The translations under genes were made by a program, and so were the position numbers. This document shows positions 1 through 64,000 of a stretch of 64,000 nt of DNA, one piece after another. Position 1 is the stretch's first letter. Every line of letters starts with the position of its first letter. This DNA is from Manduca sexta. Its lineage: Eukaryota > Arthropoda > Insecta > Lepidoptera > Sphingidae. The notes beneath the pieces were generated by a model. That model searched no databases. It had not been told where the DNA came from and worked only from the letters and a program-made list of their open reading frames with translations. Location of the stretch: the NCBI RefSeq assembly GCF_014839805.1, contig NC_051132.1, positions 868,001-932,000 on the forward strand, written 5' to 3'.

Positions 1-1474
1 TATTTATCTGGTCCACTTCCGGCGAATAAATGTCTGGTGAAATCTCAATTTGATTAAACTCTCGTCTGTGAGGGTACAAAGTGAAGTCTTTCCCTTTAAT
101 CACGCACTCTGGGGACAATCTGATGATACCAGCTCGGTTGAATTGCTCAACGCTGATGTGGTTATTACATATGATTTTTATTGGATGCGCCTCGCAATAG
201 AAGAATAGATATTGCGAAGTCGCGTTTAATTCTATCAGTTTATTCGTACAAATTGTTTTCTCGACTTTGCACGTGTGGTTTGTGTGGTCACAGTAGACTT
301 CGTCATTTTCCAGTCGTTCGATCGGTTTTGCCGTATCGCAGATGTACGAACTGACATGATACAAACACTTGTCTAATTCGTGAGCGGTTAAGGGAAAGTA
401 GGAGTCATGATCTAAGTTGAGAGCGATGTACTCCGCTGCAGGTACGATGGCGACCATGTCGTTGTTGAATTTGCGCGGAATCGGAATCAATCTGTACAAC
501 TGGAATACTTCTCTGCTAATCAAAGGGAAAGTTACCTCAAATATGACAAATTTCTGCGTAACTCGCGCTTTTACTTTTAACAATCTGTAGATATCGTGTA
601 AATCTGTTTCTATGTTTTGAATTGGCAGCTTCAAATCATTGCTCACTTGACTATTTATTAATTGAAGTTCTGAGCGCAGTAGCCTCGGTGTTAATAAGTG
701 CAGGCTTATTTGTCCGTGGTAAATATCAGTTATAGTATCCAACAAGGTTTCTTGAAGTCGCTTGAGGCTCTGCAGTAAATTGTTGCCGGCCATCGCTGTT
801 AATGTGAAATCTTGCACGCGCGTTATGTTGTGTATTTGCCCTTGTAAAATTATCGTATTATTGTTCAGTGCATCCAACTTTGCGTTTATAATTGTATGTT
901 GTTTCTTTATTGTCGTTTCCATTGTTTTCATCAAATTAAATTCTGATTCTATGAGCGACGTTTGGTTCTTCCACAGTTGTAGTAAGTGCTTTTCGTTGGC
1001 TCTAGTCGCTTCGATATCTTTGGTGTATTGATCTGCGAATCGAGAATCTAGTACCCCGAATAGCTCATTGGCCATATTCCCGATCCCGTTGATAAGACCG
1101 CGTCGAGAACGAACCTGCTTAGACCGCTCGTTAAAATGCTGACAGAGTAAAAGTTCATTATAATACTCCAGCTCTTGATAGTCATGGCGCAGTTGCGTTA
1201 CTATCATGTTACATTGTGAATGTTCATGATTTTTGTTGCACAGTTTGTCTAGATACTCTGTTATTTTAGTATAAGTTTTAATGCCTGCCCAGTAAGGTTC
1301 CATGTCGAAGTACACGATGAGCGTCCATTTATCTCGAACGAGTTGTGCCTTTGCGAGTGGATCGAAATAGAGACTTTGGTTGTACGGTAGCGGTGTTATG
1401 GTATGAGCTCCATTAGATGGTGTTATGATGACCATCATCCAGATCAATACACTCGGTGCTATGGTTGCTAACAT
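1..1474 (-). CDS. Envelope fusion protein-like ORF (errantivirus/baculovirus F type), partial
   Basis: This is an open minus-strand frame of 491 codons running off the left edge without a stop. The start at 1474 is the first Met of a hydrophobic N-terminus that looks like a signal peptide. A furin-type R-S-R-R site lies at residues 122-125 (bases 1100-1111), followed at once by a Gly-rich, amphipathic stretch typical of the fusion peptide of insect F-like envelope proteins. A Gln/Asn-rich helical region and a Cys-rich ectodomain follow. The transmembrane anchor would lie beyond the edge. I see no stop or frameshift in the visible part. No gag or pol frame lies upstream (1475-2327), so this is either an orphan retroelement fragment or a host-retained env gene. 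It runs antisense to HR96, probably inside an HR96 intron. Family assignment rests on the cleavage site, fusion peptide and layout; no database search was possible. Confidence 0.75.
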   Translation of the reverse strand, partial: MLATIAPSVLIWMMVIITPSNGAHTITPLPYNQSLYFDPLAKAQLVRDKWTLIVYFDMEPYWAGIKTYTKITEYLDKLCNKNHEHSQCNMIVTQLRHDYQELEYYNELLLCQHFNERSKQVRSRRGLINGIGNMANELFGVLDSRFADQYTKDIEATRANEKHLLQLWKNQTSLIESEFNLMKTMETTIKKQHTIINAKLDALNNNTIILQGQIHNITRVQDFTLTAMAGNNLLQSLKRLQETLLDTITDIYHGQISLHLLTPRLLRSELQLINSQVSNDLKLPIQNIETDLHDIYRLLKVKARVTQKFVIFEVTFPLISREVFQLYRLIPIPRKFNNDMVAIVPAAEYIALNLDHDSYFPLTAHELDKCLYHVSSYICDTAKPIERLENDEVYCDHTNHTCKVEKTICTNKLIELNATSQYLFFYCEAHPIKIICNNHISVEQFNRAGIIRLSPECVIKGKDFTLYPHRREFNQIEISPDIYSPEVDQIN

Positions 1475-1528
1475 AATTTTTGGTGTCCGTGTTTGCGCTT
1501 ACCGATTAACCCCTGTTCATTCACTGGC

Positions 1529-1536
1529 TTTTATAG
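1529..1536 (-). promoter_or_regulatory. TATA box upstream of the env-like ORF
   Basis: On the minus strand the sequence reads CTATAAAAG, about 55 bp upstream of the env-like start codon. That spacing would put transcription start near 1500 with a leader of roughly 30 nt. It may be an LTR-derived or a host-acquired promoter. Functional use is inference. Confidence 0.45.
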
Positions 1537-1653
1537 ATCTTCCAAGTTCTTAATTTGTTTCACGTACGGTATAATCTGGTATTGACTTCTTTCCCTATTT
1601 TTAGAGAATTTTCGAGTTATTTTCGTTAAAAAATTACCGCTTCAAATATATGT

Positions 1654-1684
1654 ATCGTACATTCTCTTCAAGAGAATGTACGAT
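1654..1684. repeat. 31-bp perfect inverted repeat
   Basis: Two 15-base arms (ATCGTACATTCTCTT and its exact complement) flank a single central C. It lies about 180 bp upstream of the env-like start codon and about 120 bp upstream of its TATA box, so it could be a protein-binding palindrome or a relic of an LTR. No second copy was noticed in the window. Confidence 0.8.
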
Positions 1685-2327
1685 AGTTAGTTATTTTCTT
1701 CCAACTGGCGCTATTTTCTCGACACTAGATGTCACTGGCTTTACGCAAATGGCCTTCTCAATGCACTTCGATAAAATGCAGCTATAACTTTTCTGTATTA
1801 ATGTATAAACTAGTTCGTACAATCAGTTCGACCATGAATGAGATACTAGCATACGAAGTGGAGTTCCTACTATTTATAAAGACAGTTTCCAGTTATGTCT
1901 TACAGATATACTTATCAGCGGGTAACGTCGACCGCATGGTGACGTAGTGGTGCTTACATCATTATTTATACAAATAATATAAGTAATTGTTGTTTGCTAT
2001 TTAGTTTTATCTCACAAGTTCACCACAACATTACCAACATGAGCAAATAAACTTTATGCTATATTATATATTATTTTTTTATATCTTTTTCCCTTATGCA
2101 CTTAAGTAACGTAATCAGTGTAATAACTTATGTCAAAAAGAGACAGACAGGCAGGCGAATGGACGGACATTCCAAAAGTATAAGGGTACCTCGTTGATTT
2201 GTCGCGAATAATTATAGTAGCCTGTTATCATTACAAATAAAGTCCTTGCATAATATGAAAATTATTCCAATTTTAGTCTGATTAAACGGGAATAGTCTTT
2301 TTTTTAGTATTTATAATTGTTTTCCAG

Positions 2328-5300
2328 GTGGAGCGTGCAAAATTGAATGAGCTGATTGTGGCTAACAAGGCCCTTAACGCTCCCATAGATGACGACATAT
2401 CACAAATCGTCGAGTCTGCGAGCCCGGTAAGTTAAATCTTAGACGACCGATCGATCGGACGGTAAATCGGTCCGACATAAATCCTTTAGCTCAAAACTTA
2501 GTACGTAATTGCAAATCAAATAAAATATGATATGGACGACCGATTAACCGGTCCGATAAATATCGGTTAACTGAAATGTAATGTACTGAATGCGCGGTAT
2601 GACAGCGCTCTGAGGTCCTGGGTTCGAATCCCGGGTCGGGCCAAGTGATATTTGAGCTTTTTTGCTCAGTATCCGCCCGGAGTTTGGAATTTGTGCCCGA
2701 TATGGCGATAGACTCGCCCCGTATCACATCATGGGTCTGAACACACTTGGCGAAAAGTGGGTAAAAACAGTTCAGTTGTCCAATTTGGGAATCTAATTCA
2801 AACCCTTCCCGGTTTTAACAAAATTAGTTATATATACATATTTTAAAACAAAGTCCTATTTTCTGTCTGTCTGTATGTTATCGATTTTCTCAAAATCTAC
2901 TCAATAATGTTTTATGAAATTTGGCATGGAGATAGTTTAAGACCCTGGGAAGAAATTAGGCCATTTTTATCCCAGGAAAAATATATAACGGGACTTTTTC
3001 CGGAAAACTCCTTTACACAAGCTAAGTCGTGAGCAAAAGCTAAGTAAACAATAAAACAAAGGGAAAACCACAGCCATAGAGTATAACAATTTCAATAAGA
3101 ATAATTAATTTAAAATGTTCATGAATCAGTTGTTAGTTAATAAAACAACATTATTATTTTTGTGGTGAGAATGTGGTCAATAAAGCATAAAACTATAATA
3201 AAAATAATAATGACGTATTGTAACTGATATATGAAGCTAATGTGTTTATTCCAACGCCACAACGTCTAGACCTAGGGGTATTGTTTGTGAAAATTATTTA
3301 TAGGACCAATATCAACATTAACACTAAGTGCTTCATAGTTTAGAAAAGGGCAAATAGTTTATTCATGTTTCTGAAACAACTTTGGTGTATACTTTAGCTA
3401 TATAAATATGAAAGAATGAGATATTTCCAATAATTAGGTTAAGGCATAGACTTACCCCCTTATTCATAGACGTTATTTATCTAAGGATGGAGCATTGCTG
3501 TGATAACAAGTCTGTTTCTTAGTGTTGACGGCATGGCAGCCTTCGTGGTCCGTAGATATGGGGCCGTTGTGATTGGCTAATATTGAGATACAACTTGAAT
3601 CTAGTTGGCTGTCAGATAAACAAAGCTGAACAAACAGCAAGCTGTCATAAACAAAGCTTAGAAACAGACTTGTTATTACAGCAATGCTCCGTCCTTAGAT
3701 AAATAACGTCTATAAGGGGGTAAGAATGCATTACTTAATATGTTGCTTGTCACCGGTTATACATAACTATAATCAGATCAAAAAGTGCGTGCCGTCGCTA
3801 ACAACAGAACTGCGCTACGATCAGTGTGATGTATAGATACGTAAATCCCTATTAGTGCTTTACACGCGTATTCACAAACAATACTGTGAGAACGCACGGT
3901 GCGACCGAACCTATAGTTTTGTATATTTCAAGACTTTCTTTAAGTTTGTTCAGCTTTATTTATCTGACAGCCAATTCAAGTTAATTTGTATCCATATTAG
4001 CCAATCACAGCACCCCTATGCATAGTGGCCGTTCAAGTATTACGTAACGCAATTTAGGGAGGAGGGGGGTGGTCTTGTAAAACGTCCACAGGTTACGTAA
4101 CATTGGTTTTCTATATTAATAATAAAAATAGGCAATTAAAATCTCCTAAAGTTGGCAATCCTTTTCGTTTGTAATTTACGGGGAATGCCTCGATTGTATA
4201 CGACGTCATTTTTATTTTGTTCTCGCAAGTTGGCAACACTTTTCATTTAAGTTTTATCGGGAATACCTCGAATGTATTTTGCTTCATTTTTATCTTGTTT
4301 TCGTTGTTAATATTGGTTAGTATTTTTACGATTTTTTAAACTTGTTTGTTAAGAATGCGATTTTATGTGGACTAAACTGTTTTATTTCAGGAACGTTTCC
4401 GTTTCTAAATATAATAATAATAATAATAATAACAGCCCTGTATTATATACTTGCCCACTGCTGAGCACGGGCCTCCTCTACTACTGAGAGGGATTAGGCC
4501 TTAGTCCACCACGCTGGCCTAGTGCGGATTGGTAGACTTCACACACCTTCGAAATTCCTATAGAGAACTTCTCAGATGTGCAGGTTTCCTCACGATGTTT
4601 TCCTTCACCGTTAAAGCGAACGATAAATTCACAAAGAATACACACATGATTTTTTAGAAAAGTCAGAGGTGTGTGCCCTTGGGATTTGAACCTGCGGACA
4701 TTCGTCTCGGCAGTCCGTTCCACACCCAACTAGGCTATCGCCATCTTATCGCCGTTTCTAAATGCATGGCCAAAAAAATCATAATATTGATTTTTATGTC
4801 GTCAAATAGCTTAAAGAAATACCCATCTGATGAACTTACCTAAATAACGGTATCTTCTTTAGAACCTGTCAAAAACCTTGAAAGAGTTTCTCTATTTTAA
4901 AACTATAAATCTATATTTACAAAACTTCGATCATCTCAAAATTAGGTTTCCCTGACATACCGCTTTTGCGCTTAGCACGGCAGTATAGTGCACATATATT
5001 TTTTTTGTAGTTGCATGAACGCCTCTGCGGGTGAAGGTCTTCTCCAAGGAACGTTTGTGAATACAATCATTAATATGCCTTCAGTGAAGAGGTTGATTGT
5101 TCAGTTGCAGGAGACAGTGGGTGAGCACGATCCACGACTGATAAAGTTGGTGAACTTGACCGCGGTGGCCATCAGGCGGCTCATCAAGATCGCCAAGAAG
5201 ATCAACGCGTTCAAGAACATGTGCGAAGAGGATCAGGTTAGTTAGCGGGATAATGTTTGCTGGTGGTAGGATTTATTTTGTATCCACTCGGATAGTGAAC

Positions 5301-6828
5301 ACCGTACACAAGGTAAGGTAAGTAACTGGCAGACGTAAGTGTGTCGCGTTTCAGGATCAGTCTGTGTATATCTTGTTCTAACAGACCAGCATGATTGTGT
5401 TATCTGTCGACGGGTAATCATCCCTCGTCAGTCGACACTATCTGATCACGTTCTGCTTACTATCAGGTACAGTGGAGTCACTTTACTATGCAGTAAAAAA
5501 AATACTTTTTTGTTCATTTTAGGTGGCGTTGTTAAAAGGCGGATGCATTGAAATGATGGTGCTGAGGAGTACAATGACGTACGACGGACAGAGGAATCAT
5601 TGGAAGGTACGAAAATATTTTTATATCAATACATTAACTATCTCTCATTTAATAAAAGTTTTACTGTGTATATCTCCGAGGTATGAAGTTGTCTACATTT
5701 CGTAATCTAGAACCTGGTATATGTGTTCCACAATATCATATTAATTATATAAGACCAGGAGAAAGTAAAATAAGATACGATTATTGGTCTACTCATAACT
5801 GCTAGATTTTTATTTGAGACTCAAATTAAGTTTCATTTTGTCCACTGTCTCTAGCGTAGTTGTATTGTAATGATATTGATGTAATTGGATGCATCATTTG
5901 CGTCTCTGTCTACCCTATCGAGGATCAAAAGCGTGAGCAATGTATTGGCACTGTAGTGTTGCTAACGTGTGTGTGGCGGCAGATCCCGCACTGCCAGGAG
6001 CAGTTCGGGCGCATCCGCACGGACGTGCTGAAGCTGGCGAAGGGCAACATCTACCGCTCGCACGAGCTGTTCATCCGCTCGTTCGAGGCGCGCTGGCGCA
6101 CCGACGAGTACGTCATACTCATCATGTCCGCCATCCTGCTGTTCACGCCCGACAGGGCCAAGGTCGTGCACAGGGACGTCATCAAACTGGAGCAGGTCAG
6201 TCAGCGCTGCTTGATGATGAGTTTGTTTTATTACGTTAGTTATTATATCAGTCACTCCACGTAAGACTCGGGATCTTTTGCAAATAGGAATACATGTCAA
6301 AATCGGTTCAGCCGATTTAGAATTCAGTCCAGACAAAACCAATTATATAGGTATAGATAATGCAAATTCTGCTTAGAATTATTTGACCTATATGATGTGT
6401 GGATACTTCTTAACATTTCCGGTAAATACACAATCGAATTATCAAAGTCATCATTCCCAACATACAGGCCTTGCCTAGTTTGGGTGCCCCTAGTAATTGT
6501 GATGTTTATAATAATTTCCTGTAATTGTATTTATTTTTGTAAAATTTTACGTCTCAATGTAAGTCTGATTTGTAATAAACTATTTAAATTTGAATCTTAA
6601 TGTTACATAATTATTTTTCAGAACTCCTACTACTATCTACTAAGGCGCTACTTAGAGAGCGTCTACCCTGGCTGTGAGGCGAAGTCAACGTTTCTAAAAC
6701 TAATCCAGAAAATTCTAGAACTAAGAAAGCTGGCAGAGGAGATCACGGACGTGTACCTAGACGTGAATCCCCTGGAGCCCCTGCTTATGGAAATATTCGA
6801 CCTAAAGCACCATGGAGGGAGCGAGTGA
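2328..6828 (+). CDS. Hr96: Nuclear receptor HR96 (NR1J1), ligand-binding-domain exons, 5' part outside window
   Basis: The visible plus-strand exons are 2328-2426, 5011-5236, 5523-5606, 5983-6195 and 6622-6828 (stop 6826-6828). The last four give a continuous nuclear-receptor ligand-binding domain. Exon 5523-5606 carries the helix-5 signature VALLKGGCIEMMVLRS. Exon 5983-6195 ends in the HKDVI-like stretch HRDVIKLEQ. The last exon has NSYYYLLRRYLESVY and an AF-2 helix containing PLLMEIFDL, just before the stop. These match the insect HR96 family, which senses lipids and xenobiotics in the nucleus. The DNA-binding zinc fingers must lie left of the window. Exon 2328-2426 (33 codons, helix 1/hinge-like) is the least certain: its donor leaves phase 0, while the acceptor at 5011 needs an incoming phase of 2. 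A small unseen exon or a wrong boundary is therefore likely between them. Confidence is high for the LBD exons and moderate for the first. Confidence 0.88.
2575..2745 (+). mobile_element. tRNA-derived SINE, family B, copy 1
   Basis: A pol III B box GGTTCGAATCC lies at 2621-2631. The downstream body includes a stretch reading (in reverse) GCCATATCGGGCACAAAT, shared with minus-strand copies near 36520, 23120 and 28450. Boundaries are approximate. Confidence 0.7.
2847..3040 (+). repeat. Dispersed repeat (degenerate)
   Basis: It contains the phrases GAAATTTGGCATGGAGATAG, GACCCTGGGAAGAA and a terminal GAGCAAAAGCTA-like end. These recur in the longer copy at 39535-39745 and, in reverse, at 18945-19215. 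Probably the 3' end of a non-LTR or SINE-type retroposon; class not certain. Confidence 0.6.
3451..3724. mobile_element. MITE with about 65-bp terminal inverted repeats
   Basis: The left end starts CTTACCCCCTTA and continues TTATCTAAGGATGGAGCAT. The right end is its near-perfect complement (about four differences over 65 bp, plus a 3-nt gap). It has no coding capacity. It sits in the HR96 intron. Confidence 0.85.
3945..4018 (-). repeat. Internal fragment of the same MITE, inverted
   Basis: The reverse complement of this stretch (GTGATTGGCTAATAT ... TTGGCTGTCAGATAAA ... AAGCTGAACAAAC) matches the interior of the element at 3451-3724. It lacks the terminal repeats and is degenerate. Confidence 0.65.
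4411..4751 (-). mobile_element. Full-length tRNA-derived SINE, family A, with target-site duplication
   Basis: On the minus strand the head carries a perfect pol III A box TAGCCTAGTTGG and the B box GGTTCAAATCC. The body follows, with an (ATT)n tail at 4411-4431. A 12-bp direct repeat CCGTTTCTAAAT flanks it at 4399-4410 and 4752-4763. Further copies lie at 13250, 24080 and 30709. Confidence 0.9.
5262..5505 (+). repeat. Dispersed repeat family R1, copy 1
   Basis: Begins TGCTGGTGGTAGGAT and contains the family landmarks CGTACACAAGG, CAGTCTGTGTATAT, ACAGACCAGCATGATTGTG and TCAGTCGACA, ending with ATCAGGTACAGTGGAGTCAC. It occupies the HR96 intron between exons 5011-5236 and 5523-5606. Class unknown. 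Confidence 0.75.
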
Positions 6829-7786
6829 CGGTTGTATTGATTTTATAGTTGTACTGATGTAACACTGCGTAAGTGAATCGATTTGGAATCGATTTTTATT
6901 GCCAAATGATTATTGTTAATCGATTTTTACGATTCAACCTACATTTTTTAATATTTTCGTGGGGTAATGGTATTAAGTAAGAAAATTATGCTTGTTAGAT
7001 CCGAGCTAAAGAATTAATAATTCGGAAATGTTTGTCCCATGACGAAGTAGTGAGTGACCATAATATTGTTTTAGTTTAGTCTCAAAAATAGTATTCTAAT
7101 GATAACTAGTTCTTGGTTCGCAACACCGCCTTTAGGAGAATAAATTATTTTCTGAATTCGATATCTCTCTAAATAATTCATAGCCTCTATTGTAATATTT
7201 TAGCTTTCTTTTGACATTTTTTTTTAGTCAGCTCTGTCCTTAAAGAGGCCGCTCGCTACAAACAAACCGACAAAATGATTTGTTTATTATATTATGTTCC
7301 GAATAGTTACCTCATAAACGAGTTATCTCTTTATGATCTACGATTACAAGATTGTAATATTTAATTAACATAGTCGATGAGTGATATATTCACATTATTA
7401 CGACTTAGATATCGTTGCATTTGTTATTCCGAATACTCTTTGTACCCAATACTAAAATTCAAATAGGTACCTTGTGTATAAAATTTTTTTCGTATCTAGA
7501 AACTTGATACTGATAGTTGACTTAACTGGCAATCGTATTTAGAACCCCATCTCTACCCAAGTAAGAGAGTAAGAAATAAGAGAGTAAGAGCTAATAATAC
7601 ACAAGAAGTGGGTTTAATATCAAAAAATATTTACGCAGTGTTACCTTGATAAGTGACTGTTAAAGTTAATTTAATTATATTTACAAAGTGTGGTGTCAAG
7701 TTAAAAGCAATCGGTGCGGCCAATGGCGTCCTGTTGAATGTTTATACAAATTCTATTGATTAATTTTATAATCAAATAAGGCTTGA

Positions 7787-7830
7787 CGCACACTAACAGT
7801 ACGTCTAATAGTCGGTGCTGTTAGTGTGCG
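7787..7830. other. Stem-loop, 13-bp perfect arms
   Basis: The arms CGCACACTAACAG and CTGTTAGTGTGCG enclose an 18-nt loop. If the HR96 transcript extends this far it would be a 3' UTR hairpin. Function unknown. Confidence 0.6.
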
Positions 7831-9531
7831 GCGACTCTTATATTAGTTGAACATTGACAAAGTTTTTCTATAAATAATGAAGGGAAAATCGTTTTAGTAA
7901 TATCAAAGGAAAGTTCTTTGTTTTTCGACATAATTAATTATCGTGCCTCGGCTTCGCCTGGCAACTGGTTTGTTAGAGACGTTTTCATTAAAAATACACA
8001 TGACATATTGTTCCTGTGCTTTTTGTTACAATTAATAATGTATCAAATTACACGCAATACGAAAAAACCGTACGGACTACGTAGTTTATATGAAAAAAAC
8101 ATGCTTGCGACAAAAAATCGCACCGGACGACTTTTTCCGAATTGTGCACGGACTTTGAATGTTTAGCCAAATCTATAGACTGATTTGAATTATATCTTAA
8201 ATGGGTCTCTCGCATTTGTCAACGTAGATCTATTTGCATTTAGGTTAACGCATAGAAATCTAAGGCTGTTGCATAAACGCCTTGCTACAATCATTGACAC
8301 TGATCGAAAACAAAAAGTATAGGAATGACCTATCTGAGCGACAAATCTGTCGCATCGATTTACAGTTGTAGAAAGGCATTTTGATTACAGTCCCTAAGTA
8401 TGGGCAGCGGTAATCACTCCATCAATTCGCTCATTTATTTATAATTGTCTTTTTTAAGTAGAGATTCAAAAAATTAAATTTTTGTTCACATCAGTAATGA
8501 AAAAATGTATTGAATATTTGATGCGCGCGGTGACAGAGTTAGAAACAGTACAAAATGTTTTTAATTACTAGTAATTAATATTGTATGAAGAATTGTCGAC
8601 TAAGTATAGAGAGTTCGCGGAGTTGTTCCGGGGAAACAAGCCCCAGACATTTGTTCTTAATAACATATGTGACATTGTATACAATGTCATAAAATTGACA
8701 CAATATTAATCCTGTGCTATTGTTAATTCAGAGATCCTTTCTGCCCATTCCCTAACCTTGTCGAGGAAGACCCAACTCTATTGTACAGTCAATAAAAACT
8801 ATATCATTGTTAAACATTTTTAAAGATATTATTGTATATATCTTATATTTTCGTTTATAGTTTGTAAATAAATATAGTTTATAATTATATTTAATTATTT
8901 TAAGAGAAATATTTTTATATAAATTTTAGCCATTTGTCGTAAGTGCAATAATGTATTTAAGAGACACGGAATTATAGTTTGTTATTTATGTTGTTACTTT
9001 ATTTACGACCTATGGAATGGGGAAGTTTCCTAAGTTTGAAAAATAAATCCTTGAAATCAAAATAAAGCAATTTCGTATTGGCATTATTGTAAGCGAAAGT
9101 TATGGGGTTATCGAGCCATCTCTTTCTCACGCATGAAGCGTAATGGCCGGTGACGTCACAGTTTGCCATAACTGTTATTTGACAGCTACCCTTTTCACTT
9201 ATTGTGCGGATTTTGAAAATTCTGTTTCCATTCGATTTTGGAGTATATACATACATTTTTCATAAATACATTCAAAAGTCTTCCAACTACCCTATTAAGG
9301 TTTGCACACCGTTAGACAAAGCGACGACTCCTATCCTTATATTATATATTTATGTAGCCTACTACCATGTTATATAACATTAATATTACAAAATAAATTG
9401 CCATTTATTGCTATTGAAAATGTTTACCGGTTTGATAGTAGCATTTGTTACAGTACAATATTTAAGTGCTATCGAGTAATAATATTGTAAAATAACGTGT
9501 ATAAGCAAAAAATGAACTCCAAGTTACATAA

Positions 9532-9537
9532 TTTATT
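9532..9537 (-). promoter_or_regulatory. Candidate polyadenylation signal of DNAAF1
   Basis: AATAAA on the minus strand, about 220 nt past the DNAAF1 stop codon at 9758. Others are possible. Confidence 0.4.
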
Positions 9538-9757
9538 ACGTTCTACAAACAAATAACACAATTGCCAACAAAAACAAAATATACGCGTAACTTTTCTATT
9601 ACAAACAAAATTAAACATAATAAAAAATACAAAACAAAGAGGCATCAAATACTTAAAATCGCTTCTAACCAAATATTTTTTATGCTACACAAACATAATG
9701 TATATTCAACAACTTATTTTAATGTTCTACATTAAATATGAGATTATTGTATAAAAT

Positions 9758-12700
9758 CTATGCAGCATCTTCCACACCTAACGCTATTTTCATCTCGATA
9801 GAATAATTATCACCTACACGGGAATCTTTCTCTTCTAATGAAATATCTTCAATGCAATCTTCAAACACTTCGTCTAGAGAAAGGTTGGATTTGTCTGCCC
9901 CACCATCCCCTGTCGGATGGTCACTCTCACCAACAATATTACCATCTTCAGCCTTTACATTTAGCTGCTTAATATCTGGTTTATTTAAGGATAACTTAGT
10001 TATATTACCTTCTCCGGATTGTTTTTGATCAAACATTGGCGTTTCCTCGGTTGTACTAGTATCTTTACAAACATTGGATCCAATATCTAATGCGCTTGCA
10101 ATATCGCATTGATCCGTTACCACATTATCATTACCAACGCTTACATTGTTTATTCCATATTGTTTGCCACGTATAGCTCTATCTACGCCAGGATTACTGT
10201 TATCAGCAATTGTAGCATTCGTTTCATTAACATTTTCACTATCTCCGAAGGTCTTAGCGATACTCTCAAGTTTCGTATCACCGGAAGCCATATTTTCCCC
10301 AACAGTATCAACCTGGGCTACATTTGACACGTTTTCAGTAAGTGTATCGTCGAATGTTTCGACGTTTGGTGTAAGAGTGGTATCATTTTCGTCTGCTAGC
10401 ACTTGAGGACTGGTAGGAATGTAGTGTAAAGGTTGTCCCGCTCGCCATCGCTGTTCTGCCGCTTCCATATGCGCCTCTAGTATTCTGGAAACCTCCGGGA
10501 GCTGATAAAAGATACAATTATTTATATATAGCTAAAAACAACTATATGATTTAGATAATATTGCAATTACATGTAACGATATGCTGTAATTTTAATCGTA
10601 TTTCGATAACACGTATTGAGCAGATAAGTAATATCAATGCAAAATATTAATCTCCCCAATTGCCAAGCCATATATGACTACACAACATCTATCATTCACA
10701 AGACGACGGTCACAGTAGCGTTTATACAGACCTCTATAATAAATACCTAATCTCCCATTCACCGATATGCTGTTTAGTCACCCATAGGACCCTATAACCC
10801 CAAATAGTTACTTTTAATCTGTAAGACAGATATCTAAACACTATTTGTAAATTTAAAAAAATAAAAGAAATAAAATGCTTTATTCATCACGTAGGCAAAT
10901 ATAGTTGCACTTATGAAAAGTCAAGGTAGTACATGACAATATTTAATGCCTATATAATTAAAGACATTTTATCATTGCTTTTTATATTGGACATTAATAA
11001 ATAAAAGTCTGTAAAGTTAACAAAAAAGCCAGAACGGGCTGGCAAGAAAGAGGAAATAAAAAAGGTGTTTATAATCTTAATAAAGATAAAGGGAGGAACG
11101 CGTCACGTTGCTCACCGGTGAGCACAATAAAAGCCCTAGCCTATCTAACCTACCAGCCTTTCACTAGCTACCAAGCAATGACTACCTGAAGAAGGAAGGT
11201 AGAAAGTAATAAGTGTACTCACAGTATATTCGTTATCTACCTCCTCAGTCATATGCTCGATGATAGTGTTGGTCCTGTTGTCGATGTTTCCCGCGTGGTT
11301 GTTGATGAGGTCGCACTGCCGGTAGAACTCTTCTTCCTCGTGTTGAAGGGTCCGCTCCAAGATCTCTGAGGCCACTGACTGCTCGATGACACTATTCTGA
11401 TCCATATTGGAATTGTTTCCTGGAACAATTAAGAAACATGCGACTCGTTACAAAGTGGGATTCTGATGGCACCATTTTATGTGGAATTCCAAAGTCTATT
11501 GTTTTATATTGGCGTGGTCCTAGTTTAGTATTTTGCTTAGTACAAGTAGATACTCTGGACCTGATAGTAAGAACAGTGTAACTGAAATAAAATGTACAGA
11601 GATGTATTTGTCCTCCACGGTCGCCAGAATTACACCAGGCGAGGTCTGGAATTATATCTGTTTAGTTTTTGCGCCATTGCAGTATATTAACATACCTTGT
11701 GATGGGAACCTATCGTCTTCGTAAGAGTTAATCGCATCTATAATACATTTCTTAGCTTCTTCTCTGTCTGCATCTTTCAATTTATCCGACATTGGAGTAT
11801 TTATTTTGGATTCAACATCTGCGCTAATTTCTTTTGCGTTTTGTGAATTATCGCCATCTTCTTTGGGATACAGAATCTTACGTTTAGCAGAAGCAGTGGT
11901 CGGTCTAGGTTTAGATGCCCGAGATTTTTCTGGTAGTTTTATTTCTATTTCATCGGAAGAGTCTGTGTCACTCGATATGTTAATAGATTCTGTTTCTCCC
12001 GACGACGCTGAAACAAATATTCATAATTTGTAAAGCTATTATACAAATTTGATTAAGGTGGTAGCTCAAGGTCCATTTTCATACATTTTGTTTCGGCTTT
12101 AATCTGGGTAACTAAACAAGTATTGGCAAGTAAAGAATTTAAATTCACGTCTAGTTAGTGATTAGTTCTCGCAGTTGAAGAAAAATGTAAAAATAATTAA
12201 TAATCATGGATATTTCGGCCTTTAAAATTTAATATGACGAAATTTTAAAGGCAGAAATATCCATGATTATTAATTATTTTACATTTTTCTTTCAACTGCG
12301 AGAACTAATCACTAACTAGACGTGAATTTAAATTCTTTACTTGCCAATACTTGTTTAGTTACCCAGATTAAAGCCGAAACAAAATGTATGAAAATGGACC
12401 TTGAGCTACCACCTTAACTTACTTTAAAGTATGTGGGTGCATGTACGTATGTCTCTTTCCTTAATTTTTATTGAGGAAAAATTAATTATTGATAAATTTT
12501 ACTTAAAATGTCAATAACGATTTCGTATTTTATTGGACTATATCAACTTTCACAGCAAATCTTATCGTGCAATAAGGAAAACGAAATAAAACAACAAAAA
12601 CCATCAAAACAATTAAACTTTTTGATACTTACGTCCAGAATCTATCTTTTCTTCACCAATCTCATACTCCAACTGGGGGGGCATCTGCTTGTCGACGTAT

Positions 12701-15700
12701 TCGAATAGAGTGGCGCCGGGCACGTGCGTTAGCTTCACTTTCGTTTCGTCTGCAATGTTCAGAATTGCTCAAATTGTTAATGCTTTAACCAAACGGGAGA
12801 CCGAGGCTGTATGTGGAACGTGCGGTTTTAGGAAAAAAGATCTAACACGCACCATACTTTTGAATCTCGGCTTAGGGATTGTTGAAATCTAACTTATTTT
12901 AAAATCCATTCCATCCACCATTCTGACGTTTCTATCATGACTTCTCATTCAAAAACTCGGTTTCTTTTTATACGGACACGCCAAAGTGATCTCAATCTCA
13001 TGATAAGCTGATTGCGGTTGGATGTAATATCGACTGACGAAAGATGACTATTCTCACCAGTCGACACAATTATGCCGGTCTGTTCGACCAGGATAGACAT
13101 AAGCTGATCCCGGAACGCGACACACTTACCTGAACCACTATGGCGATTGCACACAAAATACCTATATCCTACCACCAACAACAACGCTATCGCTTACTTT
13201 ATGACAAGGAAGGTATTGGATCATATAAGCATATAGTTAAGGACCCGTCGAGTTGCGACGATAGCCTAGTTGAGTGTAGTACGGACTGGCAAGACGAATG
13301 TCCGCAGGTTCAAATCCCAAGGGCGCACACCTCTGATTTTTCTAAAAATCTTTGTGAATTTATCGTTCGCTTGAACGGTGAAGGAAAACATCGTGAGGAA
13401 ACCTGCACATCCGAGAAGTTCTCTATAGGAATTTCGAAGGTGTGTGAAGTCTACCAATCCATACTAGGCCAGCGTGGTGGACTAAGTCCTGATCCCTCTC
13501 AGTAGTAGAGGCAAGTGCTTAGCAGTGGGACAGTATGTAATACAGGGCTAATATTAATATTATTATGCTATAGTCCAGAGAAGGTTGACGTCAGGTGAGC
13601 CAAATGCTATCTACATGATGCTTGAAAACAGTATTGCGTTAAACCCACAATACAGTAAATAAGACCAAATGAGAAGTCAGTATATTACCAGACGAGCCTA
13701 TAGCCTGTGCCAGATTACACTAACCGCCATAAAGTGACAGACGAGAAACACCTAATTATATTTGAATTAAATTACAGTATACTTTACTAGTAGTAGATTA
13801 CTTATAAGCAAGATGCGATTTGGTTACCACCCGACAGTATATAATACAGGGCTGATATTATTAAGGACCCGTACCTGGCCTGTCCCCCGCGGTGAGCTGG
13901 CTGAGCGCGATCCTGTCGAACGCGTTGTCGTGTTTGTACGTGGTGTAGCGCTGCTTGTCGGAGACTCTGTGTGCCGGCACCTGCTCCTCCGCCTTGTAGT
14001 ACGCCTCCATCGTCTTCTTGTCGTATAATTTCTAAACACGTCCATTTATTACTAGATAGACTATTGAACGCCAAAATGTGTGGGGTTATATAAGTATCAA
14101 CGCATTATTTCTGCCGCTAAATAACTATATATAACCATGAACCAAATTTGTAACATGTGTCCTCGATATCATTTGACTTCTAATACCCATACCAGTAGAA
14201 ATTAAAAGTAATAGGAAATTATACTGTTTATGAACTAAACTGACTTATCTCAGCTGCTAAAATAATATGCAGAGTACAAGCATAACCCAACAAAATTGGC
14301 ATCGTATCTAAAAATAAGTTAAAGGTAACACATAATTTTATTTTGAAACATTTAAGTTCAAATTACCATTGGATCGACAGCAGGCTCTCCTCTAGCGATC
14401 CTTGCCTGTCTCTCTGCCTCCTCCTTCTCCAGCTCGGCGAAGATCTCCAAATCTTCAGCACTGGGCTCGAGGTCATCAGAGCCTTCATAATCAGGCTCGT
14501 TCATGCGATGCATGTAGTCGATGAGAGTTGGACCAGTACTCTCTGTTGATCCTACGAAATTATGTTAAGTGGATATATTGGGGTATTTCATTATAACTGA
14601 ACGAGTAAATAGCGAGGGTGCAATGTTTATTTAATAAGATGTTGAGGTTTGGTATCTTAATGTTTGTAAATGATAGTCACTCTTAATGTTAATGTTCAAT
14701 ATTAAATGAATGTTAGGTTAATGTTAAGATACCGAGGACTGAACCCAACTGCCTCGGTAATCGGCCGTTTTACAACTACTACGCTATTGCAAAAATACAA
14801 TTTTTACGTTAATGCGCTGCGTCCGTTCATGCTAAGGTATTCGGTCATATTACGCGACATAGTAACAATCAATGTCAAATTTCCTTCCTTACCTTGGGGC
14901 TTACTTCTAATTTCCTGACTTGAACCGTCTCTACTTTTCTGTTCGTTAGGTTTGTCCTCGGTGTTAGATTTGTTTTCCTCGTTACTATTTGCTTCGTCAT
15001 TTTCCTCAGCTTTATTTTGAGAATCAGTTTTAAGAGGCGTTTCTACAATAACTACTCTTTTCATTGGCTTCTTAGCTTGAACATTAGTGTCACCAAACTT
15101 TGCTCTGAGTTTGGTTACATTAGATTTCTTTGCAGTTATTGTCTTGTTATCATGATCAATAATATTATCGCCTTGGATTTCAATACCCGTGTTTTGTGTA
15201 AAATCATGAACATTTTTGTTTAAATCAGATTTCTTATTATCTTCAGTATTAATATCTTGGTCTCCAGTTTCAGGTGCTTTATTGTTGGTCTCTTCAATTT
15301 CAACAATTGTTTTTTTCTGAGCAATATTCGCATTGTTTTCCTCTTCTTCTATTTCAACTATTTTCGGCTGATTAGGTTTCCTTGAATCTAAAAATAGCCA
15401 CAATATGAATTGATAGCTTAAAGTCCAGTCAAATCCTTGACTGATATAAAATTGATATGAGTTTTATTGTTTACATATCAACTTTGTACATATTTGAGAT
15501 AAAAATATAATAAAGCATTAATAGTTACCTTCTAAGTCTTTCTTGGCAGTTTTTTTTTCAATATGCGGTGGTTGGTTAAATAATAAATTGTTGATAGCTT
15601 GAAAATCAGCTGCAAAGTCTCTGGAAAAATAAAATTTTATCTTTAAATAATCTACATAATGAGGTCTCCCTTTTAAAAAAGATATCTTTTGAACTGTACT

Positions 15701-18700
15701 AGCTTGCTGGATGAAATATTCTCAGAATGTATTATAAGGTCTGAAATCTTAACTATCAATAATAAAAAATAATTTTTAGCAGGTGACAAGCTTTCCTTTG
15801 ACTACTTAAAATGAAACAATCACTCACGCGCCTACTTTGGGGCCTGATTTCAAGTCTCCTCTGTACCCACTCCAGTAGTCCTGTACCGGATTTACAGGCT
15901 GAGGCTGTTCATCCTTCAGCTCTTGTACTAGTCTCTTGCCGCGTTCCAACTGGGACCACTCGATGTTGCTGGTCTCAGGTTCTGAATCAAAGTATATTAT
16001 GTCATAAAACGTCCAATGTTTTGCAAGAACATGTCTATGGTTGGCAGGATAATTGACTTACAGCCGTTTTCAATTAACGATCCTTATCTCAATCTTTTTC
16101 GTGAATGAATCAATCAATGTACATAAGTTATAAGCATATCAAAAAAAACTTTGTTCTGATTGGTATAATATGTATTTATATATATACATATTTTTCTCGG
16201 ATTATTGAACCTATTTAAATAAAAAAAAATGTCTCTTAACTCAATTAGCCTACCAACCGTCGACATTTTAGTTATGGCCAGAACGATAATGTTTTGTATC
16301 CAATTAGACAGCCACATTGAACGTGGTGAAAACATCATTACATTGATTGTGATGAGAAAAAAGAGGGTGAACAACCAGTAGTGCATCTTTATGATATTTG
16401 CGGTGTAGCGTAGTACAGCCCTGTGGAGTGAACGCGTTTGGAGAATTCCATTACCATATCCCGTGCACAATCACAATTACCACAAGGCAACGGTCGACTG
16501 ATTGAAGCCGTCGGGGGCACACGAGTACATAGCGGAGTTTGTCGCAGCACTCAAGCACATTGAACTATATCTTTGTACTTTGTTCAACCCCCGGATGGAC
16601 GGCTGTATGACTGGTTAGGCTCCATACTGTATAGTACCATAGTGGAGAAATTCCGTCTATTAGTTGATATTGTAATTGTTTTCTCACATACCTTCTTTCT
16701 TTTCCTCTTTCTCCTCATCACTACTGTCGCTGCTTTCTTCACTAGTAGTATCTTCTTCTTCTGAACCTGTCAGCATATCAACCAGCACTCCATCTTTAGT
16801 TATCACTTCTGCAGGAGCTTTCTCTTCTAAGGTAGAGGACCCTTCGATCCCTTTACCTATCTCTAATAATTCATCTTCTGCAGTCTCCTGGCTCTCCACA
16901 TTTTCCTCCTAATATTGTTTGTATTATTTAAAAACAAAACAGATCTTACTATAATTATAAACATAATTTATTACTATATTTTATAGCAACAGAAACAGCT
17001 GATCAAACATAAGGATCTGTCAGTGACGAAGGGTCCATATATTGCTGCCGGCTTCCCTTTATTTAGGTTTTATGTAGAATCAAATTATCATTAAAACCAT
17101 TTGTATGCTGCATTCATGCATATTTAGTATATATATGTTGTGTCGGATTCCCTTTCGCCACTGCGGTATGTGATCCCTGCCATTACCGGTATTTGGAGAA
17201 ATTAAAAGAACTTTAGAAATTGGTAGATTGGCAATAAACTGCTACAGCCCGTTGGTAACCTTAAGAACAATAATATTAATTGGCTTCAACGTTACTTGCA
17301 CTTACCTAAATAGTTAACTGGTACAATTGTATGCTACAATTTAGCAAAACATTACCTTAGCCGGTAGACCCAGTTTTTCCCTCGCTTCCTTCTCGCTGGC
17401 TTCCCTCAGGGCTTTCTTTTCGTCTCTCATTTTAATAAGATATCGCACGCTCTGCATTACCTTCTCCTGATCTCTTGCTATCCACCTGTATTACATGTGA
17501 CATCCCAAACAATAGATTAACTTTTACACATATTTTTATGGATGTAAAACAAAAATTCTTTTTTTTTTCAATTTATATATTTGCCCCTCTTGGCTCCGGG
17601 TTAGGCTTTAGTTAACATTTCACAGGTACCTTCACTCTTAGTACATTCAACTGAACCTCAGCATACATTATCCTTCATCGACTCGTAGTTACACCATCTC
17701 CTACCTTTTCCTCTCAGCGATCTCCTCCTGGATGCCTCCTCGTTGCCAAGCCTCAGCACAAGCCCGGTCCCTCGGAAAGACTGGCCTATTATCCAAGTTT
17801 AGTAGCTCCTTCAGACGGAGGGTTAGCGTCTTCCGGTACGCCGGTATACAGCGGACTACCGGGTTTCCCGTGAGAACTAGCACTGAAATCGAAAAATGAG
17901 ATCTGATAAAGATTATATTACGGATGGTTACAATTTCTTTTGTATCGCTCTACACTCGTGTTTTTTTCGTGGTATATAACACCTCCCAAGAACAACGTAC
18001 GTACACGAACAACGTAGTTTAGTATGCATATTAACAACGATAACCACAATGCAGTGCCATGCAGAGCACTGGAAATCAAATTTCAGGATGGTCTTACTAC
18101 TGTATATACCTACCTCCCTACAAGCGCATTCATCATGAATAGCATAATTTTACCTTTTAACAACACCATGTCGGCCAACACGTCCACTATAAGTGGATCT
18201 TCCAGACGGTTGTACGACAAATCCAGCACAGACAGGTTTCTGCATGTTTTCAAATGGTCTAAATCCGCTGAAAACATACAATCAATATTATTCTCCTATT
18301 CTCCAATTCGAAACTGAGTTGTACTAACAAGATGGATTGATCAAGCGAATACTCGCGTTTATCGTTCTGAATACAATTAAAAATTCAAACAGGCCGGCAT
18401 AAGAATTGTGCAGATTGACTTTTACTATCAGATGCTATGTGACCCCATTGGGAGCCGGTTTAAAAAAAGGAAATTTTGTTTTTCACTAAGTTCTTCCCTT
18501 GCCTGGATGTTATAAAAACAAAATACCAACCGACACTGGTAAGCATGTTGTGAGCGATGCTCAGCGTGTGCAGGTCGGGAACCACGTCCAAATTCTCTAT
18601 TGTTGGTATGAAGTTGTGGTCCAAGTTGAGCGTGTCCAGCTTCGGACAGCCGCTTAGGTTCTCTATCTTCCTCACCACATTGTAGTGGAGATACAAACAC

Positions 18701-21700
18701 TTGAGCTCCGATAGCGTATCCAATCCCTCTATTCTCTGTATGCCGTTATTCTCCAGGAATATGCATTTCAAACCGGTGTATTCCTCGAGATTTTCAATTT
18801 TTGAGAAACCCTGGAAACGGATTGATATGCAATTTTTAAAGTTATCGGCCGCTACAATTGTCACGTTTTTAGTTTGCCAACTAAAGCTGGTTTAGGTTTA
18901 AGAGCCATCCTCAATACCGGTGTAGACGTTGTTAAACCGTTCAATAGTAAAACTGATGTCCTTTCCAGGGTCCCAAACTATCTCCATACCAAATTTTATC
19001 GTTATCCGTTGGGTAGTTTTTGAATTTATCGCGTCATCAATAAAAAATGTCACAAAAATGGGGAAAATTGATTTCTCTTAGGAGCTTCCGTTGCGTGGCC
19101 TCAGTAAACAGTAAAGTTGCTATCCCGGGCAAATATATAGCATGACTTTTATAACGGAAAACTCTATCTCGAAAAAAAATTCTCACGCGAGCAAAATCTA
19201 GTATAATATAATTAAACGAATCTTACATATAGTCCATTGAAAAGTTACATTTGGGGTTGCGTTTTTTAGAGGACGCAATTTTATTTTTTTGAAGTGTAGG
19301 GGGGGTCAGTCTAAAGCTAAAACCAAGTTTGTGTGGTCGCCACCCTTGTCCCACGGCCGCCATCTTGAAAATAGGGGTTGAAATGGTTTTTACGATGTAT
19401 CTCTTAAACTATTTATCTGACAAAAAATGTATAAATATTTTTTGTTGCAAATTAAATTCTCTACAACTTTGGTCTAGTAACTTTTGTCGTAGAACTATAA
19501 ATAAAAAAGATATAAGCGAAAATGTTAAGAAATTCAATGTTAAGCAATATCCATTGCAACGTCATCAGAACGTGTGTTTATAAGGTTCATAATACTTTTT
19601 GTACTCTCATTAATACCCAAATACCCAAGGGACCATTAGGGAACAAAAGAACATCTGCCTGCTATTATTATTATTATTTCTAACCTCTCTTATTGTAAGA
19701 ATAGCTGATAATATTGTGTTGAAGTTGTCGTTCAACTTATATCTTTTAGTTGTGCTACATATTTCTGTACGTGCGGATGTATTTTATTCTGTTTCTAATT
19801 GTGAAGACGATTTCGAATGATTTTAGACACGATTTTAACTTTAGTGAAAACTACTTTTTTTTTATGAGCATTTTGACTTTTAAAAGACTTTTAATAGTCA
19901 AAATGCTAATAAAAAACTTACTTACGACAACTTCAACACAATATTATCAGCTATTCTTACAATAAGAGAGGTTAGAAATAATAATAATAATAGCAGGCAG
20001 ATGTTCTTTTGTTCCCTAATGGTCCCTTGGGTATTTGGGTATTAATGAGAGTACAAAAAAAGTATTATGAACCTTATAACACACGTTCTGATGACGTTGC
20101 AATGGATATTGCTTAACATTGAATTTCTTAACATTTTCGCTTATAACTTTTTTATTTATAGTTCTACGACAAAAGTTACTAGACCAAAGTTGTAGAGAAT
20201 TTAATTTGCAACAAAAAATGTTTATACATTTTTTTTTGTCAGATAAATAGTTTAAGAGATACATCGTAAACACCATTTCAACCCCTATTTTCAAGATGGC
20301 GGCCGTGGGACAAGGGTGGCGACCCCACAAACTTGGTTTTAGCTTTAGACTGACCCCCCCTACACTTCAAAAAAATAAAATTGCGTCCTCTAAAAAACGC
20401 AAGGTAAGGCCTAAAAAATGTAACATTTCAATGGACTAATAAGAACATAAGCTAAGTATCTATTTGCAATGTAAGTATAATACACATAGAAAAAAAGAAA
20501 CATTTGCAACATGTTATCATTACTTTGGTTGTTTTAATTTGCAACCAACAGTATAAGATAGACAATTTTCAAAAACACCTATAATGATTTTAGTATTGTA
20601 CGCGAAAAAATAAAAAACAAACTAAGACTTTTTTAATGGACTTGTAAATGTATGTTTATATATACCCTTAATTAGAAATCGTACGTCGCAATGAGGATGA
20701 TGAGTGACCAGTACTGACAATTTGTCATCCAATAACGCATTCTTACATTTAAAAAAAAAGGTTAAAAAAAGAACACAGCACATACAAAAAACAAAATTTA
20801 TTGCCTTCACTTTTATAACTTACACCTAACAACAAAACGCTCCAAACAATAATTTTCAATCTGGACAATGTTTAGGTCTTGGAACCATTAGTTCATCACA
20901 ATTTAGGGCATCACAGGGTCGGGCATCACCACGGGTTCGGGTAAAATCACCTCCGGGAGGGAAGGAGGAGGGAGCACTGCCGGAGCGGGCAGAATCACCT
21001 CAGGAAGGGAAGGAGGAGGGAGCACTGCAGGAGCGGGTACAATCACTTCGGGAAGGGCAGGGGGAGGGAGCACCGCAGGACCGGGCACGATCACCTCGGG
21101 TACAGGAGCAGGAGGGAGCACTATGGGCTCGGGGACTATGGGCATGTCAGGCAACACGGGGATGACGGCCGGAGGCGCGGGCGGCGCGGGGTGCTCCTGC
21201 GCGTTGACATTCACGACGATCTGCACCAGCGGGCCGGGCGGGGGAGGCGCGGGCATGGCGACCGCCACAGCCAGCACGGCGAACAACGCAACCATTGATT
21301 TCATTTTGCTAAAAATATAAATATTGTCATAGGTATGTGTACCTGTGCCAAAATACCCATAGGATTGGATTTTTTGGCTAAATAGGTTTTCATAGCAAAT
21401 AGACGATGGAACAAAACTTTTTAGCGAATTTTTTTCCCTATACGCTGCACACTGGTGGAAACCCTGCGCACAAGGGGTATACAAAGAAATCCTTTTTAAA
21501 AACATTATTATATTAAGAATTAATTTTACCAATTCAGTATTTTTGAAAAATATTTTGCACTGTACAATAAATGAGACTTTTAACAGTATTAATTAGGAAC
21601 ACCCATTTTCTTTCTAATTATTGAATTTTATTAAAAACAACTAAGACTGGAAACTTGCTACATTACTTCGCACTATTTATTTGCAATACGAAAACTACTC

Positions 21701-24700
21701 ACCTTCTTTTCACTTTGATAATGCGACGATTGTGAAGAGAACACGCTGAAAATGTATTTATATAGACCGATTAAGCCTCCTTTGTTGTTTATTTTATCTG
21801 CATTATCTTTGAATCGACAAATTGGAGGCATTACCGCAAATCCACATCATAAAAAGAAGTAGAATGTTTCCTCTTTAGAAAGAAACGTAAGAGGTACAGT
21901 CATTGTAGTAAAACGCAGTGTAAATAATTTTAAATTTCCGAACTGGATACCAATAAATAAGTCGGATATCAATAAAGTCAAATTGGACTTAGCTAGAGAT
22001 CGGGCGAGCAGGGGATTTAATACTAGCCGCCAATGTATAAGTGGTTTAGATAATTGTCGAATTAATGAAGTTAATATTAATTAAGTTTATGAAAAATATC
22101 ACTAGTTTCACCACGGAAATAATTCAGGTGTATAACATGATGTATGACAATAATAAAATCCGCCGGTTTCCTAGTTACCTACTATCACCCACGAGTCTAT
22201 CCAACTGTGGACAAAATGCGTTGATTTTTCAATTATATCCGGATATCAGCATCATAGATATTTGGTTCGTTGCATCCAGTATAACACACAACCATAACTA
22301 TACATTTTGCTGGTGGTAGGATATATTTTATATCCGACCGGATAACGACCACCGTACACAACGTGCAAACCCGCCATAGTGGGCATGTAAGTGTGTCACG
22401 TTCCAGTATCAGCCTGTGTATATCCGGTTCTAACAGGCCGGCATAATTGTGGTGACTGTCCGGGGGTAATCATCTCTCGTCACTCGACCTATTGAACTCC
22501 ACTCCACTTACCATCAGGTGCAAGATCACTTTGTCGTCCCAGTATAAGAAAAAACGCACCAATCGTTTGGCGCGGCGTCAGCAGGTTATTATTTTAACTG
22601 ATCAGAACCAGTAGTCACTTTGGTGGTACAGGATAAAAAAACAGCCAAAGTCTAATCTGTTCCATACATCAATATCTTTTATCAATCAACTGTATTCTTT
22701 TACAACGGCAGTTAATTTTTGGCTATGTGACCAACCGTCTCTGATAATGTTATCTACTGATTGAAGTAACAAATCAATAAACTACCATACTACGCAGGAG
22801 TCGACTGTCTAGCTATGACCGGTAATAGGTACTGGTATAACAGGAAAACATGCACCAAACATCCCCCATCCATGTGACCGAGCCGTGGTAAAATTAAATA
22901 CAAAAATAACTATTGACAATACTACAGAAGCTGTAGAGGCGGTCAGTCCAAATCAAAACGTAAACAAACATTGACTAAAATCTAAAGACATAATAGGTAG
23001 TACACCCTCGTATAAGCACACACAAAACACACATGCCTGTATCCTGAAGGGGTATGCAGAGATGCAAACAGGGCAGATACTTTTCGACTATGCTTTTTGT
23101 CCTATGTAAATGGAAGAGTCGCCATATCAGGCACAAATAAAGATTCCGGTCTAATAAAGCAGAAAAACCCTATATTACTTTGCCCAACCTAGGATTTGAA
23201 CCTGGGACCTAAGAGGGTTGTACCGGTTACGCAATACAACTACACCACTAGCAGTTCACGTTTAAGCGTACTATGCTATTTAATAGGAGCTAGAATGTTA
23301 TATATTAAACAAACAGTTTTCAATTACCAAAAAATAAATGGCTATATAGCAGAGGTAAGATACTATAAATGCGCAGTCAGAATTTTGTTTATACGTAAAT
23401 AACGAAGCTACGACGAGTTAATTTTTTTACAAATCCAGCATAGAATTGTAGGAACAACACGCTGTAAGTAACAAAATATACTATACTTATACATTGGTAC
23501 AATAGACCATATTATGTTAGATTTATTCGTCAATGAATACTAAATGTCCGAAAGAGACGATAGTTTATTTAATGACAATAAGGCTTGTAAAAACTATCAA
23601 GTTGGTTGAATTGACTAATGGACGCTATAAAATCAGAATTATGAATCACTATAACTTTTAACGTAATTTCATGACGTATTTCTTAATTTTTTTAGTCTAA
23701 TATGTGTTCAGTAATGGCAGAAGATAACCATTTTTTTATTTTTAGCATTGAAAACTTGGTGTATACCTACTTGTTTAGTTATTATATATTTTTCCTTGTG
23801 TTTTACTGTAGAATGAGTGATAAAGAGTCACTGTAGAGTGTTGTATGTATGTACCTATGTAAGTATGTGTGGCCGGCAAAGGGTAGGGCCTCGCTATTTG
23901 ATACGATGGGATGTGTTACTGTCTACTACACATAATTTTCATAACCGATTATTTTGCAAGATATTATGATTTTTGTTTTTTGTAAAAAATAAGTTTACGT
24001 CAGGAAAATATATTACAAAATTTAAAAAATGTTATATAAGTGGTCGTAGTAACGAAAACAGTTATCGATCCCAGCTTTATCCACTTTAACGGTGAAGGAA
24101 AACATCGTGAGGAAACCTGTATACCTGAGAAATTCTCTATAGCAATTTTCGAGGATGTGTGAAAGTCTACCAATCCGCACTGGGCCAGCGTGGTGGACTA
24201 AGGCTTAATCCCTCTTAGTAGTAGCGGAGGCCCGTGCTCAGCAGTGGGACAGTATATAATACAGAGCTGATATTATTACTCCAGCCCTACTTACCTTAAA
24301 ATGTAGGTACAGTATATCATTCAGATACGGCGTGCAGTAAAGCTTGTGCTGCTTGCAATGGTTGCGGATGAACTCCTTCGTCATCCGCGGGCCCTTGTTC
24401 ATCTCCTCCAACTCTTTCTCCAACTTCAACTGGTACTCTCTTTGTCTCTGTTTTTCTTTATCGGCTTCTTCTTGCTTTCTCTTTTCTTCTTTGTTCTTTC
24501 TTTCTTCTAAGGGAACATAGGAAATTAACAAATATAGATAATAATTACAGTACTTTATGAATAAAAATGAAATATGTACCCTATCATAGTACTTTTTGTA
24601 AATGACCTCATGGCTAAATAATGAAAACGGGAAAATGTTCTATGACTTCGCTAAAAAAAACGCGCGTTTCAAAACCTATAAAGTAGATATTTAAATTCAC

Positions 24701-26905
24701 TCTCTAGAAAATACGACTTAAGATAACTTTATTGTTCCTACCATTCATTTTTTCAAGTGTCGACGCTTCGGATTCACTTGTTTTCATATCGTGGGTTTTG
24801 GAATCTTCCATGATCCTCATATGGTCACCGCGAGCTCTTTCATCCATCTCCACTGTGGGCAGCTCGCGTACTTTACTTGTATTCTCCTGTAACGTCTTCT
24901 TTCTGGTCTCTTCTCTTCTCAACAAATTGTTAGCGAGCCGCAAGACTTCCTTGTTATCATTCATTTTATCTTTTATTTCAAAGAGAAGATCATTAATTCT
25001 TTTATTTCGCTCTAATTCTTGTTGTTTGAATTCTGCCAGCTTTTTGTTTCTTTCATCTTTATAGACGATATCAATGTCCCAGAACTCTTTGCGGCCAGTT
25101 TGTATATCTTCCTTTTCTTTTTCTGTAATCTGTTGCGTTTCAGATAGATCTTCTTCTTTGTCGGCTGGGACCTTTTGAGGCATAATTTCTTTAGATGGAT
25201 GTAAAACCTCTCGGGACTTTAACAGTACTTCATCAACTTCTTTGATAAAAGTCTTACATTCCTGATTCCTTAGTTCAAAACTAACCTTTCTTTGATTAAT
25301 TCTTTGTTCATGACATTTCAATTCACTATGAAGATTACTTATAGCTGTATTAATATCGTCTATTTGGGTATCTGTGACTGTTTCGTTATCTTCTATTGAC
25401 ACGTCAGGATCATCATTATTACCTGACATTTTAGTATCAACATTATGCTTTAACGTTCCCTTAGTATTCTTCCTCTCTCTTCGTAACATATCGCTTTCAT
25501 CTTTAATCTTTTGATATGCAATATTAGATTTTCTAGAATTTTCTAAAGCCTCATTAACATCGTTCAATAATTCGTTCATGCTATTTAACTTGTTAGTAAT
25601 ATCTTCACGAATAAGAGTGCTGAGGTTTTCAGCGCCTTCGACAATGTTACGAGCTAAACTTTTCATTTCTTTAAATTCTAATTCTTTGTTATCTTGATTT
25701 TCGGAATTACTCGTTTCAAATATATTTTCTAATGCGCTATGAAGAGTTTGTTCCATTTTTTCGTCAAAAACTTGCCTATTCGTCGGTTGAACAGTTTGAT
25801 CGTTTTCTGGAACTGATTTTTCTATGTCGACGTAAGATTGCAGTTCTCTTTCATCTTTAGCCTCTGTATTATTATTTTCATTGGCCATTGGTGCTTTAGT
25901 TAAAACAGAATTTATTTCACGTAGAGCCTTCTCAGTGTCCTTTAGTTTAGCTTTGAAAGTCTTGGGAAATACTTGCTCTACATCGACTATCTCTTCTTCC
26001 TCTATTGGTTCGTTGTCCTTTTTCTTGATTTCTCCGCTGAGATCGGGTCTTACTGGATTATCAGTCAATGAAATGTTCATAGCTTCATTAATGGAATACT
26101 TTTCTTTAATTTCGTCAAACGCAGAGCGACGAATTTGCCCCTTAATTAATTGTGTGGAAGATTCCTTTAGGACTGGATCTATTGGTATTTCAACATAATC
26201 GATTGAAGAATTCTTTGAAGTTTCTGGATCATCATATCTATCAGCCAATTTATGTAGCATATCCTTAGTCTCCTGGAATCTGGTTTCGTAGGATTTATCA
26301 GTGTATTGACTGACTACTTTTTCTATAGCTAAAAATTCTTCATCATTTTCAGACTCGTCTGAGTTAGGCTTGTTAAATTGTTCTTTTTCATAAACTTTAG
26401 CACTCTTTGTTTCATAATCGGTAACAGAATTCATCAAGGCAGTCATATTTTTGTAGTTAATTTTGTTGATTTCTTCAGATCCCTTAGCAGATTCAATCTC
26501 ATTTCTCATATCAGTGTATCCAACTATATTTATATCTTCCAAAGGAATAGCTACTTCCTTGTGATCTTCATTGTTTGTTAAGATTTGTATCTGTCTAGCT
26601 TTTTCAGCTATTACAGGACTATCTTTGATCATCTCTTTTATTTCTTTTGACGATAGTGGTCTATTATGTTCTTCGATCTTCGTGAATGGCTGCCCAGTCA
26701 TTACTTCATACTCGGACTTCACTTCACCAGGATGCGATGCAGCGATGTATGGTCTTTTGCCTTCTTTTAACGGCTTTAGTTCATTTTCAATAGCCTTCTC
26801 TATTACCTCTTTTGGAAGTTTGGCGTCTTGAAAGAACAATTTTAATTCTTCACGCTTTTTTTTAATGTATGTGGGATCACTTAAAGGGCAATTGGCTGTA
26901 TCCAT
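9758..26905 (-). CDS. DNAAF1: Dynein axonemal assembly factor 1 (LRRC50; Drosophila dtr homologue), 16 exons
   Basis: Coding exons in order of transcription: 26905-24742, 24506-24295, 18810-18531, 18267-18154, 17882-17705, 17485-17356, 16908-16692, 15981-15828, 15620-15529, 15387-14893, 14551-14367, 14031-13875, 12749-12633, 12007-11696, 11419-11223, 10501-9758. All junctions have GT/AG and matching phase; the sum is 5748 nt, 1915 residues. The start at 26905 is the first ATG after an in-frame TAA. Residues 1-721 (exon 1) are a Lys/Glu-rich coiled-coil-like extension. The family's conserved start [16 protein letters not shown] comes at about residue 764. SDS22-type leucine-rich repeats follow ([29 protein letters not shown]), then the LRR cap [10 protein letters not shown] and [17 protein letters not shown]. 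The rest is acidic and low in complexity. DNAAF1 is a cytoplasmic factor that preassembles axonemal dynein arms; in insects it should act in sperm flagella and chordotonal cilia. The extension could belong to another gene, but the splice phase fits. Confidence 0.9.
12053..12417. mobile_element. 365-bp near-perfect hairpin element flanked by TTAA
   Basis: Two arms of about 178 bp, differing by only three positions (two 1-nt indels, one substitution), surround a loop of about 9 nt near 12232. The element begins TTAAGGTGGTAGC and ends GCTACCACCTTAA, so both ends coincide with TTAA, the target site of piggyBac-type transposition. It has no coding capacity. It fills more than half of the DNAAF1 intron between exons 13 and 14, ending 45 nt from the exon-14 acceptor. 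The piggyBac link is inference from TTAA only. Confidence 0.9.
12985..13140 (-). repeat. R1 repeat, partial, minus
   Basis: Contains AGTCGACACAATTATGCCGG and the TGATCCCGGAACGCGACACACTT end of the family in reverse orientation. Degenerate; in the DNAAF1 intron between exons 12 and 13. Confidence 0.65.
13237..13872 (+). mobile_element. SINE family A copy with a duplicated 3' end, flanked by a 12-bp direct repeat
   Basis: The SINE head (TAGCCTAGTTGAG A box, GGTTCAAATCC B box) starts near 13250 and its tail is at 13535-13565. A second copy of the 3' end (ACAGTATATAATACAGGGCT) lies at 13836-13860 after about 270 bp of unrelated sequence. TTAAGGACCCGT occurs at 13237-13248 and again at 13861-13872, which looks like the target duplication around the whole block. 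The right repeat is 2 nt inside the intron next to the DNAAF1 exon-12 donor. Confidence 0.8.
16114..16690. other. DNAAF1 intron between exons 7 and 8, no gene seen
   Basis: A 118-codon minus-strand frame (16114-16470) is present, but it shows no known domain. It is AT-rich at its end and sits in intron sequence. Probably a dispersed repeat; not annotated as a gene. Confidence 0.5.
18945..19215 (-). repeat. Dispersed retroposon-like repeat, composite
   Basis: It shares CAGGGTCCCAAACTATCTCC and, in the other direction, GAGCTTCCGTTGCGTG with the element at 39225-39745. It lies just outside the large foldback element, in DNAAF1 intron 2. Confidence 0.6.
19230..20438. mobile_element. 1.2-kb foldback element with about 500-bp inverted arms
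   Basis: The left arm (19230-19732) and right arm (about 19924-20438) are near-identical reverse complements, differing mainly by scattered substitutions, a few small indels and a short divergent patch near the outer ends. The ends read TAGTCCATTGAAA. A spacer of about 190 bp carries its own smaller inverted repeat (AGCATTTTGACT at 19866 and its complement at 19897-19908). Each arm contains the same short frame (beginning [15 protein letters not shown]), which is expected from the duplication and is not evidence of a gene. A TA target duplication is possible. It lies in DNAAF1 intron 2. Confidence 0.88.
20797..20802 (-). promoter_or_regulatory. Polyadenylation signal of the nested secreted-protein gene
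   Basis: AATAAA on the minus strand, about 100 nt after the stop codon at 20903 and followed by a T/G-rich stretch. Confidence 0.65.
20903..21304 (-). CDS. Small secreted proline-rich repeat protein, nested in DNAAF1 intron 2
   Basis: 133 residues from ATG at 21304 to TAA at 20903. The N-terminus [20 protein letters not shown] is a clear signal peptide. The mature chain is extremely rich in Pro, Val, Ala and Leu. From about residue 60 it consists of a 16-residue unit ([16 protein letters not shown] and variants) repeated three and a half times; there is no Cys in the mature part. The ATG is 4 nt after an acceptor (TTTTTAG). A 31-nt non-coding exon (about 21733-21703) ends in a strong donor AAG/GTGAGT, and a TATA box lies upstream. 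Promoter, 5' exon, intron, CDS and poly(A) signal all fit inside one intron on the host gene's strand. I do not recognise the family. Such proteins in insects are usually extracellular matrix, cuticle, silk or secretion components, but that is only inference. Confidence 0.82.
   Translation of the reverse strand: MKSMVALFAVLAVAVAMPAPPPPGPLVQIVVNVNAQEHPAPPAPPAVIPVLPDMPIVPEPIVLPPAPVPEVIVPGPAVLPPPALPEVIVPAPAVLPPPSLPEVILPAPAVLPPPSLPEVILPEPVVMPDPVMP
20945..21125 (-). repeat. 48-bp tandem repeat coding the 16-residue units
   Basis: The DNA unit AGGAGGGAGCACTGC... recurs every 48 bp with high identity through the middle repeats, indicating recent expansion by unequal exchange or slippage. Length polymorphism between alleles would be expected. 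Confidence 0.8.
21703..21733 (-). other. Predicted 5' non-coding exon of the nested gene
   Basis: Its start is placed at an A in a TTCACAA context 31 nt downstream of the TATA start. Its end is fixed by the donor GAAG/GTGAGT. The intron 21702-21309 (394 nt) joins it to the coding exon. Confidence 0.6.
21755..21764 (-). promoter_or_regulatory. TATA box of the nested gene
   Basis: TATATAAATA on the minus strand, about 31 bp before the inferred start of transcription. A strong TATA box suits a tissue-specific, highly expressed secreted-protein gene. Confidence 0.7.
22308..22545 (+). repeat. R1 repeat, copy
   Basis: Nearly complete, from TGCTGGTGGTAGGATAT through CAGCCTGTGTATATCCGG and ACAGGCCGGCATAATTGTG to ACCATCAGGTGCA. 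This is one of the best-preserved copies. Confidence 0.8.
23110..23260 (-). mobile_element. SINE family B, copy 3
   Basis: GTCGCCATATCAGGCACAAAT and, toward the other end, the complement of the B box (GGATTTGAACC). Minus orientation, degenerate. Confidence 0.65.
24080..24280 (+). mobile_element. SINE family A, 5'-truncated, next to a DNAAF1 donor
   Basis: Starts within the body (AACGGTGAAGGAAAACATCG) and runs to the ATTATT tail. The tRNA head is missing. Its 3' end lies about 14 nt from the exon-2 splice donor at 24295. Confidence 0.8.
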
Positions 26906-26995
26906 ATCTTCTTTATATTATTTACGCCGCAATTCTTTAGTATCTGGGCAAATTATAAATTCCTGGTTGTCACTCAAAACATACCATGATTATCT

Positions 26996-27009
26996 ATTAC
27001 TATGGCAAC
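26996..27009 (-). promoter_or_regulatory. X-box (RFX binding site) of DNAAF1
   Basis: The plus strand reads ATTACTATGGCAAC, which satisfies every position of the X-box consensus RTHNYYWTRRNRAC known from ciliary genes. It is 91 bp upstream of the DNAAF1 ATG, the distance usual for functional X-boxes. RFX factors drive ciliary and flagellar genes, which fits DNAAF1. Binding itself is inferred. Confidence 0.7.
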
Positions 27010-27238
27010 GGAAATAATAGAATAATGTTTGATCGAAATTCAAAACGTATTTGAATAATGGCGCCCTAATATAATTCCGTTTGACGCTATTTATATTGTA
27101 ACTATAATTTTGTATAATGTATTTTTTTTATCATGTAATTTATTGATCGTAGTCAATAATGAAATTATTATTTTTGTGTCACATAAAAATTGGAACAATT
27201 ATTTATAACATGTTTCATAATATTCTAAGCTATTTTCC

Positions 27239-27277
27239 GTTATATATTATAATATATAACTATATTATAATATAGTT
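27239..27277. repeat. Two overlapping perfect AT palindromes
   Basis: A 22-bp palindrome (27239-27260, GTTATATATTATA and complement) and a 20-bp palindrome (27258-27277, AACTATATTA and complement) overlap by three bases in the divergent promoter. They may simply reflect AT richness. Confidence 0.7.
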
Positions 27278-27496
27278 TTCGAAATATACAGCCTAAATAA
27301 TAAATAAGGTTTACCTGTCAAATAACAAAATATGATCTATCAAACGCTCTTTGTCTTTCATTGTTTGTCAATTTTGTTAATAACAATTTGATACTGATAT
27401 TAAAAATTGAATTGAATTGATACTGATATCAAAATAAATACAATTCCTATTCACAATAAATATTAACCTGAATATAATACAAAGGAGTTGTCTAAA

Positions 27497-30298
27497 ATGA
27501 CGGACGAACGCAACTTTCGGTCATCGTATTACGAAAAAGTCGGATGCCGGGGTGTCGAAGAAAAAAAATCTTTAGAAATTCTTATGAAAGAGAAACCATG
27601 GGATAAAGTGAAGCTGAAGCAGTTTTGTTTGCGATTCACTGTACCTGCAGCGTACAGGAACTTAGTATGGAAGGTGTTGTTGGGTAGGTGTCGTAAAAAC
27701 AGATTTTAACCTTTGTTTATCAATGAAGGCTTTCGTTTTCATAATAGACTATTTATTGGGTAGGTCTCTGCTCTGTGATGGTCCGTTATCGCTTTTTCTA
27801 TTCTTGAAGTTAAACAACAGCGTGCATGCACTGTACTATTCTGACTTAATGAACACGCCTATGCTATGCTGCAAAAGAAACACAACTATTCTTAAGTTTC
27901 GAGAAGAAATACCAATAGACTAACACTCGATACTCACTTAATATTTTCTTAATTAAAAAAACTGAGTAACATACTTCACTGCAGACAAATGAGTATTGTA
28001 ATTAATATTGTATACTCATAAATAGAGATACTATGTGAATTTAAATTAAATGTACATAATATTTTTTTATAAAAAAATAACTAATAACACACATATAAAC
28101 TTACTAATAAAAATATGCTTTCACTATAAAATTTTCTTTCCAGACATACTGCCAGTTTACCCAGACTCCCACCAGTTTGTGATGGAGCAGAGAACAGAGC
28201 AGTACCAGGATCTCTTGTACGCTGTGGAGTTACTGGAGCTCATAGATATGAACGCTCCTAGAAGCAAAATCCTGTTGGAAATGTGGCTGCTTGAAAATGA
28301 GGAACGGAAACCCCCTGTGTTCCTTGAAACTAATTTTTGTGTAAGTTTTATAATTATAACTTTTTATATTCAAACACATAATCCCTTCATCCCCAAGGGG
28401 CTGGGTGGGTGTTATCAAGAAACCAATGATGTAATAAGGGTTGAGCCTTTTGCCATATGAGGCACATATTCCATACTATAGACTGATACTAAACAGAAAA
28501 TTCCGATATAATTTTGCAAAACCTGGGACCTAAGAGTGATGTCATTTCACATAGCTACTCCACAGGGGCCCTTTTATAAAACACTAAAATTTCTCAATAA
28601 CTATAACCTAGGCCTTTTTATAAAAAAAGAAAAGTTTTAGGATAGTCTATAAATGATTGTTTTTTTTTTATAATTTATATCAAGCACTAGAATGATGTGA
28701 AGAGAGTCAACCATTGAATCTTCCACAGAAACCCTAGCATAAATGGGCAACTGTGAATTTGTGGTTTAGTTGGTGTATGGAGGTCAAAAATTCTTTCATT
28801 CTGAAGTCCTATCTCTCCTTGTAAACCATTTAAAACTGTTTACCTCCATTATGAAATTATACTGTATATGGTAGCAGTAGAAAAAAATCCATCAGTTTTA
28901 TTGAGCTTTTGACATAAAGTGAATTATATGAATACATAACAGAAATTAATATTATATGGACTTGGAAAAACTTCCACTGCACCTGATGGTAAGTGGAGTA
29001 ATGTCCAGATAGACCATTGACTGACAAGAGGTGATTATCCCTCTCCAGTTGACATAATCTAGAAGTCACAAAACAAATTAATAAATATGTACACAATTCT
29101 TCATTAATCAATACTTTCAAATCTTTCCAGTCTGCAGACACATTCATACCCATAGCAGAGACATTGCTAGAATTGTATGGGGATGAAGTGGATGTCTATT
29201 GGCTGTGCAAGAGTTTGACAGAGGTGGTAAAACAGATGCAGCGAGACATACACAAGCTAAAGGAGGCGTTCTATGCCATGCTAGAGAAGGAGGATGGAGA
29301 GTTATTTACGTAAGGTTTATTCTACAGTTTATTGCTCATGAGTTTCTAGCCTTTCCCACTACAAGTCACTTAATCACTGTATCTATAGCACCATCTACAT
29401 GACGGAACGCTATCGCTAACACGGCGCGGCAGAAAGTGGATGCTTCTCTGTCTATCTCGTCAGATATAAAAGGCGACAGTGTGTTTACTATGCCTGATGG
29501 TAAGCTCATTGCAGTTTTGGTGCTATGATGTTTCGGTAAGAGATATTATGTCCAACAAAAGAAAATTATACTGTATGTTGGTTGAAATATATTATTTTAT
29601 GAGTAAAAACATTATAAGTATTAGTTATATAATATTCTTAAATATTGCTTTTATTTCAGACACCTATGTGACATCAATGCACTGGAGGTGTTACCGCTGA
29701 CAAAGTGGTTCAACTGTTGCTTTGCAGGTGTTTTGGACGATACATCATTGACAAAGTAATTCTCACAGAAAAATATATTCTAACTTATCTGATTTTATAG
29801 AATTTTTGATGAGTGGTAACCAAATCTTTTCCTAATTTACAGTGCAACCGAAGACATTTTTGATTTTTTTAATGAGAAAATGTAATGACAATGTTCAATT
29901 TTCAGAATTTGGGACAAATTGTGCAGTGGTGCCCCAAAAGTATTGCCATTTGTGGCTGTAATGCTAGTTATTACGTTACGACGAAAAATTCTAAGGGCTA
30001 AAAATCCTGAAGACGTCATAAAATGCGTTTCAGAGGTATTTTTTTTTATTTCATCATACAGTATGTTAAATTTATTGTCGTAACATTATATTTAATTTAA
30101 TTTTTGTACAGACAGCCTTGCCCAAAATAAATCATTAAGAAATTAAGAGACATGAGTTTTCTTTTTTTAAATTTTCTCTTAAAATAGTATTATTTGCAGA
30201 TACCAGAACAATGTGAAGAAGTGATAGCAAATAAAGCTATAGACTTATGGCAGTACTACGGAGCTCAGCCGCAGAACGATCAACTGGCGAAAAAATGA
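27497..30298 (+). CDS. TBC1D7: TBC1 domain family member 7 (TSC complex subunit), 6 exons
   Basis: Exons 27497-27683, 28144-28340, 29131-29309, 29660-29755, 29906-30035 and 30200-30298 join in phase to 295 residues, close to the family's usual 293. The N-terminus has [20 protein letters not shown] and LVWKVLL, the family's opening signature. Later landmarks are [29 protein letters not shown] and the C-terminal [21 protein letters not shown]1D7 is the third subunit of the TSC1-TSC2 complex, which restrains Rheb and mTORC1 on lysosomes; it has a Rab-GAP-type TBC fold. I see neither the arginine-finger (IxxDxxR) nor the glutamine-finger (YxQ) motif, consistent with a mainly structural role. The gene shares a divergent promoter with DNAAF1. 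A SINE-B copy and an R1 fragment sit in intron 2. No damage was found. Confidence 0.95.
28435..28562 (-). mobile_element. SINE family B, copy 4, degenerate
   Basis: Shares GCCATATGAGGCACATATTCC and AACCTGGGACCTAAGAG with the copy at 23110-23260. In TBC1D7 intron 2. Confidence 0.6.
28965..29065 (-). repeat. R1 repeat fragment
   Basis: CCACTGCACCTGATGGTAAG and CCAGTTGACATAAT correspond to the 3' half of R1 in reverse. In TBC1D7 intron 2, about 65 nt before exon 3. Confidence 0.6.
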
Positions 30299-30300
30299 TG

Positions 30301-30338
30301 TATGACCTTCTAATGAGTCTAACTCATTAGAAGGCATA
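30301..30338 (+). other. Stem-loop directly after the TBC1D7 stop codon
   Basis: A 13-bp perfect stem (CCTTCTAATGAGT with its complement, 30306-30318 and 30322-30334) closes a 3-nt loop. After a bulged A it is extended by TATG/CATA. It begins 3 nt past the TGA. Function unknown. Confidence 0.6.
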
Positions 30339-30495
30339 CCTTTGGAATGGATAGGAGGTAGAGTTGACCGAATAAGTTTTTTCGGCTTAAAAAAAATAAC
30401 TTTCAAAATTAAATCGTAAATTATATGTGGCTATTGTTATAAGGTAAGATTGCTTGTAATATGTGTAAGTAACATGTACATAATTGCTGTTTGAG

Positions 30496-30501
30496 TAATA
30501 A
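30496..30501 (+). promoter_or_regulatory. Candidate poly(A) signal of TBC1D7
   Basis: AATAAA about 200 nt after the stop codon. Confidence 0.55.
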
Positions 30502-30708
30502 ATATTATGTTAAAATTTATAAACCAAAAACTGAGTTTTTTTTAAAAGTACGGACTAAAATCACTAAGTACATACTTTGATTACTATAATACATACTTTT
30601 AAAAAAAGTAAGTACAATTATTTAATTAGCGTCTAATGTATCTAGTTACTAGTACACTAGTCTAGTTTTAGTCTTTGAAGGGACAAGGTATATTATATGC
30701 GATAAACC

Positions 30709-30897
30709 TTCAGCACTGTATATAATATACTGTCCTACTATTGAGCACGGGTAGCTCCTCTACTACTGAGAGGGATTAGGCTTTAGTCCACCACGCTGGC
30801 TTAGTGCGGATTGGTAGACTCCACACACCCTCGAAAATTCCTAATAATTTCTTAGGTATGTAGGTTTTCTCACGATGTTTTCCTTCACCGTTAAAAT
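30709..30897 (-). mobile_element. SINE family A, truncated
   Basis: Runs from the tail side (TATATAATATACTGTCC) through GGATTAGG and CACGATGTTTTCCTTCACCG, where it breaks off before the tRNA head. It lies between TBC1D7 and EpsinR. Confidence 0.75.
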
Positions 30898-31202
30898 AAT
30901 ATAGATTATTCAAAATACAATGAAATAAATTATTCGTCGTAATAATTTTTCAAATATTGGCCATCGCTGACTCTGAGTCGCAGACACAGAAAGCTATTGA
31001 TCATTAGTATTTATTACATGGCAACAAATGTTGACAATTTTAATTTTAACAATAAACTGGCAACATTCACCTGTCGTCGCCATTTTGCAAGAATGTCAGC
31101 CAAATCATCAGAACAAGTTTTTTAACCAAATTTTATGTTGTTTGAAGTTATATTGCGGTGATTTTGTGTTTCGGACTTTATTTGATTTGTTAAACAGGAA
31201 AA

Positions 31203-34200
31203 ATGGACCGCTTCATAAGTATGTGGAAAGTGCGGGAGTTAGCGGATAAAGTGTAAGTATTTAACTAGTTGTATTTCATTTTTATGTTCATTTGTACCAT
31301 CTGGTTGGTTGATAGAGAGTTTATTCAGTGATTGAAGTATTACGAATGCTAAATAAGTACTCTCTCAGTGGTAGATGGCTGCTTAGCTCTCAACCAACGT
31401 GCATTTTTTCATCAAAGTTTCGTAGAAGCCATTCACGCAAGCCGGAATCGTTTATGCTTAAAATAATTTATTTAAACGGTTTACCAATTAATTATTGGTT
31501 AGATTAAATACCGGTTTGCCAATGATCAACTGTAAAGAACTAACAATATACTAAACGCTGCTATTTTCGTACAAACTTCCTGTTTAATGTCACTTTCATT
31601 TGATAGAGTACCAACCCATCATAAACATGTGACATTATGTTACAAGCATTCTACTCATACGTAAATGTATACATGAACTGCTACTGAATGTGCTGTACTA
31701 TGTAAAAACACTAAACCTATAGGAATCCTCTCAGATTATTGTAGCTTGTGTCAATATTATTATAATTCTGAACATTGACCATCTACTTAACTTCCAGGAG
31801 AATGTAATCATATTGACAAAATTAAGAAAAAGCTTTGTACTTGTCCCACTATTAAGTCTGTTATAATTGAGTGGAGGATGTCTCATTCACTTTATTCTAT
31901 TGAATTACAGGAAATGTTGTACTCTACAGAATTAACAAATACATTGATAACATATAGGCACATTTAGAATTATAATTGATAATAATAGAATCATAACTGT
32001 AACTTCTTTTTGTACTATATGCTGTACTTGCTTTATACCTTTGAACTAATTTTGAAAAGAACAACACTAGAGTTTCTTACCTGTTCTTCTCTGGTGGATA
32101 CTGCTGTAATTACTGAATCTAAATAATGTTTAACATTTTACAGACTAAAATAAATTTGTTTAATTACAAATTACATAATTAGCTTAGGTGGAAGTGTATG
32201 ACCAAAGTTTATCTTAGGGAGCCAGGAAATTTAAAATTTTGTTTCATATTAACAAATTACAAGCTAGTTGTGTTATTGCTCTTAATACATAACTATGTTA
32301 GCATATAGAAAGTACTTCTAGATGATTCTGATTAATATTAAGGAACTAAAAGCATTGTATATGTTGCCTTTATTTATTGCTATAAAATGACATAATTATA
32401 TTTCAGTTGTATTGTGTTTCCATTGCTATTGGTAAAATTATTTTGAATATAATACCTATGTTCTAAACTTTACCAATACATTAATTAATCTTGTAATTTA
32501 AAGGTGGGTTTTGATTATAATCTCATCAGGCAGGTAATCTGCTTGCATTGCTATGTTGTATGAAATAGGCTGATCTTGTTCATAATGTAAGTATTTTTAA
32601 AGAATAAATAAAATTATGCTATTGCAAATAAGTATGCATAGTAAGCAATAGTCAGCATAGTTCTAGGGGACTCCTTTTTTTAAGGGCAAACTGGGCCACC
32701 CTGAGTCTCAGGTTGGGTACTCAGTTTACAGAAGAAAACCTAAAAAGTGATGCATAATAATTGTATAAACAATAAATATGCACAACAAATGAAAGGTGTG
32801 TGAACTCAGCAGTTAAATTTGTGCCACATTTCAATACGCCTCGTTTACAAGAAGTCAAGGCCAATCATTAATTCACTTGTCATTGTGTGTGACAAAGAGA
32901 TGGCAATGACTGTTGTCAATTTTGGCTCATCTTTTTGTTTATAAAAAGAAACCCCAAATGTATTTATAGCAATTTTAATCTTATTTTATTTGCAATTTAT
33001 TGATTTTGGTTTTGGAAAGTTAAGAATTAGTTTTATCAAAGTTTAAAATTGTGGACAACAAACTATAGAGTGTTAAGTACGACTTATAAATACAGGTTTT
33101 GTTGGATCTTATCAGACTTGTTTTCTTAAGTGTCAGCATGTCTTGCAAATATTTAATGGTATGTTATCATTATCTACTATTTTTTGCATGCAACTCTGCC
33201 TGCAAAATAGTCTTTCCCTTTAATAAACATAATCAAATATAATAAATACAATCTGATACTGTACAAGTATAATTAGATATTAGTTTAGGAATTATAGAAT
33301 CTGTTAAAACTTTTATTACAAATCTGTTTTATAGATTACCCCCTATAAAGTAGGAAATTTAAATTATTTTTATACCAGTGTAGATAAATGGGAGATAATA
33401 TAATGCTCAGTCATCATTAAAATGTAGATAACTCAATATTGTTGTACATATAATTTATAATTTATAACATAATCACAAGTATTTAATCCATACTTCCATT
33501 ATTATTATATAAGTACTAACCACACCTGTGTAGGTCTAAATATATAAAATATTAGTCTCATCTCTAAGTTTTGAAATCTTATTGACATTGCAGTAGGTAT
33601 TTGGATTTCGAAGCATATGTATAATGCAGCGCCTTTGTCTCTATTATCATGAAAAAAATAAAAGACCAAGTAATAAAATAAAAGTCTAAAGATGTCTATC
33701 AAATACCTGAATGTCTAACTGAAATAAATCTAGACATTATATGTTTGAATCTTAAGCGTAATTGTGCTAATTATCAACCCAAGCCTCGCACATAGAAACT
33801 ACACTAAAAACTAAATTACTTTCCCTTCCTACCCCCATAATGTACAGTTGTGATAATAAATTAATGATCCGCGACAGCTATGTACAGAGTGGATTGTTAT
33901 GTTCCACTGATAGTGTTATCGGCGTGTCATTGATTAGCGCGCGATAAGCCGTTATGTCACAACCGACTCGGATTGAACCCTGGACAGGTGTAATTGTTTA
34001 GGACATATCTTATTTTCAGTATTTCATTTTGTGTTGGACAATAAATGTTCGACACCAATAATTATTATGTGGATTTTCTTTAAAGGGTACAGGGTGGTCA
34101 CCTTAACGCATTTTATGGTAAACGGAGTAGCGTGTAGATAGTGTGTTAACTGACGATATTTTATCCCTCTCAGTCGACGCAATTATGCCGGCCTGTTTTT

Positions 34201-37200
34201 AGACCAATTATAGCATTTATATAACTAGGTGCTGCATCATTATTCGACCGCATGAAGAAACGTCCTCAAAAACAACGTATTACCACTGCAATGTTGTGGA
34301 TGATCTTCCAAATTGTTTACTATCAGACAAATTAAAACACGAAGTTGCGCCTCAAACACTCTTCCGTATGTTGAGTTACGGAGGTCGTATCAATTCGCCA
34401 ATTTAAAATATGTACAATATTTCACAATGGCAACCTTGCGGTAACCTTTCTCTCGTACGCCCGCGTTAATTGCGTCATTTAGATGTGTGTTTATGCATCG
34501 AAACTTGTTGTTATGTGGTATTGTGCAAGATAGTTACTTCTCGAGGGTTAACAAGATTGTTCCGCCCTCATGTCTGTGCCCGTTTTACTAGGGACCGTTA
34601 GCTCGCGTTACGACACCGAGCAGTAAACTTCAACTGTGGCCCTACATTAATATCTATTAAGTATGTCTGATTAGTGTCCATTAAATATTGTAATTCGTTA
34701 GGAATACAAGGGAGTGATTTGGAGCTCTGAAAATCTCAATTACCATACGCGACTCGTCAAAGGTAGTCGTCAAAGTTCACTTGGGTATTGTTTTTTTTTT
34801 ATTGCTTTGAATGACGAGACGAGCTTGCCGTTCGTCTGATGGTAAGCGCTACCACCACCCATAAACAGTAGAAGACCATCCAACGCCTTAAATTACAAAG
34901 TATTGTTTGGTATTCCACTGCACTCGCCATCCTGAAACGTGAGATGTTAAGTCTCATTAGGTCCAGTAGTTACACTGGCTATAATATCCTTCAAACCGGA
35001 ACACAACAGTGACTACACACTGCTGCTTGGTGGCAGAAATGACATTGCGGTGGTACCTACCCAGACGGACTCTCACATATGAGAGACCTACCACCAGTAA
35101 CTGTTAGACTCAGTAGTAATACTTTAGTCGAGCTGGTGCTTTCACGCTGTACACAAACATCTTCACCACTTTTATTTACTTTCCGTTTAAAATCATGAAT
35201 AAGGTATTTTCCAAAATATAAAAAGGTACAAATCATTTAAATTTTATCGTGTTGATATACTAGTATCAGAAGGTCCTGCCAGGTGGCTTGTGATTTCACA
35301 TCGAGTTTACAACGCGAGCACGTTGCCGCCCTTTATTTCCGACGCCCTTTCTTGGCAATCGGCGGTTTCCTTTCCGTAACGAGATTGCTGATGACGTCCT
35401 TGTGACGTCAGAGATGTTTGTTTACTGTAGTGGTTTTACCTTTATATGTTATATATCTACCTAAATACCGAGACGGACAAGACGCTTAGTGTTGATTGTG
35501 AATTCTACCAACTCGCATCAGGCCAATATGATGGATAAAATCCATATACCACATAGAGCAGAAGAAATGCCCAACAGTGACCGAAAACCAACTATTATGA
35601 TTAACTATCTCTTGCTCGCGGTTTCGGCGGAGAGTAATTCTGTCTCTGTCAAAATTTTAATGAACCTTCACCTTGGATGTCTCCATTGTCAAAACTGTAT
35701 CAAAATCCGTTCAGTAGTTTTTGAGTTAATCGTGTTCAGACGGACAGACGCGGGGGACTTTGTCTTATATGTAGTGAAGGATAATTATTCTGTTTTGAGC
35801 CTTATCCTACAGTAGCATGTAACAAAACGACAGAAAAATGAAACGTTTCTGTTTAACAGTTTAGTATTAACATAAAACACAAACACATTTTTTCCTCATG
35901 AGACTGACCACAAAATTACTTGAACACATTCAAAATTTCTACACACATTAACTTAAATCGAATATTTTTTTCCTCATCTAAAGTATATCTTTGAAATTTA
36001 TTTTAGTGAAGAAAAAACGATAGTTGACAGACACAAATGTTTAAATGCTGTTTGAAGTTTCGAATTTATTCAGTTAATTTTGCGCCTGACTGTATTAGTC
36101 GACATTTGAACATCAATAAATTAAATTGCAATTATATTAAAGAATCTAAAATAGTAACAAATATTCATAATATTTCCAGCACTAGAACAATGAGGCAAGA
36201 TTAGTGGAAAAATTGATATTCATGATATTGAATTAAATAATCGCGTTGGATGATATGAGCCGCGCCTTGTCGCGAGCAACCCCGCCTTCATACCCATCGC
36301 TACAACTTTGTAGGCCAACTTGAACGTGCATTTGAAAAGACAAAATTGATTAATCGTATGGCATGAAGCAGTGAGGCTTGGCATGTACCTGGCAGCACTA
36401 ACAACCATCTTTCGAATGGCTGCTTTTTCTTTGGAAAACGTGTAGTCAAAAGAATAGATCTCATATATGATGGGAACAGGCATGATGGATAAGGGCAAAT
36501 TTGTCGCCATATCGGGCACAAATTTCAGACATGAAGCAGAAAACCCAATGTCAATTTGCTTGACCCGGGATTCGAACCCGAGACTTCATAGCAATGAACA
36601 ATGCAAATAAAATCTTCAACACAATAATCAAATATGTCTGTTACAGCACAAACGTGGTGATGAACTACACCGAGGTGGAAGGCAAGGTGCGCGAGGCGAC
36701 GTCGGACGAGGCGTGGGGCCCCACCGGCCAGCAGATGCAGGAGCTCGCGCTGGCGACCTTCACCTACGAACACTTCCCTGAGGTGATGTCCATGCTGTGG
36801 CGACGCATGCTGCACGACAACAGGAGCCACTGGCGCAGGACTTACAAGGTACGCGGATGGATTTAGGCTGAATAAAACAGTAATAAAAACACTCCCATTA
36901 AAGTCCTTGATATACATCTGCATTTTACTTTTTACTAATAATATTAATGCAAAACTTTGTGAATATGTTTGGATGAAATTTGGCAAATGGAGAGACAATG
37001 CCTCGGATTAATACACAGTAATTTTTTAATCCCAGTAATTTGCTTCTGTGAAAAATAATTTAATTTTTAATTAGATGGCGGTAGCGTTGTTTGCAGATTG
37101 ATTATGGATTACTATAGTTTTTTTAGGGACATAGCCGTAAAAGCTTTCCAACGCGAACAAAGCCGTGCGAAGCCCGAGTTACTGAAAATGAACTAAAACG

Positions 37201-40200
37201 TAACTATTAGTAAATATTTAGTGCGTAATACAAGAATAAAATACAAATTGGAAAAGTTCAAAACATTCCGTTCCGTTTCCCTGGTAAACTCCCCTCTATA
37301 AGTTCCCCGGTTGGTGTCCCCAGTGCCTGCTGCTGCTGAGCTACCTGGTGCGCAACGGGTCGGAGCGCGTCGTGACGTCGGCCAGGGAGCACATCTACGA
37401 CCTGCGCTCGCTCGAGAACTACACCTACGTCGACGACATCGGCAAGGATCAGGTAATATAACCGCTGACCCACGAGTGTCATCCAAACGGTAACCACTGT
37501 GAGGGTGTAATGGGAATAGTACAAAATTCATTTAACACAAACAAATACATACAATCAAATGATCGGATGAAGAACTTTGCTGGTGGTGGGACCCTTGTAT
37601 TCACCTGGATAGGGACCACTTTATACAAGATGTGACCGCATGCATTCTAGGATCAACCTGTGTATATCCAGTTCAAACATAATTGTACTAAAACTTTCAA
37701 CGAAATGTGAAAAAACAATCAGCAAGCCAGCATAATATTTCCGATGGCCTTCATCATCCCTTGTTTTTCTCTCTTCACTTAACGCTAGTTGCAATGAAAA
37801 GTGTGTTATTAATTTATAATGCTGTACTGCAGGGTATAAACGTGCGGCACAAGGTTCGCGAGCTGATCGACTTCATCCAGGACGACGAGAAGCTCCGCGA
37901 GGAACGGAAGAAGGCAAAGAAGAACAAGGACAAGTATATTGGTATGTACAATATAGATACTTAAATTAAGTTTACACTAGCAAGGTCTCGCAAAAATATG
38001 TCACAAGTCTCGCAAGTTTTAAAACTTGCAGTAATCTGCTCCTATTGACTGCTTTCTTATTAAACTAAACCCGTACTACAACTAAAATCACTCACATTAA
38101 TGTCCGTTACCGACAGAGACTAGTCTATGGAACTTAGGGTTAGTGTAGTTTTCCATAAAAAAAATCATTCAGAGAATCCTCTTACACTTTCAATATACAC
38201 TTTCAAATTTTGCATTCTATGCATCACTTATTTGTTGATCGTTATCATTTTGTTGCGTAAGTCCACTTCGTGTTTTTGCTCCTTGCAAATTTATGATAGA
38301 TATTTCCCCATGACAGTAAATACGTGTATGTTCCAGGCATGTCGTCGGAGGCGGCGGTGCTGGGCGTGGGCGGGATGGGCGGCATGGGCGGGCGCGGCGG
38401 AGGGGCGGGCGGCTGGGGCGAGTACAGCGACCGCGCCTCCAGCTGGGGTAATTACATCATTTATACCACTTATCAAATTGTTAGACTTGTAATTCTGCAA
38501 ATTTGAAAACTTGTTATAAGCATCTCTGGCGGTAAAACTAAAGGTGCTAACTGTTCTCATCCCTCAATTGTGAGTTAAGCTGGATAAAGTAAAGACATTA
38601 AAGTATTAGGAAAATCTTCGAACATTTTTAAAGCACTCCTTATGTAAAGCTTGAATAGGACTTCTTTTTTATTTGGCACTGTACCTCGTTCATCATTTGA
38701 ATTGATTTCGAAAAGGGTGACACTAGAGTTTTTTTGTTGTTCTTCTCTAATGGAAATTGCTTTCCGAACTGGTGGTAGAGAAAAAATTTATAAAATTCAA
38801 ACAATATTTGACATTTTGTACATATAGTCCGCCCCGTGACCATAAAGACATCAGCAGAAAATTATAATATAAAATCTGCAAAATAGGTTTATTTCATTTT
38901 TTTAGATAAAAAATATATATTTTATTTCAAGACAACAATTGTGAAAAATACAATATTGATAATTAATATTATGTATGTTATTCTAGACGAGCCGAAGGAG
39001 CGTAATGAGGAAGAAGAGTACGACAGGGAAGACTCGGACGGAGACTACGCGCCGAGGAAACACAACAAGTGCGTACACACTAGCATACATGCTACAGTTT
39101 GTAATTGGATTATATTTGTAACCTTAATAATAATACGAAAGTGAAATTTTGTGAATATGGATATTTTTTGTTACTGAGAAGTAAGCTACGCAACGAATGA
39201 ACGGGTATAAATGAAATTTATTATATATCTATACTATTATATAAAGCTGAAGAGTTTGTTTGTTTGTTTGTTTGAACGCGCTAATCTCAGGAACTACCGG
39301 TCCAAACTGAAAAATTCTTTTTGCGTTGGATAGCCCTTTGTTCGTGGAGTACTATAGGCTATATATCATCACGCTATACCCAATAGGAGCGGAGCAGTAA
39401 TGAAACATGTTGCAAAAACGGGGGAAAATTATTAGTTTTGAGAGCTTCCGTTGCGTGCGCTGCGTAAACGGTTAAAGTTATGCAACAATGATGTATGACG
39501 GGATTGTTCCTCTTAAAAAGTTCTAAAAATATATATTATAAAACTAAGTCCCCCGCTGCATCTGTCTGCCTGAATGTGTTAAACTCAAAAACTACTTAAC
39601 GTATTAAGATGAAATTTGGTATGGAAACAGTTTGAGACCCTGGGAAGAACAAAGGCTCCCAGGAAACTACTACTTTTATAACGGAAAACTTTAGCCTGAA
39701 AAACTTTATAACGCGGGCGGAGCCGCGGGCAAAAGCTAGTATAATATATTTTAATTCGCCCGTATAGCGAACATTGTACAAAAGGTGTTAAAACCCGTCA
39801 TAGAGGCCCACGTATGTCGCGTTCGGGAGCAGCCTGTGTATGTCCGGTACCAACAGGCCGACATATTTGTGTCGACTGCCGAAGGACAATAATTTCGCGT
39901 TAGTCGACATTCTATTGGACCCCACTCTACTTACAATCAAGTGCAGTCGAGTCGCTTCACCGTGCACACATAAATAATACTATTTTAATCCCATTGATTA
40001 TGTGTTCATCTAAGATTTTTATTCTAAGAAATACGTTGCGTCTATCTTATTATCTATAAAATATAATAACATATTACGTAATGACATTGCAGGGACAGAG
40101 ACGCGTCGGTGTACCGCGACGCGGAGGTAGTGGCCAGCAGCCCCCCGCGGTCCATCACGACAGCGCCGACCGCCGGCGCCGGGGGGCTGGGGTCCCTGTC

Positions 40201-43200
40201 GGGCGCCGGCCCGCTCACCGTCACCGTGCGCAGCCCCGCCAGGAACAAACCCGCCACGCCGACACGCAGGATTGATTTGGGTATGAGACTGACATCAATT
40301 TATTGTGATATGAGTTGTAAATGTTTAGGTATTTAATACCTAATTGGGTAATTTTTAACATTCCTAAACACTCATAAAATCAGAAGGATCATTGGTGCGT
40401 TGTTTATCGTTATGTATAATAAATAGTGGTCCTGTATTACTGGGAAGAAAGTTCTTAGCAGAAGAAGTTGCACTCGAGAGGATGTAGGCTTTAATTCACC
40501 ATGCTGATTAAGCATACACATGCTCAATTAGTGATTATGTAATTATGATTATTATAAGTTAATACAACAAGATTAAAATATTCACAGGTGCAGCAGCGAC
40601 GTACGGCAAGACATCGCAGCCGGCACAGCAAATACAACCGACGAGCCAGCTGCCCGTCGATAACAACAACTCGCAGGACTTGTTGGACGAGTTATTCAAG
40701 ACGTGTCCCGCGCCCGGCGCCTCCCCCGCCGCCACCCCCGCCTCCGCCGCCGCCAACAACCACTCCGCTTCACTCGTGCTTGAAGATGACTTCGATCCTA
40801 GGTGACGATATTTTCTATAAAAAGAGTCACGTAAATTGCCCCATGGAATATTTGAATAATCTATGTAAATACGTAAAAAAAAGAAACAGTCACATGAATC
40901 AAGAATCGTGGCGTTTTTTGGTTGTCGGTTAAAGGTTTGGATTAACGTCAGATGAATTGTATCTGTGTCCGAGAAATTTTAAAGGATGTGTTATAAAGAA
41001 GTGGGCTTTTATATCGCTAATAATTTCACCAACAATATAAAACAAAAGGTTAAATACCTCACATCAGATTACAGACTAGTTATATCTCTAAAACAAGGCA
41101 CTGCAACTGGTTAAAAAGAGCAATCATACGGGTTTAATCGAGTATCCCTCAGCATGTTTGTTGATATAACATTATTGCGTGTATGTGGTTGCAGAGCGGA
41201 GGAGCAGCGCGCGGGCGCGGGCTCGGAGTTCGGCGACTTCTCGAAGGCGTGGAGCGCGGCGCCGCCCGACGCGCCCGACGGGTTCGCCGACTTCGCCTCC
41301 GCCTTCGGCGCCGCCGCGCCCGCGCCCGCCGCACCACCCGCACCCGCGCCCGCACCCGCACCCGCCGCACTCGCTGCGCCCGCGCCGCCTTGTAAGTATT
41401 ACTTAAAAATAAACCATTCAAAACAAATATTAAGAAATGTAAACACAGTGTACCTTAGTAGTACCCTAAAACTAAATTCTATGTTTAGCCAAACATTAAC
41501 AATATGTAAAGAAACATCGTAATAAGTTTTAAAAAAATATATATTAAAATTTATCATAAACTGTGAAATACATGAATTTATTACTCAAAAAGTCTGTTTT
41601 ATGAATAACATTTTAGATAAAATATATAATATTTCACTACATACAAAATAAACCATATAAAACTGTTACGTTTTCCAGCCCCACAAGCTTCGAACCTGGA
41701 CCTCCTGAGTTCGCTAGCGGCGCCGCCCCTCACACCGCTTGGGTCCCTGGATCTTTCCCCCATGGACAACCTGACTGGACAACTGGCTGCCACCACGCTA
41801 CAACCAACATTACCACCACAAGGTAACCTATTCATTATCATTTTTGTTTTTTTAGTATCTGTTAAGGATATGATGGAAAGAGAAAATTTGTTAATTTTTT
41901 TTTATAAACAACTAGCTTTTGCTCGCGGCTTCGCCCGCGTGAAGGTGTTTTCCAGGATAAAATTCCACTGTTTGATAAAAGTCTTGCTACATATTTTCCC
42001 GGTACTTATAGGTTCAAACTAATTTTATCCCCAATCTATAATTTCAGTTCAATCAGTCGAAAATCTAAGAACATTTATACAAACTTTCATCCCCTATTTT
42101 ATCCCCTTAAGGGTAGAATTTATCAAAATCCTTTCTTAGGGGATGCCTACGTCATAGTAGCTTTATGCATGTAAAGTCTTAGCCCGATCCGTCCAATGGT
42201 TTGGGCTGTTCCTTGATATATCACTGTCAGTCACCTTTGAGTTATATATTATATTAACAACTGAAGTTAGCTAAAATTGAGTTTCTCGAAGCTGACCACT
42301 ATTTATGTACTATGTATTTTGAGACTATGCAATTTTGTCGCGTTCGCGATTCACTTTCACTTTTGTTGAGTTTCAGAACGCGATATTAGATCCTCCAACG
42401 CGCACGCGAATTTGAACTTTATGCAGCGGTAATAAATTACAAATTGACTCTCCATTTTATTTAGAAAACGTTTGTATGGGAAATAGAAAAATGCTGTTTT
42501 GAGGATTTTCCCGGCAATTATTCGAATTTTTCTCAACTTTTAAATCTTCCCTAGACCTCCACGAATAATTCAAGACCAAGATAAGATAAATCCGTTCAGC
42601 CGTTCTCGAGTTTTAGCGAGACTAACGAACAGCAATTCATTTTTATATATATATAAACAATATTACCATGTATATAAGATCAGTACATTCATTTTATTAA
42701 TTTTTACTGTTTACCAGCAGTATGCCGATACTTATGATTACCTTTGAAGGACACCATTAAATGATAATTATTGCATTATTAAAATTAAATGTTTTATCCA
42801 ACAGTGACAACCACATTTCACAACCAGTATATAAAATATATATTTATAATTATTGACGGAAATGGGTTTGACTATAATCTTCCTGAAAAAGGAAAATTAA
42901 TAACCCGCTCTGGGGAATCCATTTTTACTTTTTCATTTTAAAGTTAATATTGGCAGTACAGGAAATTTAATGTATATTTTACCACGACAGGCTATAAAAA
43001 TATAATTCTATTGAAATAAAATTATTCGCGGATTTTATCGCCGTTGCTTATATTTTAATTTTCCCCCGACGTTTCGAAGACTTTGCCGCCTTCATGGTCA
43101 CGTGGCAGACTCAGTATAGCAGTATATTTCTAATTAATGTAATTTTGTAATTAATAATCCATCATATCTTTAACACATACTCAAGTTATTTTGTTTATAA

Positions 43201-46200
43201 AATTTTTGTCTTATACTTTATTTTAAAAGCTATTTTGCGAAAAAATATTTTAACCAAGATACACTATTCGAAAACAATTGGTACCGGGAAAAATGTGTTA
43301 TTAATCGATCAAATTAATAGTTTGATGTCTGATTAGTCGATTTTAATATCGACTGTGTTGTGTGTTGACTGGTTCATAATTTTCTTAATAATTTATTACA
43401 AAATATAAAACATACCAATTCGACAAACGCTAGATTGATTATCCTGTGTTTCTTTCGCACCGCCACAATTTTCGCGAAAATATAAACGCGTACAGCCACA
43501 CAAAGCTATCCGGCATTACCACACAAAATGTTTTTTTAGTAGTGTGTTTTTTTATTTTGGAAAATGTGAGTGTTTGCATGTGCGTATATCCATGTGAGTT
43601 GGTCGAGTCAAGACAGTTTTGGGCACATTCAGGATTCTTTTATTTTCAGACGGGCAAGCCGACATGACGTCACAACAACGCGACCTACTGCGCGCTTTGA
43701 AATATTTCGCAACCACCCTACAGTCCATAGAGAAGATTCAGTCGGAGAGTGACGTAAATAACATACTCAAATGTCTTCAGAAAGCCAAAGATCATCTCCC
43801 CGGCCCGCTGACTGTGCAAAAACTGTCAAAATTTGATGATTACGTCATGAACGCGGAAATCATCGAAGCGTATTCTCGACTGCTGACAGTTATCATTAGA
43901 GACCTGTTGCCACAGTGGCCAGTGTTCAAAGACAAAATTGTCAGCCTGTTTACCATCGAGGACTGTTTTGCTGTTAGCTACGAAACAGTTAGCATTTTGT
44001 GCGGATACCTGAAGAATGAGACAAATCAATCCGTCCAAGAGGCTTTGTCGTATTTCTTACTGAAATATATTAAAAGTGACGCAGTAATAGCAGCCGCCAT
44101 CGACTGCAGTAGCAACTTGGATATAGAAGAATACGACAAATATCAGCTGCAACACGAATGGGAGAATTACGTGCAGATGCTGGTCACACTGCCCGAGAGG
44201 GTTGCCAATAAATTGCAGACCGACACCCCCAAAGATTTCTCTAGAAGTTTCTATTCGACTTTTTTGATTTTTCACATCGTAAGATGCCTTGATTTTATGT
44301 CTGAATGTAATTTAAATTTGGGTTCACAGTATGACATGTACTACTTATCCTACTTCCTCTCGAAGGTTATCACGAATTACAATATAAATGGCAACTGCGA
44401 AGCTGTGTATGACTTCACCGACGTCCTGATATCTTGGGTGAGCGATACGAATGTAGAAAAAACTAGATTTGTTAAAAGGAAACTAATTCAGACCTTGATG
44501 AAACACATGAGCCGGCCGGCCATAGAGAACTTTGCCTATGTCTTACTAGCGAAGTGTCCTATAGACTACAAAAAAGATCAACAGATTATCCTACATATAC
44601 TGGGCGATAATTTTGACACGAACAATGATTGGAAAGAGATTCTCATACATAAAATACCGTTTTATTTCATGCCTAGAGACTATAAAAATACGTCGATACC
44701 AGAAAATTTCTTATACTATTTATCGACAACGAGAAATAGTGTCGATGTTTTCACAGATCTATTTGATAGATTGAGCCGAGCATGGGCGGACGTGAAACTT
44801 AACAACACCTCTAATGTCGACCAACACATGTATCTCTCGGAGTTGTTAGTGCTGTCCGTAAAATATCGTACGCTAATGACGTTACAGAAGAAAATCGGAT
44901 GGAATTTTATGGAGAGTAAGTCGATATTATTTAAAGGAATGGGAAAGCATTTGGACGTCTGGTCGCAAGAGTACAGATGTGTGGGCATGGCGACTATAGA
45001 GGTCATTCTGAAAACGCTCGCTGATATCGATAGGAGCGATAGAGAAGCGTCCCAAAGCCTTAACTTTAAATATGCAGAAATGGGTGAAAGTTGCGTTGAA
45101 ATACATAGAGTTTTAAAGGAATTGACAAACAGATGTCTCATAGACAAGAAAAGACAAATACCGCACGGTACCACAAAGATATTGGGTGTGAAGCGTGCGT
45201 TAGATTCCATAGCGATGAAAATTATCGACAGAGAAGACATGCCTTCTACCACCAATACAATAGTTACTTGCGCAGTCAAAGGACCTGAACAGACTAAAGA
45301 AATAGTCAAAGCTATTATATCTGTCAAATTGGATGCCCTAGAAAAAGAGGGGAAACAGGTAGTGGAAGACCTAGACTCGGACGACGATCTAGAACCCTAC
45401 GACATGTCCAACGATGTGTCAGCGAATGCTAAATTCAGACCTACATTCCTACGGGAACTGTTGGATAATTTAGTCGAAGCGGAAAACATTGATACGTTCG
45501 AGGCGTGTCTCTCTGTTGCAGAGGAGATGGTCACAAAACAAATGAAGGCAGAGAGCCCAAGACTCGCCACGCAATTACTGGACATTTTCATACATTTAGA
45601 ACCGAAATTCCACGTAGACGACTTCGAGAGGATCAAATTTAATACATGCGTGGCGATAGTGTACGCTAAACCCGCACCGTGTGCCGAACATTTGTGCAAG
45701 GAGTTTCATACCGACGTGGGAAGGTACTCCATAGCCACGAAAATATATATGCTGGACATACTATCGGCAGCTGTCAACAAAATATCGAACATCATGCCCG
45801 AAGAAGTTGTCAGCAAAGCGACAAGCGAAATAATCAGTACGCAGAATGATGAAGAAAAATTACCGCCAGAAGAAATAATTCGACGGCGGTTGATAAATAA
45901 AACTAAATATTATCATTCAAAAAGGCCGCACCCCTTCGCTAAGGCGAAAATTAACGAATTCTCAAAGGTCGCTGATAGCTTTTTTTACCCCCTAATAGGC
46001 GGGTTGGGGTACAAACAGCTCACGCTAAGCCATCACAATATGAAGCAAGATATCGACAACATACTCCTGTTTAAATACTTAGCTGTAGTCGGTAACGTTA
46101 TTTTAGCCTCGAAAAATTGTCCGAAATGTTCGAAATACTGTTGGGAGATACTGCAAATGCTGCTCTATCTTCGGTACACACCAGACCCAAAGCTTAAATC

Positions 46201-49200
46201 TTGCGTCATATCCCTACTCGCGTCGGTAATTTTGGCATTACCACCGTACATACTGAAAACGGAATTTTTCGACACGCTAATGGAGTTTCGGTCGTGGTTA
46301 GTCGATTGTTTATCGAATTTCGATTTGACGATGCAGACGAGCGGTGCTAAGTCAGAGTTAGCTGTATTCGCGGGACAAGTTTTAGGACTGATTGAGAAGT
46401 CGTTGTCTGATTTTGACTGAGATTGGGTTAAATAGCGTGATATGGGTTCGCAGTGTTGACACGGGGTATCTGTATGAAGTATTCGTTCGGTGTCGTATTT
46501 GATGATATCGATACTCAAAAAGTATCGATCAAATATCAATATCACTTAAAAAAAAAAATTTTGTTGCCTTAGTAGGCAAACGAGCGAGCAGGCCGCCTGA
46601 TGGTCAGCAGTATCCGCCGCCATGGACTAAAGCAATGCAAAAAATATTATTACCCCATATTAACGTTTAGTATCGATACCTTGCTACTCGAAACCCTAAC
46701 ATACCGAGTATCATTCAAACTCTAGGTGTGACGTCACATCTACTACGATGTAGCATTTACACGCTACATAAGCTATTTTGTTTAAAGTTCCTTTTCTTTT
46801 TCACAAACTGTGATATTAAGTGGCTAATATCGAGTACGGAATTCGAAGGCAATTGTGTGCCAACCCATGTATCTATTCGCATGGTGGTCTCAATCTTAGA
46901 AGGCTGAGGCAACTTGAATGAACTGGCTGTAATTGAAAATAGAAGTCTCCGTCTCGTTGGATTATCAATAGATAATAATTATGCTGAGAATACTGGATAA
47001 AAAAGATGTTCGCAGGACCCAAAAAAAATACAAATTTTAAATGTAGTATACTCCACTATAACTCACTGTGACGCCCGTAGAAATTGCATTTCTTCACTGT
47101 ATTAGCAATTAAGATATCAAAATATCGATTTTAACAATCTGTGATTGATCTTTGCTTTTAATAACTGCCAAATTTGACATAGCACCTATAGTATTTACCC
47201 TTATCAATGTGGCAATACATCACAAGTTAGGCTTTATGTGGTCGTATTCCAACGTGATAAAGTTGTATTTAGCACAAAATTTTAATACAATATGTAGTTA
47301 TAATTTTGACTGATTGGAAGAGGAGTTTTCTAAATTCCAATGTGAACGTATTGATCTAGGCTTTGGGACAATTATCAATTGGGTGTAGAAACTAACACCT
47401 AAACCAGGGTAATAATAAAACCCCGTTTTAAGAAAAACAAGTGACTTGCTAGGATTAGAATATGAATAATAGCCCCCGACATCTCATGATAAAGAAATAA
47501 GTTGCATGAGTCTATCCCTCTTGGTAAACAAGCATGAGCTGGCGTGTGAGAGAATAAGATGAGGTTGTATTTGCGTTAACTGCAGGCTCAAGGTCAATAC
47601 AAAAAAAAACAAAATTAAACTAACCTGCTTAAAGCGGTGCGTGGTTTTTTCAACCTTATATGAAGGGCTATAATGTTAAGTTTCCGTTATATTGTAATGC
47701 TCTCTAACGTTTCTCTGCGCTGATCCTTGGATACCTCTTGTCTTGTCTTATGCTGGTAGTAGGATATTTGTATCCGCTCAGATCGCGAGCACCGCACACA
47801 AGGTAAAATCTACCATAGTTGCCCACGAAATGAATCGCGTTTTGGGGACCCTTGTGTAGATTTAGTTTCAAACATGCCGGCATAATTATGTCAACTGGTG
47901 ATGGGTAATCTCTTCAGTCGAGACTATCTAGCTCCACTCTCCTTACCATTAGGTGCATTGGAGTCACTTTGATGAGGTCATATAAAGACTCAAGACTTTC
48001 TGGCTCTTGCTCCACTTATAATCAGATGTAGTAGGCTTATCTACCGTGCCCGCATGAAAACACCTAATGGAGGGGGCCACACTGTGCATACAATGACCAG
48101 GTGCTGTGCTAGGTTATATTATAAAAATGGATTTATCACAGCTTTGCGCTCTATAGGTACTAACTACACGTAGCTTTAACCTCGAATATATATAAATAAA
48201 GAACTATTATTTCTTTGTGAATTAGGATATTTTGGTGTAATTGAGTATAGTCTATGAACACATTTTATAATAAAAAAAAACCTTTACTTTGTTGGGAAAG
48301 TATGAAAACAAGCGTTCCCAGGTTCAAACTAAAAATAAATACTCTCTAAGCTTTTAATAACCGAGAAAATAGAGAAAAGGCAATACCATTAGTTATAATG
48401 GTATACAATCTCACTGCATTGGCCTTAAAGGAATGACGAATTCTACAAACTATACTTCTACGTAACAAACACTAGCTGTGCTAAGATTGTGCATTTAAGA
48501 GATATCTGTGCTATTTTTGTGTATATTTGACATTGTAAGTAGATGTAAAGGGACATCACTGGAGTACTTGTCGACTCTGGAAACTAAATAAGTATGTTTT
48601 TTTTTTTTGTTATATGACAATCAAGAAAAAATCTAAAGTGTTCTGTTTATTATTTTTCGTGTAAGTTTATCAGATATTTAGTAAGATTTTTGAATATATA
48701 TGCGTCCCGTGATGTCCCTTAAGTGATTAGCTATAAAACTGTGTATGTATAAATATGTATTCACCCACCGTCTCAAATAAAGCGTATTCAGCAATTTGTG
48801 TTTTATTGTGTTTATCTGTGGATTAAAAAGCGAAAAATAATCATTGCTGTGTGATTACAGCTTTCCTAAACTTGAGGGTTTTTTATATCTAGCGTGATAA
48901 ATATAGATATATAGTGAAAACCGCTTATAACGACATTGTAGGTGACACAATAATCGTTATAAAAGATGCGTTGTTATAACCAGATTTTACTGTAATTAAA
49001 ATTATATTTTAGAGTCGGAATCAACACGCATTTATTTCAGCATGTTATCATAAAGTATTAGATTGATACTTTGTTCACAATAAAATACAATAATGTATGG
49101 GTTATAACAACAAAATTATTAAATTAATCCACAGGAATCCAACCGACACCGGTAAGCCTCCTGCAACCACTGACGACCAACAACCAGCAACCACAGCCAG

Positions 49201-49466
49201 CGAACTCAAAACCGTCTGCAAAGCTCGGCGCCACTTGGGCCGACACAACGGGAGCGATCAACATCGACGTGGACAACTTGCTCGCGCCGCGATCGCCCAA
49301 GAATGCGCCCGCGCCCACCATCAACCAGCTCAAGTCCAGCCCCGCCAGCCCGGCCCACGCTCCCGCGCACATGTTCGGGTACTCTGGACCTCTAAACAAC
49401 GCGCCGCCCCTCAACATAAACAACAACGTCATGCGACCCCAATATAACCACAACTTCCTTCAATGA
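31203..49466 (+). CDS. lqfR: EpsinR (CLINT1/liquid facets-related), 11-exon short isoform
   Basis: Exons 31203-31252, 36647-36848, 37324-37452, 37833-37941, 38337-38447, 38987-39068, 40093-40280, 40588-40801, 41195-41391, 41679-41822 and terminal exon 49135-49466 give 585 residues, every junction in phase. An in-frame TAA lies four codons before the ATG. Residues 1 to about 155 form an ENTH domain (MDRFISMWKVRELADKV, NYTEVEGKVREATSDEAWGP, LLLLSYLVRNGSERVVTSAR), which binds phosphoinositides. The rest is disordered, Gly/Ala/Pro-rich tail. EFGDF (373-377) and GFADF (391-395) resemble the motifs that bind gamma-ear domains of AP-1 and GGA, and LDLLSSL resembles a clathrin box. The C-terminus contains WADTTGAINIDVDNLL. 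EpsinR is a clathrin adaptor at the trans-Golgi and endosomes. Intron 1 is 5.4 kb. The Tel2 exon lies inside the last intron. Confidence 0.93.
34095..34205 (-). repeat. R1 repeat fragment
   Basis: CAGTCGACGCAATTATGCCG with flanking family sequence, reverse orientation, strongly diverged. Confidence 0.55.
34791..35100 (-). mobile_element. Poly(A)-tailed retroposon (SINE or short LINE type)
   Basis: On the minus strand it starts TTACTGGTGGTAGGTCTCTC and ends GTCTCGTCATTCAAAGCAATA followed by a run of A. No coding frame. A related tail fragment occurs at 46559-46630. Confidence 0.7.
35625..35800 (+). repeat. Dispersed repeat, degenerate
   Basis: Begins CTCTTGCTCGCGGTTTCGG and includes AAAATCCGTTCAGTAGTTTT and ACGGACAGACGCGGGGGACT, phrases typical of insect retroposon ends and related to 41910-42660. 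Confidence 0.55.
36470..36595 (-). mobile_element. SINE family B, copy 2, adjacent to an ENTH exon
   Basis: GTCGCCATATCGGGCACAAAT and the complement of a perfect B box (GGATTCGAACC at 36561-36571). It ends about 50 nt before the acceptor of EpsinR exon 2. Confidence 0.75.
37575..37700 (+). repeat. R1 repeat, partial
   Basis: TGCTGGTGGTGGGACC start, then TATACAAGATG and CAACCTGTGTATATCCAG. In EpsinR intron 3. Confidence 0.65.
38825..38900 (+). repeat. Dispersed repeat shared with 61693-61785
   Basis: TAGTCCGCCCCGTGACCATAA and AATCTGCAAAATAGGTTTA are matched at 61693-61785 (CCGTCACCATGAAGAC, AACTGCAAAATAGTTTAAT). Class unknown. Confidence 0.5.
39225..39745 (+). mobile_element. Long dispersed retroposon-like repeat
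   Basis: Starts TATACTATTATATAAAGCTG, contains a (TTTG)n tract at 39253-39273, and ends with a GC-rich GCGGGCGGAGCCGCGGGCAA then AAGCTAGTATAAT. Partial copies occur at 2847-3040 and 18945-19215. In EpsinR intron 6. Confidence 0.7.
39755..39975 (+). repeat. R1 repeat, copy
   Basis: Contains GTCGCGTTCGGGAGCAGCCT, ACCAACAGGCCGACAT, GTGTCGACTGCC and the end ATCAAGTGCAGTCGAGTCGC. Lacks the TGCTGGTGG start; directly follows the previous element. Confidence 0.7.
41910..42660 (+). repeat. Dispersed retroposon-like repeats in EpsinR intron 10
   Basis: Begins AGCTTTTGCTCGCGGCTTCG and includes CTTTCATCCCCTATTTTATC; a second segment at 42480-42640 has TAAATCCGTTCAGCCGTTCT. Both are degenerate remnants. 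They lie in the intron before the Tel2 exon. Confidence 0.6.
43015..43115 (-). repeat. Dispersed repeat containing AAAGTCTTCGAAACGTCGGG
   Basis: The minus strand reads ACCATGAAGGCGGCAAAGTC then TTCGAAACGTCGGGGG, related to 61693-61785. Common lepidopteran repeat phrase; class uncertain. Confidence 0.55.
43650..46420 (+). CDS. Tel2: Tel2/TELO2 terminal exon, in frame with EpsinR exons 1-10
   Basis: One exon of 2771 nt after acceptor TTTTCAG, opening in phase 1 exactly as needed by EpsinR exon 10 (ends 41822). Joined to exons 1-10 it gives a 1398-residue EpsinR-Tel2 fusion; the Tel2 part has its own Met at 43664 (fusion residue 481) and is 918 residues, versus about 840 in vertebrate TELO2. 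Landmarks are MTSQQRDLLRALKYF, the acidic DLDSDDDLEPYDMS at about Tel2 residue 567, the conserved Telomere_reg-2 region from RPTFLRELLDN (about 591-705), VADSFFYPLI, and FRSWLVDCL near the end. Tel2 works with Tti1/Tti2 and Hsp90-R2TP to stabilise PIKK kinases (mTOR, ATM, ATR, SMG1). Drosophila lqfR is known to make the same translational fusion. A separate Tel2-only promoter in the intron cannot be excluded. Confidence 0.92.
46497..46536 (+). other. Hairpin about 75 nt after the Tel2 stop codon
   Basis: The arms TATTTGAT..ATCGATACT and AGTATCGATCAAATA pair over about 16 bp with a 3-nt bulge and a 5-nt loop. Would lie in the 3' UTR of the fusion mRNA. Confidence 0.55.
46559..46630 (-). repeat. 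Retroposon tail fragment
   Basis: TGCCTTAGTAGGCAAACGAG and CCGCCTGATGGTCAGCAG resemble the tail of the element at 34791-35100. Confidence 0.5.
47748..47970 (+). repeat. R1 repeat, copy
   Basis: TGCTGGTAGTAGGATATTTG start, then CACACAAGG, AACATGCCGGCATAATTATG and ACCATTAGGTGCATTGGAGT. Confidence 0.7.
48776..48781 (+). promoter_or_regulatory. Candidate poly(A) signal for the Tel2 isoform
   Basis: AATAAA followed within 20-40 nt by a G/T-rich run (TTTGTGTTTTATTGTG). It lies before the EpsinR terminal exon, so its use would end the fusion transcript and exclude that exon. The implied 3' UTR is 2.3 kb. Confidence 0.45.
48910..48994. mobile_element. 85-bp inverted-repeat element, pogo-like ends
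   Basis: The left end TATAGTGAAAACCGCTTATA and the complement of the right end TACAGTAAAATCTGGTTATA are imperfect 25-bp inverted repeats, flanked by TA. A single related end lies at 50385-50454. Family placement by end sequence only. Confidence 0.5.
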
Positions 49467-50135
49467 TATAAGTATCTGGCAGATGCATGCCACGTGTAAT
49501 TTAGATTCTGTTTTGGAGCAATGTTTGTTCGTAATGTTTAAGGAGTTAAATGAGAATTAAAGGGTGAAAGAATTGGAATTTTGATTGAGATAATATGCAG
49601 CAACAGCGGCTATAGTATATTATAGCGGGGAATAACGCGGATTGCTTCTACCTCCAAGGCGGGCCTGAAGCTCTCAGACTCGAGGTTATGAAAGTAGGTA
49701 TTCATAGTTGAGGTTTTCTATAAGAATTTTGAAGGCATTACTCCGGTTGGTAAACAAAAGACTTGCCTCTTAGCTGAGAAGCCCCGCATTTAGCTGTTAT
49801 AAGTAATAATGAAAGACTTGCTTTATAAAAACTTGAAAAAACTTGAATACATTCTTAATGACAATATTCGTTTAGATTACAGTAAGTCGGGTCATCGGTG
49901 CACTTCTCATTATAAGTTCTGATTATTGTCACCCTTTCATATAGAACATATTTTGCATCATATTTCAAATACCGTACTACTTTTTGGGAATATTGAGTTA
50001 TTTATTTTAGGTAACATCTTTGACAATTTCTTGTTTGCAACTATCGTTTCTGTCAATTTGTTTTCTTCCATAATATCTTATCTGTCATTCTGGTATATGG
50101 TCATTTATTTTAAAACTTCCCCAGTATTCCCATCA

Positions 50136-50141
50136 AATAAA
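50136..50141 (+). promoter_or_regulatory. Candidate poly(A) signal of EpsinR
   Basis: AATAAA about 670 nt after the EpsinR stop. Confidence 0.4.
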
Positions 50142-50384
50142 TGCTCAAAACACATAAAAGGACATGCTTATATAATCCTCCAAACACCGGTGCCATTATA
50201 AACAATAACATTTGCCGAACATCATTGCTCCAAACCCTATGTATATACATAATGTAGATAAGGATGAGACGGTTGTACCGCGGGCAGGCCATAGACACCT
50301 CTAACATTTAGCTGACGTGCCATGCAGTTGAAACCTTTTCTATCGACTAAAAGGCAAGGTCCCAGATAAAAATAAACAATATTT

Positions 50385-50454
50385 TATAACGATTAACGGC
50401 CATATCCTTCAGATAAGTTGCCTCTTCAATGTCGCTCTAACCGGTTTTACTGTA
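50385..50454 (-). repeat. Single pogo-like transposon end
   Basis: The minus strand starts TACAGTAAAACCGGTTAGAG and continues CGACATTGAAG, matching the left end of 48910-48994. No partner end was found. Confidence 0.5.
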
Positions 50455-52253
50455 TAAAGACATGTCAAATTATCGATATGTAAAAGTCGATATTTCGTCT
50501 AATGTCATAGCAATATCGAAACAACTAATTGATATGTGTGTAGTGGTAATAGGAATATTTGCTAATCGGTCTTTTTGTAACTCGACTATTATACAGACGT
50601 ATAAATGTTTTTATTACGTCAAGTCAAAGAATAAAAGTGTCGATGATTCGTCCAGTATTTTGGATGTTTAACATAACCATGACTTGTTCAAAACTAATAA
50701 AAATATTCCACCACTACACACTAAAATTAATTCTCACACTACATTTATAAATATGGTCTGCCTGCGGAAGTTTTATACTATTTGATATTAGATACATTTC
50801 AGGGTACCGTAGGACGCGGCGGAACCGCACGGAACCCACCGCACTAATGCATGGTGCATATCATATCGCATGATATTATCATTATTATAAAACCACATTG
50901 TTATGCCAACAATTTACCAATGGAATATAAAGGAGGTTTACAAAAAGAACTTCGATAAAATCCACACACTTGAGTTATAAAGAATGTTGTGGAATTATTA
51001 ATTTATCGAAAAACTGTTTTTTAATTATTTTTTTTCTTATGCAAATGCATCCGCTTTTCGGTAATTAAATAATTCGTTACTTTTATAACTCGCGCTGAGG
51101 TTAAGTCAAAGATGACTAAACCTCAATGTATGCTCACACATTCCTTTATCAAAATCGAAACGTTTAGAAAAAAAAATAGTTAATTTATAAAAAAAATAAC
51201 GTAGTTCTTGGGCGAATTATTGTTGATAAAAAAAGTGCTTCTGGGAAATTAAAAACGTTTAAAAAATCTTCAAAATGTCCGTGTTGAGACAATAAATGTT
51301 AACTGCAATAAACGATGTATACCAAATTTTCTTTTACTGGTGAAAGGGTGCTTGGTATTTTGTACCCGCATATTCAAATGTAAACAAACGAGTAGACGTT
51401 CATAGGTGAGCCGGTGTACAGGAAAGGCAACCACAATGACGTCACGTCCTGTTGGTTGACAATATATGACAACACTACATTTAATTTGGTGCAGTGTACT
51501 TTGTCGTGATTGGAAAAAGCAACAAAACCCTATTGTTGGTTTTTAAGTTGCAATTATAAATTAGAAATGTTTCTTTTTGTACAAACTTCGTTTTTCGATT
51601 CGCTAATTCTAATTGAGATTTTTACAAGCATATAAATAGTATGAGTGAATTTATTTCGTTACTCTTAGCTGAATGTAGTGTGAATGTATTTTATACATGG
51701 CAAATGGCAATATTAGAAAGAGATTTAATATAAAAGTAATACAGTGAAATAATTTTACAATATTAATTACCGATAAAATGTATAAAATATCGACATCGAT
51801 GGTCACAGTACTCTGGAGTTTCGTGTATTTTTAGGGACATAATTTTATGTTCAAAATTTTTTGGTATCACTTACGAACGGAATTATGCTAACTCAATTTA
51901 TAGATAAAATATTTCGTTGTCGATTCTTATGAATATAGTAATGATTATTCTCTTTGCGATTCGTTTTTTATTACCTGACTTACAATATTAACAAAAAGTA
52001 AATATATGAAACTTTTTTTTAAACCTTAAAATATGTAACAACGATACAACATTATTAATTATGTAGGACAGGTAATGAAAAATGAATTATAACAAATTAC
52101 TTGCGGCAATCAGTTTTTCTACTTACGCCATGTATGCTTAAATGGAATTGAATATCAAGGCATACATAAATGAATTTGCCGCGAGTAAAAACAAGCACTG
52201 ATATAATACAACGGACTTATAACGGATTTGCAATTAATATTAACAATTAAGCC

Positions 52254-52467
52254 TAGAATACACTTGATACTAAAGCATGCTTGTTTTGTCATCGCCTTTT
52301 TTATATAAATAGCTAGAGGAGCAAATTACAGCAAGCAGCTTTAATTTTTTTACAAACATCGAATGGTATTCAATTACGCTTGGAATCATGGAACATAAAT
52401 TTAGGTCTTGGTATTACATAGCTGACAAAAAATCAAGCATGCTTTTGTACGAAACACATGTATTCTA
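52254..52467. mobile_element. MITE-like element with imperfect 45-bp inverted ends
   Basis: TAGAATACACTTG..AAAGCATGCTTG..TTGTCA on the left is matched in reverse on the right (TGACAAAAAATCAAGCATGC then TTTTGTAC..ACATGTATTCTA). No coding capacity. Confidence 0.6.
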
Positions 52468-55400
52468 AACATAATACAATAACACTAGAGTAGCGGTGAT
52501 ATCGATAATGTTCATCGATCCTGAATAAGGTAGTGTCAACTGGTTGTTCAGATAGAATATTTTTATACCCGCTTCAGGTAGTGGATCTGCCGACCCCGCG
52601 GGGGTGGTGTGAATGTCGTGGTAGTGTCAAATTTAGAAACGTTGTTATTGTAGTTTTTAAGAAGGGCTGTGGGGGTTGGATTTTGTCGTACAATAAAAGA
52701 AAGATTTGTTAATTTATGTCTATTTAGTACAGTCGATAATTTTTTAAGTAAAATATAGGATATAGAAAATCGACAGTCGCATACTAGTGAGATTCAATCT
52801 CGAAAAATAAGGTCTACTACAATTATTAAAATATTGCTATAAATTATGAAAAAACAGCTCTGATTGGTCAATTTTAAAATGAGAAGCGAAAGCGATCCGT
52901 ATTATACGAAATATAATAAAATACGAAAGAAAACTAAATCAACCCTCACAGTCGTAGAAGAAAATGAAATTTTGAATGGAAAAATGTGGGTATACAGAAA
53001 TTAGGATTACGTATGTAACCGTACTTAAATTAATTCCAAACGATTGCTTTAAGACCCTCCCTTAATATTTAATCGGTGTCATCTCTTTCACTCTTCAATT
53101 ATTTCACGTAGGGAAGAGAGGACAGTAATTAGTAACTCTGATAACTTTATATAAGGGATAAAACCTTTTTCGTTGTGCATTTAACCTCATTCCGGTAATC
53201 GATAGAACTGGTGCTGTGCGTTTTCAAAAGAATGCTTGCAGTTTTTATTTTATATTGCGACATATGATCCATTTTTAATTTGTAAAAGAATGATTTGCAA
53301 TGAATTTATTTTCGCTCTATCGGCGGTGAATATCATTAAACATACCGGTTTATCGATATCGATAAAATTGCATTTTGCATTAATCGATTGCGTTGTGACA
53401 TTGCAGCTATATTTACTTTCTTTTTATAATTACAGATATAAAACAAACTATATGCAAATGTAATTAATATAAAGTCGAAAACATTTAAACTATGTTTATA
53501 TTTTTGAATGTATGCCAGATAATAGAAATTATTTTAATTTCATTTATGACTTGTAAAGTACGTAATATTATAAAAAATATTTAAGTTCAAATTCTATCAC
53601 ATCTTTGTATTCACGAAAATAGTTTATCATTTAGTTATACGTTATTGAGTGTTATGAATAAAATAGTATGGAATTAAGTGCAAAACTACACTCTAGTGCT
53701 GTATATTTAGATTCGTAAATCGCATATGACGTGTCAGAGGGGAAAGGAATAGTATTTGGGACCAAAGCTCAATAGGGGGTATCAAAATTATTTTGTATTC
53801 GGACCGCGCGGGAATCGATCTGCACTTCATATGCGAAGTACGAGTGTCGTAGTGTTAGACACAGTGCTCATGTAATTTTGGTGCCTAGGTTTTTTTCATC
53901 CGTAGGTATAGGATAAGGTTGATGCAAGTGTAAAAGGCCATTTTAGGAAAATCAAAATAATATGGAATGTATTATGTTCATGTTGCAAAACTAAATGCAG
54001 TTCAAGAGTTAGTTGGAGATTAAGATTTCTTCGATGAAATGAGATGGGCTATTTTCTAAAACAATTCTAATTATAGTTCGTTATTAATTACCGTTCGAGA
54101 AATTACATATTTCTTCTTTCACCTTGGGATCTCAGCACTAAAAGACTAAACTTTAGATGCGGTTATCAATCCTATAGTGGCCTTTATACACTTGCCGATA
54201 AGGTTTACGTTGCCCGGGCTTTAACTAACCTGACTACAACAGTATAATTAATCTATTATTTAGTTCTACAATGGAAATGTTTTCCTACGCAAGGACAATT
54301 GAACTAGCCCGGTGAATGTTCATTCTTAGCCGACTTCAAACTATCGATATTTTTTTGACTATACAAAAAAGTTTATATCATTGTAAATATTATTTTATAT
54401 TTTCAAAGTTCTTCCATTATTTTTTTCGAAATGGAGATTTGAAAGCAATAAAGATTATTTTTTAATTAGTTTTAACGTCGATTTTATTAAAAATTAATTA
54501 ATGTTCATCGTATCGTCTATTACTCGCACAAGTATTGTTTTATGTACCGAGAGTTGTTACTTTCATATCCCTACTGTCTCGTTTTGTTTAGCAACATGTT
54601 GCGCAACATTGCTAGAGGGTATCGCCACCTCACCTATAAAGGTCGTCAAACTGTAGGTACTCATAATCTGACCTCCCCTCATAAAGAAGGGCGTATTGTT
54701 TTACAAGTTGATGTAGGCGCGTAATGTTGCTTGATGAAATGGATATGGTTTCATTGTATCGTATGTAGCGCTCTCGGCGTACAGTATCGAGTTATTGTTG
54801 TAAGGAAGCAGTCGGTGCTGCTGGACATATTAATAAACGTAATTATTACCTGATGTGTTGTCTTATTGATCTCAACATGTGACCCTGAACTTTTGTAGCA
54901 GTTACAGGTCTGTTTCACAACTTCTGACGAATGCTACTGGTCATATAAATGTATCAGCCGAAATTCAAGTCGCATTAAACCATGCTCCCAAATAAATGGT
55001 AATAGAATGAGTACTATCTGCATTTGTTGTTTAATACGAACTGCCCAATAAAATTCAAGCACTTGTAACTTGTGAAAAAAGTCCTAAATCAAGTCACAAT
55101 ATGAAGTTTGTCAATTTTGATCATATTAGATTTGCACTGTGATTTCTAGGAGCCAATATAGAACAGATTCAGGCAATAATTTTAATGGTAAATAAGTTTT
55201 GTGACAATTGAAATAAATGGAAATATAAAACACTAAAATAAAACAAAATTATAAAGTCATTAATTTATTTGTGAAATAATTGAGCGCGTATAAAAACTAA
55301 GCTTCAGAATCAGTAAAATTATTGTAAAAGTTACAATTGTAATTCTTAATTGCTAAATCATAATCGCATTTCATATACTTAAAGAAATTAATAAAGCTAT

Positions 55401-58400
55401 GTTTCGCGGACGAGTGGAGAGCGCTGGCTTGCTACAAAAAGTGAACACTTGTGCAAGCAGACAATATCAGGTTTAGAGTAAATGATTTTTATTTCATAGT
55501 CGAGAATAGATAAACTTTTATCAAATTTAGGCAACTTATGGTTAATCAGTTAAAAATCCTATCGACCCTCCACATGAACCTGCGCTTGCATTTTACAGGA
55601 CTTACGAGAAATTTCTACGACCGAGTGTTATAGCCTTACCAGGAAAATAAAAAACCTGCTATGGCGACGACACTTATATTTATCATTTTCAAGTTAACTT
55701 CCAGTACAACAAGTTAGTTCCATTTCCAATGTCGAGGATTTTTGTTTTCCTGATCAGGCTATAGAAATCGGACCGATAAATTTACGAATGTTAAACAAAA
55801 CTTATTTGGACGAATTGACGAATTGAATAGTATCTTTCAATCATTCCAATTTTCTTACAAAGAATATGCTTGATCATATCACTGGTCAATGATGTATTAT
55901 TGAAACCCGCCCTAACACGACGTCCGCTTAATACGAAGGTTAATATCGAATAAAAATTTCACATTACCGTGATCAGTAATACTTTTTGTATTAAAATAAA
56001 ATCAGTCTTATTAATACATACGATAAAACACAAATGGAATTTTTATTAAAATAATATGGAATGAATTATCATTCGATGCGTATTTGCGAGACAGCTACAT
56101 TGAACAAAAACATACTTTGTTGCAATTGTTTGCGAAAGAGATACGACCTCAACATAGAGCATTACACTTAGCCATAGATTACCTTCAATGTAGGCCGGTA
56201 AAAGAACAGAAAAGAAATTATAATATTCAAATCTAACTACAAAAAAACGTAATTTTATTGTTTTTTATGAACATATGCCACATTTCATTTTAGCTGTATT
56301 GCTGCATTTTGTTGATCTCGAACCCTCAATAAGTGTCATGATGCGGTCTCCATCGAAGGTAATTTAAGGGTATAATTGTTAAAAGCACGCGAAACCAAAT
56401 TACCGATTAAGAACCAAGCAAACTTAGCTCGAATAATTGTAGGTATTACATTTTATTAACTGCTTAACTCAGCTAAATTACCTTAGATCTTATTCGACAG
56501 TTAAATCTTAGCTGCCAACAAAGTAAGCTTATAGAGACAAAAGCTTAAAGCCAAAAGCTTCACTGGACCAATCACTGACGGAAAAAGACGAGTCAGCGAC
56601 AAACATAATATAAAAATATATTATAATGTTAACCTTAGTCGCCACACCCCGTGCAGTCTAGGAAATTGCAGAACATGACCATTAAACGGAATTAATAGAC
56701 CACATTATCATCTACAATCAGAAATAATATGTGTACCTTGCGATCAAACTTGTTTCTGATTGATCCATTATAGCGATCGATATTCAAACATGGAGACATT
56801 GTTCATTAATTTGGACCAATAAAAAGTATCTAAAAATTGACCACCAATAACTTGTCGATGGTTTATAAAATATATACAGAAAAATATTTAGTTCAGGGTT
56901 GAGTTCCTGCCACTGTCCTGACTTTGCACGGGTGTGTGGTCACATTACTGAAATCCTTAAACGGTTACAACTAATAACATGTTTCTATACCTATTACAAA
57001 CTTTTTCGAGTACAAAATATGTATATACTATAAGAGTATTACTATCTGAGTAGGATATTCTCAAAAATATTTCTTTTCATATGCAAATACACTAAAATTA
57101 ACCACAACATAAAACTTATCTTTTTTTTTCAATGTATAAAATGCTTAGGTATATTCAGCACAGCAATGTGCAAACACTAATATGTTCTAGGTAAAAGCAC
57201 AGTGAAGTCTGTAACCCCAGCACTAAGAGACCTAAAATGTCTCAGGGTTAATGTATAATGTTGACACGCGCAAAGAACCCGCTTGTCCCTTTAACTATAT
57301 CAAAATGGGTAGTATTAAAATCATGCACATAATACTTAAAATTAAATTCGCAGATCATAATATTCGAGATACATTAATGACAGCATGGATGGATTATTTT
57401 ATAATTAAAATTAATACAATAATTACTTTTTGTAATATCGATAATTAAAATATCAATTTCTTATCGATATAAAATAGACATCAGCGCAAATAATTTGTGT
57501 TTTATCGAAACGTGATACAGAAATACTTTTACTTATATAGGCATTTCGATAAATCAAACCTTTGCAATTATTAAAAAAAAATGACAAATAGTGATCAGTT
57601 AAAAACGTAAGTATAATTTAACGAGGTTAACTGTTTTTGTGTTTTTAGGAATATTAAATAATGCATATTAGGAACCTTAGATTACAGGCCATAAATATGG
57701 ATGGAACCTTTAACACCGAGAATCGAACTACCACTGTTGAAAAATTAATACAACCTTCTTATTGTCCAAACTCGATATCTACCAATTCCATGATCGTGTG
57801 ATGTGGAAATATTCCTTGATTTTTTTGCTGTTTTATATACGTAACAACGTATACCGATGTCATGAAACAAGGACATATTTTTGATGTAGATATTATTTTA
57901 CGATTCGTAAACATAAACGAATGAAAAATGAACGATTTATTCATTCATTTAGGTCTTCAATTTATTACCTTATTAATAACAACCCAATATTTAACGTTAA
58001 AATCATCGACAAACTAATTTTCATCGACCTTACGTTTCATAAAAAACTTAAAAATAACACTAGTTTAATTAAATTAATTGGAATTAGTAATTTCATACAT
58101 CAATTTGTTCTGTAAAAGCGTATTTAAAATCAGTTATAATTACTTAAAATGAAAATAATCACTGGAATTGACTTACACTAAATCTAATTTCTATATTTAT
58201 CGCGATTTGTGCTAGCAACATTATTTTATCATTTTTTAAATTTCAACAACCGGCACGTTTCAAGGCACGAATACATGGACAATTCAATTATTATTAGACA
58301 AATTGACCAAGCCTTATCGAGTGTAGTGAGGGGACAACTTATCGATATTTTGACCTTAAGATCTCATTAATATGCTGTTATAACATACGATTAGATAACA

Positions 58401-58736
58401 TAAACAGCACAAGAAAGCATAATGTAAAGAGCAATAAGCATGCGAGCGTGTCCTATCGTATTGAAAGCATTGTTCGTGAGATTCTAATATCGACTGCTAT
58501 AACAACACCGAGTAAATGTGACCTTATGGTCAAATCCAAATCTAGACGAGATTAGGCCATGACAAGACCATGCAATTTTGATTTTACACGTATAAAAATA
58601 ATACTAAATATCAAAACTGTATGACCATGGCATGACCTCGTCCTGAGTGTCACCAAGCTGTCTGCCAATAAGTTGATAATTTTTTAGTTTGTGCATATTG
58701 TGTTACTGGACGTAGTGTCAGTATTGTAGGTTAGAG

Positions 58737-60387
58737 TCAGTTGAGGTTGAGGTCCTCTTTCAGCGCATACATGACGCTCTTGTCGAAGGTGGCGGCCACC
58801 GTGTAGTTCTTTGAGAGAAGGAATTCTGTCGTTTTGTTTCGGACCACTGGATCCGTGAACAGGATTTCGATGTTCTGTGAAAAGTTTTAGCATTATTTCA
58901 ATACATGGGGTTTTATTGTCAGTAGGGATTTGACAAATTATGGTAGGTGATCATTAATGCCCATTCCTATAGATTGCTTGACAGTATTTAAATTGTACCA
59001 CTGTGGAAAGGTGGAGCAATATAATTGTACTACTAAATGCTATAGGGTGCAAGTATGTGTGTATATGCACCTGCAGATGCAGGTCTCCGTCGCCGAAGGG
59101 CAGGTGCGTGAGCGCGGGCAGCGCGGCCGGCCCGCCCAGCAGCAGCAGGCGCGCGCGCGTGGCCGCCGCCGCCAGCAGCACCGTGTACAGCGGCAGGCAC
59201 AGCACGCGCGAGCGGAACGGCCCCGCCGCGTCGCCCTCCTGGTACATGACCTCGCGCGGGTGGTCGGCGGCGCTGAGGCAGGCGTGCAGCGCGCGCGCGG
59301 CGCCGCGCAGCGCGAGGTAGTCCCGCGGCGCCGCGCGCACCACCGCGCCGTCCCAGCCGCGCGCCGCCTCCAGGTACAGCGTGCTCGGCGCGCGCGCGCC
59401 CGCCGGCAGGAACTCCACGAACGTCGCGTTGTACTGCACGCACCACACTGTGTTACAAGCTGCGACACGATCAGACAGTCGAAACAAACTGAAGGCGACA
59501 CTCACGATCTCCCCGTAGAGCGCGTCGAGCACGCGCACCTGCGGCGTGGGCTCGGCGGGCGGCGGGTCGCGGGGCGGGGCGCGCGGCGCGAGGTGCAGCT
59601 GGCGCACGTACGCGACGAGCGCGGCCGAGGCCTGGCCGATGCGCGCCAGCTCGTAGTCGCGCGTCATGTTCAGCCGGAACTGCTGCGCGCCCACTGCTGC
59701 ACACACACCACGACACTTTGTAGTAGCGACAGCAACCAGCTTGTGGTACATCATCTGATACTCCACGTCACCACACGTAATACCAAAGTAGAAGGTTCCA
59801 ATCCATACTAAAGTACTCAGTAAAGTGTTAAAAAAAATAAATCAGTAATTCCTCCAACTAAAAACATACAAAAAAAAACCAGGAGTACATTACTTTCCAT
59901 TAACCCTAATTATTATTCCATTCACTAGATTGCCCCCTTTCTTCTTTTCTTATATCCATTCCATAGTTGTGCAGAAGATATTGCTTTAAACAATAAAATC
60001 GCCATTTAGAGTTATTGTTTGTTTGTTTTCTACCACTTTTTTCAATAAATTGTTGTTTTTGTGTGCCCCAGAATAAATAAATAAATGAGATATATACTCA
60101 CCGACTGTATCCATATAGATGAGCAATATTGTCATAACTGTAACAAATGTGAGCACAAACAGAACTGCAGGCAGCAGCCTCCTGTACAGATCATTGGGCG
60201 GGGTCTTCGTGAATGAGGGCATTGTCAGCCAAGGACTCGGTGTCAGCACTGGAGCTGCAGGAGTTGGGGCTGGTGGTGTCTTGTCTGCAGGTTTTGCAGG
60301 TGGCAATACAGGTGTTTGCGGTTTCGGTTCCTTTGGCTTTTCCATGGTTTTGGAGGGTTGTTCTTCTTGTGCTGGGTTTTCTTGCAT
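58737..60387 (-). CDS. S: Star-like type II membrane protein with FkbM-type domain, 4 exons
   Basis: Exons 60387-60102, 59696-59506, 59433-59071 and 58874-58737 give 325 residues in phase. Residues 1-65 are a Pro/Lys-rich cytoplasmic tail. One transmembrane helix (LLPAVLFVLTFVTVMTILLIY) follows at about 72-92, then MDT and AQQFRLNMTRDYEL. The lumenal part matches the FkbM methyltransferase-like fold: FVEFLPAG, LYLEAARGWDGAVVR, ALHACLSAADHPREVMY, LCLPLYTVLLA and a C-terminal strand region ending VMYALKEDLN. This order is that of Star, the ER/Golgi cargo receptor that works with Rhomboid to export EGFR ligands such as Spitz. It is shorter than Drosophila Star (about 600). Exons 2 and 3 are very GC-rich, unlike the flanks. 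Exon 2 has tandem acceptors (59696 or 59693) that would add or drop one residue. It could also be a Star-related paralogue. Confidence 0.78.
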
Positions 60388-63300
60388 TTTGCTTGAGAAG
60401 GATTTTTTTATTTAATTTAATGTGTTTAATAATAGATGAGGTTAAATCTTAAAATGATATTCTTAATGTTGAACTGAAGTGCTTTACATATTTCAACTAC
60501 TATCGCTTGGTAATGTTGGGGAAATTTTAATAGTAAAAACTAAGATTAACAATTGATTAATTATAATTAATAGGGGACCGTCCTATGTTTGATTTTATAC
60601 ATTATTATATATGTAATGGTTAATAATACGAAAAAGAAACCCTCCTGCGAAAACTGCATTAAAATTGGTTAAAAAATTAGCCAGTAATTCATATTTCAAA
60701 TATTACTATGTGCCGAAGTGGCCGCAAAGTGCAGATATAGCTTCATCCCTTTCTTATGCACAATGCCCGATGACGTCACACGTGGGCATTGCGCCACTTT
60801 TTTATATCTAGTTACTTACCTCTTCTACCGAAATTAAAAGACTTATAACTTGTTGATTTTTTACCAGATTTTAATAATTCCTTCTGTGTTATAATTTATA
60901 TAACGTAAATATTTGATAATAGTAAAGAACAAAAATGAGTCCAGTACCCTATTGTAGTTATCACAAGTAACAATTAATCAATTAAAAACATAAGCAACAA
61001 TAAACATTTAATTGTTTTTTAATTTAAATAAAAGTAACAATTAACTCCTGGAACACAAAACCTATTTTCTTTAAATGATGCTTTGATGCCACAATACAAT
61101 GAAAAATTTGAATTTTGATAGTATGCATTAATAGTCATTAGATACAATATTGTGTTATAAGCGGTATAATTAGCCATTAAATTATTTTTTAAGGCAGATT
61201 AGCTTCAAATTTAATTTTTAGACATGACTTTGGCCACAAAAGACACATCTTGTATTATTAAAAATGAAAAAGTAACTGTAAAACAAAAAATACATGGTGA
61301 CCTATTTACACTACCGAAATTAGTCTTTTTTTATCAATATGTAGTATAGAATTTCAAAATCTTCTAATACTTTCAATGAAGATAAATGGGCTAATTATTA
61401 GTTTTAATTGTTTTCAAGAAATAAAAAGTTAACCATGATTGATTTAATTGTATTTTACAATGAATGGAGGTTAATGTAAATAAATTAATCAATTGCAACT
61501 TATATTCTTTTATATTAGGGCTGCCACCATTTATTTATCAGAGATTTTGCCAATATTGATTAATAATAGCAGATACAAAACAAAAAGAGACTATAAAATC
61601 TGATCATTTTCCATATTCAATGTTAAATGCAATTACTTTCTTATGCTTACGTGAATGTTATACATGAAAATTAAACTATTTTTCGAATTTCGTGTAGTCC
61701 CCTCCCGTCACCATGAAGACTGCGAAGTCTTCAAAATGTTGGGAGAAAACCGAAATATTAAAACTGCAAAATAGTTTAATTTTAATGCAATTACTTTTTT
61801 GAACAATTAATGATATACTTATTTGATTTTTTTATTGTTTGATGCCCAACTTGGATTTAATAATGAAAGGGATGAAGGCACCATTCATGGGTATTATCAG
61901 GTGTTAAGAGTTCTAAACGACGAGTGTTACAGATTATTTTCAAACAATCACTAAGAAGCATTATTGTACTATGTGAATAGCCTATGAGACACCATTATGG
62001 TAATTAAGAAACATATTGTTCTCCTTACTTTCTACAAAGGCGTTTTGAAATCCAAAAATATAACAACTATCAGTCTAACATATAAAAATTTTGCACAGAT
62101 ATGCTTGGTTAAAACACAAAATTACTCGATCATTTGTGAGTCAAAACCCACCATCTTGCCTCTTAATAAGGTTTAAACTAGGAAACCAATGATCCTTTCA
62201 ACAGCTATGCAATTCTTAATCACCTCTTAATGCTAAAACAAGTTTATAAGGCTGATTGTATTAAACAAAAACATAAAGAATACTATTGAAAATTGTTAAT
62301 GGTAAATAGATATTAATGCATTATGTATAAATAATTTTGTTTAATTTCTAGTGAATAGTAAAGTTTTACTAAGTGGGTTCACATAAAATAAATAATAGAA
62401 TACACGTATAATGCGACTTTCATTACCTAACTTATACTCGAAAGATTTCACATAATTTCGTAATAAACTCACTACAAATTTAGAACATTCCAAATTTTTT
62501 ATGGTATATTTCGTTTATGAGCACTTGAAATTTCGCATCCTATCGCCAAAAAAACATGACAGGAGGTTGGACAGGTGTTATTTTTTTTTTGAGTTTACAC
62601 CGGCCTACGTTTAAAATTTTACGCCATATGCTCCGTGAAGGTTTGAAATGGTAAAATAATGATTTTACTACGAATATAAAGTTTAAAAATTACCTTTTCT
62701 ACTGAAGTATTATGTTTTTTTTAACACACATACAAACGACAAACAAACGGGAAGTCACTTGGTTAGTTGATTATTGTTATTGCAATTATCAAACTTATAG
62801 AATACAAATTAATAACTATTTGACGTAAAATGATAAATATAACACGTAAAATCACAAAACTATCGTTACTTTGCATATAAAATTACTCATTCACGAGCGT
62901 GAATCAATTCTTGATTCCTATTTCTTTGTATGCAGTGCGACTACTAAGAAATCAAAATTCTACCATAATCTACCACAATCTGTTTTTTAATATTTTTACT
63001 CTTACCTTTCGAACTCTTTGGAAAGGTAATTTATGCGAATGTTTGGAATTTATATTTCTGCCATACGATTTTTAGTTTTTCGATTTACTGTACTTACCTG
63101 AAACATAAATGTTATTTTTATGACTACGATTGTATATTGTATAACAGTCTGGAACGGCATAGGCATAGCAAAATAAAATACATCAGTAATAACACGAAAC
63201 ATTGTTTCTGCTTCGTGAATAATCACGTTGGCAAATTGCAATAAATATTTACTCTCCCCGTATATAAATGCAGATTTTACAAGTAGTAACTCTTCATTTT

Positions 63301-64000
63301 GTCTCCTTAAAACGAAGAAAAGTGCTTATTATAGTAGTTTAACTTAAGCTATATGTAAATAAAAATCTAAATTCACTTTAGGAAAAGGTCTTTATTGTCA
63401 AAGTTTATTATAAATTACACAAAAAATTAACAGCAATTTATTGTTGAAAACTTTACAAATTTGAGTTTACAAAGAGGTATTATATACAATGAAGCCGTCT
63501 GTAAAAAGCGACAAAACACTATCTGTTATAATTATTAACTATGTAATGAAAAAATTGTGCTTTGTAAAAAATACAATGACGTATGCCATTTTTATAATGA
63601 AACAATTATTATTGTCGTAACACACCTTAAACAACACGTATTACATAATTATGTACATAATTATACTACTGATACTGTGTTAATAAGTCACATTCTCTGA
63701 ATTATGTAAAGGTAAGAAATAACATAGAAAATTAATCATCGCTTTTACAGGGTTGTCCTGAGACTGCCTAGTTTGACCTGTGCGTCTTGTCCTAATAATA
63801 AATATCTACTTACGATACTAACACTTTCTTGTTGCTGTCATTCAATTAAATATTATATTGCGTTGTCTTTAACGAAATATGACATTATCCATTTTTGTAG
63901 TTATGATTTTTTTTTTCGAAATATAAAACAATATTTCTATATAATGATAAATCATCATACGACTCATATGAGTTTTGCGGTAACATAATATATTGTTGTC
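60388..64000. other. Upstream region of the Star-like gene
   Basis: 3.6 kb, strongly AT-rich, without a gene I can support. Should contain the Star-like promoter; no TATA box was assigned. One dispersed repeat (61693-61785). A minus-strand AATAAA at 63391-63396 might be the 3' end of a gene lying to the right; this is speculative. Confidence 0.5.
61693..61785 (+). repeat. Dispersed repeat, copy
   Basis: CCGTCACCATGAAGACTGCG, AAGTCTTCAAAATGTTGGGA and CTGCAAAATAGTTTAAT; related to 38825-38900 and 43015-43115. Confidence 0.55.

Follow-up and report, generated by a model that had tools for sequence, protein, structure and literature searches.

The window, by which we mean the whole 64,000-nucleotide stretch of Manduca sexta DNA analysed here, carries an EpsinR-Tel2 gene on its forward strand, with ten shared coding exons followed by one last exon for Tel2 and another for the EpsinR tail (Table 1). 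GT..AG borders are found at every intron joined in this gene. When the exon map was recomputed, exon 10 was found to end in phase 1, i.e., with one base of an open codon, exact to the base at which an earlier note on this DNA had placed it. The spliced reading frames confirmed the note's two phase 1 acceptors as well: the Tel2 exon (2771 bases) fills the open codon and then runs for 922 codons and a stop, and the tail exon (332 bases) fills it and then runs for 109 codons and a stop. The spliced translations have the lengths given in that note, 1398 residues for the ENTH-Tel2 form and 585 residues for the EpsinR form. In M. sexta, exon 10 would be spliced to either of the two last exons, which are presumably mutually exclusive, judging from the stop codon that each of them contains and from the situation in Drosophila.

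Table 1. Coordinates in the window of the EpsinR-Tel2 gene and its candidate signals
Feature	Position	Strand	Remarks
EpsinR shared coding exons (n = 10)	31203..41822	+	475 residues plus one base
Shared exons 1-5	31203-31252, 36647-36848, 37324-37452, 37833-37941, 38337-38447	+	
Shared exons 6-10	38987-39068, 40093-40280, 40588-40801, 41195-41391, 41679-41822	+	
Intron-tail element GGGCACATTCAGG	43621..43633	+	17-29 bases before acceptor 43650
Tel2 last exon	43650..46420	+	phase 1; stop 46418-46420
Candidate poly(A) signal, Tel2 form	48776..48781	+	G/T-rich stretch after; rank 1 of 235
EpsinR tail, alternative last exon	49135..49466	+	phase 1
Candidate poly(A) signal, EpsinR form	50630..50635	+	rank 33 of 235

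Several other features were seen in the window. On the reverse strand, an open frame of 498 residues that the window edge truncates (5-1498; Pfam Baculo_F, 5.8e-34) is probably an envelope-like gene of an endogenous retroelement. A leucine-rich-repeat exon on the same strand (18463-18891; LRR_4, 2.3e-13) resembles, we assume, an axonemal dynein assembly factor, and a 737-residue open frame at 24707-26917 (reverse strand, no Pfam match) may or may not belong with it. The reverse-strand frame at 20906-21592 is proline-rich and repetitive, with a signal-peptide-like stretch and no Pfam match. Within intron 10, positions 41905-42660 hold what we take to be a dispersed moth repeat, and positions 43469-43490, TTTTCGCGAAAATATAAACGCG, form a palindrome with a TATA-like box which, by eye, could be an internal promoter for Tel2. 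The ATG at 43578 opens a short frame (43578-43667) that ends in a TGA overlapping the ATG of the Tel2 exon (ATGA), probably by chance. The tRNA and Rfam scans of the window found nothing.

The ENTH domain lies at the start of the shared part (residues 24-148; Pfam PF01417, 1.9e-44), and the product of the Tel2 exon matches Telomere_reg-2 (Pfam PF10193, 5.8e-23) and one solved chain, 7f4u_A, the TEL2 homolog TELO2 (8.7e-27). Annotated lepidopteran ENTH-Tel2 proteins, e.g., Bombyx mori P0003 and Galleria mellonella P0011, have the same domain order as the window. In a protein search with 57 matches, the Tel2 exon was 48-59% identical to its lepidopteran relatives for most matches (48-58% for the named fused ones), the closest match, with the window's own entry put aside, being 59%. 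The ENTH region is 94-99% identical in the lepidopteran fused proteins among the matches listed, with the exceptions of P0059 (81%) and P0063 (74%). Given the identity of the Tel2 exon and the fused proteins of the same domain order in other Lepidoptera, we consider the EpsinR-Tel2 gene to be more than a chance arrangement.

The earlier note had recognized here the fusion known from Drosophila lqfR, and this holds. In the open-licence PMC literature, we found the ENTH-Tel2 fusion treated in Drosophila work alone (PMC3460857; PMC3197181). Drosophila lqfR is the same gene, with LqfRa (1415 residues) ending in the Tel2 exon and LqfRb (649 residues) having another tail, both forms being backed by RT-PCR, Northern, and Western analysis, i.e., by RNA and protein evidence (PMC3460857; PMC3197181). 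As in the window, shared ENTH/linker exons are followed by one large Tel2 alternative last exon and, further 3', by the EpsinR tail exon, so that the exon order is the same. The fly gene has five shared exons in 7.7 kb and the M. sexta gene ten in 18 kb, whereas the proportions of shared residues are similar (492 of 1415 versus 475 of 1398). It is very likely that the gene in the window is the lepidopteran orthologue of Drosophila lqfR/tel2. Vertebrate CLINT1 (EpsinR) and TELO2, as well as molluscan Tel2, belong to the same two protein families as the two halves of the window's gene; CLINT1 and TELO2 are, however, separate genes, as EpsinR and Tel2 are in yeast, worm (nematodes), and vertebrates according to the same papers (PMC3460857; PMC3197181). 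It is also reported that a fly null mutant is rescued to wild type by Tel2 alone, indicating that the fusion itself is unneeded in flies, and that fly viability does not require EpsinR (PMC3460857). The fusion is not new, since lqfR has been described and since the 2012 paper states, with data not shown, that the EpsinR and Tel2 genes are likely fused in other insects (PMC3460857).

What can be added to that statement is the breadth of the fusion. Three protein searches, with 57 matches, the best 120 of 270 matches, and 108 matches (from 7988 candidates sharing most words), respectively, yielded 250 proteins among the matches listed, including the window's own translation (P0001 and P0002 are the window's own). 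Tel2 is present in 250/250 of them, and at least 158 also have ENTH, always in front of Tel2 (158/158). Ten neopteran orders are represented among the fused proteins, which extend to cockroaches, stick insects, a locust, and a louse: at least 64 are from Diptera, 31 from Lepidoptera, 27 from Hymenoptera, 23 from Coleoptera, 4 from Hemiptera, 3 from Blattodea, 2 each from Thysanoptera and Phasmatodea, and 1 each from Psocodea and Orthoptera (the order was looked up for seven species and assigned by species name for the rest, and some species are counted more than once). The remaining 92 proteins without ENTH are the window's own two, 76 without a species name, nine named insect models, and five named non-insects; ENTH was absent from the Tel2 proteins of four named molluscs (Pinctada, Patella, Ylistrum, and Mizuhopecten) and a lizard (Phrynocephalus) among the matches. 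The nine insect models, which may be incomplete or may stand for genuine separate transcripts, are from six Lepidoptera (Cydia fagiglandana, Diatraea saccharalis, Pararge aegeria, Chrysodeixis includens, Helicoverpa armigera, and Ostrinia nubilalis) and from Cryptotermes secundus, Anabrus simplex, and Microctonus aethiopoides. Since the Cydia pomonella model is fused whereas that of C. fagiglandana is not, we take at least some of the unfused models as partial. Dragonfly, mayfly, springtail, or crustacean proteins were not recognized among the matches listed from these general searches, which were not aimed at these groups. The earlier note had dated the architecture to before the split of flies and Lepidoptera and had proposed a search of other insect orders; with ENTH-Tel2 proteins in ten neopteran orders, its dating is right but too modest, as the fusion long predates that split and, judging from the protein models, is at least as old as Neoptera.

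The exon order can also be followed outside M. sexta. The EpsinR tail is present in nine of the 154 protein models searched, and in all nine it stands after Tel2. These models, from eight species, are five lepidopteran (two from one species), three beetle, and one Anopheles (mosquito), and the window's tail is related to those in the beetle and mosquito models. The points at which they leave Tel2 vary, and they are probably wrong joins of both last exons in which the exon order is still visible. When frames running through the acceptor are compared by eye with fused proteins of the same group, the junction agrees with phase 1 in Lepidoptera, Hymenoptera, thrips, and gall midges, the unnamed genomic frames having been placed in insect groups by similarity. 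Of the suggestion that selection has kept phase and order, the order stands in 9/9 models and the phase in four groups by eye, and selection may be the cause.

Structure, frame, domains, and relatives are best read as a single gene having two alternative last exons, and we hold with considerable confidence that an alternative-last-exon orthologue of lqfR/tel2 explains the locus. Transcription from a promoter upstream of 31203 would yield a pre-mRNA in which the ENTH domain and a linker are encoded by the ten shared exons. If exon 10 is joined to 43650 and the RNA ends after Tel2, probably at 48776, the product would be the 1398-residue EpsinR-Tel2, acting as Tel2 in the cell; read-through of 48776 with joining of exon 10 to 49135 would yield the 585-residue EpsinR. 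Which of the two is made would depend on how strong the Tel2 acceptor and poly(A) site are relative to the distal acceptor. A home-made score, i.e., G/T richness 20-55 bases after AATAAA, was applied to the 235 AATAAA sites on both strands of the window, and the signal before the EpsinR exon to which the earlier note had pointed is indeed an AATAAA and comes out on top. The AATAAA at 48195 ranks 15. The score does not support 50136, put forward there as a 3' end site (rank 180, below 50630).

Against the fusion, one may argue from the TATA-like stretch and the ATG before Tel2 in the window and from the nine named ENTH-less insect models, and suppose that a Tel2 gene in its own right lies inside the EpsinR intron, with a promoter in intron 10, a start at ATG 43664 (918 residues), and a phase match that is a relic or chance. 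The ATG lies five codons into the Tel2 exon, unfused RefSeq-style models exist in some insects, and the database entry P0002, the window's own protein, has 918 residues from this very ATG, although it may be a mechanical reading-frame call. Set beside a stand-alone TELO2 gene, which would have its own promoter and start codon and share no frame with another gene, the Tel2 exon gives a mixed picture, having an ATG and a frame shared with exon 10. We consider a nested gene very improbable: fused models occur in ten orders, and at least 31 lepidopteran protein models have both ENTH and Tel2. The ATG of the window is not conserved either; among 30 lepidopteran fused models, the stretch from the projected junction to the LPGP motif lacks a Met in 13 and has at least one in 17 (one further model has no LPGP motif, and the projection is rough, including linker sequence in P0044 and P0057 at least). 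In the fly, a Northern with an exon 6 probe detected only an RNA of ~5 kb and no separate Tel2 RNA (PMC3197181; PMC3460857).

The same points for a Tel2 start inside intron 10 could be used to argue that the fusion mRNA is made and is supplemented, in some tissues, by free Tel2 from another, internal promoter; free Tel2 would work, considering that Tel2 alone is enough in flies (PMC3460857). We found no positive evidence for such an addition, the free RNA is absent on the fly Northern (PMC3197181), and we think it rather unlikely. As to the tail-bearing models, nine from eight species have the form expected if a third mRNA ran from near the Tel2 end to the EpsinR tail so as to encode ENTH, Tel2, and the tail in a single protein, and two Spodoptera exigua models leave Tel2 at an identical place. 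However, exit points vary by species, as prediction errors would, and no strong donor was seen near the Tel2 stop (a motif scan of 45900-46900 gave 46724 only, past the stop), making this third mRNA highly doubtful.

Besides the two last exons, the tail of the intron before the Tel2 acceptor attracted our attention. GGGCACATTCAGG has a single match in the window, allowing up to two mismatches, and the last intron codons in the Tel2 frame read VLGTFRILLFS. We aligned 32 sequences, i.e., the window, 30 unfused frames of <1000 residues from the search with the Tel2 exon (including P0002; P0038, with 1060 residues, is outside by this cut), and the fused model P0055; most of the frames lack a species name, and it is their similarity that marks them as lepidopteran. 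In the 22 sequences covering the intron tail, G is kept in 19/22, T in 21/22, F in 21/22, and R in 20/22. The mean entropy of GTFR is 0.58 bits (13 sequences <70% identical in Tel2), compared with a minimum of 1.61 bits among the 23 four-codon windows that could be scored with a start within the first 28 codons of the exon; across the whole Tel2 exon, 170 of 889 four-codon windows have an entropy equal to or below that of GTFR. The conservation of the intron tail is therefore on the level of a well-preserved protein segment, next to an exon start that is poorly preserved. An Arg codon equally far from the acceptor is present in 20/22 Lepidoptera-like, 7/7 Hymenoptera-like, and 3/3 thrips-like frames and in 0/2 gall-midge-like ones, a sampling that sees only frames with an upstream start and could miss non-conserving species. 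The Hymenoptera-like frames (7) carry [MI][PR]PR and the thrips-like ones (3) NKVRF. We did not find this conservation reported in the open-licence PMC literature.

Coding explanations of the intron tail are not preferred. As the N-terminus of free Tel2 (VLGTFRxFLF), it would be read in a frame that, in the window, is interrupted by TGA at 43595-43597 and lacks an ATG upstream of 43664; the upstream Met varies between sequences, and the frame starts at an M just before GTFR in 3/22. A second in-frame acceptor, ACAG at 43613-43616, would add 11 residues and is possible in the window, but 4/18 aligned frames have Asn/Phe instead of CAG, and the AG at 43631-43632 is out of frame, with a stop directly after the Tel2 ATG. 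In P0049, the intron-tail peptide matches these same bases after a shift of one; this observation, resting on back-translation, points to the bases rather than the peptide. The Arg codon is AGG in the window, with its A at -19 from the Tel2 acceptor, a position compatible with a branch site; YTNAY has no match from -50 to -9 before this acceptor, nor before those at 36647, 37324, and 49135. On these sequence comparisons, the intron tail may be a candidate branch site or switch element. It is a tentative idea, which we would not press, that the last exon of Tel2 acts as a controlled switch, in which GGGCACATTCAGG, as an unusual conserved branch-site or factor-binding element, sets the amounts of Tel2 versus EpsinR. 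If true, the dose of a PIKK chaperone would, in a large part of Neoptera, be coupled to a gene of membrane traffic through the GGGCACATTCAGG switch.

A membrane-traffic adaptor and a kinase chaperone, whose functions are unrelated, appear to have been kept in one gene through most of neopteran evolution. Automatic annotation names EpsinR-Tel2 genes after either half and can miscount both. The fusion appears to have been retained although flies can do with the Tel2 half alone, and why it was never undone is a question that can be tested in any insect transcriptome.
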